A stretch of 64,000 nucleotides of DNA from positions 749,501 through 813,500 of the forward strand of contig NZ_CP118108.1 in the NCBI RefSeq assembly GCF_028747985.1. Reading direction: 5' to 3'. Source of the DNA: Paenibacillus urinalis. GTDB taxonomy: Bacteria; Bacillota; Bacilli; Paenibacillales; Paenibacillaceae. This document shows positions 1 to 64,000 of this stretch, in pieces (position 1 is the stretch's first letter; every line of letters begins with the position of its first letter). The notes beneath the pieces were generated by a model. It was not told the origin of the DNA. It saw only the letters and a program-made list of their open reading frames with translations, and did no database searches. Made by a program: the position numbers and the translations under genes.

Positions 1-2
1 GT

Positions 3-470
3 GGAACGCTGACAGAGCTGACCTATGAAGTACCAAGCCGTCTGAAGACCATGATTGGTCAGCTAGCTTATTACATGAAGGGCATGGAGAAGATGATTAA
101 TCTTACCCCGCAGGAGCTCTACATCAAGGCCAGGGGGCAGGAGGACATTCATGATGAATTCATGCTGTTCCTGATCGCCAATACGAACTCGGTCGGTGGA
201 TTCGAGAAGCTGGCACCGGGTGCGACGATTGATGACGGATTATTCGATGTCATTGCACTGAAGAAATGTAATCTGGCGGAGATGATTCGCCTTGTAACGA
301 TGGCGCTCCGCGGAGAGCATCTGGGTGACAAGAAGGTCATTCACTTCCAAACAGACTATATGGAGGTTACCTCACCGGGTGAAGTGCTGCTTAATCTGGA
401 CGGAGAGCTGGGCGGGTCCCTTCCGGCAAGCTTCAGAAATATGCCCCATCATATCCAAATCTACAGATAG
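3..470 (+). CDS. dgkB: Diacylglycerol/lipid kinase, 3' part (DgkB/YegS family)
   Basis: This is the C-terminal portion of a soluble lipid kinase that phosphorylates diacylglycerol to phosphatidic acid, recycling lipid released by lipoteichoic acid synthesis. The frame is open from base 3 (GTLTELTYEVPSRLK...), so the gene begins upstream of the window and the ATG at 51 is internal. The segment shows the family pattern GGFEKLAPGATIDDGLFDV and the closing LNLDGE motif of the C-terminal beta-sandwich. It ends at TAG 468-470. The N-terminal GGDGT catalytic half lies outside the window. In Bacillus relatives dgkB is commonly followed by the RlmCD-type methyltransferase, as it is here, which supports the assignment. 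Some YegS-type paralogues have unknown lipid substrates, so the exact substrate is inferred. Confidence 0.85.
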   Translation, partial: GTLTELTYEVPSRLKTMIGQLAYYMKGMEKMINLTPQELYIKARGQEDIHDEFMLFLIANTNSVGGFEKLAPGATIDDGLFDVIALKKCNLAEMIRLVTMALRGEHLGDKKVIHFQTDYMEVTSPGEVLLNLDGELGGSLPASFRNMPHHIQIYR

Positions 471-599
471 ACTGAGGCAGGTACTTCGAGTAATGTGAAA
501 TCTGATTCAGTATACAGCTGAATTGTTAATGGAGTAATAACTGGAATTCAATTACATTTTAAATCGAGAAAATCAACAAATGAGAGGAATTACACAAAG

Positions 600-2267
600 A
601 TGAACAACAACCGCAGCGGTCGTGGAAAAAACCGCCGGAGTAGTGAAGTAAAGGCTGGAGCAGAGAGTGCAGGAGCAGGTAAGGCTAATGGAGGACGTCT
701 TCAAGGGAAGGATCGTCGTGCCGGGAAGACAGGTAACAAGCAGACTGGAGTAAGGTCAAGAACAGGGATGCGGCCACAAGGCGAGGCATCTTTTTCTGCT
801 GTGCACGGACTGCCCGTTGCGAAGAACGACGAGACGGTCATTGATATCATCGGGATGAATCATGACGGTGAGGGTGTCGGCCGTGCGGATGGCTATACAT
901 TGTTTGTTGCAGGTGCACTCCCGGGCGAGAAGGTCCGTGTGAAGGTACTGAAGACGAAGAAGCAGTATGGCTATGCGAAGCTGCTGGAGATTATTACAGA
1001 GAGTAAGGACCGCGTCGCTGCGCCATGCCCGATCTATGATCAATGCGGCGGCTGTCAACTGCAGCATATGAGCTACGAAGGACAGCTGGCATGGAAGCGC
1101 CAGATCGTCGTGGATAACTTGACGCGGATCGGCAAGCTGAATGTGATCGATGGACAACCCGATTATCCACAAGTGGATAACTCCGCTACAGATATGGAAG
1201 ATACTCACAGTGCTGGGGACAAGCCTGTGTATGAAGGTATTCGAGTGCTTGAGACATTAGGGATGCAGGAGCCATGGCGTTACCGGAACAAGGCACAGGT
1301 GCCGATGGGTGAGATCGACGGCGGTCTGATCGGCGGCTTCTATGCCAAGGGCAGTCACCGCATCGTGGACATGGAGCGCTGCATGATTCAGCATGAGCAC
1401 AATGACGAGGTCGTGGAGCAGGTTAAGCAGATCGGCCGTAGTGTCGGAATTCGAGCATATAATGAAGAAACAGGCAAAGGACTGCTTCGTCATGTGGTCG
1501 TGAAGAAGGCGTTCCGCACCGGCGAGATCATGCTTGTGCTCGTCACGAATGGAGACAGCATTCCACATGTAGAAGCATGGATACATGGCATTCGGGAGCA
1601 GATCCCACAGGTGACCAGCATCTGTCAGAACGTGAATACGAAAAAAACCAACGTTATCTTCGGAGACGTTACCCGAGTGTTATGGGGCAGTGAGGTCATT
1701 TATGATTATATCGGAGACATCAAGTTTGCCATCTCTGCGCGTTCCTTCTATCAAGTCAATCCGGTACAGACTGAGGTGCTGTATGGCAAGACGGTAGAGT
1801 ATGCCGGGTTGACGGGGAAAGAGACCGTCATTGACGCTTACTGCGGAATCGGGACGATCTCATTGTTCCTCGCTCAGCACGCCGAGCATGTCTACGGCGT
1901 AGAGATCGTGAAGGAAGCGATTGAGGATGCGAAGAAGAATGCGGATCTGAACGAGATCACGAACGCCACCTTCGAGACCGGCCCATCCGAGGATGTCATT
2001 CCGAAGTGGAAGGAGCAGGGCATTACCCCTGACGTAATCGTCGTCGATCCCCCGCGCAAGGGCTGCGACCCAAGACTCTTGGATACGATTCTGGAGATGC
2101 GTCCGGAGCGTGTGGTTTATGTGTCCTGTAATCCATCCACTCTGGCTCGCGATCTGCGCGTCCTGGAGGACGGCGGGTTCAAGACGATGGAGGTCACGCC
2201 GGTGGACATGTTCCCGCATACGGTGCATGTGGAGAGTGTAGCGGTGTTAGTTGGAAGGGATCATTAA
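600..2267 (+). CDS. rlmCD: 23S rRNA (uracil-C5)-methyltransferase, RlmCD/RumA type
   Basis: This SAM-dependent enzyme methylates uracil C5 in 23S rRNA; the single Bacillus homologue (RlmCD, YefA) modifies both U747 and U1939. The protein has 555 residues. Residues 1-75 form a basic, Gly/Arg/Lys-rich extension, followed by a TRAM domain (about 78-138). Iron-sulfur cysteines are visible at about 142, 148 and 151 ([10 protein letters not shown]) with a fourth near 261 (MERCMIQ). The SAM site is DAYCGIGT near residue 411. [10 protein letters not shown] follows, and the catalytic cysteine is C510 in [13 protein letters not shown]. The usual family length is about 450-460, so the N-terminal tail is long. 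A rho-independent terminator follows directly, so it appears to be the last gene of its unit. Confidence 0.93.
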
Positions 2268-2290
2268 TTCAGTAAGTATTGACGGTATAA

Positions 2291-2317
2291 AAAAAGAGGG
2301 CTGTGGCCCTCTTTTTT
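2291..2317 (+). terminator. Rho-independent terminator after rlmCD
   Basis: A perfect stem (AAAGAGGGC / GCCCTCTTT) with a 3-4 nt loop is followed by a T-run, 24 bases after the rlmCD stop. Confidence 0.9.
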
Positions 2318-2397
2318 ATTTCCTATATGAGCCTGACCCGTTAACGAGCCTAATTCCTCTACTACAATAAGCCTGCGAAGTTATCAACTTCTACAAT

Positions 2398-3339
2398 CTA
2401 CAACTTGTTGTTATAGTGATTTAAAAGATTCTCGATTCGATCTTGGATCATTTGTTTCAATGAAACAGGCTGTATGGATCTTACATAAGGTCCAAATCTC
2501 ATAAAATAGTCGGCTATAAAAGCTTCTTCTCCTGGATGATAGAAACCCCGTATAACTGTGTTATTGCCACTCTCTAATCTCATCGAAGGATAATGTTCTT
2601 TATAAAAAATATCTCGAGCTTCTTCTGAAATCTCGACTTTAAATTCAATACTGTTCTCAGCACGGTAAATTTCTAATGAGCGACTGACGAGTTCTTCTAT
2701 GGAAAAGGGAGATTCAGCGTCCTCTTCTTCAATAAAAGTTATTCTGTCGCACCTGAATACTCTATGTTTATTCGTATTTAACTCTATTCCAGCAGCATAC
2801 CATTGACCAAACTTGGCGGAAATTTTGAAAAACTGAACATGGTAACTTTTTTCCTGGTTGTTTTTTGTGTACTGAATACGGCAGCTGTTCTCGTGAAGTA
2901 TGCTTTTTAGTATTTTGTCTAAGAAACGACTCGCATGATGGTGCTTGTACATTTCAAATTGCAGGATTTTTTTCATTCTGTGAATTTGTTTATTTTGTTC
3001 GTTAGAAAGACAGTTTTCAAACTTCTCGTTTAGTTGATTGACACTTAAATGAAAGGGCGTTGATTCATAGGCTTCTAACGTCAGCATGGCAAAATACAGA
3101 GCATACACTTCATCCATCGTAAAAATAATAGGCGATAATAATCTGTTTTTTAAGATGCCATATCGTCCATGTCTGCCTTGCTCTGAATAAATGGGCATAC
3201 CCAATTGCTCTAAGGAGCTAATGTCGCGCAATGCCGTACTTTTGGAGATATCGTATTGTTCCATTAAGTCACTTAGATTGAAGAACTCTCGGCCATTCAA
3301 GTATCTAATCATGTCATTTAATCTTTCTGATTTATTCAC
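2398..3339 (-). CDS. WYL-domain transcriptional regulator (YafY/YobV type)
   Basis: This is a 313-residue DNA-binding regulator. Residues 1-58 form an HTH_11/DeoR-like winged helix (SERLNDMIRYLNG, then NLSDLMEQYDISKSTALRDISSLEQLG). The central and C-terminal part matches the WYL sensor domain with its downstream C-terminal domain (GQWYAAGIELN, HRVFRCDRI). WYL domains bind nucleotide or other small ligands; the ligand here is unknown. It is transcribed divergently from the VOC protein at 3448, and a 25-bp palindrome lies between the two starts, so it probably controls itself and that gene. The gene is markedly AT-rich compared with rlmCD next door. Similar regulators are often paired with glyoxalase-like or DinB-like genes. 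Confidence 0.85.
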   Translation of the reverse strand: MNKSERLNDMIRYLNGREFFNLSDLMEQYDISKSTALRDISSLEQLGMPIYSEQGRHGRYGILKNRLLSPIIFTMDEVYALYFAMLTLEAYESTPFHLSVNQLNEKFENCLSNEQNKQIHRMKKILQFEMYKHHHASRFLDKILKSILHENSCRIQYTKNNQEKSYHVQFFKISAKFGQWYAAGIELNTNKHRVFRCDRITFIEEEDAESPFSIEELVSRSLEIYRAENSIEFKVEISEEARDIFYKEHYPSMRLESGNNTVIRGFYHPGEEAFIADYFMRFGPYVRSIQPVSLKQMIQDRIENLLNHYNNKL

Positions 3340-3354
3340 CGTAAATCTCCTTAT

Positions 3355-3379
3355 AAAGGTGTCAATAGTTGATACCTTT
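3355..3379. promoter_or_regulatory. Palindromic operator between WYL regulator and VOC gene
   Basis: The 25-bp interrupted palindrome AAAGGT-N-TCAA...TTGA-N-ACCTTT is centred at 3367, 16 bases upstream of the regulator start and about 70 bases upstream of the VOC start. Position and symmetry suggest binding of the divergent WYL regulator; this is inference. Confidence 0.6.
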
Positions 3380-3447
3380 ATATTTTATAATAAGCTCAAG
3401 GTATACATCAAATGGCCTTACAATATGATCCAAAAGGAGACGGTACC

Positions 3448-3897
3448 ATGAGTGCAACGCTAGAAGTAGCTATTTTCTTATCTATGAATGGAAAAGCAAA
3501 AGAAGCGATTGATTTCTACAAACAGCATTTAAATGCAGAGGAATTGTTACTGGTAACCTATGAAGACCTAGCAAAACGTGACAGCTCGATGCAGCTTACG
3601 GATGAAAATAAGCATTATATTACTCATTCCGTCTTATCCATTGGAAAAACAAAAGTCATGATCGCAGAAGATCCGATGGATGCCACAGAAAAATATGTAG
3701 TTGGCAACAACACCTCATTGTGTATTCAAAGTGCTGATTTAGAAGAAATCGAACATTTTTACAACAGCTTGACTACAGATGATAGGGTAAGAATCATGGT
3801 TCCTTTATCCAGCAATGTATTTAGCAAAGCATATGGCATTATTGAGGATCCGTTCGGTATTCAAATTCAATTCATGTACGATGATAGACTAAAATAA
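3448..3897 (+). CDS. VOC-superfamily (PhnB/glyoxalase-like) protein
   Basis: This is a 149-residue protein of the vicinal-oxygen-chelate fold in the PhnB-like branch (MNGKAKEAIDFYKQHLNAEE at the N-terminus, GIIEDPFGIQIQFMY at the C-terminus). These proteins are annotated as 3-demethylubiquinone-9 methyltransferase-like or glyoxalase/bleomycin-resistance-like, but the PhnB branch has no settled reaction. The ATG at 3448 is preferred over an upstream in-frame ATG at 3412 because AAAAGGAGA sits 8 bases before it. The gene is divergent from the WYL regulator and shares its palindrome. It ends before a convergent terminator shared with the catalase operon. Composition is AT-rich like its neighbours. 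The function is unassigned. Confidence 0.82.
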   Translation: MSATLEVAIFLSMNGKAKEAIDFYKQHLNAEELLLVTYEDLAKRDSSMQLTDENKHYITHSVLSIGKTKVMIAEDPMDATEKYVVGNNTSLCIQSADLEEIEHFYNSLTTDDRVRIMVPLSSNVFSKAYGIIEDPFGIQIQFMYDDRLK

Positions 3898-3955
3898 AAC
3901 TTTTGTTTGTAGGTGGGGGCTATATTTGACGTTTGAATATATAACAACAAAGAAT

Positions 3956-3990
3956 AGGATGCTAAATCAATTACGATTTGGCATCCTGTT
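3956..3990. terminator. Bidirectional terminator between VOC gene and catalase
   Basis: Stem AGGATGC...GCATCCT (extended inward by AAATC/GATTT) is followed by GTTTT on the plus strand and preceded by AAAGAAT for the minus strand. It lies between two convergent genes. Confidence 0.75.
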
Positions 3991-4032
3991 TTAAATGTTT
4001 TCTCATGCTTTGCACTTCAAATAGAGAACACG

Positions 4033-4923
4033 TTATAAATTTGCCATGAGACGTTTTTTAATTAATTCATAATCGTCCCTAGTAATGCCAGGAGCAAATT
4101 CTTCAGGTAATTCCTCTAAGTCTGGAATGGGTGCGCCTTCCGGGGTACCAATTTTCACTTCAAGCGGCTGCCCGTTTTCCGGATTCGTTCCTTTCCAGAT
4201 CATTCCGATATCCCTATAATCTGTTTCGCTCCATGTGAATAACACATTGCTTAAGCCTTTTTCAATGAACGGTTTGGAATAATCAAATTTTGAGTTATCT
4301 AGATTAGGAACCGGAAGCATTTTCGTCAAATCTACCCCTGTAGCAATTTCGATCGCTTTCGCATAGGCGAGGATATGTGTCCCTCCACGAACAAGTAAAT
4401 ACCCAATCATGGTTCTAGCCACTGGATGATCTGTCATCTCATAAACTCTCATTTTATGTGTACGTGCACCAACCTCAAGAAAAAAGTTATGTGTTAAATC
4501 TAAGACTAAATTTCCACTATTAAAAACATGATCCCCAGTCCAAGGTCTTCCCATGGAATCACCAGGTATTGCGGTTTGAGCTGTAGAAATAAAATGGTAG
4601 GTATTTCTTGCATCCTTCCCATTTTGAAGTGGAGTGATATCCGGATCACCTGGAAAAGTATTGCCTACCGATAACAAATTAATCGCATTAGAAACAAGCT
4701 CTACATGACCAAATTCTTCTGCTGTAATGCTTGCCACTAAATCATAGAAGGGTTTTAGCTTTTTTTTATTTCTGAAGTTAAAAGACTGAAACATATAGTT
4801 ATTTAAGGTGGACATCTCCCCAAACTTGCCGCCCAAGAGCTCTTGTACTGCAGCTGCAGCATTCATATCGCCGTGTGCGGGTACAGGAAGTTCAATTGCT
4901 AATTTATTGATTCTTTTAAACAT
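4033..4923 (-). CDS. Manganese catalase
   Basis: This is a non-haem, di-manganese catalase that breaks down hydrogen peroxide. The 296-residue length is typical. The ferritin-like four-helix bundle is recognisable. Metal-ligand motifs include the glutamate in VQELLGGKFGEMSTLNNYMFQ, EEFGHVELV near residue 70, FFLEVGARTHKMRVYEM and GGTHILAYAKAIE. It resembles B. subtilis YdbD and, more distantly, the spore-coat protein CotJC, so a spore or stress role is possible. It is the last gene of a minus-strand unit, 24 bases after a YuzF-like gene and downstream of a ribbon-helix-helix gene. A good GGAGGGGAA ribosome site precedes the ATG. The gene is AT-rich like the surrounding block. Confidence 0.93.
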   Translation of the reverse strand: MFKRINKLAIELPVPAHGDMNAAAAVQELLGGKFGEMSTLNNYMFQSFNFRNKKKLKPFYDLVASITAEEFGHVELVSNAINLLSVGNTFPGDPDITPLQNGKDARNTYHFISTAQTAIPGDSMGRPWTGDHVFNSGNLVLDLTHNFFLEVGARTHKMRVYEMTDHPVARTMIGYLLVRGGTHILAYAKAIEIATGVDLTKMLPVPNLDNSKFDYSKPFIEKGLSNVLFTWSETDYRDIGMIWKGTNPENGQPLEVKIGTPEGAPIPDLEELPEEFAPGITRDDYELIKKRLMANL

Positions 4924-4947
4924 GATTTCCCCTCCACTTTCATTTTG

Positions 4948-5157
4948 TTAACCAGGAAAAACCCAAATAATTTGCTGGGTACGAATAAAAAAGGGAGTTC
5001 CGTTAGATTCGACAACAATGTGATCTGGTAATACGTTTTTCAATAAACCACGAACGCTGCCTCTTATGGTTTGAACAGTAACCACATTACCAACGATCGT
5101 TGATAAGGTCTGATAAACATAGGGATCATAAAAGCTTAACAGGTTGTTATTTGTCAT
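4948..5157 (-). CDS. Small YuzF-like protein (DUF2642)
   Basis: This 69-residue protein resembles the YuzF/DUF2642 family of Bacillales, often listed as possible spore-coat or spore-associated proteins. It has a short N-terminal segment and an Sm-like beta-barrel pattern (IVGNVVTVQTIRGSVRGLLKNV, then DHIVVESNGTPFFIRTQQIIWVFPG). The pattern is that of a small barrel that could bind a partner or RNA; no catalytic residues are visible. A strong AGGAGGATCTAA ribosome site precedes the ATG. It lies 24 bases upstream of the manganese catalase and 25 bases downstream of the ribbon-helix-helix gene. Co-transcription with the catalase is likely. The function is unknown. Confidence 0.75.
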   Translation of the reverse strand: MTNNNLLSFYDPYVYQTLSTIVGNVVTVQTIRGSVRGLLKNVLPDHIVVESNGTPFFIRTQQIIWVFPG

Positions 5158-5182
5158 TTAGATCCTCCTTTTCCAGTGTGCT

Positions 5183-5323
5183 TCATAGTGAGTATACGTT
5201 TTTCATTAAAGCTGCCCTTATTACTTCGCTGCGGTCCTGGTCTTCGGGCAGCTGTTCGAATTGTTCCTTAAGGTCGTCGTCCAGCTGTTTACGAATTCTA
5301 AAAGGTATAATATTACTTTTCAT
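5183..5323 (-). CDS. 46-residue ribbon-helix-helix (Arc/MetJ/CopG-type) protein
   Basis: This short gene encodes 46 residues starting MKSNIIPFRIRKQLDDDLKE and ending in VYSL. The pattern of a short beta strand with alternating residues (IIPFRIR) followed by two helices (LDDDLKEQFEQL, then RSEVIRAALMKN) is that of a ribbon-helix-helix DNA-binding protein, which acts as a dimer. A GGAAAGGGG ribosome site is placed 7 bases before the ATG. Two tandem TGTATTACG repeats lie 43-63 bases upstream of the start, the layout expected of an autoregulatory site for this fold. It is followed closely by the YuzF-like and catalase genes, so it may regulate them, or it may be plasmid- or phage-derived, as its upstream neighbours suggest. 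Confidence 0.8.
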   Translation of the reverse strand: MKSNIIPFRIRKQLDDDLKEQFEQLPEDQDRSEVIRAALMKNVYSL

Positions 5324-5365
5324 AAAATTACCCCTTTCCGTAGGCTGCTGCCTATCTGTTAAATA

Positions 5366-5386
5366 TGTATTACGATCTGTATTACG
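5366..5386 (-). promoter_or_regulatory. Tandem TGTATTACG repeats upstream of the RHH gene
   Basis: Two identical 9-mers (5366-5374 and 5378-5386) start 12 bp apart, slightly more than one helical turn. Ribbon-helix-helix dimers typically bind such tandem sites cooperatively, so this is a candidate operator of the 46-residue protein. Confidence 0.5.
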
Positions 5387-5402
5387 TTATTCCTAAAAAC
5401 AT

Positions 5403-5436
5403 AAAAAAGAAGCCCAGGGCTGGGGGTCCCGGGGCT
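5403..5436 (-). terminator. Weak terminator-like hairpin upstream of the RHH gene
   Basis: On the minus strand a GC-rich stem (AGCCC...GGGCT) is followed by TCTTTTTT. It would stop readthrough from the mobile remnant before the RHH promoter. The stem is short, so confidence is modest. Confidence 0.4.
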
Positions 5437-5543
5437 GTTTTTGCTTATTTGGATAAGGGTAGTAAAAATTTTTCGTCGTCAAAAAGCTTTTTTCCTTTGG
5501 AAAAATTTTATGCTTCCCGTATTCATAATATGCCAGAAGGCAG

Positions 5544-5575
5544 AAAAAAGCCGCTTATTTTGCAGCGGCTTTTTT
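5544..5575 (-). terminator. Terminator overlapping the 3' end of the 77-residue gene
   Basis: On the minus strand AAAAAAGCCGC, a short loop holding the TAA stop, and GCGGCTTTTTT form a strong terminator. The last codons (KKAAAK-stop) are part of the stem. Confidence 0.85.
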
Positions 5576-5788
5576 GTCTTCGCAGTATTTTACTATGGCT
5601 TCGTGGCTGTAAGGTTCCCCGTCGGTTAAAAAGAAAAGCTGCTGTACTGGGTCGTACTTCTGCAGCAGTTCCCCCTGTTCTTCCGCGAATTCTGTAGCGC
5701 ATAATACCAGCTGCGGGCTTACGTAATGTTTTCCTACGGCTTCTTCGACTACTTTAAGCTGCTGATCTATAAGGCGGTCTGCGGTCAT
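5555..5788 (-). CDS. 77-residue protein of a mobile-element remnant, unknown function
   Basis: I do not recognise this family. The protein starts MTADRLIDQQLKVVEEAVGK, is acidic and largely helical with one short hydrophobic stretch (VQQLFFLTDG), and ends in a lysine/alanine tail encoded by the terminator stem. A GGGGGCGA sequence within the end of the preceding frame, 9 bases before the ATG, can serve as ribosome site. The preceding gene, 2 bases upstream, is a 5'-truncated frame, so both look like the last two genes of a larger phage or plasmid operon that was cut off. No transport, catalytic or DNA-binding motif is evident. Confidence 0.6.
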   Translation of the reverse strand: MTADRLIDQQLKVVEEAVGKHYVSPQLVLCATEFAEEQGELLQKYDPVQQLFFLTDGEPYSHEAIVKYCEDKKAAAK

Positions 5789-5790
5789 TT

Positions 5791-5976
5791 TTAATATTCG
5801 CCCCCTAGAAGTTCTACTAGCTGGTCTACTTTTACCATTACGTCCGGGTTCTTTTCGCGGTACAGTGCCAGCATTTCCCCCAGTAATTCCCGCTGCCCGT
5901 ATCCAGCGCCCTTTACTTCATTTGAAAAAAGACTGAAAAACAGTTTATTTGACTCTTTTTGTTGGGGAATAGCACA
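5791..5976 (-). pseudogene. 5'-truncated gene, remnant of a mobile element
   Basis: An open frame of 61 codons ends in TAA at 5791-5793, just before the 77-residue gene. It has no plausible ATG, GTG or TTG at its 5' end. The readable C-terminal sequence (GYGQRELLGEMLALYREKNP, then KVDQLVELLGGEY) looks like a genuine helical protein tail. The frame stays open until a stop at 5977-5979, close to the ribosome site of the phosphotransferase gene on the other strand, so the upstream part was probably lost at a recombination junction near 5980. The family is not recognised. Confidence 0.55.
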
Positions 5977-6001
5977 TTATAGAAGCGAGGAGTGAAACCT
6001 T

Positions 6002-6802
6002 ATGACTCAAGAAGAGGTATTAAGCGGCGGAAACGTAAATCATATCGTTCGTATAGGAGACACCGTTCGACGTCCTACAGGATATTGGAGCACAAGTGTT
6101 CATGAATTGCTTACGCATTTAGAAAGACAAGGGTTCGAGGGAGCACCAAAATTTCTTGGCATTGATGAATTTGGCCGTGAGATATTAACATTTGTGACTG
6201 GTGATATGAACAAGCCGGAGTTAGAATCGCATACTTGGTGGATGGACGAGACGCTTGTGGACTTTGCCCACCTGTTACGACAATTTCATGATGCGACCCG
6301 ATCCTTTGTTCCAAGTCCTGAAGCCAAATGGCAGCTTACAGGCCCTGACGGTGCCGAACACGAAGTAATATGTCATAACGATGCCGCGTTCTATAACCTT
6401 GTCTTTCAGAATGGGAAGGCCGCAGCACTCATTGATTTTGACATGGCTGGCCCAGGTCCGCGCCTGTGGGATATTGCATATACCCTTTACACGTCCGTAC
6501 CGCTGGGTCGTTTTACACCTGACTTTTCTTCTGAAACGATGGAAGTAATACAGTATCAGCGTGAAAAAGATGCGCAAGAGCGCCGGCGCCGAATACAATT
6601 GTTTTTTGAATCTTATGGATTACCCGTTCCTAACAATATGAAGGAGTGGATTATTGATCGATTGGTTGTACTATGTGATACGATAAGAAACTTTGCAGCT
6701 AACGGTAATCAAGCCTTTCAAAAAATGATGGATGAGGGACATTTGGCACACTACGAGAATGAGATTCAATTTATAAAAAAACATTATGAAGACTGGATAT
6801 AG
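6002..6802 (+). CDS. Aminoglycoside phosphotransferase-like kinase (APH family)
   Basis: This 266-residue protein has the protein-kinase-like fold of the APH/choline kinase superfamily. The catalytic loop is visible as VICHNDAAFYN (HxDxxxxN form, residues about 122-132) and the metal-binding motif as ALIDFDMAGPGP. The N-terminus carries a nucleotide-binding lobe (VRRPTGYWSTSVHELL). It is closest in feel to the phosphotransferases annotated as trifolitoxin-immunity-like, not to the classical aminoglycoside resistance enzymes, so the substrate is unknown and resistance should not be assumed. A GCGAGGAG ribosome site precedes the ATG. It stands alone on the plus strand beside the mobile remnant, and its base composition matches the AT-rich block. 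Confidence 0.85.
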   Translation: MTQEEVLSGGNVNHIVRIGDTVRRPTGYWSTSVHELLTHLERQGFEGAPKFLGIDEFGREILTFVTGDMNKPELESHTWWMDETLVDFAHLLRQFHDATRSFVPSPEAKWQLTGPDGAEHEVICHNDAAFYNLVFQNGKAAALIDFDMAGPGPRLWDIAYTLYTSVPLGRFTPDFSSETMEVIQYQREKDAQERRRRIQLFFESYGLPVPNNMKEWIIDRLVVLCDTIRNFAANGNQAFQKMMDEGHLAHYENEIQFIKKHYEDWI

Positions 6803-6974
6803 AGAAGAAGGAAAAATAGCGAGTATTCCTCCATTTCCCGCTCAAGCAAAGTGAGTTTCGAGTTACCTTGAAGTATATCTGAAAAAAACTAAGTTTCACC
6901 TTTAATTTGGAGTAAGAATTCCTTGTCACAAAATGGTATTATCTGGGTTGGAGGGAGGTTGATCACATCAAATT

Positions 6975-6991
6975 ATGTAAGCGCTTCACAT
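6975..6991 (+). promoter_or_regulatory. Near-cre palindrome upstream of the xylanase gene
   Basis: The sequence ATGTAAGCGCTTCACAT has the AAGCGCTT core of CcpA sites but one extra base in the right half, so it does not fit the cre consensus exactly. A CcpA or other LacI-family site controlling the xylanase is plausible. Confidence 0.35.
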
Positions 6992-7028
6992 GAGTGATAA
7001 AAATTTTAGTGTGGGGGGATTGCTTCGA

Positions 7029-10000
7029 ATGAGAACATCATTTAAGCAGGCCGTTTCTGGGTTACTTGCAGCGGCTCTGCTTCTTCCGGTCGGCTTGTTT
7101 ACTCCAGCAGTTAATGCGGCGGATCTAGCGGCATCTGATTCACCAATTGTATATCAAGAAACATTCCAGAATGGTCAAGGCAAGGCAACTCAATCAGGCG
7201 GTGCCCAGCTGGAAGCTGTAACAGGCAAGCCGTTTGACGGCAATGAGGACGGAGCAGTTCTGAAAGTTAGTAACCGATCCAATAACTGGGATGGCGTGGA
7301 CCTTGCGTTCGGTGACCTTGGCTTGGAGGTTGGCGAAGAATATACGGTAACTGCTTCCGTCTATGTGGATGCTGATTCTAACCCACCGGCGGCGGGGCAG
7401 GCTGTCCTGGAGGTTGTAACCAATAAGGGCATGGATGGAGAAGGATACACAGGGATTTATTCTTCCGACTTTAAGGCAGGGCAAGGCATTACATTATCTG
7501 CCGATCTCTCTGTAGCCAATGTGGACAATACAGCACTTCGAATTAAATCGGATGAAGCCGGTAAGGAAGTATCTTTCTATATCGGGAATATCACAATTAC
7601 CCAAGAAGAAACACCTGCCGAGCCTACGGTAGTCCTGAACCAAAGCTTTGAAGATGGAAATACAGGAGGATGGAACAAGCTCTCCTGGGGCTCGAACGGA
7701 GATACTGCGGTCGTAGATGACGTAGCTTCCGAAGGTACGAAATCTTTGAAGTTCTTTAACCGAGCCGATGAGAAGGCTGTTCCTGCTCTCGTACTTACGG
7801 ACAAGATGAAATCCGACCGTAAGTATGACATATCCCTTAAGGTTAGACTCGGTTCAGGAGAAGGTCAGTTCCATCTGGCTTCCAAGATGGATTCTGAAAT
7901 CTTAGCGGATGATGAGAAATATCCTTGGCTTATCGGCAACAAGCTTGTAACCGCTTCCGATTGGACGCTGCTTGAAACCAAAGGCTATGAAGTTCCTTCT
8001 AGAACAAATGAGGTCATCATCTATGTTGAACCCTCCAGCAATACTTTAACCTCGGATATTTACATTGATGAAGTCATCATTACGGATGTGACTCCGGGTC
8101 AAACTGCACCTGAGATTGTAGATGAGACAGGTATCTCCGCTGACTTTGAGAATGGTTTGGATGGATTCAAAGCACGGAACGGCCGTGAAACGGTAGTTCT
8201 CTCTCAGGATGATAACCATACACCTGACGGCAAGCAAAGCCTGCTTGTTACGACGACGACACAATATGACGCAGCCTTAGTTGATGCGGCTGGCAAAATG
8301 GCAAAGAATCACGAATACGAGCTGTCTGCTTGGGTGAAAATGGCCCCTGGTGAGGAACCCACAACACTTCGGATCAGTGTTCAATATGCGGACAGCGGCT
8401 ATGCGAATGTATCACAAAATGCAATCGTTACTGATCAAGAATGGGTACACTTAACTGGTAAGTATACGCTCACTACGACTCCAAGCGTACTCAATGCTTA
8501 TATCGAAACTGCAAACGACGACGGCGGCAACCGGACCTTCTTTTTAGATGACTTTTCTCTAAAATATTTGGGACCTGTAGCTGCTGCACCTCCAATTCAA
8601 GAGAATCTCCCTAACCTCAAAGATACTTACGCAGATGAATTCCTGATAGGTAACATAGTTAATCCTGCTACCTTCGACGAGACTCGGCTCAAGCTTCTGA
8701 CGAAGCATTACAATGTCGTCACATTCGAGAATGATATGAAGCCGGATTATGCCTATGATACAAACAGAGCATTCGATTTCACCGCAGAAGATGCGCTTGT
8801 CAAGCGAGTACAAGATGCAGGCCTTGATATCCATGGTCATGTGCTTGTATGGCATGCACAGTCACCTACATGGCTGCATACGGCAGCGGATGGTGAGCCG
8901 TTAAGTCGTGAAGAGGCGCTAACGAATCTAAGAACACATGTGAAGACGGTCGTTGAGCATTTTGGGGACCAAGTGATTTCCTGGGACGTTGTCAACGAAG
9001 CGATGAACGATAACCCTGCGAATCCAACCGACTGGAAGAATGCATTACGTAATTCCGGCTGGCTTCAAGCCATCGGCCCTGACTTTATTGAGGAGGCATT
9101 CCTTGCGGCCAAAGAAGTCATCGACGAAAATGGTTGGGATATCAAGCTGTACTACAATGACTACAATGATGACAACCAGAATAAATCTACCGCGATCTAC
9201 AGCATGGTTAAAGAGCTGAATGAGAAGTACGCGGCAGATCACCCGGGCGAGAAACTGATTGATGGCATCGGCATGCAAGCCCACTACAATTTGGGTACTC
9301 GGATCGACAATGTCAGAATGTCACTTGAGCGTTTCAGTTCTTTGGGTGTAGAAGTTAGTGTCACTGAGCTGGACATTATGGCAGGCACCAACTCAGTCAT
9401 GACTGAAAGCGAAGAGAAACAGCAGGCCTATTTGTATGCTCAATTGATGGATCTCTACAAGAAGAACAGTGAGCATATTCCACGTGTTACCTTCTGGGGA
9501 TTGAATGACAGTACGAGCTGGAGAGCTGAGCAGAATCCAACCTTGTTCGACAAGGATTTTCAAGCCAAAGAGGCTTACTACGCAGTAAATGATCCTGAAA
9601 AGTACTTGGCGGACAATGCACCGGAAGAGATTGAATACAAGAAATCAAGCGCTTCCTATGGAACACCAGTGATTGATGGTTCCATGGACAGCGTATGGAG
9701 CAACGCTCCAGAATTGAAGCTGGATACCAAGCAAATGGCATGGTCAGGTGCTACGGGAACAGCCAAAGCACTCTGGGATGACGAAAATCTATACGTCTTG
9801 GTACAAATCAAAGACGATCAACTGAACAAGTCGAACCCGAATGTATGGGAGCAGGACTCTGTAGAAATATTCGTCGATGAGAATAACGGGAAAACAGCGA
9901 GCTACCAAGAGGATGATGGACAATACAGAGTGAACTTCGAGAACTTAGCCTCCTTTAATCCTGCGGAGATCGCTGAAGGTTTTGAATCCGAAGTCTCTGT

Positions 10001-11489
10001 ATCCGGTACCAACTACACGGTTGAAATGAAGATTCCATTCAAAAAGGTAACGCCTGCGAACAATGCTAAAATTGGCTTCGATGCGCAGATTAATGATGCA
10101 AAAGACGGCAATAGAATCAGCGTGAACGCATGGAATGACCCATCTGGTCAAGGTTACCAGGATACGTCCGTATTCGGTGAATTGACGCTGACGGGTAAAC
10201 CCTCTTCCGGCGGCGATAATGGTGGAGGTAACAATGGCGGAGGTAACGAGGGGGGAGGTAACAGTGACGGAGGCAACGGCGGATCCCCAGGTACCACTCC
10301 GCAGCCACAGCCTCAACCAGAGCTTCCGGGCAATGGATCCGTTATTGTACCGGTAATAAAAGTCGAAAATGGAACAGCGACAGCAACCGTTTCGAGCGAC
10401 AGCCTGAATAAAGCCATTGAGAATTCTACTCCTGATGCAAATGGCAAGAAACAGGTGAGCATTGAAGTGCTGACGCAGGCAAATGCACAATCCTATGTTG
10501 TGCAATTTCCGACTTCAAGCCTGCAAGACAACAATAATGTTGAGTTTGTGCTTAAGACGGCCAATGCAACACTTCAGATTCCGTCCAACATGCTTTCTAA
10601 TATTACAGAACAAGCAGACCAAGTCTCTATTCAGATAAACAAAGGCTCAGCAGATCGCTTGAGTGCAGGTGATCGTGCTAATGTAGGCAGTCGTCCGGTA
10701 ATCGACCTAAGCTTTACAGCTGGTGACCGTGTCCTGGCCTGGAACAATCCTGCGGCGCCAGTAACAGTATCTATCCCGTACACACCTGCCGCACAGGAAC
10801 TTGTCAATGCACATCAAATCGTCATTCTAAACATTGACAATCAAGGACAGACAACTGTCGTACCGAGTGGACGGTATGATGCTAAATCCGGCTCCGTTGT
10901 GTTTAAAACAGCACAATTCGGAACCTATGCTGCAGCCAATGTAACCAAATCTTTTGCCGATATGCAAAAGGTCCTGTGGGCAAAACAAGCCGTTGAAGCG
11001 ATGGCTGCACGCGATATGATTAAAGGAATCTCTGATGACAGCTTCGCTCCTGCAGCTTCGATCACGAGAGCAGATTTCATCACCTTGCTCGTTAGAGCAC
11101 TTGAATTGAAGAGTTCGGATCCAAGCACGGCATCCTTCAGCGATGTACAGCCTGCCGCATATTATGCCCAGGCCGTGGCTATTGCCAAAGAACTGGGTAT
11201 CGCAGCTGGATTTGAAGATAACACATTCAAACCAAGCAGCAGCATTTCGCGTCAAGATATGATGGTGCTTACAGCAAAAGCCCTGAAAGCAGTAGGTAAG
11301 CCGGTTACGAGCAACGGAAATCTCGCTCCTTATTCTGATGCAGCTAGTATTTCCGGTTACGCCATGGATAGTGTAGCTTCCCTTGTAGACAGTGGAATTG
11401 TCAACGGCAAAGATGGCAAGATTGCCCTATCCGAAACCTTGACACGTGCTGAAGCAGCGGTGGTTCTCTACCGGATTTGGAACATGTAA
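7029..11489 (+). CDS. Cell-wall-anchored endo-1,4-beta-xylanase (CBM22-GH10-CBM9-SLH)
   Basis: This is a surface-displayed endoxylanase that cuts the beta-1,4 backbone of glucuronoxylan outside the cell. ATG 7029 is chosen over an upstream ATG at 6990 because GGGGGGA lies just before it and a clean signal peptide follows (cleavage near VNA-A, residue 30). Domains in order: three CBM4/22-like modules (about 36-190, 199-356, 368-515), GH10 (about 526-853), CBM9 (about 871-1056), a Gly/Asn-rich linker with PQPQP (about 1059-1101), a beta-rich unassigned segment, and three SLH repeats (about 1306-1486). GH10 catalytic residues are E657 (DVVNEA, acid/base) and E780 (VTELDI, nucleophile). The architecture matches XynA1-type Paenibacillus xylanases. 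A CBM9-esterase gene follows. Confidence 0.96.
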   Translation: MRTSFKQAVSGLLAAALLLPVGLFTPAVNAADLAASDSPIVYQETFQNGQGKATQSGGAQLEAVTGKPFDGNEDGAVLKVSNRSNNWDGVDLAFGDLGLEVGEEYTVTASVYVDADSNPPAAGQAVLEVVTNKGMDGEGYTGIYSSDFKAGQGITLSADLSVANVDNTALRIKSDEAGKEVSFYIGNITITQEETPAEPTVVLNQSFEDGNTGGWNKLSWGSNGDTAVVDDVASEGTKSLKFFNRADEKAVPALVLTDKMKSDRKYDISLKVRLGSGEGQFHLASKMDSEILADDEKYPWLIGNKLVTASDWTLLETKGYEVPSRTNEVIIYVEPSSNTLTSDIYIDEVIITDVTPGQTAPEIVDETGISADFENGLDGFKARNGRETVVLSQDDNHTPDGKQSLLVTTTTQYDAALVDAAGKMAKNHEYELSAWVKMAPGEEPTTLRISVQYADSGYANVSQNAIVTDQEWVHLTGKYTLTTTPSVLNAYIETANDDGGNRTFFLDDFSLKYLGPVAAAPPIQENLPNLKDTYADEFLIGNIVNPATFDETRLKLLTKHYNVVTFENDMKPDYAYDTNRAFDFTAEDALVKRVQDAGLDIHGHVLVWHAQSPTWLHTAADGEPLSREEALTNLRTHVKTVVEHFGDQVISWDVVNEAMNDNPANPTDWKNALRNSGWLQAIGPDFIEEAFLAAKEVIDENGWDIKLYYNDYNDDNQNKSTAIYSMVKELNEKYAADHPGEKLIDGIGMQAHYNLGTRIDNVRMSLERFSSLGVEVSVTELDIMAGTNSVMTESEEKQQAYLYAQLMDLYKKNSEHIPRVTFWGLNDSTSWRAEQNPTLFDKDFQAKEAYYAVNDPEKYLADNAPEEIEYKKSSASYGTPVIDGSMDSVWSNAPELKLDTKQMAWSGATGTAKALWDDENLYVLVQIKDDQLNKSNPNVWEQDSVEIFVDENNGKTASYQEDDGQYRVNFENLASFNPAEIAEGFESEVSVSGTNYTVEMKIPFKKVTPANNAKIGFDAQINDAKDGNRISVNAWNDPSGQGYQDTSVFGELTLTGKPSSGGDNGGGNNGGGNEGGGNSDGGNGGSPGTTPQPQPQPELPGNGSVIVPVIKVENGTATATVSSDSLNKAIENSTPDANGKKQVSIEVLTQANAQSYVVQFPTSSLQDNNNVEFVLKTANATLQIPSNMLSNITEQADQVSIQINKGSADRLSAGDRANVGSRPVIDLSFTAGDRVLAWNNPAAPVTVSIPYTPAAQELVNAHQIVILNIDNQGQTTVVPSGRYDAKSGSVVFKTAQFGTYAAANVTKSFADMQKVLWAKQAVEAMAARDMIKGISDDSFAPAASITRADFITLLVRALELKSSDPSTASFSDVQPAAYYAQAVAIAKELGIAAGFEDNTFKPSSSISRQDMMVLTAKALKAVGKPVTSNGNLAPYSDAASISGYAMDSVASLVDSGIVNGKDGKIALSETLTRAEAAVVLYRIWNM

Positions 11490-11522
11490 ATGAGAAGTTG
11501 AATGATTTCAGTTGATTTTCAA

Positions 11523-11570
11523 AAGAAGACTTCCCCCGTAGAGATGATCTGACGGGGGAGTTCTTCTATT
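11523..11570 (+). terminator. Terminator after the xylanase gene
   Basis: A long stem (AAGAAGACTTCCCCCGT / ACGGGGGAGTTCTTCT) closes the xylanase transcript and is followed by a short T-rich stretch, so the esterase gene probably has its own promoter. Confidence 0.8.
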
Positions 11571-11640
11571 TAAGTCAGGCGAACCGCTGCCAGACTATAC
11601 CTAAATTCGTCTTGCTATAGGTACTAGGAGGGGATATCAG

Positions 11641-13695
11641 ATGACAAGAGCAAGAATGTTATTAAAGCCTGTTTTGGTGACAATGGCTGCTCTGCCTTTC
11701 GTATTTACAAGTGGTTTCGGTTCGTGGTCGGATGTTTCTGCAGCTCTAACTCAAAAGGAGGGCCATAAAGTGATGTATGTTGGAGAAACCTATACTGTGA
11801 AGATGGGGGACAAACAATCAGGTGTAAGTTATCAATGGAGCAGTGACCGTAGTGCTGTGGCATCCGTGGATCAAAACGGAGTTGTTACAGCAATCTCTCC
11901 TGGTTCGGCAACGATTACTTGCTTAATCACTAATAATGGGAAAACGACGGTTCAACAAACCAAGATTGTGGTGAATAACGCATCCAAGAAACCATCTCCA
12001 GAACCGGGAAAGGTCACTGTTGACGAGAATGGATTCGATTCTAACGGAAGAATGGTGGCTTATTTCGGATCACCTGTAATTGACGGCAATAAGGATAAGG
12101 TATGGAGCAGAGCGCAAGCGATTACGCCAAAACATGTATCAGACAATCTCGACACTTCTGCCGAGTTTAAGGCGTTATGGGATGATCATGCGCTGTATAT
12201 TCTTGCTGAAGTGAAGGACAAAGATTTATCGGTACAATCGGAAACCCCTTATATGCAGGATTCCGTAGAGGTATTCCTTGATGAGTATAACAATAAGACA
12301 CAAGAGTATGGTACGGACGATTTGCACTATCGGGTGAATTATGAAAATGTTCAGTCTATTGATAACGGCAATCGCGAGCAGATTTATTCTTCTGCGAAAA
12401 AGGTGGAAGGCGGATATGTAGTTGAAACACGAATTGCACTCCGATCGAAACCGGAAAATGGAACCGTGATGGGCATAGAACTGCAAGTGAATGATGCTAA
12501 AGGATCAGAACGAATCGGCAGCATCAATGTCTTCGATTCATCAGGCAACGCATGGAATGATACAGGAAGATTTGGAGAAGTTTTGCTTACTGGCAAGACC
12601 AAGGAGGATATCAGCGGTGTGAATCCGTATGACCTTCTGAATTTGGTGAAGAGCACGATAGAGATGGATTATAAACGATATAGAAATGCTAGTGTCGTAC
12701 AAGATGCCATAATGAAGGTCGTTTCAGAAAATGTTCTAGACAATAGTAAGCTAAATCAAGATCAAATCGATGATCAGTATGCTGCTCTCAAGCATGCAAT
12801 CAGTAAATTGGAAATGACAGAAGAAGCGGCAAACGAGAAACATTTCGAAAGAGTTCCAGATGAATATCGGGTGCAGAGTGAAGAACCGGGAACGATTCAA
12901 AGCTTAACGTACAAAGCACCTAATGTAGAGAACGGCACAGACGACAAGCGAGTGAATGTATACCTTCCTCATGGATACGATCCTGCGAATACAACGAAGA
13001 AATATAACGTCCTATATTTAATGCACGGCGGCGGGGAGAATGTAGATACGATCTTTGGAGGACCTGGCCAGACGAAAGAGCTGAAGATGATTATCGATAA
13101 CATGATTGCCAAAGGAGATATTGAGCCTCTTATTGTAGTAACACCTTCCTTCTATGGCGGGACCAATGACACGGCTACATTCCACGAGGAATTGATTAAC
13201 ATTGTGCTTCCTTTGGTGGAGACCGAGTATAATACCTATTCCGAAACAGCCAGTTTGGATGATTTAAAAGCTTCCAGAGCGCACCGGGCATTCGGTGGAT
13301 TCTCCATGGGTTCTGTGACGACCTGGAATACTTTTGTGCATGCGCTTGATTATTTCAAATATTTTATGCCATTAAGTGGTGACAGCTGGGTCGTGGAACA
13401 GAGAGGCGGGGGCATTAAACCCATGGAAACGGCTGAATATTTGGCGAAGGCTGCGACAGATGCCGGATATGGACCGAAGGATTTCTACGTATTTAGTGCT
13501 ACAGGCAGTGCAGATACGGCTTATCCAAACTTGAAGCCTCAGATCGATGCCATGAAGCAGTTAACCGATACCTTCATCTATTCCTCGGATAAGGAAAAGG
13601 GGAATTTCTACTTTATCGCAGCTGACGGCGGCACGCATGCTTGGTATTGGGTGAACCAGTATATATATAACATCTTACCGGACTTGTTTGAATAA
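11641..13695 (+). CDS. Secreted CBM9-linked CE1-type esterase (feruloyl/acetylxylan esterase)
   Basis: This 684-residue secreted protein probably removes feruloyl or acetyl esters from xylan, assisting the neighbouring xylanase. It has a signal peptide (cleavage near residue 36), a Big_2 Ig-like domain (about 40-118), a CBM9 module (about 135-320) closely similar in pattern to the CBM9 of the xylanase, a short helical linker, and an alpha/beta-hydrolase of the esterase D/CE1 type (about 415-684). Catalytic residues visible are S555 in GGFSMGS and H666 in GGTHAW; the acid is probably in GDSW or nearby. The oxyanion segment is LMHGGGEN. There are no SLH repeats, so it is released or held only by the CBM. 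An AGGAGGGGATATC ribosome site precedes the ATG. Confidence 0.92.
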   Translation: MTRARMLLKPVLVTMAALPFVFTSGFGSWSDVSAALTQKEGHKVMYVGETYTVKMGDKQSGVSYQWSSDRSAVASVDQNGVVTAISPGSATITCLITNNGKTTVQQTKIVVNNASKKPSPEPGKVTVDENGFDSNGRMVAYFGSPVIDGNKDKVWSRAQAITPKHVSDNLDTSAEFKALWDDHALYILAEVKDKDLSVQSETPYMQDSVEVFLDEYNNKTQEYGTDDLHYRVNYENVQSIDNGNREQIYSSAKKVEGGYVVETRIALRSKPENGTVMGIELQVNDAKGSERIGSINVFDSSGNAWNDTGRFGEVLLTGKTKEDISGVNPYDLLNLVKSTIEMDYKRYRNASVVQDAIMKVVSENVLDNSKLNQDQIDDQYAALKHAISKLEMTEEAANEKHFERVPDEYRVQSEEPGTIQSLTYKAPNVENGTDDKRVNVYLPHGYDPANTTKKYNVLYLMHGGGENVDTIFGGPGQTKELKMIIDNMIAKGDIEPLIVVTPSFYGGTNDTATFHEELINIVLPLVETEYNTYSETASLDDLKASRAHRAFGGFSMGSVTTWNTFVHALDYFKYFMPLSGDSWVVEQRGGGIKPMETAEYLAKAATDAGYGPKDFYVFSATGSADTAYPNLKPQIDAMKQLTDTFIYSSDKEKGNFYFIAADGGTHAWYWVNQYIYNILPDLFE

Positions 13696-13853
13696 ATAGA
13701 TTCATTGGAAGAAGGAACCCTCCAGGAATAGTCCATGTACGGGTTATTTGATGCTTTGAAGACTTCATCACATTACGGTATGATTGAAGCCTAAGAGCAG
13801 AATCAAGGCCGCCTATTGATGGGATGCTTTTGTTAAGAGAATATAGGAGGAAC

Positions 13854-14429
13854 ATGGACATGTCCTGGAGTAAATTGAAGCAGCAGCTGGAGAGCTTCCT
13901 CTCACCTGCGTTAGTTGGAAGGGTTGAATACCGGGCAACCAGTTACCGTTATGCAATGAATAAATCAGGAGATTGTTATATTGCCGTAGACAAAAAGAAT
14001 GTCTTCAATATGAGTGATACAACCAGCTCCATCCGGTGGTATCAAACAGAGCAGGAGATTAAGAGTGACCCAGAATTGCAAATTCCGATCAGCAATGAAG
14101 AAATTGAAGGGGTAAGAAGTGATACCAAAGGAACCGTTCCGGAGGATCGTCTCGTCGTCATTGCACGAAGCAGAAAAATAACGGTGCTTGCGAAAGAGCT
14201 ATTGTCAGCACAGACCTCATTAAGTAAATCCAATTTTGTCGTTACAGCGAATAAGTTCTTATCCACTTCTATAGAAGAAAGCCTGGAGAGTAATGATATC
14301 TTATTGAATGTACTAGCCTTAGTGGATCGGCGTCTTGGCAAGAAACGAATCTTAAACATGGCAGAGAAGATCAAGTTAAAGCATCCTATAGTTCAGTATT
14401 TTTATGAGCTGCGGCGCAGCACGTTATAA
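13854..14429 (+). CDS. Conserved hypothetical protein (SF0329-like family)
   Basis: This 191-residue protein begins MDMSWSKLKQQLESFL and resembles the conserved family named after Shigella SF0329, whose function is not established. It has a mixed alpha/beta N-terminal half (YRATSYRYAMNKSGDCYIAV) and a helical C-terminal half (LLNVLALVDRRLGKKRILNM). No transmembrane segments or catalytic motif are visible. The ATG at 13854 is preferred over one at 13824 because ATAGGAGGAAC lies directly upstream. It follows the esterase gene by 158 bases and is closed by a terminator that carries an inserted IS-like hairpin. There is no evident link to xylan use. Confidence 0.75.
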   Translation: MDMSWSKLKQQLESFLSPALVGRVEYRATSYRYAMNKSGDCYIAVDKKNVFNMSDTTSSIRWYQTEQEIKSDPELQIPISNEEIEGVRSDTKGTVPEDRLVVIARSRKITVLAKELLSAQTSLSKSNFVVTANKFLSTSIEESLESNDILLNVLALVDRRLGKKRILNMAEKIKLKHPIVQYFYELRRSTL

Positions 14430-14462
14430 AAAAGAAACAAGTCAGCTTCGTAACACGAAGAG

Positions 14463-14545
14463 CAGCCAATGATATGGACTGGACCTCCATTGTTAGTCGT
14501 GTCTAACAAATGGGGTACAGTTCAATAACACTTGGCTGTTTTTTT
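14463..14545 (+). terminator. Terminator split by an inserted 50-bp hairpin
   Basis: CAGCCAA (14463-14469) pairs with TTGGCTG (14532-14538), followed by seven Ts. With bases 14475-14527 removed, the stem has a 9-nt loop, a canonical terminator. The inserted part is itself an inverted repeat. Confidence 0.75.
14475..14524 (+). mobile_element. Vestigial IS3-like terminal inverted repeats (50 bp) with ATA duplication
   Basis: Two 22-bp arms begin TGGACTGGACC and end GGGGTACAGTTCA. They match at 17 of 22 positions as inverted repeats, are separated by 6 bases, begin with TG and end with CA, and are flanked by direct ATA copies (14472-14474, 14525-14527). IS3-family ends have this style (TGA/G-ACTG...GTTAG) and make 3-4 bp duplications. 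No transposase remains. It could instead be a chance compound hairpin. Confidence 0.5.
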
Positions 14546-14559
14546 CTATAACTGCCAGA

Positions 14560-14586
14560 TTACCTGCCTGTAATATATGCTATACT
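14560..14586 (+). promoter_or_regulatory. Candidate promoter of the TetR gene
   Basis: An extended -10 element TGC-TATACT (14578-14586) has a TTACCT-like -35 at 14560 with only 15-bp spacing. The extended -10 probably compensates. Confidence 0.45.
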
Positions 14587-14619
14587 GGAACATAATTCAA
14601 AAAAAGAGGTCCCCAAATC

Positions 14620-15210
14620 ATGGCACGTTACAAGGAAGAGCAATCCAAGCATATTCGGGAAGCACGCAGAATTCAAATCCTGAATGCCGCGCTGAGGGTT
14701 TTTGCGGAGTACGGGGTAGAGGGCACGAAGATGAGTATGATCGCTAAGGCTGCTGATCTAAGTCACGGTCTGATGTATCATTATTTCGAGTCTAAAGAAG
14801 AACTGCTTACACATAGCCTCCTCTGGGCAATGGAAGGTGCTGATCAATTGATCGAGGAGGTCCGAGCTTCGTCAGCGAATCCGCTGGACAAAATAGCGCA
14901 CTTTACCCGTTCAGCCATCTCCGCAGGAAGTCATGATGTATTTCGCATGATCCAAAGCTGTATGAAGCATCCTGATCTTGATGAAGAGACAAAGAATCTG
15001 ATCAGTCAGACGAGTGAGAAATATGTATCTTTATTAGTACCTATCGTTATTGAAGGACAGCATCGCGAAGAGATGATTAAAGAAGACCCTGAGATGCTGG
15101 CTAATCTTTATTTGACCATATTGTCTGGACTGATTGCTGACGATGTGAATTGGCTTCATCAAAATTTGGACTGGAATATACGTATGCTGCTCAGAGTGAT
15201 TCAAAAATAA
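14620..15210 (+). CDS. TetR/AcrR-family transcriptional regulator
   Basis: This is a 196-residue regulator with an N-terminal TetR helix-turn-helix (about residues 15-62: RRIQILNAALRVFAEYGVEG, then IAKAADLSHGLMYHYFESKE) and an all-helical ligand-binding and dimer domain. An AAAGAGGT sequence precedes the ATG by about 10 bases. It lies just upstream of a DUF418 membrane protein in the same orientation, with a terminator and a 37-bp inverted repeat in the gap. I infer that it represses that membrane-protein gene; the ligand is unknown. Confidence 0.9.
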   Translation: MARYKEEQSKHIREARRIQILNAALRVFAEYGVEGTKMSMIAKAADLSHGLMYHYFESKEELLTHSLLWAMEGADQLIEEVRASSANPLDKIAHFTRSAISAGSHDVFRMIQSCMKHPDLDEETKNLISQTSEKYVSLLVPIVIEGQHREEMIKEDPEMLANLYLTILSGLIADDVNWLHQNLDWNIRMLLRVIQK

Positions 15211-15247
15211 CAAATTCGCTACATAACCTGATTATAAACGAACGAAG

Positions 15248-15286
15248 CCCTTCTGCGATCCGAGAGGAAAGCGGAAGGGTCTTTTT
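15248..15286 (+). terminator. Terminator after the TetR gene
   Basis: Stem CCCTTCtGC / GCgGAAGGG is followed by TCTTTTTG. Confidence 0.7.
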
Positions 15287-15331
15287 GTTCCTTCAGAAAA
15301 TTTGGTTGACAATTATTGGAATCCATCTTAG

Positions 15332-15368
15332 TATAATTATTGACTGATCAAGTCAATCAATAATTATA
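15332..15368 (+). promoter_or_regulatory. Inverted-repeat operator upstream of DUF418 gene
   Basis: TATAATTATTGACT (15332-15345) mirrors AGTCAATCAATAATTATA (15351-15368) around GATCA. TATAAT may also be the -10 of the promoter, with TTGACA at 15306 spaced 20 bp. This is a likely site for the adjacent TetR protein. Confidence 0.5.
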
Positions 15369-15395
15369 CACTCCAAAAGTGAGGTGTTTGACGGA

Positions 15396-16550
15396 TTGAG
15401 ATCGCTTGCTCCAGATTTAGGCCGAGGATTTATGCTGCTGCTGATCGTGATTGCTCATGCCCCCGTATTTTTGTTTATGGCGAAGCCATTTACGCTGACT
15501 CGTCCACTCGGAGAGCATTGGCTAGATGACATCGTGAATTTGGTTGGATTGCTGTTCGTGGATAACCGCGCATATCCAATGTTTGCCGCATTGTTCGGTT
15601 ACGGATTGGCTGCTATGGCAGCACGCCAACAGGATAAGGGTGTACCTGTAACAGAAGTGAAGCGCTTGTTACGACGTCGTTCGTGGCTGCTCATTGTTTT
15701 TGGATTTATACATCTTGTCTTTATTGGAGGAGCGGATATCCTTGCCGTGTATGGCATTTCTGGTCTTATTCTAGGATGGCTGCTGTTTAAACCGGAGCGG
15801 ATACAACGCAGGGCTATAATCTTGATTGGTCTAGTGTATATAATTATTATTCCGGTTGCCTGGGTAACGGTATATCCGATCTTGACAGGGGAAGAGCTGG
15901 ACATGGGATACACGCCTTCCCATACTTATCTTCTTCTCGTCTCGGAGCACTTCATTGCATTTCCGATTATGATATTGATCAATCTGCTGCTCTATCCGAT
16001 GCTGTTAATTATCACTCTAGGAGTTTGGTCTGCCCACAAACGGTGGCTGGATCATCCTGAGCGCTTCCGTCCCCAGTTGAAACGAATTACCATCGGAGGA
16101 ATCAGTATATCGCTGATCGGGGCACTTCCTTACGCTCTGACTGGCGCGAACATGTGGCATCCGGAATCTGGACTAATCAGCTGGTTTGTAATCGTCCACA
16201 TCATCACGGGTGTTGCAGGCGGGTTAGGATATACGGCTCTTATTGCGCTGTTCAGCATATCAGCCCGCCGCATCGCTCCTAGGATAACGCAGGCACTTGC
16301 ATCCGTAGGCCGACGATCGCTTACATTTTACATCTACCAGGAGGCAATGCTTGTCCTCTTGCTATCACCAGTCGCTCTGGGATTAGGAGGTGTGCTGGAT
16401 AGTGCGGGGGTGTTTGTTATTGCAGTGTTGATCTGGTTCTCGGGTGTCTGTCTCGCAGTCTGGCTGGAAAAGCGGGGGTGGAACGGCCCTATCGATGCTT
16501 TAATGAGAAGACTCATCTATCGAGAACGAAAAGGTTTAGACAGAAGCTGA
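15396..16550 (+). CDS. DUF418-family multipass membrane protein (YeiB-like)
   Basis: This integral membrane protein of about 384 residues has roughly eight to ten hydrophobic helices. The N-terminal signature RSLAPDLGRGFMLLLIVIAHAP and the C-terminal segment (ASVGRRSLTFYIYQEAMLVL) are typical of the DUF418/YeiB family, whose role is not firmly known. The start is uncertain: GTG at 15384 has no ribosome site, while TTG at 15396 lies 9 bases after GAGGTG and begins just before the conserved RSLAPDL motif, so it is preferred. It is preceded by a TetR gene and an inverted repeat, which suggests inducible expression. Confidence 0.82.
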   Translation: MRSLAPDLGRGFMLLLIVIAHAPVFLFMAKPFTLTRPLGEHWLDDIVNLVGLLFVDNRAYPMFAALFGYGLAAMAARQQDKGVPVTEVKRLLRRRSWLLIVFGFIHLVFIGGADILAVYGISGLILGWLLFKPERIQRRAIILIGLVYIIIIPVAWVTVYPILTGEELDMGYTPSHTYLLLVSEHFIAFPIMILINLLLYPMLLIITLGVWSAHKRWLDHPERFRPQLKRITIGGISISLIGALPYALTGANMWHPESGLISWFVIVHIITGVAGGLGYTALIALFSISARRIAPRITQALASVGRRSLTFYIYQEAMLVLLLSPVALGLGGVLDSAGVFVIAVLIWFSGVCLAVWLEKRGWNGPIDALMRRLIYRERKGLDRS

Positions 16551-16722
16551 CGAATCGGAACAGCTCATCCCTCCATAATAACCAAAAGATAAATTTCTGA
16601 GCTCGCTATAGCTTTTAGCTATAACTAGATATTGCTTTTAAGTCTTATACAGGATGTAAACCTCCATGCTAGAATCAAAGGAATCAAAAACGACATAGGC
16701 GATCTAGAGGGGGACTTTTATC

Positions 16723-17883
16723 ATGTGTAATAGATTTCAAATCGTAGGCAGTTTGCTTCGTCCGTCGGACTTATTAGAATATAAGCATCAAATCGAGCAT
16801 CGCGATGATATTACCTATCCCTTTTACCAAGACTTCGAGGGATATGAGCAGTCTGAGTCCGCAGCGATTCAAGCTGTAGTCGATAAGGAGATTGCTAACA
16901 ATATATCTGTAATTACGGATGGAGAATACTCCAAATCGATGTGGCATCTGGACTTCGTCTGGGGCTTCCAAGGCATCAAACGCTACATCGCAGATCACGG
17001 GTATTTCTTCAGAGATACAGATGGATCTTCGAAATATGAGACACGCAGAGATATTGGACTGCGCATTACGGGTGAACTGAGCGGTAAGAACCACCATTTT
17101 ATTGATGTTTATAAGAAGCTTCAAGCGCAGGCTGGCGATCGTGAAACGAAGCTGTGCGTACCTTCTCCGTCTCATATATTTGGTGAGCTGTCCTGGTCGG
17201 ATAACATTGGCGGCACAGAATCCGTGTATAAGGATAGACAGGAGCTTAAGAACGGATTGGTTAAGGCTTATAAGGAATTTGTTGAGGAGTTTGCTGCGGC
17301 GGGCGGTAAAATTCTGCAGTTTGACGATTGCTTGTGGGAGCTCTTCGCTGATGACAATCCGAACTCTCCTTACACGGGTGAGAACATCAATCAAGAGGAA
17401 GTGCAGGCTCTTGCTGCTGAATTCATTGATATCAACAACACGGTCATTGACTTCGGTCATAGCCTGGGCCTCAAAATGTGGACGCATAACTGTCGTGGTA
17501 ACTATGACTCCCGTAATATGGGCGGCGGCTCCTATGCGAAGATTGCGAATCTGTTCTTGAAGCAGCTCAAATACGACCGTTTCTTCCTGGAGTGGGATGA
17601 TGAGCGTGCTGGCTCCCTTGAGGCGCTTGCGGTGTTCCAAGATAAGCCGAATACGGAGATTGTACTTGGCCTGCTGTCTTCCAAGACGAATACACTGGAT
17701 GATGAAGAGCGTGTCTTGAGAATGCTGGATGAAGCCTCCAAAATTATTGATAAGGACAGACTGCTCTTGTCTCATCAGTGTGGGTTTGCGTCCTGCGATG
17801 GCGGAAATGAACTGACTGAAGATGAGCAATGGGCGAAGATTAAGCAAGGTCAGCGTATTGCAGAGCAATACTGGGCACATTAA
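16723..17883 (+). CDS. MetE-like cobalamin-independent methyltransferase (YxjG/YxjH-type)
   Basis: This 386-residue protein matches the C-terminal catalytic half of cobalamin-independent methionine synthase, as in B. subtilis YxjG/YxjH. The start motif FQIVGSLLRPSDLLEYK, ITDGEYSKSMWHLDFVWGF, the substrate segment LQFDDCLWELF, and the C-terminal metal motif LSHQCGFASC are visible. It probably transfers a methyl group to homocysteine or a related thiol, but the N-terminal folate half of MetE is absent, so the donor is unclear. The upstream 170 bases contain no S-box riboswitch, unlike the B. subtilis genes. AGAGGGGG precedes the ATG. A 15-bp tandem duplication covers the stop codon. Confidence 0.85.
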   Translation: MCNRFQIVGSLLRPSDLLEYKHQIEHRDDITYPFYQDFEGYEQSESAAIQAVVDKEIANNISVITDGEYSKSMWHLDFVWGFQGIKRYIADHGYFFRDTDGSSKYETRRDIGLRITGELSGKNHHFIDVYKKLQAQAGDRETKLCVPSPSHIFGELSWSDNIGGTESVYKDRQELKNGLVKAYKEFVEEFAAAGGKILQFDDCLWELFADDNPNSPYTGENINQEEVQALAAEFIDINNTVIDFGHSLGLKMWTHNCRGNYDSRNMGGGSYAKIANLFLKQLKYDRFFLEWDDERAGSLEALAVFQDKPNTEIVLGLLSSKTNTLDDEERVLRMLDEASKIIDKDRLLLSHQCGFASCDGGNELTEDEQWAKIKQGQRIAEQYWAH

Positions 17884-17901
17884 TATTGGGCACATTAATA
17901 T
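17872..17901 (+). repeat. 15-bp perfect tandem duplication at the stop codon of the MetE-like gene
   Basis: TGGGCACATTAATAT occurs at 17872-17886 and again at 17887-17901. The first copy encodes the final WAH-stop; the second lies in the 3' untranslated region. Confidence 0.95.
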
Positions 17902-17942
17902 TGAAATAATATAAAGCAAAGAGGGAAGCGAAGATCCCATTC

Positions 17943-17978
17943 AGACTGTCGGCGAGGTAATTGCAGGCAGTCTTTTTC
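17943..17978 (+). terminator. Terminator after the MetE-like gene
   Basis: AGACTG and CAGTCT pair across a 19-nt loop and are followed by TTTTTC. The stem is short. Confidence 0.5.
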
Positions 17979-18076
17979 TTGTGATGAGAGGTCTGCGATT
18001 ATTCTGCTGTGGAACTTCCAGGACCTGATCATTTGATTTGTTAAACATTTACTGTAAAATCAATGGATGCGATCGT

Positions 18077-18106
18077 TTGATAAAAAGTGCTCAAACATGC
18101 TATAAG
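18077..18106 (+). promoter_or_regulatory. SigA-type promoter of the dus gene
   Basis: TTGATA (18077-18082), an 18-bp spacer and TATAAG (18101-18106) with a TGC extension lie about 78 bases before the dus start. Confidence 0.6.
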
Positions 18107-18183
18107 TGTAGAAGAAGCACGAACAGCTTGCTTTTTAATATAGGGATAAAGATTTGTCCTGTTACTATAGAGAGGTTTTAGAT

Positions 18184-19167
18184 ATGACAACGAATTTTTG
18201 GCGTGATTTGCCACGTCCTTTTTTTATACTGGCACCGATGGAGGATGTAACGGATGTTGTTTTCCGCCATGTCGTGAGTGAAGCGACAAGACCGGATGTG
18301 TTTTTTACTGAATTTGCGAACACCGAGAGCTATTGTCACCCGGAGGGGAACCACAGTGTGCGTGGGCGGCTTACTTTTACGGAGGATGAACAGCCGATTG
18401 TAGCCCATATTTGGGGAGATAAACCGGAATATTTCCGTCAAATGAGTATCGGTATGGCGAAAGAAGGCTTTAAAGGAATCGATATTAATATGGGTTGTCC
18501 TGTAGCGAATGTAGCGGAGAATGGGAAGGGAAGCGGACTGATCTGCCGTCCTGACATTGCTGCTGACATCATTCAGGCAGCCAAAGCCGGAGGACTGCCC
18601 GTAAGTGTCAAAACAAGGCTTGGTTTCAGCAGGGTAGATGAATGGCGTGATTGGCTGACCCACATTCTGAAGCAAGACATTGTTAATCTATCCATTCATC
18701 TGCGGACGAGAGAGGAAATGAGCAAGGTAGACGCCCATTGGGAGCTCATTCCAGAGATTAAGAAGCTTCGTGATGAAGTGGCACCGGATACGCTGCTGAC
18801 AATTAACGGAGATATTCCTGACCGTCAAACCGGTCTGAAGCTTGCTGAGCAATATGGGGTGGATGGTATTATGATCGGACGTGGTATTTTCCACAATCCA
18901 TTTGCCTTTGAGAAGGAACCAAGAGAGCATAGCAGTGAGGAGCTGCTTGACCTGTTACGGCTGCATCTGGATCTCCATGATCAGTATTCTGCTATGGAAT
19001 CCCGTTCGTTCAAGCCTCTTCCTCGTTTCTTTAAAATTTATGTTCGTGGATTTCGCGGGGCAAGTGAACTAAGAAATAACTTAATGAACACCAAGTCAAC
19101 GAATGAAGCGCGTGCTTTGCTCGATGATTTTGCAAGCAAGCAGCATGATGAAGCCGAGCAAGAGTAG
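18184..19167 (+). CDS. tRNA-dihydrouridine synthase (Dus family)
   Basis: This FMN-dependent enzyme reduces uridine to dihydrouridine in tRNA. The 327-residue TIM-barrel shows [15 protein letters not shown] at the N-terminus, the catalytic C105 in [23 protein letters not shown], and the FMN-phosphate site [14 protein letters not shown] 18184 is preferred to an upstream ATG because AGAGAGG precedes it and the protein then starts just before the conserved barrel. The branch of Dus (A, B or C type) cannot be fixed by eye, so the target uridine position is not assigned. It has its own promoter. Confidence 0.92.
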
Positions 19168-19305
19168 GACTTCCCTGATGAATTATTTTGCCGTAATCAG
19201 TGGCTGTGGTGCCTAGAACGATACTATGATTACGGGCCCCCTATAGAAGGTATTATGGTATGATAAGTTAGTTGAACAACAAACGTATTTAGATATATCA
19301 AGTGA

Positions 19306-19329
19306 GGAGCCCTTCTGGATGAAGGGCTT
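19306..19329 (+). terminator. Possible terminator after dus
   Basis: A clear stem AGCCCTTC / GAAGGGCT with a 5-nt loop is present, but only a poor T-rich tail follows. Confidence 0.35.
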
Positions 19330-19383
19330 CTGTAACGTTTATTTTGGCAGGGGTAATCTACTATAGGAGATGTCTGATCAATT

Positions 19384-20553
19384 ATGATAAAAAAAGAACT
19401 CGCACACATACGTAAGCAGTTTAAAATGGACCACGAAATGCTGAAGCTATACGAAATTCTTAACGTGTATATTATGAAGGAGAGCAACGAGATCTATCAT
19501 TATGAGCGTCAGCCGTTTGAGCTGCTGGATCGGGAGAAGCAGGAGCTGCACATGGCTAACTTCAAGAAGCTGTTAACCGGTGAACTGGATCAGAAGCTGT
19601 TCGAGTTAAAGTTCCAGGAGGAAGCGGAGGAACCGACACGTGAGCTCCTTCATCAAGCGCTGGTGACCGGGGATCCCGATGAATGGACGGATCTGATGAT
19701 CCTGCTCGTGGAGAGAATGATGGCCGATACTCATTATAAGCAAGATACAGTGATCACTTTTGTTCGGGGGCAGTACTACCGACCGACGAAGGAAAGAAAT
19801 GAAGAGGTCGAAGAGAGCGAGAAGAATGAGGTCTTTGCGAATTCATTTATTTTATGCAGTGTGAACTCCACAGAGCAGCAAAAGAAAACACTTATGTTTG
19901 ATTATGTCGAGCGGGAATATAAGTATAATGTCTTTGTTGATCCTATCATCAAATTGAACACGCCGGAGCAAGGCTTTTTCTATCCAAGCGTGACCGATAA
20001 TTATTCTGACGTGAACCGTGTTCTGTATTCCTCAGGGAGAGCCAACGAGCCAAACTACCAATTCATCGAGGAAGTCTTGAAGGCAGAGAGAACGGTGACG
20101 GCACAAGAGGAACGTACGATCTTTGAGGATATCGTGAAGGAAGTCGCAGGAGAACAGCTCGATGCTGCAACAATTGCTCATGTCTATGAGGAGATTCATC
20201 AGGTCATTGAGACAAGCGATCAGGAAGAGCCCCCAAGGCTGGACTATAAAGATGTGGAACGGATGCTGACATCGAGCGGTGTGGAGAACGTGACGGCAGA
20301 AAAGGTAGAGCTAGCGTTTGAAACAGTCGTTAACGACAAAAATTATGAGCTTAAAGCGAGCAGCGTTATGCCGAAATTCACCTCCAAATCGATTAAGATT
20401 GATACGAAGGTCGCTACCATTTCAGTGAGTCCGCAGGATCTAAAGTATTTGAAACAGGTGAGTTATCGCGGAAAAAGATGCATCCTCATTGAAGTTGACG
20501 AAGATGCCGTCATCGAAGGATTTACCCTGGCTACGGAGAATTTGATAGATTAA
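19384..20553 (+). CDS. DUF4317-family protein
   Basis: This 389-residue protein of unknown function resembles the DUF4317 family of Firmicutes. It starts MIKKELAHIRKQFKMDHEML and shows YEILNVYIMKESNEIYHYER, then an acidic central region (NEEVEESEKNEVF) and a C-terminal part with FTSKSIKIDTKVATISVSP. No membrane segment or known catalytic motif is seen, so it should be cytoplasmic. It lies 26 bases upstream of the DNA alkylation repair gene and may share its transcript. A GGAG sequence lies about 14 bases before the ATG, a longer spacing than usual. Confidence 0.8.
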   Translation: MIKKELAHIRKQFKMDHEMLKLYEILNVYIMKESNEIYHYERQPFELLDREKQELHMANFKKLLTGELDQKLFELKFQEEAEEPTRELLHQALVTGDPDEWTDLMILLVERMMADTHYKQDTVITFVRGQYYRPTKERNEEVEESEKNEVFANSFILCSVNSTEQQKKTLMFDYVEREYKYNVFVDPIIKLNTPEQGFFYPSVTDNYSDVNRVLYSSGRANEPNYQFIEEVLKAERTVTAQEERTIFEDIVKEVAGEQLDAATIAHVYEEIHQVIETSDQEEPPRLDYKDVERMLTSSGVENVTAEKVELAFETVVNDKNYELKASSVMPKFTSKSIKIDTKVATISVSPQDLKYLKQVSYRGKRCILIEVDEDAVIEGFTLATENLID

Positions 20554-20579
20554 GATGAACAGAAAGGGCTGTGTAAACG

Positions 20580-21287
20580 ATGAATTTTGAATCTGTCATG
20601 CAGGAGCTTGAAGCTCTCGGCAAGGAACGACTCAAGAAGATGTACATGTCCAATGGCGCCCATGAACCATTGTTTGGTGTGGCGACAGGCGCGATGAAGC
20701 CCATGGCGAAGAAGATCAAGATTGATCAGCCTTTGGCTGAGCAGCTGTATGCGACAGGAAACTATGACGCGATGTACTTTGCGGGCATCATTGCAGATGC
20801 AAAATCCATGACAGAAGCGGACTTTGAGCGCTGGATCGATGGAGCTTATTTTTACATGCTGTCTGATTACGTCGTTGCAGTCACCCTCGCTGAGACCGAT
20901 ATTGCACAAGAGGTGGCTGATAAGTGGATTGCAAGTGGAGATGAGCTGAGAATGTCAGCAGGATGGAGCTGCTATTGCTGGCTGCTCGGCAGTCGCCCAG
21001 ATATACAGTTTGAGGAGAGCAAGATTGCCCGTATGCTTGACATGGTGAAAGAGACGATTCACGAATCTCCTGAGCGGACCAAATCCTCGATGAACAATTT
21101 TGTCTACACAACGGCTGTGTCCTATGTCGCGCTTCACGATAAGGCAGTCCTTACTGCACAGGCCATAGGCCCTGTTGAAATGAAACGGGACAATAAGAAG
21201 CCGGCGATCTTGCTCGCGACCGATAATATTCAAAAAGCGGTGGACAAGAACCAGCTGGGCTTTAAACGCAAATATGTGAGATGTTAG
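20580..21287 (+). CDS. DNA alkylation repair enzyme, HEAT-like (AlkD/PF08713 family)
   Basis: This 235-residue all-helical protein belongs to the AlkD-like group of HEAT-repeat DNA glycosylases or their inactive relatives. Helical repeats are seen from MNFESVMQELEALGKERLKK through KIDQPLAEQLYATGNYDAMYF and SDYVVAVTLAETDIAQEVADKW to the conserved AVSYVALHDKAVLTAQAIG. It probably excises alkylated bases, although several family members lack known activity and the catalytic Asp/Trp pattern cannot be confirmed by eye. AAAGGG precedes the ATG. It follows the DUF4317 gene closely and is closed by a strong terminator. Confidence 0.8.
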   Translation: MNFESVMQELEALGKERLKKMYMSNGAHEPLFGVATGAMKPMAKKIKIDQPLAEQLYATGNYDAMYFAGIIADAKSMTEADFERWIDGAYFYMLSDYVVAVTLAETDIAQEVADKWIASGDELRMSAGWSCYCWLLGSRPDIQFEESKIARMLDMVKETIHESPERTKSSMNNFVYTTAVSYVALHDKAVLTAQAIGPVEMKRDNKKPAILLATDNIQKAVDKNQLGFKRKYVRC

Positions 21288-21302
21288 ACATCCCATTCCC
21301 AT

Positions 21303-21337
21303 AAGACATTCGAGGGTATTCCTCGGGTGTCTTTTTT
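21303..21337 (+). terminator. Terminator after the DNA alkylation repair gene
   Basis: AAGACAttCGAGG / CCTCGggTGTCTT forms a good stem followed by a T-run. Confidence 0.85.
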
Positions 21338-21433
21338 CGTGCGGATGAGTAATGTTAGCTCATAGATGAACAGTTTGACGACTGGAAAATAAGGGTAAGG
21401 GGCGGTGAGACTACAGGGACAGGAGGCGCTGAA

Positions 21434-22186
21434 ATGAAAAAAAGAAAGTATGAAACCAAGCATATGGCAGGGGCATTTCTGGCCGGAGCTGTATTGTTTT
21501 CGGGATTTTCTCTGGCTGCAGCAAGTCCAGATCTTACCTTGGACAGCCTGAAGCAGTCGGCCGCGAAATTAAGTGTATATGTTAATGGAGAGGACAAATC
21601 CTCTGCAAATGGAGAGTACGATAATGCAGGAACAGCTGCACCAGAGTACATCCTTCATAACGACACAACTTATGTACCCGTTCGGATGGTATCTGAGCTT
21701 GTCAATCAGCCAGTATATTGGGACGAGGAGTCTCATTCGATATCATTAGGCGTGCCAGCGGTTCCGTTATTTAATGCGGAGGGAGAAGAAGCGGGCTTTG
21801 CCACATTAGAGCAGACAGATGAGGGAGTCGTCGTGAAGGTTACGGCTACAGGGCTTACACCAGGAAAGCATGGATTCCATGTGCATGAGAATCCCGTACA
21901 GGGAACCGATTTTGAGACAGCAGGTGGACATTTTAACCCAACAGACAAGCATCATGGGCTGGAGCACCCAGAAGGAAGTCATGTCGGAGATATGCACAAT
22001 CTTGAAGCAGGACAGGATGGGACGGTAGAAGCAGAGGTGCTGCTGCCAGATGCCACTCTTGAAAAAGAGGATACCCACTCTGTACTCGGGCGCTCACTCA
22101 TTATTCATGCGGGTGAAGATGATCACATGACCGATCCGTCAGGGGATTCCGGCGGACGTGTACTTGGCGGAAACATCCCGGAATAA
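21434..22186 (+). CDS. sodC: Secreted Cu-Zn superoxide dismutase-like protein, cysteine-free
   Basis: This exported 250-residue protein probably dismutates superoxide at the cell surface. It has a signal peptide or anchor (about 1-30), a copper amine oxidase N-terminal-like stalk domain (about 40-105: LSVYVNGED, TTYVPVRMVSELV), and a SodC domain (about 108-250). Copper and zinc ligands are all visible: GFHVHE, GGHFNP, HHGLEHPEGSHVGD and IIHAGEDDH, with the active-site arginine in SGGRVLGG. The two cysteines that form the usual SodC disulfide are absent; there is no cysteine in the protein at all. B. subtilis YojM, by contrast, lacks a copper ligand. A GACAGGAGG ribosome site precedes the ATG. 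Confidence 0.9.
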   Translation: MKKRKYETKHMAGAFLAGAVLFSGFSLAAASPDLTLDSLKQSAAKLSVYVNGEDKSSANGEYDNAGTAAPEYILHNDTTYVPVRMVSELVNQPVYWDEESHSISLGVPAVPLFNAEGEEAGFATLEQTDEGVVVKVTATGLTPGKHGFHVHENPVQGTDFETAGGHFNPTDKHHGLEHPEGSHVGDMHNLEAGQDGTVEAEVLLPDATLEKEDTHSVLGRSLIIHAGEDDHMTDPSGDSGGRVLGGNIPE

Positions 22187-22253
22187 TATCTCTTGAGATG
22201 TTAATTTTTCACGAGTTAAGGCAACAATAATAAAGATGAGCCATGAAGACATC

Positions 22254-22289
22254 GCGCCTCGTTCTCCTATTGGAAGCAGGCGCTTTTTT
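22254..22289 (+). terminator. Terminator after the sodC-like gene
   Basis: GCGCCT / AGGCGC stem with an 18-nt loop is followed by six Ts. Confidence 0.75.
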
Positions 22290-22338
22290 GCAGTATCGGC
22301 AATAGCATAATATTTCAACAAGGAATGGAGAGACCCTT

Positions 22339-23082
22339 ATGAAGCTGAAGGATAAAGCAGCGATTATTACAGGTGGTGCGAGTGGAATTGGTGAAGCGAC
22401 TGTGCGTCTTTTTGTAGAAGAAGGGGCGAAAGTGGTCATCGCAGATTTCTCGGAGCGAGGCGGGGAATTATCTGCTGAATTGAATGCGAGCGGGTATGAT
22501 ACGCTCTTCGTGAAGACGGATGTAACGAAGGAAGAAGACATTCAGAACATGATCAACCAAACGGTGGAGAAGTATGGCAGGTTGGATATTATGTATGCCA
22601 ACGCCGGTGTGGCGGACGATGCGCCTGCTCATGAGCTGTCTTACGAGAAATGGAAGCGTACCATTGATATTAACTTGTCAGGCGTCTTTCTATCCGATAA
22701 ATATGCGATTGAGCAGTTTCTTAAACAAGGCGGCGGAGGAGCGATCGTGAACGCAGGATCTATTCACAGCTTTGTGTCTCTCCCTAATCCAACAGCTTAT
22801 TCCTCTGCCAAAGGCGGAGTTAAGCTGTTAACTCAAAATCTATGCACCGCCTATGCCAAGGAGGGGATCCGCATTAATGCTGTATGTCCCGGATACATTG
22901 AAACGCCTCTGCTAAAAGAAGTGGATGCGGAGACAAAACAATATTTGGCCTCACTTCATCCGCAGGGCAGACTTGGAAGACCGGAAGAGGTTGCCAAAGC
23001 CGTCTTGTTCCTGACCAGTGAAGATGCCAGCTTCGTTAATGGTACGACCCTTCTTGTGGACGGAGGATATACAGCGCATTAA
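22339..23082 (+). CDS. Short-chain dehydrogenase/reductase (SDR)
   Basis: This classical 247-residue NAD(P)-dependent SDR oxidoreductase acts in the cytoplasm. The cofactor motif is TGGASGIGEA (about residues 11-20), NAG appears in MYANAGVAD, the catalytic serine is in GSIHSF, and the YxxxK pair is in YSSAKGG. The PG motif CPGYIETPL and the C-terminal FVNGTTLLVDGGYTAH are standard. An Asp at the end of the second beta strand (VVIADFSERGG) suggests preference for NAD over NADP. The substrate cannot be told from sequence; glucose 1-dehydrogenase-like and cyclopentanol dehydrogenase-like enzymes look alike. It is monocistronic, between two terminators. Confidence 0.9.
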   Translation: MKLKDKAAIITGGASGIGEATVRLFVEEGAKVVIADFSERGGELSAELNASGYDTLFVKTDVTKEEDIQNMINQTVEKYGRLDIMYANAGVADDAPAHELSYEKWKRTIDINLSGVFLSDKYAIEQFLKQGGGGAIVNAGSIHSFVSLPNPTAYSSAKGGVKLLTQNLCTAYAKEGIRINAVCPGYIETPLLKEVDAETKQYLASLHPQGRLGRPEEVAKAVLFLTSEDASFVNGTTLLVDGGYTAH

Positions 23083-23101
23083 TTTGATATCGCAAAATAA
23101 T

Positions 23102-23144
23102 AAAAACCTAGAGTACACCTCCTAAGAGGGAGCTCTAGGTTTTT
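23102..23144 (+). terminator. Terminator after the SDR gene
   Basis: AAAAACCTAGAG / CTCTAGGTTTTT forms a perfect 12-bp stem ending in Ts. Confidence 0.85.
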
Positions 23145-23298
23145 GGCATGTTTCTCAGCATTCAGATGGTGATTGTGCATGGATTGGGGATCGCGGGTAT
23201 GATAAAATTTTTAAGGGAATGTTTGCTCAACAAGAAGTGCATAAAGAGAAGCTTCAAGCCCGTTACACATCTAAATAATAGGAATGGAGAGTGGGATA

Positions 23299-23880
23299 AT
23301 GAAATCAATCGCTGTATTCTGTGGCTCCAATGAAGGAAGCTCTTCGATATACAAAGAAAGTGCTGCACAGCTGGGTAAGGTGTTGGCCGAGCAACAGGTC
23401 ACTCTGATTTACGGCGGATCTAATGTAGGTCTGATGGGAGCCGTTGCTGATGCGGTCTTGGAACATGGCGGACGGGTAATTGGTGTATTGCCTCATTTTC
23501 TGCAAGCTCGTGAAATTGCACATAAGGGATTAACCGAGCTCATTATGGTAGATTCCATGCATGAGCGTAAAGCCAAGATGGCTGAATTGGCGGACGGATT
23601 TATTGCTCTTCCGGGTGGACCCGGAACGATGGAGGAATATTTTGAAATATTTACTTGGGGACAGCTTGGTTTACATCAAAAGCCATGCGGGTTGCTGAAT
23701 ATCAATGGCTATTTCAATTCGCTGGTGTCTATGTTCGATGTGATGGAGCGTGAGCAATTCATGCAGCCGAAATATCGCTCGATGGTTCTTACTGATCACA
23801 CCTCGGAAGGTCTTCTTCAGCAGTTCGCAGACTACACGGCTCCGTCAGTTAAGACTTACCTCACGGAAGAGCGTACTTAG
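23299..23880 (+). CDS. LOG-family protein (TIGR00730)
   Basis: This 193-residue Rossmann-fold protein belongs to the LOG family, which cleaves nucleoside 5'-monophosphates such as cytokinin riboside monophosphate to base and ribose 5-phosphate. Family motifs are visible: IAVFCGSNEGSS at the N-terminus, YGGSNVGLMGAVAD, MHERKAKM and the signature PGGPGTMEEYFEIFTW. ATG 23299 is preferred over 23284 because GGAGAGTGGG precedes it and homologues begin at this point. It is likely a housekeeping nucleotide hydrolase; hormone production is not implied by sequence alone. A shared convergent terminator follows. Confidence 0.9.
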   Translation: MKSIAVFCGSNEGSSSIYKESAAQLGKVLAEQQVTLIYGGSNVGLMGAVADAVLEHGGRVIGVLPHFLQAREIAHKGLTELIMVDSMHERKAKMAELADGFIALPGGPGTMEEYFEIFTWGQLGLHQKPCGLLNINGYFNSLVSMFDVMEREQFMQPKYRSMVLTDHTSEGLLQQFADYTAPSVKTYLTEERT

Positions 23881-23917
23881 TCTTTTGAAGTCAGACCCCT
23901 ACGAATATGAAGTCTGT

Positions 23918-23957
23918 AAGGCATGGATCCGATGATCTACTTCGGTTCATGCCTTTT
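23918..23957. terminator. Bidirectional terminator between LOG and GNAT genes
   Basis: AAGGCATG / CATGCCTT stem, with TTTTGAT on the plus side, lies between convergent genes. Confidence 0.6.
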
Positions 23958-23966
23958 GATATGTCG

Positions 23967-24716
23967 TCAGGATGTGGTCAAGGCTCTCACCCGGTACCAA
24001 TACTTATAATTCTCCGTATAACCGATCTTGGAATAGAGTCTTAGTGCAGGTGCGTTGTTCGCAATGACTGCCAAATAGCTGAACCGTGCCCCATGATCCT
24101 TACCCCAACTCAGAAGATTTAATATCATCTGTTCACCGAAGCCGCGATTGCGATATCTGGCATCCGTCACAATATCATACAGCCCGATGTATTCTCTCTC
24201 CACAACGCCAAGTCCGCAGGCAACCACTTGTTCATCGTCATATAAGGATATGAATCCTCTTCGGGTTTTAATGTTGGATAACATGCGTTCCATGGTGATC
24301 CGATCTGCTGCCTTTACCTGATTCAGCTTATAGTAATCGTTTAACCATTCATCGTGGGGACATTCATAGATTTGGACTGAAGTTAGCCGAGGCTTACGGA
24401 TATGCGCCAGATCTACGGTTTGAACACTTGTTACATCAACCACGGAATAACCGGCTTGATCTAATGTGGAATCCAGCTCTGCAGGATGAATAAAAGGGGT
24501 GATTTTAAAAACAGCGGGCAGACCATTAGCTGCATATAGCTTCTCGCATTCTGTAATTTTGCGGGCTGTTTCACCCGCTGAATGATATAGGGGATGAATG
24601 GAGTTTGCCCGCTTCGTGAAGCCGTTCGCTAAGCGCAGCAGCCAGCCGCCGTAGAGAAGGGTGGATAAGGACGGCCAATGATTCAGAGAGAGCTCTTCAA
24701 TATATTTATTATTCAT
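23967..24716 (-). CDS. GNAT-family N-acetyltransferase
   Basis: This 249-residue acetyl-CoA-dependent acetyltransferase has a degenerate N-terminal half (ELSLNHWPSLSTLLYGGWLL, FTKRANSIHPLY) and a canonical C-terminal GNAT domain with the acetyl-CoA loop YRNRGFGEQMI and the closing NAPALRLYSKIGY. The start at 24716 is preferred over an upstream in-frame ATG at 24875 because AAAGGATTAAGGAT lies just before it, and the extra 53 residues of the longer form are hydrophobic and read across an upstream terminator. The substrate is unknown. A terminator of the upstream minus-strand gene separates it from the 89-residue protein gene. Confidence 0.88.
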   Translation of the reverse strand: MNNKYIEELSLNHWPSLSTLLYGGWLLRLANGFTKRANSIHPLYHSAGETARKITECEKLYAANGLPAVFKITPFIHPAELDSTLDQAGYSVVDVTSVQTVDLAHIRKPRLTSVQIYECPHDEWLNDYYKLNQVKAADRITMERMLSNIKTRRGFISLYDDEQVVACGLGVVEREYIGLYDIVTDARYRNRGFGEQMILNLLSWGKDHGARFSYLAVIANNAPALRLYSKIGYTENYKYWYRVRALTTS

Positions 24717-24819
24717 ATCCTTAATCCTTTCATGTGTATGATGAATTATTATAATTAATAATGCATAAATATACAACGAGGTATAAAGAAATGAAATATA
24801 GAATGAAGTATGACTTAAC

Positions 24820-24856
24820 AAAACAGCCCAAACTCCAATGCAGGAATATGGGCTGT
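24820..24856 (-). terminator. Terminator after the 89-residue gene
   Basis: On the minus strand ACAGCCCA / TGGGCTGT is followed by TTTGTT. Confidence 0.75.
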
Positions 24857-24888
24857 AGTGAAGTCCGTTCTTCACTTGGGGGATGGAA

Positions 24889-25158
24889 TTATCCTTGAAA
24901 GTTAATGAATTCTTTATTTATCGCTTGAGCATCTTTGAATCCGATTTTATATGCGGTCTTCATTACACGGGTGTTACTATGCAAGAAGAGATCCTCTAGT
25001 AATCCGAGGCTGTTGTCCAATTGGTCGGGAGTTTGATTGTTAATCGCTTCCAGAGTCTCGCGGAAAAGCATATAAAGGTTATTGTGTTCCTTCTCGCAGA
25101 TCTCTACAATATCCTGTGATCTTTTTTCAAATGCATCCTTCATCATTTGTTCTACCAT
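24889..25158 (-). CDS. 89-residue helical protein of unknown function, paralogue 1
   Basis: I do not recognise a named family. The protein is all-helical and acidic (starts MVEQMMKDAFEKRSQDIVEI). It has a clear paralogue at 40613-40894. Shared blocks are RSQ-IVEICE-EH, LY-LF-ETLE, LLEDLFLHSN and KTA-K-G--DAQ, so both copies are under selection. CTGGAGGG lies 8 bases before the ATG. It follows the membrane AraC regulator on the same strand, with about 220 bases between, and ends in its own terminator. There is no signal peptide or membrane helix, so it should be cytoplasmic. Confidence 0.75.
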   Translation of the reverse strand: MVEQMMKDAFEKRSQDIVEICEKEHNNLYMLFRETLEAINNQTPDQLDNSLGLLEDLFLHSNTRVMKTAYKIGFKDAQAINKEFINFQG

Positions 25159-25380
25159 CGCTAAGCCCTCCAGTTGATGTCCATTATTCTAAGTTCGTTA
25201 TTGCTTAGGGGTTCTTCATCGGTTTTTCATATCAATCAGAAATTAACATTCTCGTATACATCATACCTTCTCAGAGTCGAAAAATTTGTCGCCTTATGTC
25301 GAAAGAGATTTAGGTAATATTTTCATACACGACTCCATTTCAGAATACCTTACCTTACTTTAATGAGTGATGGATTAGAT

Positions 25381-26982
25381 TCAAACGCTTTTATGAATAT
25401 GTATAATTTCTTGTTTACGGTATTGGCCTGGTGTCATGCCGGTTTCCTTCTTGAACATTCGATTGAAGGAGGAGAAATTGACATATCCCACCTGAGCGGC
25501 AATCCGGTTGATTGTCATGCCGGTCGTTATTAACAACTCCTGTGCTTTTTCCACTCGGACACGATGCAGATGCTCGCTGAAGGTACTACCGGTTTTTTCT
25601 TTGATATAGGTTGATAAGTAAGTACTGGACATATTGAGCAGATCAGACAGATAGTTAAGTGACAGGTCCTGGTGATACTTCTGCTGAATGATATCAAGCA
25701 CATATATGGCAAGCGTGTCTTTAATTCCGACCGTTGGTTGGCTCACCTCGTTTCTCTCATCTGAGGCTTGAATAAGAACCGTTGATTGCTGCTCTGGCAG
25801 AAGTGGATCGGTTAACTGTCCTTCGTCAGGCCTCGTGATCAGCTGAATCTGCCGAGATGTAGAGGCTTGCTCAATCCAGCGCAGGGTCTGCTCGTAGATC
25901 CCGCTGAGCTGACATGGTTCAGGATACGAATCACTGACAGCGATTTGCAGTTTCCCGCTATGAAGCAGCTCTTGCTCCCATGCAGGAATTTGTTCTTCTA
26001 GATTGGCAATAAGGACGTCCCGGTCTATGTTATAGAACATCGAGATGACGTGCATAGGTTCGATTTGAAACGTATGGGTAGATGGTCCACACGCTTCGGC
26101 GAGTTGGCGCATCGTAACGATCAAATGGTGCATGGTATCTCTGTATGAAGGTTTGTGTATTGAGTCATCTGCTTCTGCACCCATATCCGGAAGGAAATTA
26201 TACAGAACCATAACAGTGCTGCTGATAGAGGGATGCAGTCCTGCTCGTTCTAAATCAGGATTGAGATGCTTGATTTCATTGATATGATCTAAGGTGATGA
26301 TGGAAGGCATGATCTTGGCAGTCCACTTCATATAATGGTCGCGTTCTTTTGATAGGCGGGTCACTTCAAGTGCGGCAGAATGGAGGTGAAGCCGGGAATC
26401 TGTATTGTTCATTGAAACATGACTGGCTAATGCTTGTCCGATCGCTTTGATCGGAGTGCGAATCTGCGTGTAGAACAGGAACAGCCCTGAGATGCAGATA
26501 GCGAGTAAAAAGTACAAAACGGCTAAGATCGTATTTAGAAAGAGGGATGACCGTTCTACTTCCGTATTACCTACGGTACTTATCCATTTCAATCCATTTA
26601 TTGTGTCCGTATAAAAATAGTATTGGTTATTCATCTGGGCTGTATTTTGGCCAGGCTGAAATGAAGGGAGGGGCAGGAAGCGTGCTGCTGTGTCTGAACG
26701 GTACAGCTCCTTCCCATCTGCAGCGAGCACGATCAGGTGTTCAGGAAGAAATCCCTGACGGGCTGCTTCTGTAAGCTGATAAGGAATATCTATATGTGAC
26801 GATGACGATTGCGAGGCACTCAGCCGTTCGGCGGTATGCTCCAACTGGAATAAGTGTTCTTTTATCGCTTCATTAGTAACTGCTCTATTCAGCAGGGAGG
26901 TGGTGAACAGGTACAGGATAGCAATAAGTGCAAATATCGTCGTCATGGTCATTATGGATTTGCCGTCCCACCTCATTCTCAT
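25381..26982 (-). CDS. Membrane-bound AraC-family transcriptional regulator
   Basis: This 533-residue regulator of the type common in Paenibacillus has two transmembrane helices flanking an extracellular sensor of about 110 residues (TM1 about 15-33, TM2 about 147-170), a cytoplasmic middle region without a recognisable receiver or GGDEF domain, and a C-terminal AraC double helix-turn-helix (about 430-525: LSLNYLSDLLNMSSTYLSTYIKE, then ITTGMTINRIAAQVGYVNFSSFNRMFKKETG). GGGGAGG precedes the ATG. It is divergent from the giant surface protein at 27254, sharing a 271-bp gap, so it may control that gene. The extracellular ligand is unknown. Confidence 0.88.
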   Translation of the reverse strand: MRMRWDGKSIMTMTTIFALIAILYLFTTSLLNRAVTNEAIKEHLFQLEHTAERLSASQSSSSHIDIPYQLTEAARQGFLPEHLIVLAADGKELYRSDTAARFLPLPSFQPGQNTAQMNNQYYFYTDTINGLKWISTVGNTEVERSSLFLNTILAVLYFLLAICISGLFLFYTQIRTPIKAIGQALASHVSMNNTDSRLHLHSAALEVTRLSKERDHYMKWTAKIMPSIITLDHINEIKHLNPDLERAGLHPSISSTVMVLYNFLPDMGAEADDSIHKPSYRDTMHHLIVTMRQLAEACGPSTHTFQIEPMHVISMFYNIDRDVLIANLEEQIPAWEQELLHSGKLQIAVSDSYPEPCQLSGIYEQTLRWIEQASTSRQIQLITRPDEGQLTDPLLPEQQSTVLIQASDERNEVSQPTVGIKDTLAIYVLDIIQQKYHQDLSLNYLSDLLNMSSTYLSTYIKEKTGSTFSEHLHRVRVEKAQELLITTGMTINRIAAQVGYVNFSSFNRMFKKETGMTPGQYRKQEIIHIHKSV

Positions 26983-27253
26983 CTCAATGAACCTCCCCCG
27001 AAAACAAGCTGTATCTTACAAAATACTAATAGAGAATTGTTTCATAAATGTGTATGTAATGTAATCGGAATGTTAAGAAATTTAGTGTCGATATTTCAGA
27101 ATTTTTGCATTTTATTCATTTCATGCTTTTTCGCGGTAAATAGCTAAAAAAATGCATAGGTTCCAATCAAATGTCCATTGTCGTGTTCTTTCCTCTTCGG
27201 ATACCCTTTAAAAGGTTCATCATTATACAATATGAGGAGATGAAGATGAGGGA

Positions 27254-30200
27254 ATGTTTAGTTTGAACCAAATGAAGCGATGGACAGCCGTATGTATGAC
27301 AGCCGTATTGGTTGTGACAGGCACGGCTGGAGGAGCGGTGCCATGGCTTGGCGTACAGTCAGCATATGCTGAAGCCCTTGCTGAGACCTCAGGCGAAGTA
27401 CCTGCCGAGACTCCTGCTGATGTTCCAGGCGAAGCACCTGCCGAGACTCCAGCTGAAGCACCTGCCGAGACTCCTGCTGAAGCTCCAGCCGAAACACCTG
27501 CTGAGACTCCAGTTGAAGCTCCAACTGAAGCCGCTGGTGCAGCACCGGTGGTTATTTATGAGCAGCAAGCGGAGTCAACCGTACCTATGGACATGTCGGT
27601 TACATTGTCTGTATATAGTGAAACTGCGATTACTACAGGCACACTATACTATAAGGGTAGTAATGATGAAACATTCGAAGCTGCGCCAATGAACATCGGC
27701 AATCCCGCTCAGGGATACGCGGAATTATCCGGGATTATTCCGGAGTCTGTCATGCACGATGCTGAAATGGTGAATTATTATTTTGAGGTGACAAGCGAGA
27801 ACGGAACAACTCGGAGTCCGGCTGAAGACGGGACGGTATATGAGCTATTGATTGAGCAGCCACCTGCTGGAGAGACGCCGAGTCTTCTGATTACGGAGAT
27901 TGTATTTAATGCTCCGGGCTCTGGAGAGGTATCCGAATATATTGAAGTTTACAATAACAGCCCACAGCGCATTAATTTATCCGACTATTATGTGCATTAC
28001 GAGAATCATGATGGAAGCACGGTTCGGGATTGGACGCTTCCAGATCAGGAAACAGAAGCATGGGAGACGATAGTCTTGCTCAGCAAGAACAGCAGTCTAT
28101 CGCAAGTGAACAGTGACTACGGTGTTTCGCTGGCCGAGCATCAGATTGCAGTCATGACCCAGCCTAGCGGCAACCTGGTGAACACAGGTACGTACACCGC
28201 CTCAATTAAGACGGTTGCAGATAACGAGACCTTATCATCGGTTCGTTACAACGATGCAGCAGTGAACAGCTCGGAGAACGGTGACGATCAGGATAAGACA
28301 AGCGTGGTTTATAAATTTAATACGAACAGCGCTGTGATGGAAAAATGGTTTAGCTTCGGCATCCCGACGCCAGGAACGCTGCTGGATGGTCAAGTGCCGG
28401 ATCCATCAGCAGAGAATCCGTCTCTGCTTCCGGTGATCAGCCATCAATCTGCCGGCACGATGCCTCTGCAGGATGTTGTGATCACCTCTTCCGTACACAG
28501 CCCAACCCCTCTGGAATCGGCTACGCTGTATTTTAAAGACAGCTCAGCAATAACTTATACAGCTGTTGAAATGTCTGTGGACACAGGAGAAGCAGGAAAT
28601 TACAGCCTCTCAGGAACGATTGGACTTACCTCTATTGGCTATTCAGACAGCATAGATTATTACATAACGGCCCGCAATAAAGAAGGGCTGAGCCGCACAG
28701 AGAGATATGGGCTTACTATTGACCGGGAAATTCCGGAGCTGCTGATCACCGAGATCGTGTTTAACGCTCCGAATGATGAATACTCGGAATATATTGAGGT
28801 CTACAACAACAGCACCGAAACGATTAATTTATCAGACTACTATGTATCCTACGAGAACTATAATGGTACAACCGTATATAACTGGACCTTAGGCGATCAG
28901 GAATTGCAGCCATGGAAAACGGTAGTGCTGCTCAGAAAAAATGGCAGCCTCACGCTCGTCAACAGCGAATACGGAGTATCCCTTACCCAGGATCAGATAC
29001 TAATCATGAATCAACCCTCAGGCAATCTAGTCAATACAGGAACCTACACGGCTAACATCAAGAAGACGAGTGATGACCGGATCGTATCATCTGCAAGATA
29101 TAACGATGCTGTCATCGGTCCGAAGGATGTGACAGATAACGGTGACAAGACCAGTGTCGTCTATAAATATCCGGTAAGCGGCGCTCTGATGGACAGGCTG
29201 GCAACCAAGCAGATCCCGACACCGGGAACCATTCTGGAAGGGCAAGTCCCCCTTCCGCAGGTAGATGACCCTGAACAGCTGCCTCACATCAGCTACGAGC
29301 CATCGGTGACGACCACGAATCCTCAGGACGTATCCATTGAAGCTGAGGTGACAAGTGATACGGGTGTGATTGCTGCCAAGCTGTATTACAAGGCAGACTA
29401 TGAGACCTTGTACAGCAGTGCGGAGATGACCATTACAGAGGGCGCCGAAGGGAATTATTCCGTAGCAGGTGTTATTCCGGCTAAGGCGATGGCAAGCGCA
29501 CAGCAAATTCAATATTATTTCACGATTCAAAATGAATATGGTACTTCGCGGAGTCCGTTAGAGGCAGATGCGACTTATGAGCTTCAAGTCGAGCTTGATG
29601 GAGAGCCTCCATATTTGCTGATTACGGAAATGGTGTTCAATGGACCCAATATTAATGGTGCTGACGTCCCTGCATGGGAATATATTGAGCTGTACAACAA
29701 CAGTGATCAAATCATTTCCCTGCAGGATTACTACATTGATTACACAGATCTAAGCGGTGTTACCCAATATACTTGGCAGTTCACTGACAACGTTCAGATG
29801 GAGCCCGGCAGAGCATTGGTGCTGCGGATGGAGCCGACGGATGCGAACGGCACGGCGGACAAATTCAACGCTGCTTACAAGCTGACAGGCGATCAGCAGA
29901 TTGAGGAAGCAGACCTCGTTAATCTCAGAGGGGACAGCAGCCTTGCGAATACATCTTCAAGAATGGTTAACGTTGTAACCAAATCAGGACAGAAGGTTGT
30001 ATCCGCGGCTTATAACGACAATGCAACTCCAGATAATCCAGCGCCTGATAATTTGACGGATACCTCGGTTACGTACTTACCGAATTATGTAAGCGAGGAT
30101 ATGGTTAAATGGGGCGTAAAAGTAACCCCCACACCAGGCTATGTACTGGATGAACAGAAGCCTTCAACAACGGTTACACTCCCGGATGATTATCTGCCTC

Positions 30201-33200
30201 CAGTTATTGAACACACTCGCGGGGCAGGCAGTATCGGGATGGAGGACTATACAATCTCCGCTCAAATCACGGATAATACCGTCGTATCAGAAGCGAAGCT
30301 CTATTATAAGACAGATGTGATGTCAGGCTTCACTTCTGTGGCGATGACTCAGCAAACAGGAAATTCATACGAAGCTGTTGTTTCGGCAGAAGTACTGACA
30401 GGCGCAAGCCGTCTATACTATTATTTCGAAGCATCGGACGGAGTTCATATTACTGTGAAAAAGGATGTGAAGAACGAGCCTTTCGAAATCAAAGTGCTCG
30501 AGTCCATATCCTCAGTAGTTCCAGAGCTGCTAATTACAGAGCTCGTGCCAGACAGTACGGGAAGCGATATGTATGAGTACATTGAGGTGTACAACAATTC
30601 AACGCAAACTGTGAATTTGAAAGATTACCAGGTTGTTTATGTCTATTATCATGGCGGAACGGATGCTTGGGATTTGCCGCATAACCTGGAGCTTCCGGCC
30701 GGAGAAACGGCTGTCATCTGGGTACAGTCTGATCTAAGCAAGGACGAGCCGGTCAGCAGCTTTAACGGCCACTGGGGCGTCAACCTGCCAGAGGATCGGG
30801 TCATGTCGATCTACTCCATCGGTATGAACAATACGAATGAAGGCCGGATCATTCTTGCCGAGGATTCGCATTATGTCGTCGACCATGCCCGCAATCCAAT
30901 CGTGCAAGCCTGGTTCAACGTCGGTGTTGATGAGGTAGAGAACGACGGTACGAGTGTCGTATATGAATATCCTAAGGACGGTTCTACCAAAATGGTGAAG
31001 CGTTCTGCACGCATGACAGCTACACCAGGCCAGCTTATTGAGGCACAGGTGCCTGAACAGCTTGTCGAAGTAGCGGATGATACGAACCAGCCGGTCATCA
31101 TTCATGAAGAGCAAGTAGAAGATACGCCTTTTGGCTCGCTGACATTTGAAGCAACGGTGACCGATGATCAAATGGCAAAACGGGTATCCTTGTTCTTCAA
31201 ACGGGATATGGATACGGATTACACTGAAGTCAATATGAAGCGCACAGCGGAAGGCTCGGATGTATTCATGTCCGCTGAAGTGAACAAGGCACTGCTGCTT
31301 GGCGCAGCGCATGTTGATTATTACTTTGAAGCAACGGATGGACAGAATATCGTCCAATCTGACAACTACAGCCTCGGTTTTGTGAATTATGGACCGTTGT
31401 GGATTGATTTTGCAAATGTCGAATTTTTAAGTGGAACAGCTGTTGTTCAGGGCAATACGGAAGCTGCAGGCGAGACGTTGACCCTCTCGGTCGATGGAAA
31501 TGAGCTCATCACTAGTCCGGCGATGCATACAGCGCCAACACTAACCTATCGGGTTGACGATATAAACAGCGGCTTCCAGAATGGTTTATTCATCAATGAT
31601 GAGCTGGTTACGCTATTGCCAGTGAGTACTTACTATCAGCAAAAGTATGTTGATATTCCGAAGCACGTTCTGCAGCCAGGAGAAAATACGATCAAAATTA
31701 CGGCCGGAACGAAAGAGAGCCCGCTGGAGTTCGGTACATCGAACAACAACGATGACTATCGAATTGAAGGAGTGGAGCTGCTGCTGCCAGACGGCACTTC
31801 AGCCGATTGGACTTCAGCACGTGCCAAGACATTAAATGCAGATAGCTTTACCGATATCGATCCGGCTGACCGCCACAAGATTGGTGATAGCGGTGGATAT
31901 GTCGAATATATCGAGATTACATTTAACATACCGGCAGATGTATTCCACAGCATCTACGCGGAGGTAGACACAACAGCACTAACGGATGGAGATCATCTAT
32001 TTACATTGTCCTCAGGTTCGGGTAACTCTGCTGAGGTAACCGCTGTTGTTGACAATACCGCGCCTGTATTTGAGAGCTTCTCTATTGAAGACGGCGAGCT
32101 GTATACTGGTGAATTTGAGCTGAATGCGGTTATTGAGGATGCTGTATCTGGTGTCGCTTCGGTTAAGGCTACGCTTGATGGATCAGCAGTAGAGTTGCCA
32201 ACGATGGTTCAGGCTTCAGAACTCATTGTGGGCGAGCATATCTTTGAAGTAGTGGCAACGGATGCGGCAGGAAATACGGTAACTCGTAAAGGTGTGTTTA
32301 CTACGGATGAAACGGCACCGAACGCTCCTGAGGATCCGACTCCAGCAGATGGTGCAGCAGGAGTGAGCCGTGATGCAGTGCTCAGCGTAACTGCAAGTGA
32401 TCCGAATGGAGATACAGTGGACGTGTCCTTTGGTCAAGGCTATCGTTATGATTACAACGAGCAGTCGGATATTGAAGCCTATTCCAATGCCGTTGACCGT
32501 GAGCCGCCAATTGAACTGAATCCAGAAGGTGAGGAAGGATTTACAGCGGAAGCAGAAGCGCTCGTTGCGAAGCAGGACGGGGAATATTACGTTACAGATG
32601 CGAGTGGCCTGTTCCCTTACCAGCGCTATGAATTCAAGCTGGACGAAGATGCAAGTGGAATTGAATCCGTTGAAGTCGTGTGGCAGGGACACTCGGTTGA
32701 AGGCCGTCAGGTGACCATGTATACGTGGAACTATAACACGGGCAAATGGGAAGCTGCAGCCAGAGGCGTAGGTGCCGAAGACTTCGAACTGAGTGCTGCC
32801 GTAAACGCTGCAGACATGGTAAGAGACGAGACGATTCAAGTGCTTATTCAGGACTTAATTGTAGCTGAAGATGCCTCCACTTCCGAAGATCCGGACGGTG
32901 ATGGCAAATTCACCTTTGCCTTCTCTACAGATACGCAGTACTACGCAGATTCCTATCCGGATATTTTCCGGTCACAGATGCAGTATATCGCTGATATGAA
33001 GGAAAAGATGGATATCCGTTATCTCATTCATACCGGGGATATTGTGGACGACTGGTATCGACCGGACGAATGGGCGATAGCCGATGAGAGCTTTAAGATT
33101 ATTGAGGAAGCCGGTCTTCCATATGGTGTCGTTGCAGGGAATCATGATGTCAACTTCAATGCTGCCGATTATACGGAGTACTGGAAATATTTTGGACGTG

Positions 33201-35170
33201 ATCGGTTTGAGAGTCAGCCGACTTACGGAGACGATTTGAACAACAACCGCGATCACTATGATCTTGTATCTGCCAACGGTCAGGATTTCATCATTTTGTA
33301 TCTGGGCTGGAGCATCCAGGAGGATACAGTGGAGTGGGCAAATGAAGTGCTGAAGAAATATCCGGACCGCTACGCTATTATCGGAACGCATGAATATATT
33401 TCTCCTTCCGGGGCGTACTCCGGTCAAGGTCAAATGATCTGGGATGAAATTGTAGCGAAGAATCCGAATGTGAAAATGGTCCTCTGCGGTCATATTCATG
33501 GCGTAGGTTATAACGTCAAGCATTTGGAAGACGGGCGCGTTGTCGTAGAAATGCTGGCCGATTATCAATCCGGACCTATGGGTGGTTCAGGATACATGCG
33601 ATTCCTGGAATTCGATCCAGCGGAAGAACAAATTCATGTAAAGACATACTCACCTTATCTCGATGACTGGAATTATTTTGAGGACGGTTCCGACGATTTC
33701 TACATTCCTTTTGAGACACAGGATCCTCTCAAGCGAGTAGCAACGGATTATATCGGAGTGAATCTCTATAGCACTAACGAGATCGGGGCACAGCAAGCCG
33801 TAGAAAGTGGAAGCAGGGCGAGCACGACCTGGTCTTCACTAGACGCGAATCAGAATTATTTCTGGTATGCCAAAGCAACGGATCCATCCGGCAGCTCGAC
33901 ACTCTCGCCAATCTGGAAATTCTCCACGGGCAGCGGTGGAAATGGCAATGGAGACGGTGACGGTGATGGCAATGGAAACGGAAATGGTAATGGTAACGGC
34001 AATGGCGATGGCAATGGTAACGGTAATGGAAATGGTAATAATAACAACGGCTCTGGTGGTGATACATCGACGGACAGAGGGTGGACCGAAATTACGCCGG
34101 AAGATATCTCAGCAGATGGTGACAGTGTAAGCCTGAGAGCAGAGGACGATACGACAGGCTTGATCTTAACCTCAGCAGCGCTTACCCGTATTGGAAACCG
34201 GAGCTTGACGATTACGCTTGCAGACGGTGCCGTGATCACCTTGAGTGCAGAAGAACGAGCTGCATTGGCTGGTGAGCTCGGTGCGAATGAACAACTGTAT
34301 GTTTCTACTGAATCAGCTTCGGAAGAGGCTGTCGACGGAGCAGTCCGAGATTACAGCAGGGAACAAAAAGCAAGCTTTAAGGTGGTCGGCCATCCAGCTA
34401 AGGTGGAGATTGGCAAACGCGGTGTGAATGGCACAGCGGAGCCGCTGGATGCTTCGGTAACGATTAAGCTTACGGCCGATAACGTGAAGAATACTGCTCT
34501 GTCCGGTATTTATCAGATTGCGGCAGACGGTACAGTAACATGGGTTGGCGGAAGTTATGCAGACGGAAGCTATACAGCATCAGTAGAAGAGGCGGGTACG
34601 TATGTCGTACTGGAATTTAACAAGCTCTATACTGACGTCACCGAGGGACATTGGGCTTACCCTTATGTACAACTGCTCAGCTTCCAAGGTATCGCGAACG
34701 GCATTAACGACACCACATTTGGCGCTGCAAAATCGACTACAAGAGCCGAATTCGTAACGCTGCTGGCAAGAGCATTTGGTCTTACAGCATCCACAGGCTC
34801 GGATACCTTCAGCGATGTTAAGGCTGGAAGCTGGTATGCAGAAGCTGTACAAGCAGCTTATGAGGCGGGCATTGTTTATGGCACAAGTGCAGACCAATTC
34901 GAACCAGGCAATTCGATCAGCCGGGAAGAAATGGTTGTCATGATTGTGCGTGCCCTGGAGCATATGAGCGGCAAGGAGCTCGAGACCGGAAACGGAACGG
35001 CCTATTCCGATGACAATCAGATCAGCGATTGGGCCAAGGAAGCGGTCAAGAAGGCAACGGCATTGGGATTCATTGCAGGTAAAGGAAACAACAGCTTTGA
35101 TCCTAAAGGCATGGCATTGCGTTCTGAGACAGCGAAGGTTCTCGCTCTGATGCTGGAGCAAATGCAATAA
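27254..35170 (+). CDS. Giant surface protein: lamin-tail domains, calcineurin-like phosphoesterase, SLH anchor
   Basis: This is a 2638-residue exported protein. A signal peptide (cleavage near AYA, residue 39) is followed by an Ala/Glu/Thr/Pro repeat region (43-97). Then five Ig-like modules alternate with four lamin-tail domains, which begin near 209, 495, 788 and 1090 and carry LLITEIVFN and EYIEVYNNS. Further beta domains follow (Big-like, about 1580-1700). The metallophosphatase (about 1886-2146) shows DTQYY, GDIVDD, GNHD, GTHEY and GHIHG; the usual first DxH is DTQ. After an Fn3-like segment come a Gly/Asn/Asp tract, an unassigned domain and three SLH repeats (about 2458-2638). It is probably a wall-bound phosphodiesterase or nuclease; the substrate is unknown. 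TTG 27263 or ATG 27272 may be the true start, since spacing to GAGGGA fits them better. Confidence 0.9.
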   Translation: MFSLNQMKRWTAVCMTAVLVVTGTAGGAVPWLGVQSAYAEALAETSGEVPAETPADVPGEAPAETPAEAPAETPAEAPAETPAETPVEAPTEAAGAAPVVIYEQQAESTVPMDMSVTLSVYSETAITTGTLYYKGSNDETFEAAPMNIGNPAQGYAELSGIIPESVMHDAEMVNYYFEVTSENGTTRSPAEDGTVYELLIEQPPAGETPSLLITEIVFNAPGSGEVSEYIEVYNNSPQRINLSDYYVHYENHDGSTVRDWTLPDQETEAWETIVLLSKNSSLSQVNSDYGVSLAEHQIAVMTQPSGNLVNTGTYTASIKTVADNETLSSVRYNDAAVNSSENGDDQDKTSVVYKFNTNSAVMEKWFSFGIPTPGTLLDGQVPDPSAENPSLLPVISHQSAGTMPLQDVVITSSVHSPTPLESATLYFKDSSAITYTAVEMSVDTGEAGNYSLSGTIGLTSIGYSDSIDYYITARNKEGLSRTERYGLTIDREIPELLITEIVFNAPNDEYSEYIEVYNNSTETINLSDYYVSYENYNGTTVYNWTLGDQELQPWKTVVLLRKNGSLTLVNSEYGVSLTQDQILIMNQPSGNLVNTGTYTANIKKTSDDRIVSSARYNDAVIGPKDVTDNGDKTSVVYKYPVSGALMDRLATKQIPTPGTILEGQVPLPQVDDPEQLPHISYEPSVTTTNPQDVSIEAEVTSDTGVIAAKLYYKADYETLYSSAEMTITEGAEGNYSVAGVIPAKAMASAQQIQYYFTIQNEYGTSRSPLEADATYELQVELDGEPPYLLITEMVFNGPNINGADVPAWEYIELYNNSDQIISLQDYYIDYTDLSGVTQYTWQFTDNVQMEPGRALVLRMEPTDANGTADKFNAAYKLTGDQQIEEADLVNLRGDSSLANTSSRMVNVVTKSGQKVVSAAYNDNATPDNPAPDNLTDTSVTYLPNYVSEDMVKWGVKVTPTPGYVLDEQKPSTTVTLPDDYLPPVIEHTRGAGSIGMEDYTISAQITDNTVVSEAKLYYKTDVMSGFTSVAMTQQTGNSYEAVVSAEVLTGASRLYYYFEASDGVHITVKKDVKNEPFEIKVLESISSVVPELLITELVPDSTGSDMYEYIEVYNNSTQTVNLKDYQVVYVYYHGGTDAWDLPHNLELPAGETAVIWVQSDLSKDEPVSSFNGHWGVNLPEDRVMSIYSIGMNNTNEGRIILAEDSHYVVDHARNPIVQAWFNVGVDEVENDGTSVVYEYPKDGSTKMVKRSARMTATPGQLIEAQVPEQLVEVADDTNQPVIIHEEQVEDTPFGSLTFEATVTDDQMAKRVSLFFKRDMDTDYTEVNMKRTAEGSDVFMSAEVNKALLLGAAHVDYYFEATDGQNIVQSDNYSLGFVNYGPLWIDFANVEFLSGTAVVQGNTEAAGETLTLSVDGNELITSPAMHTAPTLTYRVDDINSGFQNGLFINDELVTLLPVSTYYQQKYVDIPKHVLQPGENTIKITAGTKESPLEFGTSNNNDDYRIEGVELLLPDGTSADWTSARAKTLNADSFTDIDPADRHKIGDSGGYVEYIEITFNIPADVFHSIYAEVDTTALTDGDHLFTLSSGSGNSAEVTAVVDNTAPVFESFSIEDGELYTGEFELNAVIEDAVSGVASVKATLDGSAVELPTMVQASELIVGEHIFEVVATDAAGNTVTRKGVFTTDETAPNAPEDPTPADGAAGVSRDAVLSVTASDPNGDTVDVSFGQGYRYDYNEQSDIEAYSNAVDREPPIELNPEGEEGFTAEAEALVAKQDGEYYVTDASGLFPYQRYEFKLDEDASGIESVEVVWQGHSVEGRQVTMYTWNYNTGKWEAAARGVGAEDFELSAAVNAADMVRDETIQVLIQDLIVAEDASTSEDPDGDGKFTFAFSTDTQYYADSYPDIFRSQMQYIADMKEKMDIRYLIHTGDIVDDWYRPDEWAIADESFKIIEEAGLPYGVVAGNHDVNFNAADYTEYWKYFGRDRFESQPTYGDDLNNNRDHYDLVSANGQDFIILYLGWSIQEDTVEWANEVLKKYPDRYAIIGTHEYISPSGAYSGQGQMIWDEIVAKNPNVKMVLCGHIHGVGYNVKHLEDGRVVVEMLADYQSGPMGGSGYMRFLEFDPAEEQIHVKTYSPYLDDWNYFEDGSDDFYIPFETQDPLKRVATDYIGVNLYSTNEIGAQQAVESGSRASTTWSSLDANQNYFWYAKATDPSGSSTLSPIWKFSTGSGGNGNGDGDGDGNGNGNGNGNGNGDGNGNGNGNGNNNNGSGGDTSTDRGWTEITPEDISADGDSVSLRAEDDTTGLILTSAALTRIGNRSLTITLADGAVITLSAEERAALAGELGANEQLYVSTESASEEAVDGAVRDYSREQKASFKVVGHPAKVEIGKRGVNGTAEPLDASVTIKLTADNVKNTALSGIYQIAADGTVTWVGGSYADGSYTASVEEAGTYVVLEFNKLYTDVTEGHWAYPYVQLLSFQGIANGINDTTFGAAKSTTRAEFVTLLARAFGLTASTGSDTFSDVKAGSWYAEAVQAAYEAGIVYGTSADQFEPGNSISREEMVVMIVRALEHMSGKELETGNGTAYSDDNQISDWAKEAVKKATALGFIAGKGNNSFDPKGMALRSETAKVLALMLEQMQ
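27390..27537 (+). repeat. Tandem Ala-Pro-Ala-Glu-Thr-Pro coding repeat
   Basis: Imperfect copies of an 18-24 bp unit encode PAETPAEA-type hexapeptides just after the signal peptide of the giant protein. It is a flexible spacer, likely variable in copy number. Confidence 0.85.
33934..34062 (+). repeat. Gly-Asn/Gly-Asp coding tract
   Basis: About 129 bases of GGNAAY/GGNGAY dipeptide codons encode a glycine-rich linker of about 40 residues between the phosphoesterase part and the SLH part. It is prone to slippage. Confidence 0.85.
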
Positions 35171-35177
35171 CACGGTT

Positions 35178-35216
35178 AGGGAGAAGGCCTGCAGGAAGGG
35201 CTTTCTCCCTTTCTAT
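35178..35216 (+). terminator. Terminator after the giant surface protein gene
   Basis: AGGGAGAAgGCC / GGCTTTCTCCCT stem is followed by TTCTATTTTT. Confidence 0.8.
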
Positions 35217-35329
35217 TTTTAAGAGATGAATATTTTACATTATTAAACAATAATTTCATCATCGGATAAACATAGGATGCTATATTAATTGCATTTGAGG
35301 TACAAGAGATCGCTACAGGAGGATATGGC

Positions 35330-36535
35330 ATGCAATTATACGGTCAATGCGGCAGGACAGAGGAAGAATCGGGTGCTTCGAGCTTGCGCAGAAGCTTGCC
35401 CTGCATCGATTTGCGAGGATACACCAAGTGGCTTGCGGCCCTCATCCTTTTTGTAATGACATCCTCTATTTTTGCTCAACCGGCAAGTGCACACATGAAT
35501 ACGTTGGGATATTCCAACATCCAGGTGGAGCAGGGCGGATTGATATACGAAATAGAGCTTGATCTGCAGGAGGTAGCCCAGTGGATGGATGTAAGATCTG
35601 GCGGGGTGTTCATACTGGGTGGAGGTAATCAGCCTCCCGAGGGCGAGGTTGCATGGACACAGGACGAGCTCAGATCCTTGATTGAGGAATCCTTAATTGT
35701 AGAAGGAGAAGGCCAGGCTGCCGAGCTTGCAACCATTGATGATATCAGGATTGTGGAACGAAATGACACCGGCTATCTGCATATGCTGCTCGGATATGAT
35801 TTTGCAGAAGCGGCGGATGATTATTCAATTAACTATAATTTTTTCTTTGATATGGACGCCAATCATCAGAATTTTGCTGCAATTCGAATGGGAGAGGCCT
35901 CGAAGGATATTGTATTTACCAACGGACAGCAGGTGGCTGCCGGTGAAATTACAGCTGAAGGAAGCAGCAGTACGACGGTTGAACTGCCGGGCTGGGCCGT
36001 CACGGCTTGGAACTACTTGGTGATCGGAGTCCAGCACATCTGGTTCGGGATTGACCATCTGCTGTTTATCCTTGCACTCGTGTTGGCTAAGCTGCGTCCC
36101 TGGGACTATGTAAAGGTTCTGACGGCTTTCACCGTCGGGCACAGCTTGACCATTGCACTGGCTGCACTGGATATAGTACGTCTGCCATCGAGCTTCGTGG
36201 AGCCGTTTATTGCACTCAGTATTGCCTATGTAGCTGTAGAGAACATCTTCCGTAAGCAAGTGAATCGGCGCTGGCTCATTGCGCTGCTGTTCGGTCTGAT
36301 CCATGGATTCGGGTTTGCCCAGGTGCTGCAGGAATCGCCTGTGGATTCCATTGTGCTTGCACTGATTTCGTTCAATGTCGGCGTGGAGATCGGTCAGCTG
36401 TCAGTATTGGCCGTGGTTATTCCGCTGCTCCTGTGGCTGAGAAGATTCAAGAAAGTCTATACGTACAGCAATGCCGTGATATCCGGGGGGATCATGCTGT
36501 TTGGCCTGTTCTGGTTCGTGATTCGGGTAATTTAA
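35330..36535 (+). CDS. HupE/UreJ-like membrane protein with extracellular N-domain
   Basis: This 401-residue protein has an N-terminal signal/TM segment (about 32-55), an extracytoplasmic beta-rich domain (about 56-215) and a C-terminal membrane domain of six to seven helices. Histidine-containing motifs typical of the HupE/UreJ_2 family are seen: FGIDHLLFILALVL, VGHSLTIALAALD and FGLIHGFGFAQVL. HupE/UreJ proteins are associated with nickel or metal uptake, but this variant with a large outer domain is poorly studied, so transport of a metal is only a suggestion. ACAGGAGG lies just before the ATG. It follows the giant phosphoesterase gene after a terminator, so it is probably transcribed separately. 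Confidence 0.8.
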   Translation: MQLYGQCGRTEEESGASSLRRSLPCIDLRGYTKWLAALILFVMTSSIFAQPASAHMNTLGYSNIQVEQGGLIYEIELDLQEVAQWMDVRSGGVFILGGGNQPPEGEVAWTQDELRSLIEESLIVEGEGQAAELATIDDIRIVERNDTGYLHMLLGYDFAEAADDYSINYNFFFDMDANHQNFAAIRMGEASKDIVFTNGQQVAAGEITAEGSSSTTVELPGWAVTAWNYLVIGVQHIWFGIDHLLFILALVLAKLRPWDYVKVLTAFTVGHSLTIALAALDIVRLPSSFVEPFIALSIAYVAVENIFRKQVNRRWLIALLFGLIHGFGFAQVLQESPVDSIVLALISFNVGVEIGQLSVLAVVIPLLLWLRRFKKVYTYSNAVISGGIMLFGLFWFVIRVI

Positions 36536-36667
36536 TTATAGAAAAAGATTCATGGATGAAAATTGAAAAGCCAGATATAATTTGATAATGCGCTCCATTA
36601 ACGAAGTAAAGTGAACAGAGGGCTGCTGTTATAGATTTATTCTTTAGAAAAGGGGCCTTTCTTAAAA

Positions 36668-37135
36668 ATGACAATGAAGTATTCTGCCGTCCAGGCAACC
36701 ATTCATGATTTAGATGATTTGGTTCCACTATTTGATTCTTATCGTGTGTTCTATGGGCAATCATCCAATCTTGAGGGAGCCAGGTCGTTTTTGTTCAACC
36801 GCTTTAATCATGCAGAATCGGTAATATTTATCGCACGTGCTGTTTCTGATGGACAAGCCGCTGGGTTTGCTCAGCTCTATCCTACCTTCTCATCTATCTC
36901 TATGCAGCGATCATGGGTCCTTAATGATCTATATGTAATGGAAGCACATCGCAGAGAAGGGATTGCAGATTTACTGCTGCAGCAGGTACGGGAGTTTGCG
37001 ACGACAACACAGGCAAAAGGAATCGCATTATCTACAGCGCCGGATAATAAGGCAGCACGGACGCTTTATGAGAAGCACGGATATGTTATCGATGACGAAT
37101 TTTATTCTTACTATTTGACATTGCCACTTCAATAG
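36668..37135 (+). CDS. GNAT-family N-acetyltransferase
   Basis: This 155-residue acetyltransferase is a single GNAT domain. The acetyl-CoA motif is visible as RREGIADLLLQQVREFA, preceded by the strand WVLNDLYVMEAH, and the C-terminal NKAARTLYEKHGYV. The N-terminal part (YSAVQATIHDLDDLVPLFDSY) resembles ATs that act on small amines or peptides. The substrate is unknown. The ATG at 36668 lies 12 bases after AAAAGGGG; the ATG two codons later is an alternative. It precedes the dapH gene but seems to have no functional tie to it, since a separate promoter lies in between. Confidence 0.88.
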   Translation: MTMKYSAVQATIHDLDDLVPLFDSYRVFYGQSSNLEGARSFLFNRFNHAESVIFIARAVSDGQAAGFAQLYPTFSSISMQRSWVLNDLYVMEAHRREGIADLLLQQVREFATTTQAKGIALSTAPDNKAARTLYEKHGYVIDDEFYSYYLTLPLQ

Positions 37136-37231
37136 TACATACACCAGGTGGATCTAGTCCGAGAAGTAAGCTTTAAGCGAATATGTGGTCGAGACCTGCC
37201 GTGTGAAAAGTAGACTCTGTTCGAGCGCGTA

Positions 37232-37240
37232 TGCTACAAT
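37232..37240 (+). promoter_or_regulatory. Extended -10 promoter of dapH
   Basis: TGC-TACAAT forms an extended -10, 50 bases upstream of the dapH start. No clear -35 or lysine riboswitch is seen. Confidence 0.5.
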
Positions 37241-37289
37241 GTTCGCAAGGAAAATAAGCTTGAAGAAAAAGGAGAAAAACATACCAGCC

Positions 37290-37988
37290 ATGGATAAAAC
37301 AATGGAAGTCATTAATTACATCAAAGATAGCAAAAAGGTTACGCCTGTAAAGGTGTACTTCAACGGTAAAATCACTTCTCCAGTAGAAGGCGTTAAAGTA
37401 TTTGATTATGGTGACGGCGGCGTGCTGTTTGGCGATTGGGCAGAAGTGCAAGAGCTGCTTGCGAACGACAAAGGAATTGAGACTTACGAGGTGGAGCATG
37501 ATCGTCGTAACTCTGCAATTCCGATGCTTGACCTGAAGGGAATCAATGCACGTATTGAGCCTGGCGCGATCATTCGTGACAAAGTAGAGATCGGCAACAA
37601 TGCCGTTATCATGATGGGTGCGGTTATTAATATCGGTGTTTCGATCGGTGAAGGTACGATGATTGATATGAATGCAACGCTTGGCGGACGCGTTCAAGTC
37701 GGCAAGATGTGCCACGTTGGCGCAGGTGCGGTACTCGCTGGCGTTATCGAGCCTCCTTCTGCACAACCGGTTGTCATTGAGGATGATGTTGTCATCGGTG
37801 CAAACGTTGTTGTTCTCGAAGGTGTGCGCGTGGGCAAAGGCGCTGTAATCGCTGCGGGTGCAGTCGTGATTGAAGATGTGCCGGAGAACGCAGTCGTTGC
37901 GGGTATTCCAGCTCGTGTAATCAAAATGGTTGACGACAAGACCAAGTCCAAGACTACAATTATTGAAGGTCTTCGTAACCTGAAATAA
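37290..37988 (+). CDS. dapH: Tetrahydrodipicolinate N-acetyltransferase
   Basis: DapH acetylates 2,3,4,5-tetrahydrodipicolinate with acetyl-CoA, the first step of the acetylase branch of lysine and diaminopimelate synthesis. The 232-residue protein has an N-terminal helical cap and a left-handed beta-helix of hexapeptide repeats ([19 protein letters not shown] onward). The family-specific [13 protein letters not shown] and [19 protein letters not shown] are visible. It is very close in pattern to the B. subtilis protein (236 residues). ATG 37290 is chosen by homology; AAAAAGGAG lies about 17 bases upstream, a longer spacing than usual. dapL follows on the same strand after a terminator-like hairpin, and patA faces both. 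Confidence 0.95.
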
Positions 37989-38009
37989 GCAAGTTAAAAG
38001 TAATCCAAG

Positions 38010-38041
38010 CGCGCGCCATCAACAGTGGCGCGTGTTTGTTT
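38010..38041 (+). terminator. Hairpin/terminator between dapH and dapL
   Basis: CGCGCCA / TGGCGCG stem with a 7-nt loop is followed by TGTTTGTTT. It may allow partial readthrough. Confidence 0.65.
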
Positions 38042-38127
38042 ATGGGCGGCTTAAGCCAGAGCTTGAGTTAGCAGGCGCATATAACTTGATACGATAAGGC
38101 TTAACGAGTGACTTGAGGAGTGATCGA

Positions 38128-39246
38128 ATGAGCGAGTTTGTAGAGATAAGACGGAGGCTTCACCAGATTCCGGAGCCAGGCTTTGAAGAGTTTAAGACTC
38201 AGGCTTTGCTGCTGGAATACATCGGCGGACTGCCGCAGGAGCGGCTGGAGGTCAAAACCTGGCGTACGGGTATTTTGGTTCGAGTGAAGGGTTTAATTGG
38301 TGAGCGGTGCTTGGGATACCGGGCGGATATGGACGGGCTGCCGATCGATGAAGAGACGAGCTATGAATTCCGGTCAACGCATCCGGGTTACATGCATGCT
38401 TGTGGACATGATCTGCATATGGCTATCGGTCTTGGGGTACTCACAGAAATCGTGAGAGAGCCGATTAATGATGATGTTCTGTTCGTGTTCCAGCCAGCGG
38501 AAGAGGGGCCGGGCGGCGCTTTACCCATGCTTAGCAGCGAGGAATTCAAGGCGTGGAAGCCTGATTTCATGATGGGGCTGCATATTGCTCCCGAATACCC
38601 GGTAGGAACGATTGCGACGAAGCCAGGTATCCTGTTCGCGAACACATCAGAGCTGTTTATTGATCTGACAGGTAAAGGCGGCCATGCCGCTTATCCGCAT
38701 CGGGCCATCGATATGATCGTTGCGACGTCGAGTCTGGTCATGCAGATGCAGTCTATCGTCTCGCGCAATGTCGATCCATTGGATTCCGTTGTTGTGACAC
38801 TTGGCAAAATTACAGGCGGAACCAAACAGAACATTATTGCAGAACGGGTTCGTCTGGAAGGAACAATTCGGTCCTTGTCAGCCGATTCAATGGCGGATGT
38901 AAAAGCCCGGATTGAAGCACTGCTGACAGGCGTAGAGGCCGGCTTTAACTGTAAGGCCGAGCTGGATTACGGCTCCAATTATTATCAGGTGTACAACCAT
39001 GAAGAAGAAGCCGAGCGATTTATGAACTTCGTTCAACATGTTGAAGGCGTGGAACTGATTGAATGCACGGAAGCCATGACGGGCGAAGATTTCGGATATT
39101 TTCTCCGCGATATTCCTGGGTTGATGTTTTGGCTTGGGGTCGACACGCCCTATGGACTGCATCATGCGAAGCTCGAGCCACAGGAGGAAGCGATCGGCGT
39201 GGCTATTAACGTTGTATCTAACTATTTGCGCCATCGTTCTTCATAA
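38128..39246 (+). CDS. dapL: N-acetyldiaminopimelate deacetylase
   Basis: This M20D-family metallohydrolase removes the acetyl group from N-acetyl-LL-diaminopimelate, the last step of the acetylase branch (B. subtilis YkuR). The 372-residue protein shows the metal ligands in [11 protein letters not shown], the catalytic glutamates in [33 protein letters not shown] in the dimer domain, and the C-terminal [11 protein letters not shown] 38128 is preferred over a TTG at 38113 because TTGAGGAGTGATCGA precedes it. It follows dapH by 139 bases and converges with patA, so three consecutive genes cover the three acetyl-branch steps. Related aminoacylases look similar, but the neighbours settle the assignment. 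Confidence 0.93.
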
Positions 39247-39262
39247 GGAAGGTCTCCATACC

Positions 39263-39306
39263 AAAAACTGCTTCTGCGCTCATGCGCAAAAGCAGTTTTT
39301 TTTTGT
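39263..39306. terminator. Bidirectional terminator between dapL and patA
   Basis: AAAAACTGCTTctGCGC / GCGCaaAAGCAGTTTTT with long T- and A-runs lies between convergent genes. Confidence 0.9.
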
Positions 39307-39321
39307 AGCATTCATCCGAGT

Positions 39322-40482
39322 TTAGCTGGACAGTCCTTGTACGAACGACTCGATGCGGTCCAGCGCCTCACGAAGCACCTCCATAGAGCAGGCGTAGGAG
39401 ATGCGAATATAGTCGTCGCCGAAGGGTGCAAACGCGGCGCCCGGCACGACCGCCACCCGTTTCTCTTCAAGCAGTCGATGAGCGAACGTGGTGGAATCAA
39501 GTCCAAACTTAGCCACAGATGGGAAGATGTAGAAGGCCCCGTTTGGCTGTGTGACCTCAAAGCCTGCATTAACCAACCGCTCATAGGCATAATCACGGCG
39601 TCGTGCGTACTCCTCACGCATTGGCAGTGCGTCATCTATGCCGGCCGTCAGCGCTTCAACCGCCGCCGCTTGGCTGACAGAGCTCGCGCATGTGACATTA
39701 TACTGATGCACTTTCACAATATGGCGTGCGAGGTAAACCGGAGCGAACAGCAGCCCGATGCGCCATCCAGTCATGGAGTGCGACTTCGACAAGCCGTTGA
39801 TCACAATGGTCTTCTCACGCATCCCAGGCAGAGCTGCAATGGAAGTGTGCGTACCGTCAAATACAAGCTCGCTGTAGATTTCATCTGACAGGACGAACAG
39901 CTCACGTTCCCGAACCAGATCTGCAATCTCGTTAAGCTTCCCGGAGCTCAGTGTACAGCCCGTCGGATTGGAAGGGGAGGCCAGCACGATACAGCGAGTA
40001 CGCTCAGTCAAATGCGGACGAATCAAATCGGCCGTCAGCTTAAAGCCGCTGCCGGTCGTATCGATATGCACCGGCTGTGCACCACACATGCGAATAATGG
40101 GTTCATACCCCGGATAGATCGGGCCTGGAAGGAGTACCTCGCAGCCTTCCGTAAGAATCGTCCGAAAAGTCACATCAATCGCCTCACTGGCGCCTGTGGT
40201 CACGATGATCTCATCCGCAGGATCATATGTAAGTCCGTACTTCTGCGTCATGAACTCGGCCGCTGCTGTACGCAGCTTGAGTGTTCCCGCATTCGGCGTG
40301 TACACCGTCTCCCCACTGTCGATGGCTTGCTTGGCTGCCTCCAGAATATGCTGTGGTGTTGGAAAATCGGGCTGCCCGAGCGTAAGTGACAATACATCTT
40401 CATATTGACTGACCTTGTTGGCCATTTTTCGAATACCGGATACTTCAATGCTCTGAACCTCCGGCCTGATTAAATGCTCCAT
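39322..40482 (-). CDS. patA: N-acetyl-LL-diaminopimelate aminotransferase (PatA)
   Basis: This class I PLP-dependent aminotransferase has 386 residues. It starts MEHLIRPEVQSIEVSGIRKM, nearly the same as B. subtilis PatA, which aminates N-acetyl-2-amino-6-oxopimelate in the acetylase branch. Visible features are TLGQPDFPTP, YTPNAG, GPIYPGYEPI, PSNPTGCTL, the PLP lysine K233 in NGLSKSHSMTGWR, and YIRISYACS near the C-terminus. ATG 40482 is preferred over an in-frame start at 40566 because ACAGGTGA precedes it and homologues start here. It converges on dapL. The short paralogue-2 gene lies upstream on the same strand, with 130 bases between. Confidence 0.95.
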   Translation of the reverse strand: MEHLIRPEVQSIEVSGIRKMANKVSQYEDVLSLTLGQPDFPTPQHILEAAKQAIDSGETVYTPNAGTLKLRTAAAEFMTQKYGLTYDPADEIIVTTGASEAIDVTFRTILTEGCEVLLPGPIYPGYEPIIRMCGAQPVHIDTTGSGFKLTADLIRPHLTERTRCIVLASPSNPTGCTLSSGKLNEIADLVRERELFVLSDEIYSELVFDGTHTSIAALPGMREKTIVINGLSKSHSMTGWRIGLLFAPVYLARHIVKVHQYNVTCASSVSQAAAVEALTAGIDDALPMREEYARRRDYAYERLVNAGFEVTQPNGAFYIFPSVAKFGLDSTTFAHRLLEEKRVAVVPGAAFAPFGDDYIRISYACSMEVLREALDRIESFVQGLSS

Positions 40483-40612
40483 AATTTCACCTGTCCCGTC
40501 TATATGCGTTTCAATGGTAATCATCATATCATATCGAACGGAGCACTTCGAGAGGAGCACCCACAATATCCGTTGGGCTGCTAAGCTTCCATATCACGTG
40601 TATCGGCTATTT

Positions 40613-40894
40613 TTATATGGCAGTAGTATCAAGATGCTCATTCCATTGTTTGAGCGACTGTGCATCATCATAACCAAGCTTATGCGCAGTCTTAATCAGC
40701 TGAATATTGCTGTGAAGAAAGAGATCCTCCAGCAGTCCTGTTTTATGATATAAATGCTCGGGCATGTGCTCCCTCATATTTTCTAGTGTTTCGCTAAAAA
40801 GCTTATAGAGCTCGAGATGCTCCCTTTCACAAATCTCCACAATTTCCTGAGATCTTCTATCAAGTACTTCTCTCAAAATTTGATCTACCATCAT
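40613..40894 (-). CDS. 93-residue helical protein of unknown function, paralogue 2
   Basis: This is the paralogue of the 89-residue protein at 24889-25158, sharing RSQEIVEICEREH, LLEDLFLHSN and DAQ. It starts MMVDQILREVLDRRSQEI and ends in LDTTAI. GGGAGG lies 8 bases before the ATG at 40894; a longer in-frame form from 40960 is unlikely because the ribosome site would lie inside it. It is acidic and helical, with no signal peptide or membrane segment. It stands between patA and the exopolysaccharide operon. I do not recognise a named family; conservation of both copies within one genome suggests a real role, possibly as a small regulator or adaptor, but nothing in the sequence proves it. Confidence 0.75.
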   Translation of the reverse strand: MMVDQILREVLDRRSQEIVEICEREHLELYKLFSETLENMREHMPEHLYHKTGLLEDLFLHSNIQLIKTAHKLGYDDAQSLKQWNEHLDTTAI

Positions 40895-41282
40895 CTCTAG
40901 TCCTCCCTGTTGTCCATCCATTGAGATCAGAATATGCCTACTGTATAGAACGAACATCATCGCAATATTAAAATAAAGGACTAATTATATTAATATTAAA
41001 ATGTTAATATATTACAGGTGACAAAAATAATGATGAATCGGCTGTTTTTATGTCCAAAAATCGCAAAATTGTTAATATATTGTGCGTGTTTTTGCTTTAT
41101 AATAGTTCTGAAGTAGTGACATTTTTTAGAAAATTGTTAATCCAATATGCTTAGTTAGCAAGTGAGCTTGGGTCTTCAAGTCTGGTTAATAGAAGAATAG
41201 AATTTCATGGAAATGTAAGTGGGTCATTGTATTTTATGCATGCTAGAGAAGCGTGTCGAATAATGAAAAGGAGCATAGCAAG
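40895..41282. other. 388-base AT-rich intergenic region upstream of the exopolysaccharide operon
   Basis: No gene is seen in this stretch. It holds a TATAAT at 41098-41103 without a well-spaced -35, and long runs of TTAATAT-type sequence. I looked for a c-di-GMP-I riboswitch and for S-box, T-box and cre sites and did not find one. Confidence 0.6.
41065..41141 (+). repeat. Two 12-bp direct repeats flanking a -10-like element
   Basis: AAAATTGTTAAT occurs at 41065-41076 and 41130-41141, on either side of TATAAT at 41098, with a similar AAAATGTTAAT further upstream near 40998. It is a candidate regulator-binding region for the exopolysaccharide operon. Confidence 0.55.
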
Positions 41283-42752
41283 ATGCCAAGCACAGCTACA
41301 TATTACAGGCAGGCCGGACTGATCATTCTGTCTCTGCTGGTTCTGCTGACAGGATGCAGCACTGCGAAGAAGGACACAATCACGAACGATCCAAATGTAA
41401 ATCCGGATCCTGTCGTGCAGCGTTATGAAGGAGAGAAGAGTCAGGAGATTCCCTATGTATATACAGGACGCAGAGAGCTCTCACTGACCTTTAACGGAAT
41501 GGGTGACAAGGAGACGATGGATCGCCTGCTGGATGAGCTGGACAAGTACAAGATTAAGGCTACTTTTTTCCTGCCCGGCATGAGGGTCGCAGAGGAGCCG
41601 GATATTGCTCAGGCGATTGTGGACAGGGGACATGAAATTGAGAATAATCTGCTGAATCAGCTAGATATCACCGATATGAATTACAACGATATCTATCAGG
41701 AGGTTAAGCTCGCGAATGAGGTGATTAAGGAGCATACGGGTGCTGAGCCCGTTTACGTCCGTACCAGATCCGGAGATATTCCTGAAGATCTCGCCCTGGC
41801 TGCAGCTCATCTGGGGATGAAGGCAGTGGTCAGCTACAGCATTAATCCGAAGGATCGGGATATGAAGAGCGCAGAGGAGATTGGTGAATATGTAGAGCGT
41901 TATATTCATCGGGGCGGGATTATTACTTTAAATACCGATATCAATCCTGAGATTGTTGAATCGATTAAGTATATTGCGGCAGCCGCGGAGGATATCGGCT
42001 ATAAGTTAATTCCACTTAGAGAACTGGCAGAGAATGGCGGAGTCCGTAAGCCGCTTGAGGAAATACCCGGCTATGATGCAGCTAAGATCAATCCGGATTA
42101 TGAGAACGCCGAATACGAGCTGATATATAAGGTCAAGACCGACAAGAAGCAGGTGGCTCTGACACTGGATGACTGGGCCACCGATAAGACAGTAACCCAA
42201 TTTCTTGATATCCTGGCCGAGAAAAAAGTACATGCTACCTTTTTTCTGCGAGCCAGAGGCGTAGTAGATAATCCCAATCTGGCTCGTGCAATCATTGAAG
42301 AGGGACATGATGTTGCGAATCATACGTATACGCATCCGGTTGTTACCTCGCTGACAGCAGAGGAATTGCAGGAGGAAATTGTGAAAGCTCATGAGGTGTT
42401 GACGGAGGCAATCCAACAGCAGCCGCTGATGCTCTTCCGTCCGCCTACGGGAGCGATCGATGCTCAGAGTGCCAAGGTGATTGCTGCGACAGGATATGAG
42501 CACATTGCGATGTACGATGTGACAGCAATGGATTGGGACGTATCCCATTCTGCAGACGACATTGTGAATATGGTTATGGACCAAACGGAAAATGGCAGCA
42601 TTATTCTGCTTCACATCCTGGATGGTATTCACTCTGTTGAAGCTCTTCCAAGGATTATTGATCAGCTGCGAGCCAAAGGGTATACATTTGTCAGCTTGGT
42701 AGATTTAATGGAACAGAACAAAACATGGATAAACAGTGATGAGGTAAAATAA
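41283..42752 (+). CDS. Lipoprotein with two NodB polysaccharide deacetylase domains, first one degenerate
   Basis: This 489-residue exported lipoprotein has lipobox LLTGC with C25. Domain 1 (about 65-245) has the deacetylase fold (KATFFLPGMRV, GHEIENN) but its metal motifs are lost: TFDD is TFNG and the HxxxH histidines are replaced (NNLLNQ). Domain 2 (about 290-480) is intact, with D296-D297 in TLDDW, H347 and H351 in NHTYTH, RPPTG and ILLHI, so it can remove acetyl groups from a polysaccharide at the cell surface. ATG 41283 follows AAAAGGAG; an upstream GTG at 41253 is unlikely. The stop overlaps the next start by one base (TAATG), indicating translational coupling with the sugar dehydrogenase. 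First gene of the exopolysaccharide operon. Confidence 0.88.
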   Translation: MPSTATYYRQAGLIILSLLVLLTGCSTAKKDTITNDPNVNPDPVVQRYEGEKSQEIPYVYTGRRELSLTFNGMGDKETMDRLLDELDKYKIKATFFLPGMRVAEEPDIAQAIVDRGHEIENNLLNQLDITDMNYNDIYQEVKLANEVIKEHTGAEPVYVRTRSGDIPEDLALAAAHLGMKAVVSYSINPKDRDMKSAEEIGEYVERYIHRGGIITLNTDINPEIVESIKYIAAAAEDIGYKLIPLRELAENGGVRKPLEEIPGYDAAKINPDYENAEYELIYKVKTDKKQVALTLDDWATDKTVTQFLDILAEKKVHATFFLRARGVVDNPNLARAIIEEGHDVANHTYTHPVVTSLTAEELQEEIVKAHEVLTEAIQQQPLMLFRPPTGAIDAQSAKVIAATGYEHIAMYDVTAMDWDVSHSADDIVNMVMDQTENGSIILLHILDGIHSVEALPRIIDQLRAKGYTFVSLVDLMEQNKTWINSDEVK

Positions 42753-44115
42753 TGGGATTGTTTGAGGAACTGGCTGCTGGGAACGAGAAGCTCGCAGTGA
42801 TTGGACTTGGTTATGTCGGGCTGCCTATTGCGGCTGCTTTTGCCAGAAAGTTGAATGTTATTGGATTTGATGTGAATCGTCAAAAAATAAAAGCCTATCA
42901 GGATGGAATCGACCTGACTGGTGATATCGGGGATGAAGCTGTACGGCATTGCGGCGTAGACTTTACGTCAGATAGGGACCAGCTTGCTGGGGTACGCTGC
43001 TATATTGTTGCCGTACCAACACCCGTCAAGAGCGGGAACGTTCCTGATCTGGAGGCAGTACAGAAGGCGAGCCGGCTTGTAGCCGAGCGGCTGACACCAG
43101 GCTCGCTCGTAGTCTATGAATCTACGGTATATCCCGGCGTAACGGAAGAGGTATGCATACCTATTCTCGAGGAAGTTTCGGGACTTACGTGCGGAAGGGA
43201 TTTTAAGGTGGGGTATTCACCGGAGCGGATTAATCCGGGAGACCAAGTCCACCGGCTGGAGAATATTGTGAAGATTGTATCTGGCAATGATGAGGAGGCG
43301 CTGGAGACCGTCGCCAGCCTATATGAGCTGATCGTCGAGGCCGGGGTTCACCGTGCCGAGAGCATCAAGGTAGCCGAGGCAGCTAAGGTCATCGAGAATG
43401 CACAGCGGGATATTAATATTGCCTTCATGAATGAGCTGTCCATGCTGTTTCATGAGATGGATATCGATACGAATGCCGTTCTCAGAGCTGCAGGGACCAA
43501 GTGGAATTTCCTTCCGTTCCGTCCGGGTCTGGTCGGCGGCCATTGTATCAGTATAGACCCTTATTATTTGACTTACAAAGCGGAGGACAGCGGTTATCAT
43601 TCGCGAATTATTTTGGCTGGACGGCAGATTAACGACGGTATGGGCAAGTACATCGCCCAGAATATCATCAAGATGATGGTGAAGCAGCAGATGGATTTGA
43701 GAAATACGCGCATCGGCATTTTCGGACTTGCTTTCAAAGAGAATTGCAGTGATATCCGCGCATCGGCATTTTCGGACTTGCTTTCAAAGAGAATTGCAGT
43801 GATATCCGCAATTCCAAGGTGATGGATATTCTGAATGAGCTAAGCGAATATGGGATTACCCCATTGGTAGCCGATCCTTATGTCGATGCGGCTACTGCCT
43901 ATCAGGAATACGGCGTGGAGCTTTCCGATCCTGCGCATCTAGTAGATTTAAACATCGCAGTGGTAGCTGTAGCCCACGAATCTTTTAGAGCAATGAGCTT
44001 CAACCAGGTGCAGCAGCTATATAGCCATACACAGCCGAAGATTATGTTTGATATCAAGGGGATATATGACAGACACATGTATGAGCAGAGCGGATTTCTC
44101 TACTGGAGCTTGTAG
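42752..44115 (+). pseudogene. TviB-like UDP-aminosugar 6-dehydrogenase, frameshifted by a 50-bp duplication
   Basis: The enzyme would oxidise a UDP-N-acetylhexosamine twice at C6, giving a UDP-N-acetylhexosaminuronic acid for polymer synthesis. Visible are the NAD motif GLGYVGLP, YESTVYPGVTEEVC, GYSPERINPGD, the lysine/asparagine segment AKVIENAQRDINIA, and the catalytic cysteine in GGHCISIDPYYL. The pattern is that of TviB/WbpO-type enzymes. At 43708 a 50-bp tandem duplication shifts the frame, so the first frame ends at 43822 (356 residues) and the C-terminal nucleotide-binding part (MMDILNELSEYGITPLVADP to LYWSL) is read in another frame at 43819-44115. Without one copy a continuous protein of about 437 residues results. 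The start overlaps the upstream stop. Confidence 0.9.
43708..43807 (+). repeat. Perfect 50-bp tandem duplication inside the sugar dehydrogenase gene
   Basis: Bases 43708-43757 (starting GCGCATCGGC, ending GTGATATCC) are repeated exactly at 43758-43807. Fifty is not a multiple of three, so the gene is frameshifted. Flanking bases add two to three more matching positions. Confidence 0.97.
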
Positions 44116-44136
44116 TCCACAGATAGGAGCTTCGAT

Positions 44137-46026
44137 ATGATAAGTAGAAAAGACAAAATCAAAGAGGAAAAAGAAAAGCTGACAAGAGAAAAGCTGACCA
44201 AGACCCGTCCAGACAGGCGGAAGCTGTCCTATGTGCCAGACCCCGAGAAGGTTCGGGGCTCAACAGATCGGCGCGGTATTGCGGCGGCTGAGGGAACGGA
44301 AGGAATAGATGTTGATTACATTAATCGGCTGCGTAAGCTCAGTCTGCGTTATTTGGCAGAATTTGAAGTGAACGTTACACCAAAAGGCCGAAAGAGCAGG
44401 CATGCACTTAGAGGCAAGTCAATCGATATTTCTTCGACCGGACTGTTAATGGAGCTGTACCATCCGAAGCATCATTTACAGGTTGGGAGCCGAGTGAATG
44501 CCAGATTCAAGATCCCGCCGGGGGCTATGCCGGAGGGATTCGAATCGTCAGTCAATATGGATGCGAAGGTGGTCCGTATTGTCACACAGGAGCAAACCGA
44601 GGATTCAGAAGGCAGTGTGCAGATCGCCCTTGATTTTGAGAAGCCGCTGACCTCTTATCTTCAGAAAAAGCGCTGGGGATATTCTGTCTATTCTGCCAGT
44701 GCCATCCTCCTATTCGCGGTGCTGCTGATTATGCTGATGCGAGCAGAGAGTATCATTTATTTCAAATATAATGTAGTTCTTTACTTATATAGTCTGATTG
44801 CGGCAGCCTTCTTGCTGACCCGGTACTTGTTCGGCGCGATGTACAGGGATGTCAAGGTGGATCCGCTGTATACGCCGGGTGTGTCTATTATTATCCCATG
44901 CTTCAATGAAGAGGAATGGATTCATCGAACGATCCTTAGCTGTATCAATCAGGATTACCCGGTGAACAAGCTGGAGGTCATTGTAGTCGATGACCGCTCC
45001 ACAGATCGGTCAGTAGAGCGCATCCAGGAGACCATTGAAATGATCCATCAAGAGGCGGAACGGTATGGGACCGCAGAGAGACTCTCTTATGTTGTGCTTG
45101 AAGAGAATGGGGGCAAGCGGGAAGCTCTGGTTAGAGGGGTAAAGATGGCGAAGCATAACCTTGTCGTCTTTGTTGACTCGGACAGCTTTCTTGAGCCAAC
45201 GGCTATTCGCCATCTGGTGCAGCCCTTCCAGGATCCGAAGATGGGCGGCGTTGCTGGTCGAACGGACGTGGAGAATACGTATACGAACACGATCACCAAG
45301 CTGCAGACCGTTCGCTATTTTATCGCTTTTCGTATTATGAAAGCAGCGGAATCCTGGTTCGACAGTGTAACCTGCTTGTCCGGTCCGTTGTCCTGCTATC
45401 GCAAGGAACTGGTGCTTCAGCACGCGGATGCTTGGCTGAATCAGAAGTTCCTGGGGCAGCCTGCGACCTTCGGCGACGATCGAAGTATGACGAACTACAT
45501 TCTAAAAACCCACCGGACAGGTTATCAGGATACGGCCATATGCTCCACGATTGTTCCATCTAAAATGGATGTCTTCCTGAAGCAGCAGATGCGGTGGAAG
45601 CGCTCGTGGCTGCGTGAGTCCTTGCGTGCAGGAACCTTTATATGGCGCAAAGAACCGTTCATGGCATTATTCTTTTATATTGGAGTCATTGTTCCCATTG
45701 CCGCGCCTGTTATCGTTCTCTATAACCTCGTCTATGTGCCGGTTGTTCATCATGTCTTTCCTTTTACCTTCCTGATGGGACTGTTCATGATGGCACTGCT
45801 GATGAGTCTTGCACACCTCTTGTTCAGGAAGAGCAAGCTGTGGGTGTTCGGATTTGTGTTCTGCGTATTTTATGAATTCATTCTCTTGTGGCAGATGCCT
45901 GTGGCCTGGTTTACCTTCTGGAAGTCCACTTGGGGTACGCGGGAGACACCACAGGACATTGAGGCAAGGAAGAAGAAGGAAGAGCGCAAGAACAAACGAA
46001 AAATGAAAAAAGGATGGCAGGCCTAA
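44137..46026 (+). CDS. PilZ-domain processive family 2 glycosyltransferase (exopolysaccharide synthase)
   Basis: This 629-residue membrane synthase probably polymerises and exports a polysaccharide, with activity controlled by c-di-GMP. A lysine-rich N-terminus is followed by a PilZ domain (about 70-170) with DISSTG near residue 97; the upstream RxxxR motif reads KLSLR. Two TM helices follow (about 180-240). The GT2 domain shows D285 (VDDRS), D347/D349 (VDSDS), D447/D448 (GDDRS) and Q483-W487 (QQMRW), the full set of cellulose/hyaluronan-synthase-like enzymes. Further TM helices lie at about 505-590, then a basic tail. It follows the dehydrogenase gene by 21 bases and runs directly into the next gene (TAAATG). 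The sugar donor is inferred from the TviB-like neighbour. Confidence 0.92.
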   Translation: MISRKDKIKEEKEKLTREKLTKTRPDRRKLSYVPDPEKVRGSTDRRGIAAAEGTEGIDVDYINRLRKLSLRYLAEFEVNVTPKGRKSRHALRGKSIDISSTGLLMELYHPKHHLQVGSRVNARFKIPPGAMPEGFESSVNMDAKVVRIVTQEQTEDSEGSVQIALDFEKPLTSYLQKKRWGYSVYSASAILLFAVLLIMLMRAESIIYFKYNVVLYLYSLIAAAFLLTRYLFGAMYRDVKVDPLYTPGVSIIIPCFNEEEWIHRTILSCINQDYPVNKLEVIVVDDRSTDRSVERIQETIEMIHQEAERYGTAERLSYVVLEENGGKREALVRGVKMAKHNLVVFVDSDSFLEPTAIRHLVQPFQDPKMGGVAGRTDVENTYTNTITKLQTVRYFIAFRIMKAAESWFDSVTCLSGPLSCYRKELVLQHADAWLNQKFLGQPATFGDDRSMTNYILKTHRTGYQDTAICSTIVPSKMDVFLKQQMRWKRSWLRESLRAGTFIWRKEPFMALFFYIGVIVPIAAPVIVLYNLVYVPVVHHVFPFTFLMGLFMMALLMSLAHLLFRKSKLWVFGFVFCVFYEFILLWQMPVAWFTFWKSTWGTRETPQDIEARKKKEERKNKRKMKKGWQA

Positions 46027-47793
46027 ATGATCAATAAGCATAAGACTGCCGCTATGGATGTTCACCAGAAGAATGCACGGAAGCTGCGCAAGTCGATTAT
46101 CCAGTTCATTGTTCTAATTCTATTAGCCCTATTGCTCATAAAAACGTTGTTTAATATCGATAAGTACGAGGAGCCTGACCGGGCTGCGTGGACGGGAACG
46201 GACGGTTTTATAGCGATATCCTACTTTGGTGTCGGACGGGCAGGTACAGCCAAGCTTGTGGATAAGGATCAGCTGAAGGATCAGCTGGAGGCACTGTATG
46301 ATCAGGGGTACGTAACGATATCGCAGCAGGACATCCTTGATTATTACCATGAAGGGAAGCCTCTGCCGGAGAAGGCACTGTTTCTGTCCTTCGAAGATGG
46401 TCGGAACGATTCCAGCTTATTCGCTCAGCCTCTGCTAGAGAGGTTTAATTACAAGGCAACGTTTCTCTCTTATGCCAACAAGATCGGCAACAGCGAACGG
46501 AAGTTTGTGCAGCCGAAGGAAATGCTGAAGATGACGAAGACGGGATATTGGGAGCTGGGGTCGAATGGCTATCGGCTGAGTTATATTAACGTATTTGATG
46601 AGGAAGGCCGGTTCATCGGAGAGAAGGATGAGAGCGAGCTGCCTGATAAATCAGATATCGAGTACTACAATCATTACTTAATGGATTTTATAAGGGACAA
46701 GAATATGATCCCTGCTGAAGACCGAACGCAGATGGAAGCCAGAATTAAGACCGATTATGATCTGATGAAAAATATATATACGGATTCACTTGGTTATGTT
46801 CCCGGCGTATATATGATCATGCACGCCAATGCGCTGGGAAACGGGATGAACAGGCTGGTGACGAATGCCAATGAGCAGCAGATCAGAGAGCTGTTCAACC
46901 TTCACTTTAATCGGGAGGGCAATGCACTGAATACTCAGGCCGATCAAGTGTATAATCTAAGCCGGGTTCAGCCCGCCCCCTATTGGTCAACCAATCATCT
47001 GCTGATGAAGATCGTGCAGGATTCGGGTCAGGCTCTGGAGTTCGTCCAAGGAGATGAGCGCGAAGCAGAGAAGTGGCGTCTAATAACAGGGGCAGCTGAG
47101 TTTAAAGAAGGCGAGATCATTCTCACATCACCCGCCGGGGGGATGGGAAGACTTGCGCTGTTTGATTCTACAGGCTCAAACGACATTTCAATGCGCTTCG
47201 AAGCTGCAGGCAATGTAGTGGGTCGTCAGGGAGTGTATTTAAGAAACGATGAAGAGAAGGGGAGCTACCTGCGGGTCGATCTTGTAAATAACAGTCTGCG
47301 AGTCGTACAGAAGACAGCCGGTCACGAGGAAGAAACCATCTATGAAGAGAAGCTGGATCCGGTGATCTGGTCCCATGAAGACCTGGCGTATGATAAAGCC
47401 TCTGTGTATACCAAGGAGCAGACAACGGCGGGAGATCGGGATGCAGATGAGGAATATCCGATTAATATTGCGGATCAACGTCTAATTCAGATATCGCTGC
47501 AGAAGGACAAGCTTAGCGTTACTGTAGATGATGCAGAATGGATTAAGCAGCTGCCTGTTGATCCTTCCATAGATGAAGGTAAGCTTATGCTCTATGCTGC
47601 TTATCACAAGCAGAACAAGAAGGACACGATCTATGACGGGATCTTTAAAGAGGTTGAAGTATATGTAAGTGAACCGGATGCTGAGGAACCTTCCAAGCTG
47701 TACAGCAATATTCCAACGGGCTGGGAGAGAGTATCCTATTCGGTAAGGAATGCTTTCAATTCAGCCATTGATTGGGCAGTCGAAACATTTTGA
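46027..47793 (+). CDS. Membrane-anchored NodB-like protein with C-terminal lectin-like domain, altered metal site
   Basis: This 588-residue protein has one N-terminal TM helix (about 22-43) and an outside-facing body. Residues about 60-330 have the PgaB/IcaB-like deacetylase fold (GYVTISQQDILDYY, KATFLSYAN). The metal motif reads LSFEDG (E123, D124) in place of TFDDG, and the expected His-x3-His region is ELGSNGYRLSY without histidines, so catalysis by the usual zinc route is doubtful. Residues about 350-555 form a concanavalin/LamG-like beta-sandwich (SMRFEAAGNVVGRQGVYLRN) that may bind the polymer. It may act in export or modification of the exopolysaccharide. The start codon directly follows the stop of the synthase, which argues for co-translation. 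Confidence 0.82.
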   Translation: MINKHKTAAMDVHQKNARKLRKSIIQFIVLILLALLLIKTLFNIDKYEEPDRAAWTGTDGFIAISYFGVGRAGTAKLVDKDQLKDQLEALYDQGYVTISQQDILDYYHEGKPLPEKALFLSFEDGRNDSSLFAQPLLERFNYKATFLSYANKIGNSERKFVQPKEMLKMTKTGYWELGSNGYRLSYINVFDEEGRFIGEKDESELPDKSDIEYYNHYLMDFIRDKNMIPAEDRTQMEARIKTDYDLMKNIYTDSLGYVPGVYMIMHANALGNGMNRLVTNANEQQIRELFNLHFNREGNALNTQADQVYNLSRVQPAPYWSTNHLLMKIVQDSGQALEFVQGDEREAEKWRLITGAAEFKEGEIILTSPAGGMGRLALFDSTGSNDISMRFEAAGNVVGRQGVYLRNDEEKGSYLRVDLVNNSLRVVQKTAGHEEETIYEEKLDPVIWSHEDLAYDKASVYTKEQTTAGDRDADEEYPINIADQRLIQISLQKDKLSVTVDDAEWIKQLPVDPSIDEGKLMLYAAYHKQNKKDTIYDGIFKEVEVYVSEPDAEEPSKLYSNIPTGWERVSYSVRNAFNSAIDWAVETF

Positions 47794-47837
47794 TGAGCTG
47801 GGATCAATCATGACGAGTTATAGAATGGAGATACGAT

Positions 47838-48977
47838 GTGGTTAGGACAAGCTATGGAAAGCGCGGGAAACGTGGAAATCGTGGGCGACGTGGACGGTAT
47901 GGGAAGCCGGCATTTGTATTTGTTGTCCTCCTGGTGATCGGTTTACTCACTGTCCTGCTGTTCTTCCTGCTGCAGAACAAGAATGCTCAGGCTCCAGTTA
48001 AAGCTCCTGGGCAGGCCTCAGAGCTGCCAGCCCAGGATCTGTCTGTCTGGATTACCGACTGGCAGTGGGAAGCGGGCATTGAGGATTGGTCTGCCCTGCA
48101 CAAGGGGACCGTTGATGTACAGCTGTTTGCAGCTTATTTTGATGAGCGGGATGAGCTGTATTTTACAGAGACGATGTCGAATGCTCTTCCCCGGCTGCAT
48201 GAGCTGACGGGTGTGGAAGCAGATTCTGATGCACGAATTGGACTGACGCTGGTCAATGATATCATTCATGACGATGGAAGTGCGGTCCAGAAGGACCCTG
48301 AGCTGCTGACACGACTTACCGCAACGAACGAATCGCGAGCACGACATATGGAGAGCATTACGAATATCGTAGAGCGATATGGCCTGGATCAAATCGAGAT
48401 TGATTACGAGCAGATAAAAGATCAGGATTGGCCGAATATGATCCGGTTTTATGAGGAGCTGGCTCTTGAGCTTGACGAGATGAATGTGTCTCTGCGTATT
48501 GTACTTGAACCCAAGGCACCTATTGAGGAGCTGAAGCTGCCTGAGGGACCGGAGTATGTTATGATGGCCTACAATTTGTATGGAGGGCACAGCGGACCAG
48601 GTTCGAAAGCAGATATGGTATTTATTAAGGAGCTTGCTGCGAGGATGAGTCATCTACCAGGTGATCCCATCATGGCTTTCTCGGCGGGTGGATTTGATTG
48701 GTCCGAAGGCAGCAGCACGGTCTCTCTTACGGAGAAGGCAGCTGCTGATTTGCTGGATAGATATGAGATCACTCCTGAACGAGATACGAAGAGCGGCAGC
48801 TTGTATTTTAATTACACGGATGAGGATGGAGCACCCCATACGGTGTGGTACGCCGATCACGAGACACTCCAAGGCTGGATGGAGGCAGCAAGTCGTGAGG
48901 GAATTCATAAGTATGCTATATGGCGGCTTGGTGAGCTGGGAGAAGATACTCGGGATTTGCTGCGTGAGGTAGAGTGA
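47838..48977 (+). CDS. Membrane-anchored GH18-like glycosidase
   Basis: This 379-residue protein has a strongly basic N-terminus, one TM helix (about 26-46) and an extracellular TIM-barrel-like domain. The segment LDQIEIDYEQI (D184-E191) corresponds to the GH18 DxxDxDxE motif, with E191 as predicted acid/base, D189 present, and E187 in place of the first inner Asp. YVMMAYNLYGGHSGPGSKAD and IMAFSAGGFDW match later barrel strands, and YAIWRLGELGED resembles the closing strand. It probably cuts a beta-linked aminosugar polymer, perhaps trimming or releasing the exopolysaccharide. The start is GTG 47838, 8 bases after GGAG; a nearby ATG is in another frame. It is the last gene of the operon, 44 bases after its neighbour. 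Confidence 0.82.
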   Translation: MVRTSYGKRGKRGNRGRRGRYGKPAFVFVVLLVIGLLTVLLFFLLQNKNAQAPVKAPGQASELPAQDLSVWITDWQWEAGIEDWSALHKGTVDVQLFAAYFDERDELYFTETMSNALPRLHELTGVEADSDARIGLTLVNDIIHDDGSAVQKDPELLTRLTATNESRARHMESITNIVERYGLDQIEIDYEQIKDQDWPNMIRFYEELALELDEMNVSLRIVLEPKAPIEELKLPEGPEYVMMAYNLYGGHSGPGSKADMVFIKELAARMSHLPGDPIMAFSAGGFDWSEGSSTVSLTEKAAADLLDRYEITPERDTKSGSLYFNYTDEDGAPHTVWYADHETLQGWMEAASREGIHKYAIWRLGELGEDTRDLLREVE

Positions 48978-49037
48978 ATGTCGAATTATTGCGGTTTTTT
49001 GTTGCGAAGAATCCGGGTAAGAAATCAAACGTTTTCA

Positions 49038-49046
49038 TGTTACAAT
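49038..49046 (+). promoter_or_regulatory. Extended -10 promoter of the GH2 gene
   Basis: TGT-TACAAT gives an extended -10, 120 bases upstream of the GH2 start. No clear -35 is seen. Confidence 0.45.
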
Positions 49047-49118
49047 GAGGAAGTGAATGAGGGTGCGGTGGCGGAGCCTTCTTTGCTTCTTCTTTTTTTT
49101 GCCTGCCAGTACCTATAT

Positions 49119-49134
49119 ATGTAAACGCAATCAT
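49119..49134 (+). promoter_or_regulatory. CcpA-binding cre site upstream of the GH2 gene
   Basis: ATGTAAACGCAATCAT matches the 16-base cre consensus WTGNAANCGNWWNCAW at every position. It lies 33 bases before the start codon and downstream of the promoter, so CcpA would act as a roadblock when glucose is present. Confidence 0.8.
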
Positions 49135-49167
49135 CATAATCAAATGAGTAAATGTGAGAGGTGACCT

Positions 49168-52100
49168 ATGAATCAACAAATATTGTTTAATGATGGCTGG
49201 GAATTTGCGAAGATGCACCTTGAAGCAAAGGACGCGGGGATAGGAGGACAGGATCCGAGTGAACTGGATGCAGCAGCAGCGGCAGAGCTTCAATATGTCC
49301 CGGTCGATCTTCCTCATGACTGGTTAATCTATAACTCGCTCGACTTATATGAGAACAGCATTGGCTGGTATCGCAAGAAATTTACATACAGCGAGGGTGA
49401 GAAGCAGGTGCTTCTCGCTTTTGACGGTGTTTATATGAATTCCTCTGTCTATGTAAATGGACAGCTTGTGGGCGAATGGAAGTATGGATATTCTGCCTTT
49501 GAGCATGAGATCACGAAGGCACTGGTACCTGGTGAGAACGAAATTATCGTTAAGGTTGTACACCAAAGCCCGAACAGCAGATGGTATTCTGGAGCAGGGA
49601 TTTACCGTGACGTATGGCTTAAGACCAGAGAGAGCAATCATATCGTGACGAACGGAATTTATGTATCTACGACTCAGCAGGAACAGGGCTGGCTGGTTGA
49701 AGTGGATACAGATGTAGAGCTTCTGCAGGACGGTGAGCTCGTTCACACCATTATGGATCAGGGGAAGGTTATCGCTGCTTCTTCAGATCAGCTTGCGGCA
49801 GGAACAGAATCCACATTAACGAACCGCCAGCAGCTGACCGCCGTGAACCCTATACTGTGGAGTACCGATGAGCCTTATCTGTACCAGCTGGTCACTGAAC
49901 TGAAGATGGCTGGGGAAACGGCTCAGAAGGTGACTCAGAATATTGGCTTCCGCACGGTCAGTATGGACCCGAACGACGGCTTCCGCTTGAACGGTGTGAA
50001 GATGAAGCTGAACGGCGTCTGCGAGCATCATGACTTGGGAGCTCTCGGAGCCGCATTTAACGTGACTGCTCTGCGCCGAAGATTTGAGCTGCTGAAGGAG
50101 ATGGGCGTGAACTCCATTCGTACAGCTCACAACATGCCGGCGAAGGCGTTCATGGAGCTGGCGGATGAGATGGGAATGCTGATTGTTTCTGAAGGCTTTG
50201 ATATGTGGGAGAGATCCAAGACGCCTTATGACTATGCAAGATTTTTCCCGGAATGGGCACATACGGACGTGAAGAGCTGGGTGATGCGGGACCGCAACCA
50301 TCCAAGCCTTATTATGTGGAGTATCGGCAACGAGATTTATGATACGCATGCAGATGAGCGCGGACAAGAAGTGACCCAAATGCTGATGGACTATGTGCTG
50401 GAATTTGATCCGAAGCAGAATGGACGTGTCACAATCGGCTCTAACTACATGCCATGGGAGAATGCGCAGAAATGTGCAGACATCGTGAAAGTGGCGGGCT
50501 ATAACTATGCTGAGAAGTATTATGACGAGCATCATGAAGAGCATCCGGACTGGATCATCTACGGAAGCGAAACGGCTTCGGTCGTACAGAGCCGAGGAAT
50601 CTATCATTTCCCGTTTGAAAAAGCGATCCTGGCCGACGATGATGAGCAGTGCTCTGCGCTTGGCAACAGTACGACCAGCTGGGGAGCGAAGTCGGCGGAG
50701 GCATGTATTTTGGCCGAAAGAGACACGCCGTACTCCCTTGGACAATACTTGTGGACCGGCTTCGATTATATTGGTGAGCCGACGCCGTATCATACGAAGA
50801 ACTCTTATTTTGGACAGCTGGATACCGCTACTTTCAAAAAAGATTCCTATTACATCTATCAATCGGCCTGGACAGATTATAAGAAAGCACCGATGGTTCA
50901 CATTTTCCCTCATTGGGATTTCAGCCCTGGTCAAATGATCGATGTACGCGTGTGCTCCAATGCACCGAGAATTGAGCTGCAGCTGAACGGCAGTACGATC
51001 GGAACATATGACATTGATCATGAGAACGGTACGCAGCTGGTCGGCTGGTGGAAGGTGCCTTACGAGCCAGGTGAGCTTAAGGCGATTGCATATGACGAGA
51101 ATGGCCATGTTATTGCGACAGATGTGCAAAAATCCTATACGGATGCAGCGAAGATTCGCCTGCTGCCGGATAAGACAGAGCTTACTGCTGACGGCACGGA
51201 CCTTATTTTTGTAGAGATTAATGTGGAAGACGAAGCAGGGAACGTGGTACAGAATGCAAATAATCGTGTGAATGTCAGCGTAAGCGGCGCGGGGCGCCTG
51301 ATTGGTCTCGATAGCGGGGACAGCACAGATTATGATCAATACAAAGGACAGAGCAAACGACTGTTCAGCGGCAAGCTGATGGCGATTATTGGTGCGACGA
51401 AGGAGCCGGGAGCGATTAAGATTGAGGTGAGCTCTGAGGGTCTTATAGGACAATCTGCTGAATTCCAGTCTGTTCCTGCAGCGGATGAAGCACAGCTGGG
51501 CAGCATCGATGCAAACACGAAGAACGAGGCCATGGCGATTGTGATGGGAAGTGAAGCTGAGGTTCCGCTGCGCAAAATTGAGCTCATTAGTAGTAAAGGT
51601 CAGGTGCTGAATCCATCGAATACAGTACTAACCGTAGAAGCGATTCTGTATCCGGCGAATACGTCCTATACGGATCTTGAGTGGTCTGTCGTTAACGATG
51701 CCGGGATTGAGTCTAACATCGCGAAGATTGAGGCAGACGGGCATACGGCTACAATCAGCGCACTTGGTGATGGTGAATTCCTGGTACGCGCCACGAGCAA
51801 GAACGGAACCGACAAGACCAAGCTGATCTCCCACTTGGAATTCAGAGCTGAAGGGCTCGGCACTGCCTTCAAAGATCCGTATGGCTTTATTACCGGAGGT
51901 CTGTACGATGATGCGATAGGCGATGTCAGCAACGGGAATGAGAAAGGCTTCGCAACGAGCCGTGATGGGAAGACCGTTGTAGGCTTCCAGAACATCGACT
52001 TTGGTGCTTACGGTTCGGACACGATGACCATTCCGATCTTTGCGCTCTCCAATGAGGAATACTTCATTCAGATCTGGGAGGGCCTGCCGGAGGAAGAAGG

Positions 52101-52629
52101 CAGTACCCTGCTAGCGGATGTAGTGTACCAGAAGGAATCCAAATGGAATGTGTATCAAGAGGAGACGTACCGCCTGTCCAAACGACTGAACGGGATCACT
52201 TCGATCTATTTTGTGCTGAATCAGAAGATCCACGTCAAGGGCTTTACGTTCGAGAAGAAGAATAGAGCCTTCGAGCAGAATGCAGCCGCACAGTGCGATC
52301 ACATCTATGGTGATACCTTCACCATTGCAGGTGATCACGTAGAGGGGATCGGTAATAACGTATCTCTGGAGTTCAGTGATATGGACTTCACGGCGGAAGG
52401 CGCCTCAAGAGTTGTATTCTACGGCAGCTCACCGATTGACAAGAATACGATTCATATCCGGTTTGCAGGTCCAGATGGCGAGAGCAATCAGCTTGTAGAG
52501 TTCACGCAGTCGAACGGATACGAAGAGCAGGTCTTTGAGCTGGAGACAGTAACAGGTCAGCAGAAGGTGACGTTCATCTTCCTGCCGGGCAGTAACTTTG
52601 ACTTTGGCTGGTTTAGATTTGAGAAGTAA
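49168..52629 (+). CDS. Glycoside hydrolase family 2 protein (beta-galactosidase-like) with Ig-like and carbohydrate-binding domains
   Basis: This 1153-residue hydrolase has no signal peptide and is probably cytoplasmic. It carries the GH2 sugar-binding domain (about 1-165: VPVDLPHDWLIY, GWYRKKF, NSRWYSGAGIYRDVWL), an Ig-like domain (about 170-275), and a TIM barrel with E389 in SIGNEI (acid/base) and E468 in YGSETAS (nucleophile). A DUF4982/Big_4-like region follows (about 600-790), then C-terminal beta domains (about 800-1153) resembling CBM6-type modules. Such proteins act on galactosides or other beta-linked oligosaccharides; the exact substrate is not predictable. GAGAGGTGA precedes the ATG. 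A perfect cre site indicates glucose repression. It follows the exopolysaccharide operon but with its own promoter. Confidence 0.9.
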   Translation: MNQQILFNDGWEFAKMHLEAKDAGIGGQDPSELDAAAAAELQYVPVDLPHDWLIYNSLDLYENSIGWYRKKFTYSEGEKQVLLAFDGVYMNSSVYVNGQLVGEWKYGYSAFEHEITKALVPGENEIIVKVVHQSPNSRWYSGAGIYRDVWLKTRESNHIVTNGIYVSTTQQEQGWLVEVDTDVELLQDGELVHTIMDQGKVIAASSDQLAAGTESTLTNRQQLTAVNPILWSTDEPYLYQLVTELKMAGETAQKVTQNIGFRTVSMDPNDGFRLNGVKMKLNGVCEHHDLGALGAAFNVTALRRRFELLKEMGVNSIRTAHNMPAKAFMELADEMGMLIVSEGFDMWERSKTPYDYARFFPEWAHTDVKSWVMRDRNHPSLIMWSIGNEIYDTHADERGQEVTQMLMDYVLEFDPKQNGRVTIGSNYMPWENAQKCADIVKVAGYNYAEKYYDEHHEEHPDWIIYGSETASVVQSRGIYHFPFEKAILADDDEQCSALGNSTTSWGAKSAEACILAERDTPYSLGQYLWTGFDYIGEPTPYHTKNSYFGQLDTATFKKDSYYIYQSAWTDYKKAPMVHIFPHWDFSPGQMIDVRVCSNAPRIELQLNGSTIGTYDIDHENGTQLVGWWKVPYEPGELKAIAYDENGHVIATDVQKSYTDAAKIRLLPDKTELTADGTDLIFVEINVEDEAGNVVQNANNRVNVSVSGAGRLIGLDSGDSTDYDQYKGQSKRLFSGKLMAIIGATKEPGAIKIEVSSEGLIGQSAEFQSVPAADEAQLGSIDANTKNEAMAIVMGSEAEVPLRKIELISSKGQVLNPSNTVLTVEAILYPANTSYTDLEWSVVNDAGIESNIAKIEADGHTATISALGDGEFLVRATSKNGTDKTKLISHLEFRAEGLGTAFKDPYGFITGGLYDDAIGDVSNGNEKGFATSRDGKTVVGFQNIDFGAYGSDTMTIPIFALSNEEYFIQIWEGLPEEEGSTLLADVVYQKESKWNVYQEETYRLSKRLNGITSIYFVLNQKIHVKGFTFEKKNRAFEQNAAAQCDHIYGDTFTIAGDHVEGIGNNVSLEFSDMDFTAEGASRVVFYGSSPIDKNTIHIRFAGPDGESNQLVEFTQSNGYEEQVFELETVTGQQKVTFIFLPGSNFDFGWFRFEK

Positions 52630-52670
52630 GACAGATTCTCGTAAGGTAAGAGATTAGAATTGAATGGAGA

Positions 52671-52745
52671 AAAGAGGGGGCAGATGCCTAATATCATTAA
52701 GCTAAGTCTGATCTTAATGATATTGAGGCAGATACCCCTCTTTTT
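52671..52745. terminator. Large two-part hairpin/terminator between convergent genes
   Basis: An outer stem AAAGAGGGG / CCCCTCTTT encloses an inner perfect 12-bp stem AATATCATTAAG / CTTAATGATATT plus GCCT/AGGC; the T-run is on the plus side. The length is unusual for a simple terminator. Confidence 0.8.
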
Positions 52746-52779
52746 AATACCTAATATATTGGCTTGTATGCTTAACTTT

Positions 52780-53070
52780 CTATTTCCGTGATTCTCTTTC
52801 TATTAAGTTCAGCTTCTCTGTGAGTGCATTGATTTCTTCTTTTAGCGTTCGATATATGGAATACATAGATGACCCGATGAGGATAAGAAGCGTTCCCGAA
52901 ATCGGTAGTACATAGCGTAAAATAAATATATGATAAAAATAACTATCGGGAGTATCGGATCTAACACTTCTAGGTATAAAAAGAATGAGACCACTAACAA
53001 TTAATATAACTCCTAAAATTATAGAGAGATTATAGAATGTTCTAAACTTTGCAGATTCCAATAAGACCAC
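52780..53070 (-). CDS. Small two-helix membrane protein, unknown function
   Basis: This 96-residue protein has two hydrophobic helices (about 14-32 and 52-72) and a charged C-terminal tail that looks like a short coiled coil (LKEEINALTEKLNLIERES). No family is recognised. It is oriented against the GH2 gene and shares the large hairpin terminator. The ribosome site is weak-to-moderate (AGGAGTGG about 8 bases before the GTG-like/ATG start). It is AT-rich relative to its neighbours. It could be a membrane adaptor or stress protein, but nothing specific can be read from it. Confidence 0.65.
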   Translation of the reverse strand: MVLLESAKFRTFYNLSIILGVILIVSGLILFIPRSVRSDTPDSYFYHIFILRYVLPISGTLLILIGSSMYSIYRTLKEEINALTEKLNLIERESRK

Positions 53071-53192
53071 TCCTCATCGGCTATAAATTAATATTACTGA
53101 GGCTATTGTATAGAAGATTAACCTGTTCGAGTTCCTATGTAAACCATTCCTTACTCAATCATTTATAGATCCGAACGTTAAAGGAGCGCCAT

Positions 53193-53597
53193 ATGAAAAA
53201 TAATGAAGAGACAAATCCATCAACGGATAAATCAGAGAGTAAATTAATTGACACCTTCATTTCACAGTTCCCGCCTGATGTTCAAAATAAATTGCAGACG
53301 TTGAGGCAGGTCATTAGAGAAGCTGCACCTGAGGCGAAGGAGAAGATCAGCTATCAGATGCCGACGTTTGCACTTTCAGGTAATCTGGTTCATTATTCAG
53401 CCTTCAAGCACCATATCGGCTTCTATCCGGGGGCAAGTGGGATCGCCGCGTTCAAGGATGAACTATCGAAGTATAAGAGCGCCAAGGGCTCTGTGCAATT
53501 TCCAATGGACCAGCCTCTCCCGTATGAGCTTATCAGCAGGATCGTTAAGTTCCGAGTGAAGGAGAACAAGGAGAAGGCTGGTGTTAAACGTCAATGA
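53193..53597 (+). CDS. DUF1801 protein (YdhG/Fra-like iron chaperone family)
   Basis: This 134-residue protein matches DUF1801, the family of B. subtilis YdhG (Fra), described as a frataxin-like iron carrier for iron-sulfur and haem assembly. Family features are VQNKLQTLRQVIREAAPEA, KEKISYQMPTFALSGNLVHYSAFKHHIGFYPG and VQFPMDQPLPYELISRIVKFRV. The N-terminal 15 residues are polar and likely disordered. AAAGGAGCG precedes the ATG. It overlaps the following hydrolase gene by four bases (ATGA), so the two are translationally coupled. Whether this copy binds iron cannot be judged from sequence. Confidence 0.85.
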   Translation: MKNNEETNPSTDKSESKLIDTFISQFPPDVQNKLQTLRQVIREAAPEAKEKISYQMPTFALSGNLVHYSAFKHHIGFYPGASGIAAFKDELSKYKSAKGSVQFPMDQPLPYELISRIVKFRVKENKEKAGVKRQ

Positions 53598-55057
53598 GTT
53601 GGACAAAGGATACGCCTGACAAGGACAACACATCAGGTATTCTGGATATTTGTGATGGGACTACAGACGAGATGACCTCGATAATCGCCAAAATTGAAGA
53701 ATCACAACTAGAGGTAAATAGTCTTGTGCTTATGAAGGATGGAGTGATAAAGGCTGAGATCTACCGGGAGCCTTACCGTAAGGGATGCCCTCAGCTGCTG
53801 TATTCATTAAGCAAGAGCTTTACTTCCATCGCGATAGGCATTGCTTGGGATCAAGGGCTCATTCGTCTAGATGATCCGGTCATTTCCTTTTTTCCTGATA
53901 AACTTCCTCCAGTGATCTCTCCTAACCTGGCCAAGATGACGATTCATCACCTGCTGTCTATGAACACGGGGCATCACGATGATATTTATGCAGAAATCGC
54001 CAGGGAGCAGGACTGGGTAAGAGCCTTCCTCTCCTTAGAAGTAAAGTATGAACCGGGAACCCATCATCTGTACAACACACATGCCACCTATATGCTCTCT
54101 GCAATCCTTGAGCGTGTCACAGGACGTAATCTGGTAGATTTCCTGATGCCGACATTGTTTGATCCGCTGCATATCCCGCGCCCAATATGGGAGACCTGTC
54201 CCATGGGTATCACTGCAGGAGGCATGGGGCTCAGTCTGACGACAGACAGCGTGGCAAGATTCGGTCAAATGCTGCTGGATAAAGGAATATATGCAGACAA
54301 GCGCATTGTATCCGAACAATATATTGAACTGGCGACGACGAAGCATAGTGACACAGCGGATCGTAAGGATCGGATAGACTGGCAGCAAGGATATGGATAC
54401 CAGTTTCATATGTGCAGGCAAGGCTGCTATAGAGGGGATGGATCTTTTGGCCAGTTGTGCTTCGTTGCACCTTCCGCAGGCATTGTGCTTGCGGTAAATT
54501 CCAGCTTCAAGAGCATGGAGCCGCTGCAAACGCTGCTGGATCTGATCTATACGTATGTGCTGAGCCCTTTCCTGAAAAACAACGATAAGTTAAATCAGAT
54601 GGAGAGGAAGCTTCACCTGAGTTCCAGGCTTCCGAAGCGAGTGGGGCCTATGAAGGTACTGACGGGCATTCGAGAGATAGATGGGAGATGTTATAGGTTT
54701 GACGAGCATCCTGAAGGACTGCGCTCGATCCAATTTCGTACCATAGGGGACAGATTGGAGCTTCAAATGAAATATGAAGATGAGCGTGATCAGCTGCTTG
54801 CCTTCGACCTCAACAGACCGGTGACACAGCAAGGAATATTCCATAAGGATCTATCCCTTCATTTACAGGAGGTTGTAGCTTGTGCTTCGTGGATGCGCAG
54901 TGATACTCTGCAGCTGACACTGTTCTATATCGAAACACCTTATATGGTGACATATCACTTAGCATTTACGGAACGGGAAATCGAGCTGAACTATCATGTG
55001 AACGTCTCCCTTGGCCTTCGTCAATATCAGGCATTGGGACATTTGCATGATGCCTGA
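53594..55057 (+). CDS. Serine hydrolase, class C beta-lactamase/PBP-like
   Basis: This 487-residue protein contains the beta-lactamase-related hydrolase domain (about 25-320). The catalytic SxxK is SLSK in YSLSKSFTSIA, the second motif is the Tyr of HLYNTHATYMLSAIL, and a C-terminal strand near YRGDGSFGQL matches the third motif region. There is no signal peptide, so it is probably a cytoplasmic esterase or peptidase and not a resistance enzyme. The C-terminal 150 residues form a separate beta-rich domain. It is translationally coupled to the DUF1801 gene by a four-base overlap. Its substrate is unknown. Confidence 0.88.
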   Translation: MSWTKDTPDKDNTSGILDICDGTTDEMTSIIAKIEESQLEVNSLVLMKDGVIKAEIYREPYRKGCPQLLYSLSKSFTSIAIGIAWDQGLIRLDDPVISFFPDKLPPVISPNLAKMTIHHLLSMNTGHHDDIYAEIAREQDWVRAFLSLEVKYEPGTHHLYNTHATYMLSAILERVTGRNLVDFLMPTLFDPLHIPRPIWETCPMGITAGGMGLSLTTDSVARFGQMLLDKGIYADKRIVSEQYIELATTKHSDTADRKDRIDWQQGYGYQFHMCRQGCYRGDGSFGQLCFVAPSAGIVLAVNSSFKSMEPLQTLLDLIYTYVLSPFLKNNDKLNQMERKLHLSSRLPKRVGPMKVLTGIREIDGRCYRFDEHPEGLRSIQFRTIGDRLELQMKYEDERDQLLAFDLNRPVTQQGIFHKDLSLHLQEVVACASWMRSDTLQLTLFYIETPYMVTYHLAFTEREIELNYHVNVSLGLRQYQALGHLHDA

Positions 55058-55073
55058 ACTCTCTAATCTTTAA

Positions 55074-55844
55074 CTATCTCTTACGTCCATATTTCTTGGC
55101 GTTAGTCAGAATGTGCTGATATAGGCTCTTATCCTTCATGTTCTTCAGCGGATAAAACTGAGGTCTTGTGTTGACCTCCAGAATCCAGATTCCGCCATTC
55201 TTATCCAGCGCAACATCGAGACCCAGCTCATGGAAGCCATTCTTGTGGGAATCAAATACTTTGCCGACAGATTTTCCGAGCTTTTTGAGTTCTGCTTCGA
55301 TCTCTTCTGCTGTGGTGTTAGAGAAACCAGCATTTAATAGGGTGGGGCGTATAAATCCGATGCTTCCGCCTTGCTGATAGTTGGTAGCTACTTTACCCGG
55401 GGTACCGATCTTGGTAAAAATACCAGTTGATTTCCAGCTTCCGCTGCTCGATTTCTGAACCATCACCCGAATATCGAACGGTTTGCCGTTGGTTTTCTTA
55501 AGCTGAATGCCTTGCTGAAGCAGGTACGGCTCACGGTTATTTCGTTTTTTTAATTCGTTATATAAATTATCAAGCGTACTGAATTGCTTCTTGACCGAGT
55601 TGTGCTGGTACTGGTATCCATTATCGCGCTTCTTGATTCTTATTATAATGTTGTAGCCTCCAGTACCGTTCTCCGGCTTAAAAAAGACCGTCGAGTACTG
55701 TGACAGCATGCTGCTCAGATTACTTCGGCTGAACGGCATCGTTTTTGGAAGATAATCTTGTACTTCAGGGCTTTTGTCGAGCCATTTGGTCTTGGTCCAT
55801 TTGCTCTTGATGGTTGTGCTTGTATAGTGCATTTTCTTCTTCAC
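55074..55844 (-). CDS. YheC/YheD-family ATP-grasp protein (spore coat associated)
   Basis: This 256-residue ATP-grasp protein belongs to the YheC/YheD group, which is found in spore formers and is linked to endospore coat. It shows FFKPENGTGGYNIIIRI, the lysine-rich ATP site, PFDIRVMVQKSSSGSW, GSIGFIRP and the metal-binding ELGLDVALDKNGGIWILEVNTRP. The partner and reaction are unknown. The start is GTG at 55844 (KKKMHYTS), 10 bases after AAAGGGGA. It stands alone between the hydrolase gene and an orphan terminator. It supports the view that the host forms endospores. Confidence 0.87.
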   Translation of the reverse strand: MKKKMHYTSTTIKSKWTKTKWLDKSPEVQDYLPKTMPFSRSNLSSMLSQYSTVFFKPENGTGGYNIIIRIKKRDNGYQYQHNSVKKQFSTLDNLYNELKKRNNREPYLLQQGIQLKKTNGKPFDIRVMVQKSSSGSWKSTGIFTKIGTPGKVATNYQQGGSIGFIRPTLLNAGFSNTTAEEIEAELKKLGKSVGKVFDSHKNGFHELGLDVALDKNGGIWILEVNTRPQFYPLKNMKDKSLYQHILTNAKKYGRKR

Positions 55845-55963
55845 AGGTTCTCATCCCCTTTCTACCTTAGGATATGATGGCTGATGAAGTCCGTTAGTGC
55901 ACTAGTCTAGCTAGGGATAATGGGGCATCTGACACGGATAAAAAAGAGTGTAAATAGGTGCGT

Positions 55964-56009
55964 AGGCCCAATAAATCCTGCGAATAAGGTCCGGATTGGG
56001 CCTTTTTTT
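55964..56009 (+). terminator. Strong terminator with no gene in front (candidate small RNA or leader)
   Basis: AGGCCCAAT / ATTGGGCCT with a 21-nt loop is followed by a seven-T run. No plus-strand gene lies upstream. A TTAGTG-16-GATAAT promoter-like pair at 55894-55921 would give a short RNA of about 80 bases. Confidence 0.75.
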
Positions 56010-56198
56010 ATTGCCTGCTGCTTGAGAAAAAATGTGTCACATAACACAGCAGTAATAATTATTTTACATGTGATGTTAAATAAATCATCCTGCTTGACCG
56101 ATGAATAAATGTAAATCTTTTAACTTTATGCGGAGTATAGGCAATTAAAAATGCAGTAAATGAGCATGGCTTAACCAATGAACTGGAGGTTTTTTAGA

Positions 56199-58226
56199 GT
56201 GAGCAAGTTAAGTAAGAAGCTGAAAGGGTTCGACAAGAGCAAGCTGAAGTGGCCCAACAAAAACAAGCTGAGATTAACCGTGAAGTATAAGCTGATCATC
56301 GTATTTCTCATCGTACTTATTATCCCATCTTCTCTTATAGGGACCCTATCGTACCAATCCGCGAAGCATGTGCTGGATAAGGAATTCATGCGCAGTGCGG
56401 ATGAGAGCGTGGACGTCATCAACGCAGTCATCACAGATGTCATTGCTCCTAAACGAGAGGATGTTGTAATCTTCGCCAACCATGTCAATGCAACGCGATA
56501 TGATGGAGTCGATAGTCCTGATATTAGAGCCGAGTTCGATAACTACATACAATTCCATAGAGATTTAGACAGCATGTATGTCGGAACAGAAGAGGGTGTC
56601 ATGATTCAGGTTCCGAGAAAGCAGCTTAACGAGGATTACGATCCACGTCAGAGACCTTGGTATAAAAAGGCGATGGAGAACAAGGGACAGGTCGTCGTTA
56701 CCGATCCCTATGTATCAGCAGCAACCGGTAATCTGGTCGTCGCGGTAGCAAAAATGACAGAGGATGGCTCGGGCGTTGTCGGCATGGACATAAACCTGCA
56801 GAATTTGAGCCAAGTTGCAGGCCAGGTAAACATCGGTACTGAGGGTTATGCGATCGTACTGGACCAACAGAGGAATATTGTGGTTCATCCTACGATGGAG
56901 CTAGGTATAAGAGCAGGTGAGGATTTCTTTGATCAGATGTTCGCATCTGAACAAGGCGAGTTCTCATTTACCTCTGAAGGGGAATCGAAACGTATGGAGT
57001 TCACCACGAATGAGCTGACGGGCTGGAAGGTCGGCGGTTTTGTGTTTGATACCGAGATTGAAGGCATTACCCAGCCTATTCTTATTGCAACCAGTATCGT
57101 TATTGTTGTTGCCATTGTGCTCGGCTTGTCTCTCGTATTCTATCTTATTGCCTCCATTACGAAGCCGCTTCAAGCGCTGCGCACATCAGCAGCCCGGATT
57201 AGTGAAGGAGATCTGACCGAGAACATTCAGCTGAAAAATAACGACGAGCTTGGAGACCTCGCAGGCTCATTTAATCAAATGTCTCACAACCTGCGAACGC
57301 TGATCCAGGAAATCGGCTCCAAATCAGAGCATGTTGCCGCATCCTCAGAGGAGCTTACCGCAAGCTCAATGCAAACAGCCACGGCTTCAGAATATGTAGC
57401 TTCTTCCCTGCAGGAAGTTGCCAGCCGGGCGGAAACACAGAACGATCAGTTGAACCAAACGGTAGAAGCTCTTACTCAGATCAGCATGGGCATTCAAAAG
57501 GTAGCTGGGAATGCGGTTCATGTCTCGGATTTGACGAAGCAGGCAGCAGAGCAGGCAGTAGATGGGAATGATTCTGTACTGAAGACGATGGATCAGATGA
57601 ATGCGATATACAAATCGGTGAATAAATCTAATGAACAGCTGCAATCGCTGCAACAGCGTTCTCAAGAGATTGCCGTGATTGTAGATCTCATCGGGGGGAT
57701 CGCCGGGCAGACGAAGCTGCTGTCCCTTAACGCTTCCATTGAGGCGGCAAGAGCGGGCGAGCACGGCAGAGGATTTGCCGTGGTAGCTGAGGAAGTCGGT
57801 CATCTGGCCAAGCAGTCAGAGGAGGCTGCGAAGCAAATTATCGAACTGATCGGGCACATCCTTAAGGAAACGGAGACCACAGCGGATAGCATGAAGCTGG
57901 CTGCGGAAAAAGTAGAGAGTGGACTCACCATCTCCTTCAATACGACAGAGACCTTCTCTTCCATCATTCAAAATATTCAGGAAATTCCTGTTCAGGTGGA
58001 AGAAGTTGCGACACTGTCTGAGCAGATTGCTGCAAGTGCAGGACAGGTCACATCAACAGCTCAGAATTTGCTGACGCTGTCCACGGAGAATGCTTCCTTA
58101 TCCGAAGATATGGCAAGCTCAACACAAGAACAGCTGGCATCCATGGAGGAAATCAGCGCAGCTTCGGCTTCGTTATCCAAGCTTGCTGAAGAACTGCAGG
58201 AGCTGGTTCAGCAATTTAAAATTTAG
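56199..58226 (+). CDS. Methyl-accepting chemotaxis protein with extracellular Cache domain
   Basis: This 675-residue chemoreceptor has a TM helix (about 35-52), an extracellular dCache-type sensor (about 60-275) with the [12 protein letters not shown] and [16 protein letters not shown] patterns of amine/amino acid binding Cache domains, a second TM (about 285-312), a HAMP domain (about 313-365: [21 protein letters not shown]) and the signalling helices with hairpin tip [31 protein letters not shown]. The tip has KLLSLNAS for the more common NLLALNAA. The ligand is unknown. GTG 56199 is preferred over ATG 56178 because GGAGG lies 10 bases before it, inside the longer reading. Confidence 0.92.
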
Positions 58227-58264
58227 GATTCCGGATTCAGACATAAGTACGTACATTACGAAGA

Positions 58265-58297
58265 GGGCCCTTCTGAGAAGAATAAGAAGGGTCCTTC
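58265..58297 (+). terminator. Possible terminator after the chemoreceptor gene
   Basis: GGGCCCTTCT / AGAAGGGTCC stem with a 10-nt loop, but few Ts follow. Confidence 0.45.
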
Positions 58298-58325
58298 ATT
58301 GTGCTTACCTCTACTGTTTATGGAA

Positions 58326-58937
58326 CTAAATTTCTGTCGGTAGGCCGTGAAGATACATCTGAATACAATCGGAATGTCGGCGTAGTACGTCAATTGTTTT
58401 TGGATGAGGAGCTGTGTAAATTATAGGGTAATCCATCTCTTCATAGTAATCGCGTATCTGAAATGCAAGATGTTCCTCATCTAATGAGAATTTTGCATTC
58501 ACACCTGACTTATTTCCTCTCGCATCAAGTCTGATCCATCTGCCTATCGACTGAAGATAAACACTGTTTAATGCATGGATGCAGTACCCCATTTCCGGGG
58601 TATCTCCAAGCGTTAGACGCTGATAACAAAATCCTGTCGGAATTCCTTTGCACCGCAATATGGCACAGAGTAAATTGGACTTGGCATAACATATACCTTC
58701 CTGATATAGCAATACATCCGATGCGATACACGTAATGCGTGAGCTCTGAATATCCCAGGAGTGAGCAATCTGATCCCGGACATATTCAAAGGCGATTTTT
58801 ACGAATTCGGTTTCACTTACCGAAGTGCTGTACAACTCATTTGCCAGTTGTTGAATGGAAGGATGTGAGTAATTCACTTCCTTTGTTTCGCATAAATAGT
58901 CTTCTACAGATCCAGATTGGGCGATAAGCTGCAGCAT
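58326..58937 (-). CDS. Transglutaminase-like domain protein
   Basis: This protein of about 203 residues carries the transglutaminase-like (papain-type) core. The catalytic triad positions are visible: Cys in EGICYAKSNLL, His in YCIHALNSVYL, Asp in IRLDARGNK. The N-terminal part is helical (IQQLANELYSTSVSETEFVK). Such proteins may be peptidases, amidases or protein cross-linkers; some occur with spore or wall functions. There is no signal peptide. The second ATG (58937) is preferred because GAGGAGG lies 7 bases before it, whereas the first ATG (58943) is only one base away from it. Confidence 0.82.
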   Translation of the reverse strand: MLQLIAQSGSVEDYLCETKEVNYSHPSIQQLANELYSTSVSETEFVKIAFEYVRDQIAHSWDIQSSRITCIASDVLLYQEGICYAKSNLLCAILRCKGIPTGFCYQRLTLGDTPEMGYCIHALNSVYLQSIGRWIRLDARGNKSGVNAKFSLDEEHLAFQIRDYYEEMDYPIIYTAPHPKTIDVLRRHSDCIQMYLHGLPTEI

Positions 58938-59119
58938 CTGCATTCCTCCTCATCATACTTGACTTCAACCTATCAAAAAAAACGTTGAAAATCTACAAGG
59001 CATAAGACTTATAAAAAATTGTAATGTCAGATCATATGACAAAAAATTGAAATCTAGCAAATGAAGTATAAAATAGGTTTCGAGAGTTACTAACTACGAG
59101 AGAGAAAGGAGTTATGATC

Positions 59120-61273
59120 ATGAGAATGACCATTCTAGCAAAAAGAACCATGTCCCTCGTCATTTCCGGAATGTTGATCGGAGCTATACCTGAGCTGGCG
59201 GGAACACCTTCAACCGTGCATGCGCAGGAACAGATTCGATTGGAAGAGATGACAGTCAGTGAATTGACCGAGGGATACAACAGTGGAAAATATACAGCTA
59301 AGCAGATCGTCCAAGCTTATTTGGATCGAATTGAGAAGTATGAGGATACATATAACGCGTTCACCTTCATGAATGATAACGCCCTGCAAGAGGCGGAGGA
59401 GATTGACCGTCTTCGAAGTGAAGGAGCGGAGCTGGGTCCGCTTGCGGGTATACCCGTCGTCATCAAGGAAGCAGTGGATGTCGCTGGATTCCCAAGCACA
59501 TTCGGCTGGGCCCCCCTTAGTAAATCAGCGGGTGGCATTGAACTGATGCCTGCTGAGGATGCTCCGGTCGTGTCACGCCTGAAGGAAGCAGGGGCCATCA
59601 TCATCGGGAAGACGAATATTCCGGCCTTCAGCGCAACAGGAACGCATGCGAATACGAGCTGGGCTGGACCTACGTATAATGCAGTCGATCCTTCCATTGC
59701 ACCGGGCGGCAGCAGCAGCGGGACAGCAATGGCGATCTCGGGGAATTTGGCCGTCCTTGGAATTGCCGAGGAGACGGGAGGCTCGATTCAGAATCCGGCA
59801 GCAGCGCAAGCGATCGTCGGTATCAAGCCCTCGTTCGGACTGATCCCGACAACAGGAGTTACACCGCTTGCCGGGAGCACCCGGGACGTTCTTGGACCGC
59901 ATGCCCGAACTGTGCTGGATGCGGCAGTGATGCTCGATGTTATGGCCGGTTATTCGGAGAAGGATGAGAAAACAGAGGCTGCTATTGGCCATATTCCTGA
60001 GGAAGGCTACGCAGCAGCCGTGAGTGATCAGGCGCTTAAGGGCAAGAGGTTAGGTCTGTATGGACCGGGCTGGCGTGATAGTGAGCTGTCTGCAGAGACC
60101 ACAGCGCTATATGAACAAGCTGTGAAGGAGCTGGAGGAAGAAGGGGCTATTGTAGTGGAGGATCCTTTTGCCGGATCAGGCTTCAAAGAGTATGTGAAGA
60201 AGACGGGAAATGTCGGCATGGAGACATTCTTCTATGACCTGGAGAGCTATATTCAGAATTTAAATCCCGAAGACGATACCTTATCTATTCAAAGCGTATT
60301 TGAAGAGGCCGGTGAGGTTCCGTGGGTCAAAGGTGGACCGCTTAGTTTTATGGAAGGAAGATTTGCGAATATTGATACGGCAATTACAGATGCGAAGAAG
60401 ACACCAGATTTAACGGAGTTCAATGAAGTTAGAGAAGAGTATCTGCGAATCTTGGACAGTGTCATGGAAGAGCATGATCTGGATGGGTTTGTGTATCCAC
60501 AAATGTCTAACCGGATTCCGAAGCTGGGCGAAGGCGATATTGGCGCGACAACGGTGCCCGAGATTAATATCAGCGGCCTGCCATTAATTACGGTGCCTGC
60601 AGGATATTACGAGAATGGCTCACCCTTTGGCCTCGCGTTCTTTGGCGAGATGTGGGGAGAAGCCGAGCTGATTGCGATGGCATATGATTATGAACAGGCA
60701 ACCCATCATCGGGAGCTGCCCGTATTAATTGAGAAGTCTGCAGATTATGCCGATGTTAAACCCAATAGTCCATACTTTCCTGCAGTGATGTCATTGGCAG
60801 CGGCCGGAGCGATCGATGCGGATCAATCCGAATTTCTGCCGAATGAGCCGATCACCCGTGCGGAAACAGCTGATATTATAGCAAAAGGCTTGCATCTGAA
60901 TATTCCGGACAATGCGGGTACCATACTTGAGGGCTTTGAGGATATTTCATCCGAGGATGAGTATGCGGGGGTAATAGCTGCAGTATACCGTGAAGGAATT
61001 CTCCTAGGCGGATCAGATTTGTTTATGGGTGGGCAGTCACTGACGAGAGAACAGATGGCGTCTGTATTGGTAAGAGCCTTTGATCTGCCTAAGCTGTCCA
61101 ACAGTCCGCACACGGTAGTGACGACGAATGTGAAGACCGCACACAAAGAGGATGTTATGATCCTGGCTCAGCACGGAATAACGGTCGAGCTGGACAATTA
61201 TAGACCACAGGATACCGTTACGCGTGGTGAATTTGCCTCCTTTATGTACAGAGCGATGGGGCTGCAGCTGTAA
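59120..61273 (+). CDS. Secreted amidase-signature enzyme with C-terminal SLH repeats
   Basis: This 717-residue exported protein combines an amidase signature (AS) domain with a cell-wall anchor. A signal peptide (cleavage near VHA-Q, residue 35) is followed by the AS domain (about 40-540). The catalytic triad is K116 (VVIKEAVD), cis-Ser S198 (PGGSSSG) and nucleophile S222 (TGGSIQNPA). Three SLH repeats follow (about 550-717), the third one divergent. AS enzymes hydrolyse amides or related bonds; the substrate at the cell surface is unknown, perhaps wall-derived peptides or amino-acid amides. ATG 59120 is chosen because AAAGGAG lies 8 bases before it. It is monocistronic. Confidence 0.9.
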   Translation: MRMTILAKRTMSLVISGMLIGAIPELAGTPSTVHAQEQIRLEEMTVSELTEGYNSGKYTAKQIVQAYLDRIEKYEDTYNAFTFMNDNALQEAEEIDRLRSEGAELGPLAGIPVVIKEAVDVAGFPSTFGWAPLSKSAGGIELMPAEDAPVVSRLKEAGAIIIGKTNIPAFSATGTHANTSWAGPTYNAVDPSIAPGGSSSGTAMAISGNLAVLGIAEETGGSIQNPAAAQAIVGIKPSFGLIPTTGVTPLAGSTRDVLGPHARTVLDAAVMLDVMAGYSEKDEKTEAAIGHIPEEGYAAAVSDQALKGKRLGLYGPGWRDSELSAETTALYEQAVKELEEEGAIVVEDPFAGSGFKEYVKKTGNVGMETFFYDLESYIQNLNPEDDTLSIQSVFEEAGEVPWVKGGPLSFMEGRFANIDTAITDAKKTPDLTEFNEVREEYLRILDSVMEEHDLDGFVYPQMSNRIPKLGEGDIGATTVPEINISGLPLITVPAGYYENGSPFGLAFFGEMWGEAELIAMAYDYEQATHHRELPVLIEKSADYADVKPNSPYFPAVMSLAAAGAIDADQSEFLPNEPITRAETADIIAKGLHLNIPDNAGTILEGFEDISSEDEYAGVIAAVYREGILLGGSDLFMGGQSLTREQMASVLVRAFDLPKLSNSPHTVVTTNVKTAHKEDVMILAQHGITVELDNYRPQDTVTRGEFASFMYRAMGLQL

Positions 61274-61322
61274 ATGTAGTCTGGCTTTCAGGATTCCCCT
61301 TATACTAAAATGATGGAATGAA

Positions 61323-61374
61323 AAAAAAGAGTCTGGGCTAACGATTAATTCGGTTGGCCAGACTCTTTTTTTTC
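61323..61374. terminator. Bidirectional terminator after the amidase gene
   Basis: AAAAAAGAGTCTGG / CCAGACTCTTTTTT with flanking A- and T-runs serves both the amidase gene and the convergent 58-residue gene. Confidence 0.9.
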
Positions 61375-61381
61375 CAAATTA

Positions 61382-61558
61382 CTAACGATTCATTTCGCGC
61401 ATAAAATTCATGATTGCTTCAATGCGTATTTTATCAGCACAATCTTCGCAACAAAAAAACTTATCCTTTCTTTCTTTAGCTTGTTTATATTTTTGTGAAC
61501 CTTCGTATACCCTGAATGTATTCTTACAATTATAGCAACGCACATCATAGTAAAACAT
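61382..61558 (-). CDS. 58-residue Cys-rich (putative zinc-binding) protein
   Basis: This short gene encodes 58 residues beginning MFYYDVRCYNCKNTFRVYEG, with CxxC near the N-terminus and FFCCEDCADKI in the middle, a four-to-five cysteine pattern consistent with a small zinc ribbon. An almost perfect AAGGAGG ribosome site is placed 7 bases before the ATG. It resembles small Bacillales zinc-binding proteins such as the YlaI/DUF2197 type, but the match is only in style. It is closed by the bidirectional terminator shared with the amidase gene. The function is unknown; binding of nucleic acid or a protein partner is plausible. Confidence 0.75.
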   Translation of the reverse strand: MFYYDVRCYNCKNTFRVYEGSQKYKQAKERKDKFFCCEDCADKIRIEAIMNFMREMNR

Positions 61559-61640
61559 TTGGTAACCTCCTTACATCACTTCTTAGTTGATATATCGAAG
61601 ATTGTAACCAGTTCTCTCGTCTCCTTATTTCCATTCAATA

Positions 61641-62099
61641 CTACTTGAAATATTGTTCCAGAATTGCCGTATCAAACCCATTAGAAATTTTAAATTCGCC
61701 CGCGTTATATTTGTCCCTTGATCTGCGTGAATTTTCGATGCGAATATATTGATCATTATATATGTCCATATCGAAATGAGCCCCAGTCTTCAGCTGGATC
61801 CGGACAGTGTAGTATTCCCATGGGAGGCCACCCTCACTGGATGATTCCAGTTTCATCTTAGAAAAATGAGATATTAACTTTTGCATCTCCGATGGGTCTG
61901 TGATTTCAACACGTTCCCAATCCTCAATGTCCTCAACTCTCTTCGTAATATCAATCATATAATATGTATCTGTTTCTCTTACGTAATCCAGTACCAGCTC
62001 TTCGAAAGAAGCATAATGCAGTGACAGAATTCGCCATAGTATCGCGGCTGTCAACAGGATGGAAATGGGCAAGCCTGCGATCAGTTTAAACTTCTTCAT
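61641..62099 (-). CDS. Membrane-anchored hypothetical protein
   Basis: This 152-residue protein has an N-terminal hydrophobic anchor (about 6-26) and a small extracytoplasmic alpha/beta domain (about 30-152: IDITKRVEDIEDWERVEI, YYTVRIQLKTGAHFDMDIYND). The pattern resembles small secreted Firmicute proteins of unknown function with an immunoglobulin- or cystatin-like core. AAAGGA lies 8 bases before the ATG. It is on the same strand as the 58-residue gene, 82 bases upstream, and may share its transcript. No catalytic motif is visible. Confidence 0.75.
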   Translation of the reverse strand: MKKFKLIAGLPISILLTAAILWRILSLHYASFEELVLDYVRETDTYYMIDITKRVEDIEDWERVEITDPSEMQKLISHFSKMKLESSSEGGLPWEYYTVRIQLKTGAHFDMDIYNDQYIRIENSRRSRDKYNAGEFKISNGFDTAILEQYFK

Positions 62100-62235
62100 C
62101 AGATGATCCTTTCCTTCATTGTGATTTGGGAGCAGTAGAAGCGCTTATTTTCCATTATATGAATAAACGCCGCAAATTGGGGTAAAGTTTAAGAAATTGC
62201 TTTTTTTAAATAGAAATATAGAGGAAAAAGCTGAC

Positions 62236-62264
62236 TTGCAATAGGTTGCGTAACTGTGTAATGT
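62236..62264 (+). promoter_or_regulatory. SigA-type promoter of the nucleoside transporter
   Basis: TTGCAA (62236-62241), a 17-bp spacer and TAATGT (62259-62264) lie 65 bases before the start. Confidence 0.5.
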
Positions 62265-62329
62265 AGACAAGGCGCGTAATTTTGAGTAAATGCGCTTTAA
62301 TCATAAGTAAAAGGGAGTTTAGGTGCGTA

Positions 62330-63511
62330 ATGTCAATTGTAATTGGAATTCTTGGGCTTATACTGACACTAGGACTTGGATTCCTGCTCAGCAACGATAA
62401 GAAGAATATCAACTTCAAAGCCATTGGAGTTCTGTTCGTTCTTCAAATATTACTTGCACTATTCATGTTCAAGACGAGTCTTGGTGTGAAAATCGTCGAG
62501 AGAGTGTCGGATTTTGTAACTATGGTGCTGTCCTACGGATATCAAGGAATTGAATTTGTCGTTGGGGGATGGGCTCCGCCAGAAGCAAGCGTGTTCTTTA
62601 TCAACGTGCTCCTGCTCATTATCTTTACGGCAACGCTGTTGTCGATACTGACACATATTCGAGTGCTGCCGCTGGCAATCAAGTATATCGGAGGGGCCCT
62701 TGCGAAGATTACAGGACTGTCGAATGTACTTACCTTTAATGCAGTGAACTCGATCTTCTTCGGCCAATCCGAGTCACTGATTGCGATCAAGCATCATCTG
62801 CAGAAGATGAATGATAACAAGCTGTTTGTTGTATGTGCCTCTGCTATGGGTTCGGTGTCTGCGTCCATCATGGGATCATATATGACAATGATTCCTCCGC
62901 AGTATGTTCTAGTAGCCATGATCCTGAACGCCATGTCAGCGCTGATCATAGCAACGATGGTCGCTCCTTCGAAGCCAAGCGAGGATGAGAAGATTGATGT
63001 ACGGGAAGTCTCCCAGACCAAATCCATCTTCGAGGCAATTTCGGCTGGTGCACTGGATGGAGGTAGAGTTGCTCTGATCGTAGGTGCGATGCTGATTGCC
63101 TATGTTGGACTCATTGCGCTTCTAGATGGAGCTCTAACATCGATATTAGGTATTTCATTTACCGCAATTCTGGGATATATCTTCAGTCCGATAGCTTGGA
63201 TTATGGGAATTCCGGCAAGTGAAATGGTAACGGCGGGCTCCATTATGGGAATGAAGCTGGCGACGAATGAATTTGTAGCTATGCTGGAGTTCCAGCCGCT
63301 GATCGAGCAGCTTAGTCCCAAGACGGTTGCGATCGTCTCTACTTTCCTGGTGTCATTTGCGAATTTCAGCTCCATCGGAATTATCAGTGGATCGATTCAA
63401 GCGATCAGTGGTGAAAAAGCAGCCGTGGTTGCCAAATTTGGCCTCAAGGTACTGCTTGTTGCGACACTCGCATCCATCATTACAAGTATCATCGCCGGTT
63501 TGTTTGTGTAA
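62330..63511 (+). CDS. Concentrative nucleoside transporter (NupC/CNT family)
   Basis: This 393-residue membrane protein imports nucleosides driven by an ion gradient. The CNT motifs are visible: NVLLLIIFTATLLSILTHI, FGQSESLIAIKHHL (nucleoside-binding helix-hairpin with GQSE), SAMGSVSASIMGSYMTMIPP, and the C-terminal FANFSSIGIISGSI. Eight or so TM segments are expected. ATG 62330 is chosen over 62282 by homology to NupC length and because GGGAG and AGGTG lie just before it. A strong terminator follows. Paralogues can be specific for pyrimidine nucleosides or for guanosine/inosine, so the substrate class is open. Confidence 0.92.
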   Translation: MSIVIGILGLILTLGLGFLLSNDKKNINFKAIGVLFVLQILLALFMFKTSLGVKIVERVSDFVTMVLSYGYQGIEFVVGGWAPPEASVFFINVLLLIIFTATLLSILTHIRVLPLAIKYIGGALAKITGLSNVLTFNAVNSIFFGQSESLIAIKHHLQKMNDNKLFVVCASAMGSVSASIMGSYMTMIPPQYVLVAMILNAMSALIIATMVAPSKPSEDEKIDVREVSQTKSIFEAISAGALDGGRVALIVGAMLIAYVGLIALLDGALTSILGISFTAILGYIFSPIAWIMGIPASEMVTAGSIMGMKLATNEFVAMLEFQPLIEQLSPKTVAIVSTFLVSFANFSSIGIISGSIQAISGEKAAVVAKFGLKVLLVATLASIITSIIAGLFV

Positions 63512-63563
63512 CAGGCTAATAGCTATTAGACTGGTAGCGTAAGGCTGGCTAGCATTTAAGCCC

Positions 63564-63611
63564 AAAAGAACCCCGATCCTTCTCAAATGAAGAATCGGGG
63601 TTCTTTTTTTA
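63564..63611 (+). terminator. Terminator after the nucleoside transporter gene
   Basis: AAAGAACCCCGATcCTTC / GAAGaATCGGGGTTCTTT stem is followed by a T-run. Confidence 0.9.
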
Positions 63612-63664
63612 ATACTTCAAGCTCTGATGCTCTAAATCGACCAATTGACGATAAACTGCAATCC

Positions 63665-64000
63665 TTATGCATCAAACGTTTGATGGGATGCTTGATCAGA
63701 AGCTGCCTTATTCTTCTTACCCCATTTCTGTGGCAGCACAATGAGTGCCGGTACAAGCATAGGCAGAAGAATGAAGCACAGCACGATCAGTCCGGCCATC
63801 ACGGCCGTTGCCAGCTCAATCAGCAGGACAAGTCCGGATGGGATCAGCGTGGCGAATGTTCCGCCGAGAATAATCATCGCCGAGATGATGACTCCGCCGA
63901 TATTTTTCGCGGACTTCACAAGTGCTGCAGTCGGATTAAGATCCCCATACTCCTTATAGCGCATCATGAAGAAGATGCTGTAATCGACACCGACGGCGAC
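63665..64000 (-). CDS. MMPL/RND-family membrane transporter, 3' part
   Basis: This is the C-terminal end of a large membrane protein of the MMPL type (multidrug or lipid exporter). The minus-strand frame is open through the window edge (VAVGVDYSIFF, then MMRYKEYGD), so the ATG at 63967 is internal and the gene starts outside. The GVDYSIF(F/L)MMRY segment is the RND/MMPL signature in the second half of such proteins. It is followed by three TM helices (IGGVIISAMIILGG, SGLVLLIELATAVMAGLIVLCF, MLVPALIVL) and a short charged tail. The substrate is unknown. Confidence 0.85.
   Translation of the reverse strand, partial: VAVGVDYSIFFMMRYKEYGDLNPTAALVKSAKNIGGVIISAMIILGGTFATLIPSGLVLLIELATAVMAGLIVLCFILLPMLVPALIVLPQKWGKKNKAASDQASHQTFDA

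Follow-up and report, generated by a model that had tools for sequence, protein, structure and literature searches.

A five-gene operon of Paenibacillus urinalis probably encodes, on balance, a synthase-dependent exopolysaccharide system built around a hyaluronan-synthase-like GT2 enzyme, whose product would be an aminouronic-acid polymer, deacetylated and trimmed outside the cell. The same genes recur together across genera, far beyond chance, and in the strain analysed here one of them – the dehydrogenase gene – is broken by a tandem duplication.

Layout and conservation of the operon

Within the window – the whole 64,000-nt stretch of contig NZ_CP118108.1 that was analysed – the list of open reading frames places five same-strand genes between 41283 and 48977, with short gaps or overlaps, exactly as the original prediction had described. 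They encode, in order, a NodB lipoprotein (nodB2), a sugar-nucleotide dehydrogenase, the synthase (gt2), a membrane NodB-like protein (nodBL) and a GH18-family hydrolase (gh18). The ATG that starts nodB2 at 41283 is conserved, together with its AGGAG, in 4/4 aligned strains. Upstream lies a candidate -10 element, TATAAT (41098..41103, forward strand), where TTTATAATAGTTC is identical in 4/4 aligned strains; the element is absent from the output of a consensus scan. Within the 64-kb window no match attained the gathering score of any Rfam family, and so the upstream region shows no known riboswitch family. At the other end, a stem resembling a terminator, with a T-rich tail behind it (49070..49087, forward strand), recognised from a consensus match alone, possibly marks the end of the operon. 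The GH2 gene at 49168 was considered as a sixth member and excluded, because it is matched in just three of 80 loci (L066, L067 and L077).

Among 80 loci (L066–L145) – the best 80 of 283 relatives found, so that all counts drawn from them lean to close kin – the synthase gene has nodBL beside it in 80, nodB2 in 77, gh18 in 75 and a dehydrogenase gene in 73. The original prediction had named the loss of this neighbourhood in relatives as one result that would count against it; the gene set is kept across these best 80 loci, and its conservation as a unit supports a single exopolysaccharide-type operon. Some of the gaps are contig ends (nodB2 of L089, gh18 of L111), and in L117 the GH18 gene lies about 5 kb further along. 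The matches run without stops or second frames in 67/77 loci for nodB2, 78/80 for gt2, 74/75 for gh18 and 80/80 for nodBL; the exceptions in the first three counts include two second gene copies. Residue counts given below as rows (79 for the synthase, 78 for nodBL, 74 each for nodB2 and gh18) refer to those loci whose reading frames clustered.

The genera in which the gene set occurs are Paenibacillus, Cohnella, Brevibacillus, Lysinibacillus and Kurthia, and clostridial MAGs have it too. Within the family, the synthase itself is present in 70 of 394 genomes, in only 3 of 75 of the nearest genus and in 26 of 398 of the class, the last figure counting genomes with E <=1e-200 as positive and eight weaker matches (28–34% identity) as negative.

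The synthase and its precursor supply

The third gene (44137..46026, forward strand) encodes, by profiles, alignments and Foldseek, an N-terminal PilZ domain followed by a processive GT2 synthase with membrane helices. Both domains are matched in Pfam and the QQMRW motif is present in 79/79 aligned synthase relatives, in agreement with what had been predicted. The ‘pga/bcs-like’ synthase first proposed is, however, not supported: by sequence and profile, as well as by Foldseek comparison of its predicted model, its nearest relatives are hyaluronan synthases (HAS), and it falls short of both the PgaC/IcaA model TIGR03937 (120 bits; cut-off 422.3) and the CelA model (33 bits; cut-off 699), while the NodC model gives 196 bits. 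Like class I HAS, it is a single processive GT2 enzyme with membrane helices, sharing with them the SGPL, GDDR.LTN, QQ.RW and WGT stretches. Several public records name its homologues ‘hyaluronan synthase’.

The PilZ domain scores 25.2 bits (Pfam cut-off 22.5), and PF07238 was matched in all 38 of the 38 members that were scanned, at E <=0.01. Its (D/N)xSxxG motif reads DxSxxG in 79/79 rows; of the RxxxR motif, the second arginine is present in 79/79 rows and the first in 0/79 (0/120 in a second count), with an arginine at relative position -5 in 48/79 (117/120). An invariant RR pair further upstream may replace the missing first arginine. Since half of the binding motif is missing, activation of the synthase by c-di-GMP is not supported in the form originally stated, and control by this messenger is best described as plausible. 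GGDEF domains, found in 29/29 genomes hand-picked from the synthase-positive ones, are only permissive for it. A profile of the PilZ part retrieved no chain at E <=10 from among solved structures, and when the complete synthase model was compared by fold, this part was hardly covered.

Pfam assigns the second gene to the UDPG/MGDP dehydrogenases, and its reading frame and profile matches mark it as a TviB-like UDP-N-acetyl-hexosamine 6-dehydrogenase (42752..43822, forward strand), which a frameshift cuts short at 356 aa. The cause of the early stop is a perfect tandem duplication (43707..43809; period 50, a 53-bp identical run with CGC at both unit ends), which leaves the C-terminal UDP-binding domain in another frame (43819..44115, forward strand; PF03720, 43.1 bits, cut-off 30). 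The amino-sugar type proposed earlier is supported, as N-acetyl-hexosamine type; the break had been overlooked. Close relatives carry intact copies: the region is single-copy in L066, L001–L003 are without such a duplication, and the other 119 of the best 120 matches listed are 432–449 aa long. By prediction, this strain has no working uronic-acid precursor enzyme from the operon itself, and the supply of precursor is probably shut off or lowered.

The break could also be one state of a reversible switch, with duplications arising and collapsing to give polymer-on and polymer-off cells, although we think this rather unlikely. The duplication is the longest perfect one (periods 6–599) in the window, has 3-bp ends and lies in a gene whose remainder is 951/955 and 359/359 identical to TCA20; moreover, the pneumococcal gene of the 2001 study by Waite et al. 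reportedly encodes a UDP-sugar dehydrogenase, and duplication-type phase variation is reported for pneumococcal capsule genes (Waite et al., 2001 and 2003, listed among the references of PMC4292784). Against this, the frame is open in 73/73 loci with a local copy, no second truncated allele appears among the best 120 matches listed – some could be hidden, as the database is clustered at 90% identity – and a single event is explained just as well by plain loss, selection in the laboratory or an assembly error. Of the perfect tandem repeats (periods 8–299) in the 80 loci, none that lies within an operon gene both comes near this length and has a period other than a multiple of three. In L138, an 8-bp repeat spans 21 bases close to the nodBL start, and the frame of that nodBL is open; in L137, a 35-bp duplication precedes the operon.

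The intact dehydrogenase of a relative scores 454 bits with TviB, 220 with WecC and 106 with TuaD; it passes the broad family TIGR03026 (379 bits; cut-off 189.8) and misses the TviB equivalog cut-off (NF011729; 454 against 592 bits). Judged by these profiles, it is of the HexNAc type and not of the UDP-glucose dehydrogenase type. Its association with the synthase takes several forms – three positions, two subfamilies, or a location elsewhere in the genome, as in six of the seven genomes whose locus is without one. This bears on a second possible product, an uncharged GlcNAc homopolymer resembling chitin, chitosan or PNAG, for which the dehydrogenase would be a passenger or feed another pathway. 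The NodC and PgaC scores of the synthase, the seven of 80 loci without a local dehydrogenase and the known family chemistry of NodB and GH18 proteins, which act on GlcNAc polymers, are all consistent with such a product; what makes it unlikely is that the dehydrogenase accompanies the synthase in 73/80 loci in these varied arrangements and turns up elsewhere in most of the others, that profile and Foldseek place the synthase nearest to HAS, and that the PgaC and CelA cut-offs are missed by far. Ordinary hyaluronan, or another GlcA-containing glycosaminoglycan, is less probable again: it suits the HAS-like synthase and the public names of its homologues, yet would have the dehydrogenase use UDP-glucose, whereas the scores above put that enzyme in the HexNAc branch and the replacement dehydrogenase of Lysinibacillus is nearest to Cap5O, a UDP-ManNAc dehydrogenase.

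Candidate chain-modifying proteins

The nodB2 product (41283..42752, forward strand) is a lipoprotein with an LLTGCS lipobox and two NodB domains (PF01522, in two stretches). The expected pair of domains is indeed there, although the original prediction had missed that the first has lost its metal ligands: it has N81 in 68/74 rows and no histidine pair, so that catalytic residues and metal ligands are absent. In domain 2, by contrast, D306, D307, H357, H361, R396 and H454 (numbered from the GTG at 41253) are invariant in 74/74 rows, providing the D-H-H metal site, the Arg of the RPP motif and the final His expected of a CE4 de-N-acetylase. Within the operon, this domain alone looks like an active deacetylase.

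The nodBL product (46027..47793, forward strand) is a membrane protein in which a PgaB/IcaB-like CE4 fold is followed by a CBM66-like beta-sandwich and, at the C-terminus, a helix. Its NodB match is narrow (23.6 bits; Pfam cut-off 23.1), and while D124 is kept in 78/78 rows, the first metal histidine – the site aligned to the SHT of 4u10 – is Asn in 78/78 and, in a second count, in 120/120. With both metal histidines absent, it departs from the D-H-H site of PgaB and IcaB and, on its residues, is a conserved pseudo-deacetylase, contrary to the deacetylase originally suggested. Public names of the operon's genes include ‘polysaccharide deacetylase’ and ‘Poly-beta-1,6-N-acetyl-D-glucosamine N-deacetylase precursor’.

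The last gene (47838..48977, forward strand) encodes the expected GH18-family hydrolase (PF00704, 37.7 bits, cut-off 29.6), with an N-terminal hydrophobic stretch. The family motif is DxxDxDxE; here it reads xxxExDxE (E187, D189 and E191 in 74/74 rows), the catalytic Glu being kept and an earlier Asp replaced. The four solved chains that match it best are a cortical-lytic enzyme, YaaH, a probable chitinase and YdhD. These relatives, and a nodB2 score above the PdaB cut-off (267 against 237.4 bits), would fit a spore or cell-wall polysaccharide system active in sporulation or cortex remodelling, an idea made very doubtful by the system's presence in only 70/394 family genomes and in Kurthia (L139) and Bhargavaea (L143), which are not known to form spores, and by a conserved upstream TATAAT that suggests a vegetative promoter; PdaB and SleL may simply be well-known Bacillota members of these folds.

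Related systems and proposed working

The aminouronic-acid reading can be set beside several known systems. HAS operons have a UDP-glucose dehydrogenase as partner, and the operon shares with class I HAS a sugar-nucleotide dehydrogenase alongside the synthase; by sequence, however, this partner is not one that supplies UDP-GlcA, and the N-terminal PilZ, NodB lipoprotein, pseudo-deacetylase and GH18 enzyme are additions. PNAG systems (Pga/Ica) likewise combine a GT2 enzyme, a PgaB/IcaB-fold protein and a hydrolase outside the cell, but here the synthase is below the PgaC cut-off, the PgaB-like protein is without both metal histidines, the hydrolase is a separate GH18 protein and there is an extra uronic precursor enzyme. 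In cellulose synthase BcsA, too, a PilZ domain is fused to the GT2 enzyme, although C-terminally, whereas ours precedes the GT2 part, is without RxxxR and belongs to a synthase nearer HAS; no BcsB was found within the operon. With Salmonella Vi, the likeness lies in the dehydrogenase, nearest to the TviB model albeit below the equivalog cut-off; the operon has no C4-epimerase, and polymerisation would be carried out by a processive HAS-like synthase. The alginate system provides dehydrogenase, GT2 and PilZ parts as AlgD, Alg8 and Alg44. The PilZ domain of Alg44 is described in PMC8461298. In the operon here, the PilZ is fused to the synthase, the dehydrogenase is of the HexNAc type and there is no epimerase. 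Finally, Listeria Pss, which uses PssE, a receptor with a degenerate GGDEF I-site, is a Gram-positive, c-di-GMP-linked synthase operon (PMC4125290); a c-di-GMP link is plausible here as well, although through an operon without such a receptor.

In the proposed working, the dehydrogenase would oxidise a UDP-N-acetyl-hexosamine to its uronic acid, UDP-GlcNAc being the likeliest substrate, and the membrane synthase would polymerise and export a chain containing N-acetyl-hexosaminuronic acid, probably alternating with GlcNAc as GlcA does in hyaluronan. The N-terminal PilZ domain would gate the synthase, probably through c-di-GMP bound in a non-canonical manner, with the RR pair in the N-terminal extension acting together with R71 and DxSxxG. 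Outside the cell, the second NodB domain of nodB2 would remove some acetyl groups, the nodBL pseudo-deacetylase with its CBM-like domain would hold or guide the chain, and the GH18 enzyme would cut it. A bolder version, offered tentatively, is that the product is an ‘aminohyaluronan’ – GlcNAc alternating with N-acetyl-hexosaminuronic acid – made by a HAS-type synthase whose fused PilZ senses a cyclic dinucleotide by a new arginine arrangement, with the RR pair standing in for the first R of RxxxR; with a pseudo-deacetylase outside and, in this strain, switched off by a tandem duplication within the precursor gene, it would be an undescribed class of Bacillota exopolysaccharide.

The synthase is widespread in the family, the class and clostridial MAGs, yet no description of the five-gene operon was found in the literature searched, in the titles and opening abstract lines of the matches listed (preprints and most subscription papers lying outside its scope). 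The question of c-di-GMP control reduces to binding by one domain, the PilZ. If the proposal is true, soil bacteria would make a new acidic amino-polymer with a hyaluronan-type synthase fused to a second-messenger domain, a CE4 protein that is conserved yet catalytically dead would be a likely chain-handling part, and the public names ‘hyaluronan synthase’, ‘polysaccharide deacetylase’ and ‘Poly-beta-1,6-N-acetyl-D-glucosamine N-deacetylase precursor’ may mislead.

Conservation of the five-gene unit

The operon, called as five genes on the forward strand (41283–48977), encodes in order a protein with two NodB stretches (nodB2), a UDP-glucose/GDP-mannose-type dehydrogenase, a PilZ plus GT2 synthase, a membrane protein with a weak NodB match (nodBL) and a GH18 protein, as judged from their Pfam domains. 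Both its start at 41283, with the preceding AGGAG, and a TATAAT on the same strand (41098–41103) are kept in 4/4 aligned strains. Two very long open reading frames also lie in the window, at 27254–35170 (2638 aa) and 6990–11489 (1499 aa), the former with a signal-peptide-like stretch at its beginning.

The synthase occurs in 3 of the 75 genomes of the nearest genus – the remaining 72 hold nothing better than 1e-19 – and is found in 70/394 family genomes (E at most 1e-60) and 26/398 class genomes (E at most 1e-200). Among the best 80 of the 283 loci found, its partners lie nearby in 80 (membrane NodB gene), 77 (nodB2), 75 (GH18) and 73 (dehydrogenase) cases, and the next most frequent neighbour family in only 13; in 50 of these 80, the gene order is exactly that of the window. 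The original prediction is a real finding, and as a conserved unit the operon has more support than its author could have known from the sequence alone; the proposed chemistry needs restating.

Some relatives vary in copy number. Two or three neighbouring nodB2 copies are seen in four loci (L070:3619–8528, L083:5782–8617, L085:5439–8591 and L114:5661–8593), and in three clostridial ones (L126, L135 and L140) a single nodB2 protein carries three or four such stretches of NodB. The nodBL gene of another locus contains an in-frame run of 24-bp repeats (L112:13243–13465; protein of 669 aa), and in Lysinibacillus xylanilyticus the operon is preceded by a perfect tandem duplication of 35 bp (L137:7036–7115) that may alter promoter spacing. 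As to the records themselves, the Paenibacillus cellulositrophicus operon (L092) lies on one titled plasmid (unnamed1), of 0.9 Mb, and the genome (G049) of the locus named Neobacillus mesonae MER 107 (L077) groups in the genus of Paenibacillus sp. TCA20 (G001), so that this name looks wrong.

The dehydrogenase and its place in the system

The dehydrogenase, second in the window's gene order, comes first in 12 and last in 4 of the best 80 of the 283 loci. Eleven of the 12 dehydrogenase-first loci – ten named Lysinibacillus and one Metasolibacillus – carry a different subfamily, at 34–37% identity. Where a local dehydrogenase is missing (7 loci), six of the genomes have a 53–60% identical copy elsewhere; in the seventh (L107), the genome's match reaches only 31%. 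Within the class sample, the dehydrogenase is present (E at most 1e-120) in 23/26 synthase-positive genomes, compared with 63/372 others, a contrast whose Fisher value looks too good owing to kinship among the 26. The dehydrogenase is part of the system.

As for its substrate, the TCA20 enzyme (L066) scores 454 bits against the TviB model, and the best solved relative of a member of the other subfamily (L127) is Cap5O; by sequence comparison, both subfamilies fall on the N-acetyl-hexosamine side. Since neither passes an equivalog cut-off among the models compared, the assignment goes as far as this class of sugar.

Relatives also possess a second GT2–dehydrogenase pair elsewhere, which might be a source of precursor. 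In TCA20, this exopolysaccharide-like locus (L146:4303–8023, on C30 of G001) combines a GT2, scoring 134 bits against the PgaC model (under its cut-off), with another HexNAc-type dehydrogenase, which shares 45% identity with that of the L127 (Lysinibacillus) operon and 80% with L074's second dehydrogenase. Such a locus is also seen upstream of the operon in L071, L074, L081 and L086, where an additional dehydrogenase is located 4–6 kb upstream of the synthase.

A broken dehydrogenase frame in the window

The window's dehydrogenase frame stops after 356 codons, leaving the UDP-binding domain to be read in a different frame (43819–44115, forward strand). The break is due to a perfect tandem duplication at 43707–43809 (period 50, a 53-bp identical run, the unit having CGC at each end); in a scan of periods 6–599, no other perfect duplication in the window is as long. 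The nearest genome, TCA20, has one copy of the 50-bp unit, and outside the duplication the two genes are identical at 951/955 and 359/359 positions. Undamaged copies are present in G001, G033 and G049, the frame is open in 73/73 loci with a local copy, and among the 120 best protein matches listed (database clustered at 90% identity) truncation is confined to that of the window, the rest measuring 432–449 aa. The apparent duplication may stem from a sequencing or assembly fault; as the window reads, the operon is probably off in this strain.

The PilZ domain and the nature of the polymer

The PilZ domain is real: it was found in 38/38 members scanned. It lies ahead of the GT2, and its R71 and DxSxxG are kept in 79/79 aligned relatives. 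An arginine four residues ahead of R71 occurs in 0/79 and 0/120. The N-terminal extension is strongly conserved (DRRxLSxVPDP in 117/120, then [DNE]RR[GSQ] in 120/120), and because the loop from it to R71 is only a few residues long in 4/38 aligned members (L111, L115, L116 and L119), its arginines could substitute for the absent one; the region has low confidence in the predicted model. GGDEF genes are present in 29/29 synthase-positive genomes looked at. With the domain and DxSxxG kept, GGDEF genes in all 29 and the upstream arginine absent, control by c-di-GMP is a plausible hypothesis. The chemistry of the operon, first pictured as a hybrid of Vi-like precursor supply and pga/bcs-like synthesis, is better described as hyaluronan-like and involving an aminouronic acid.
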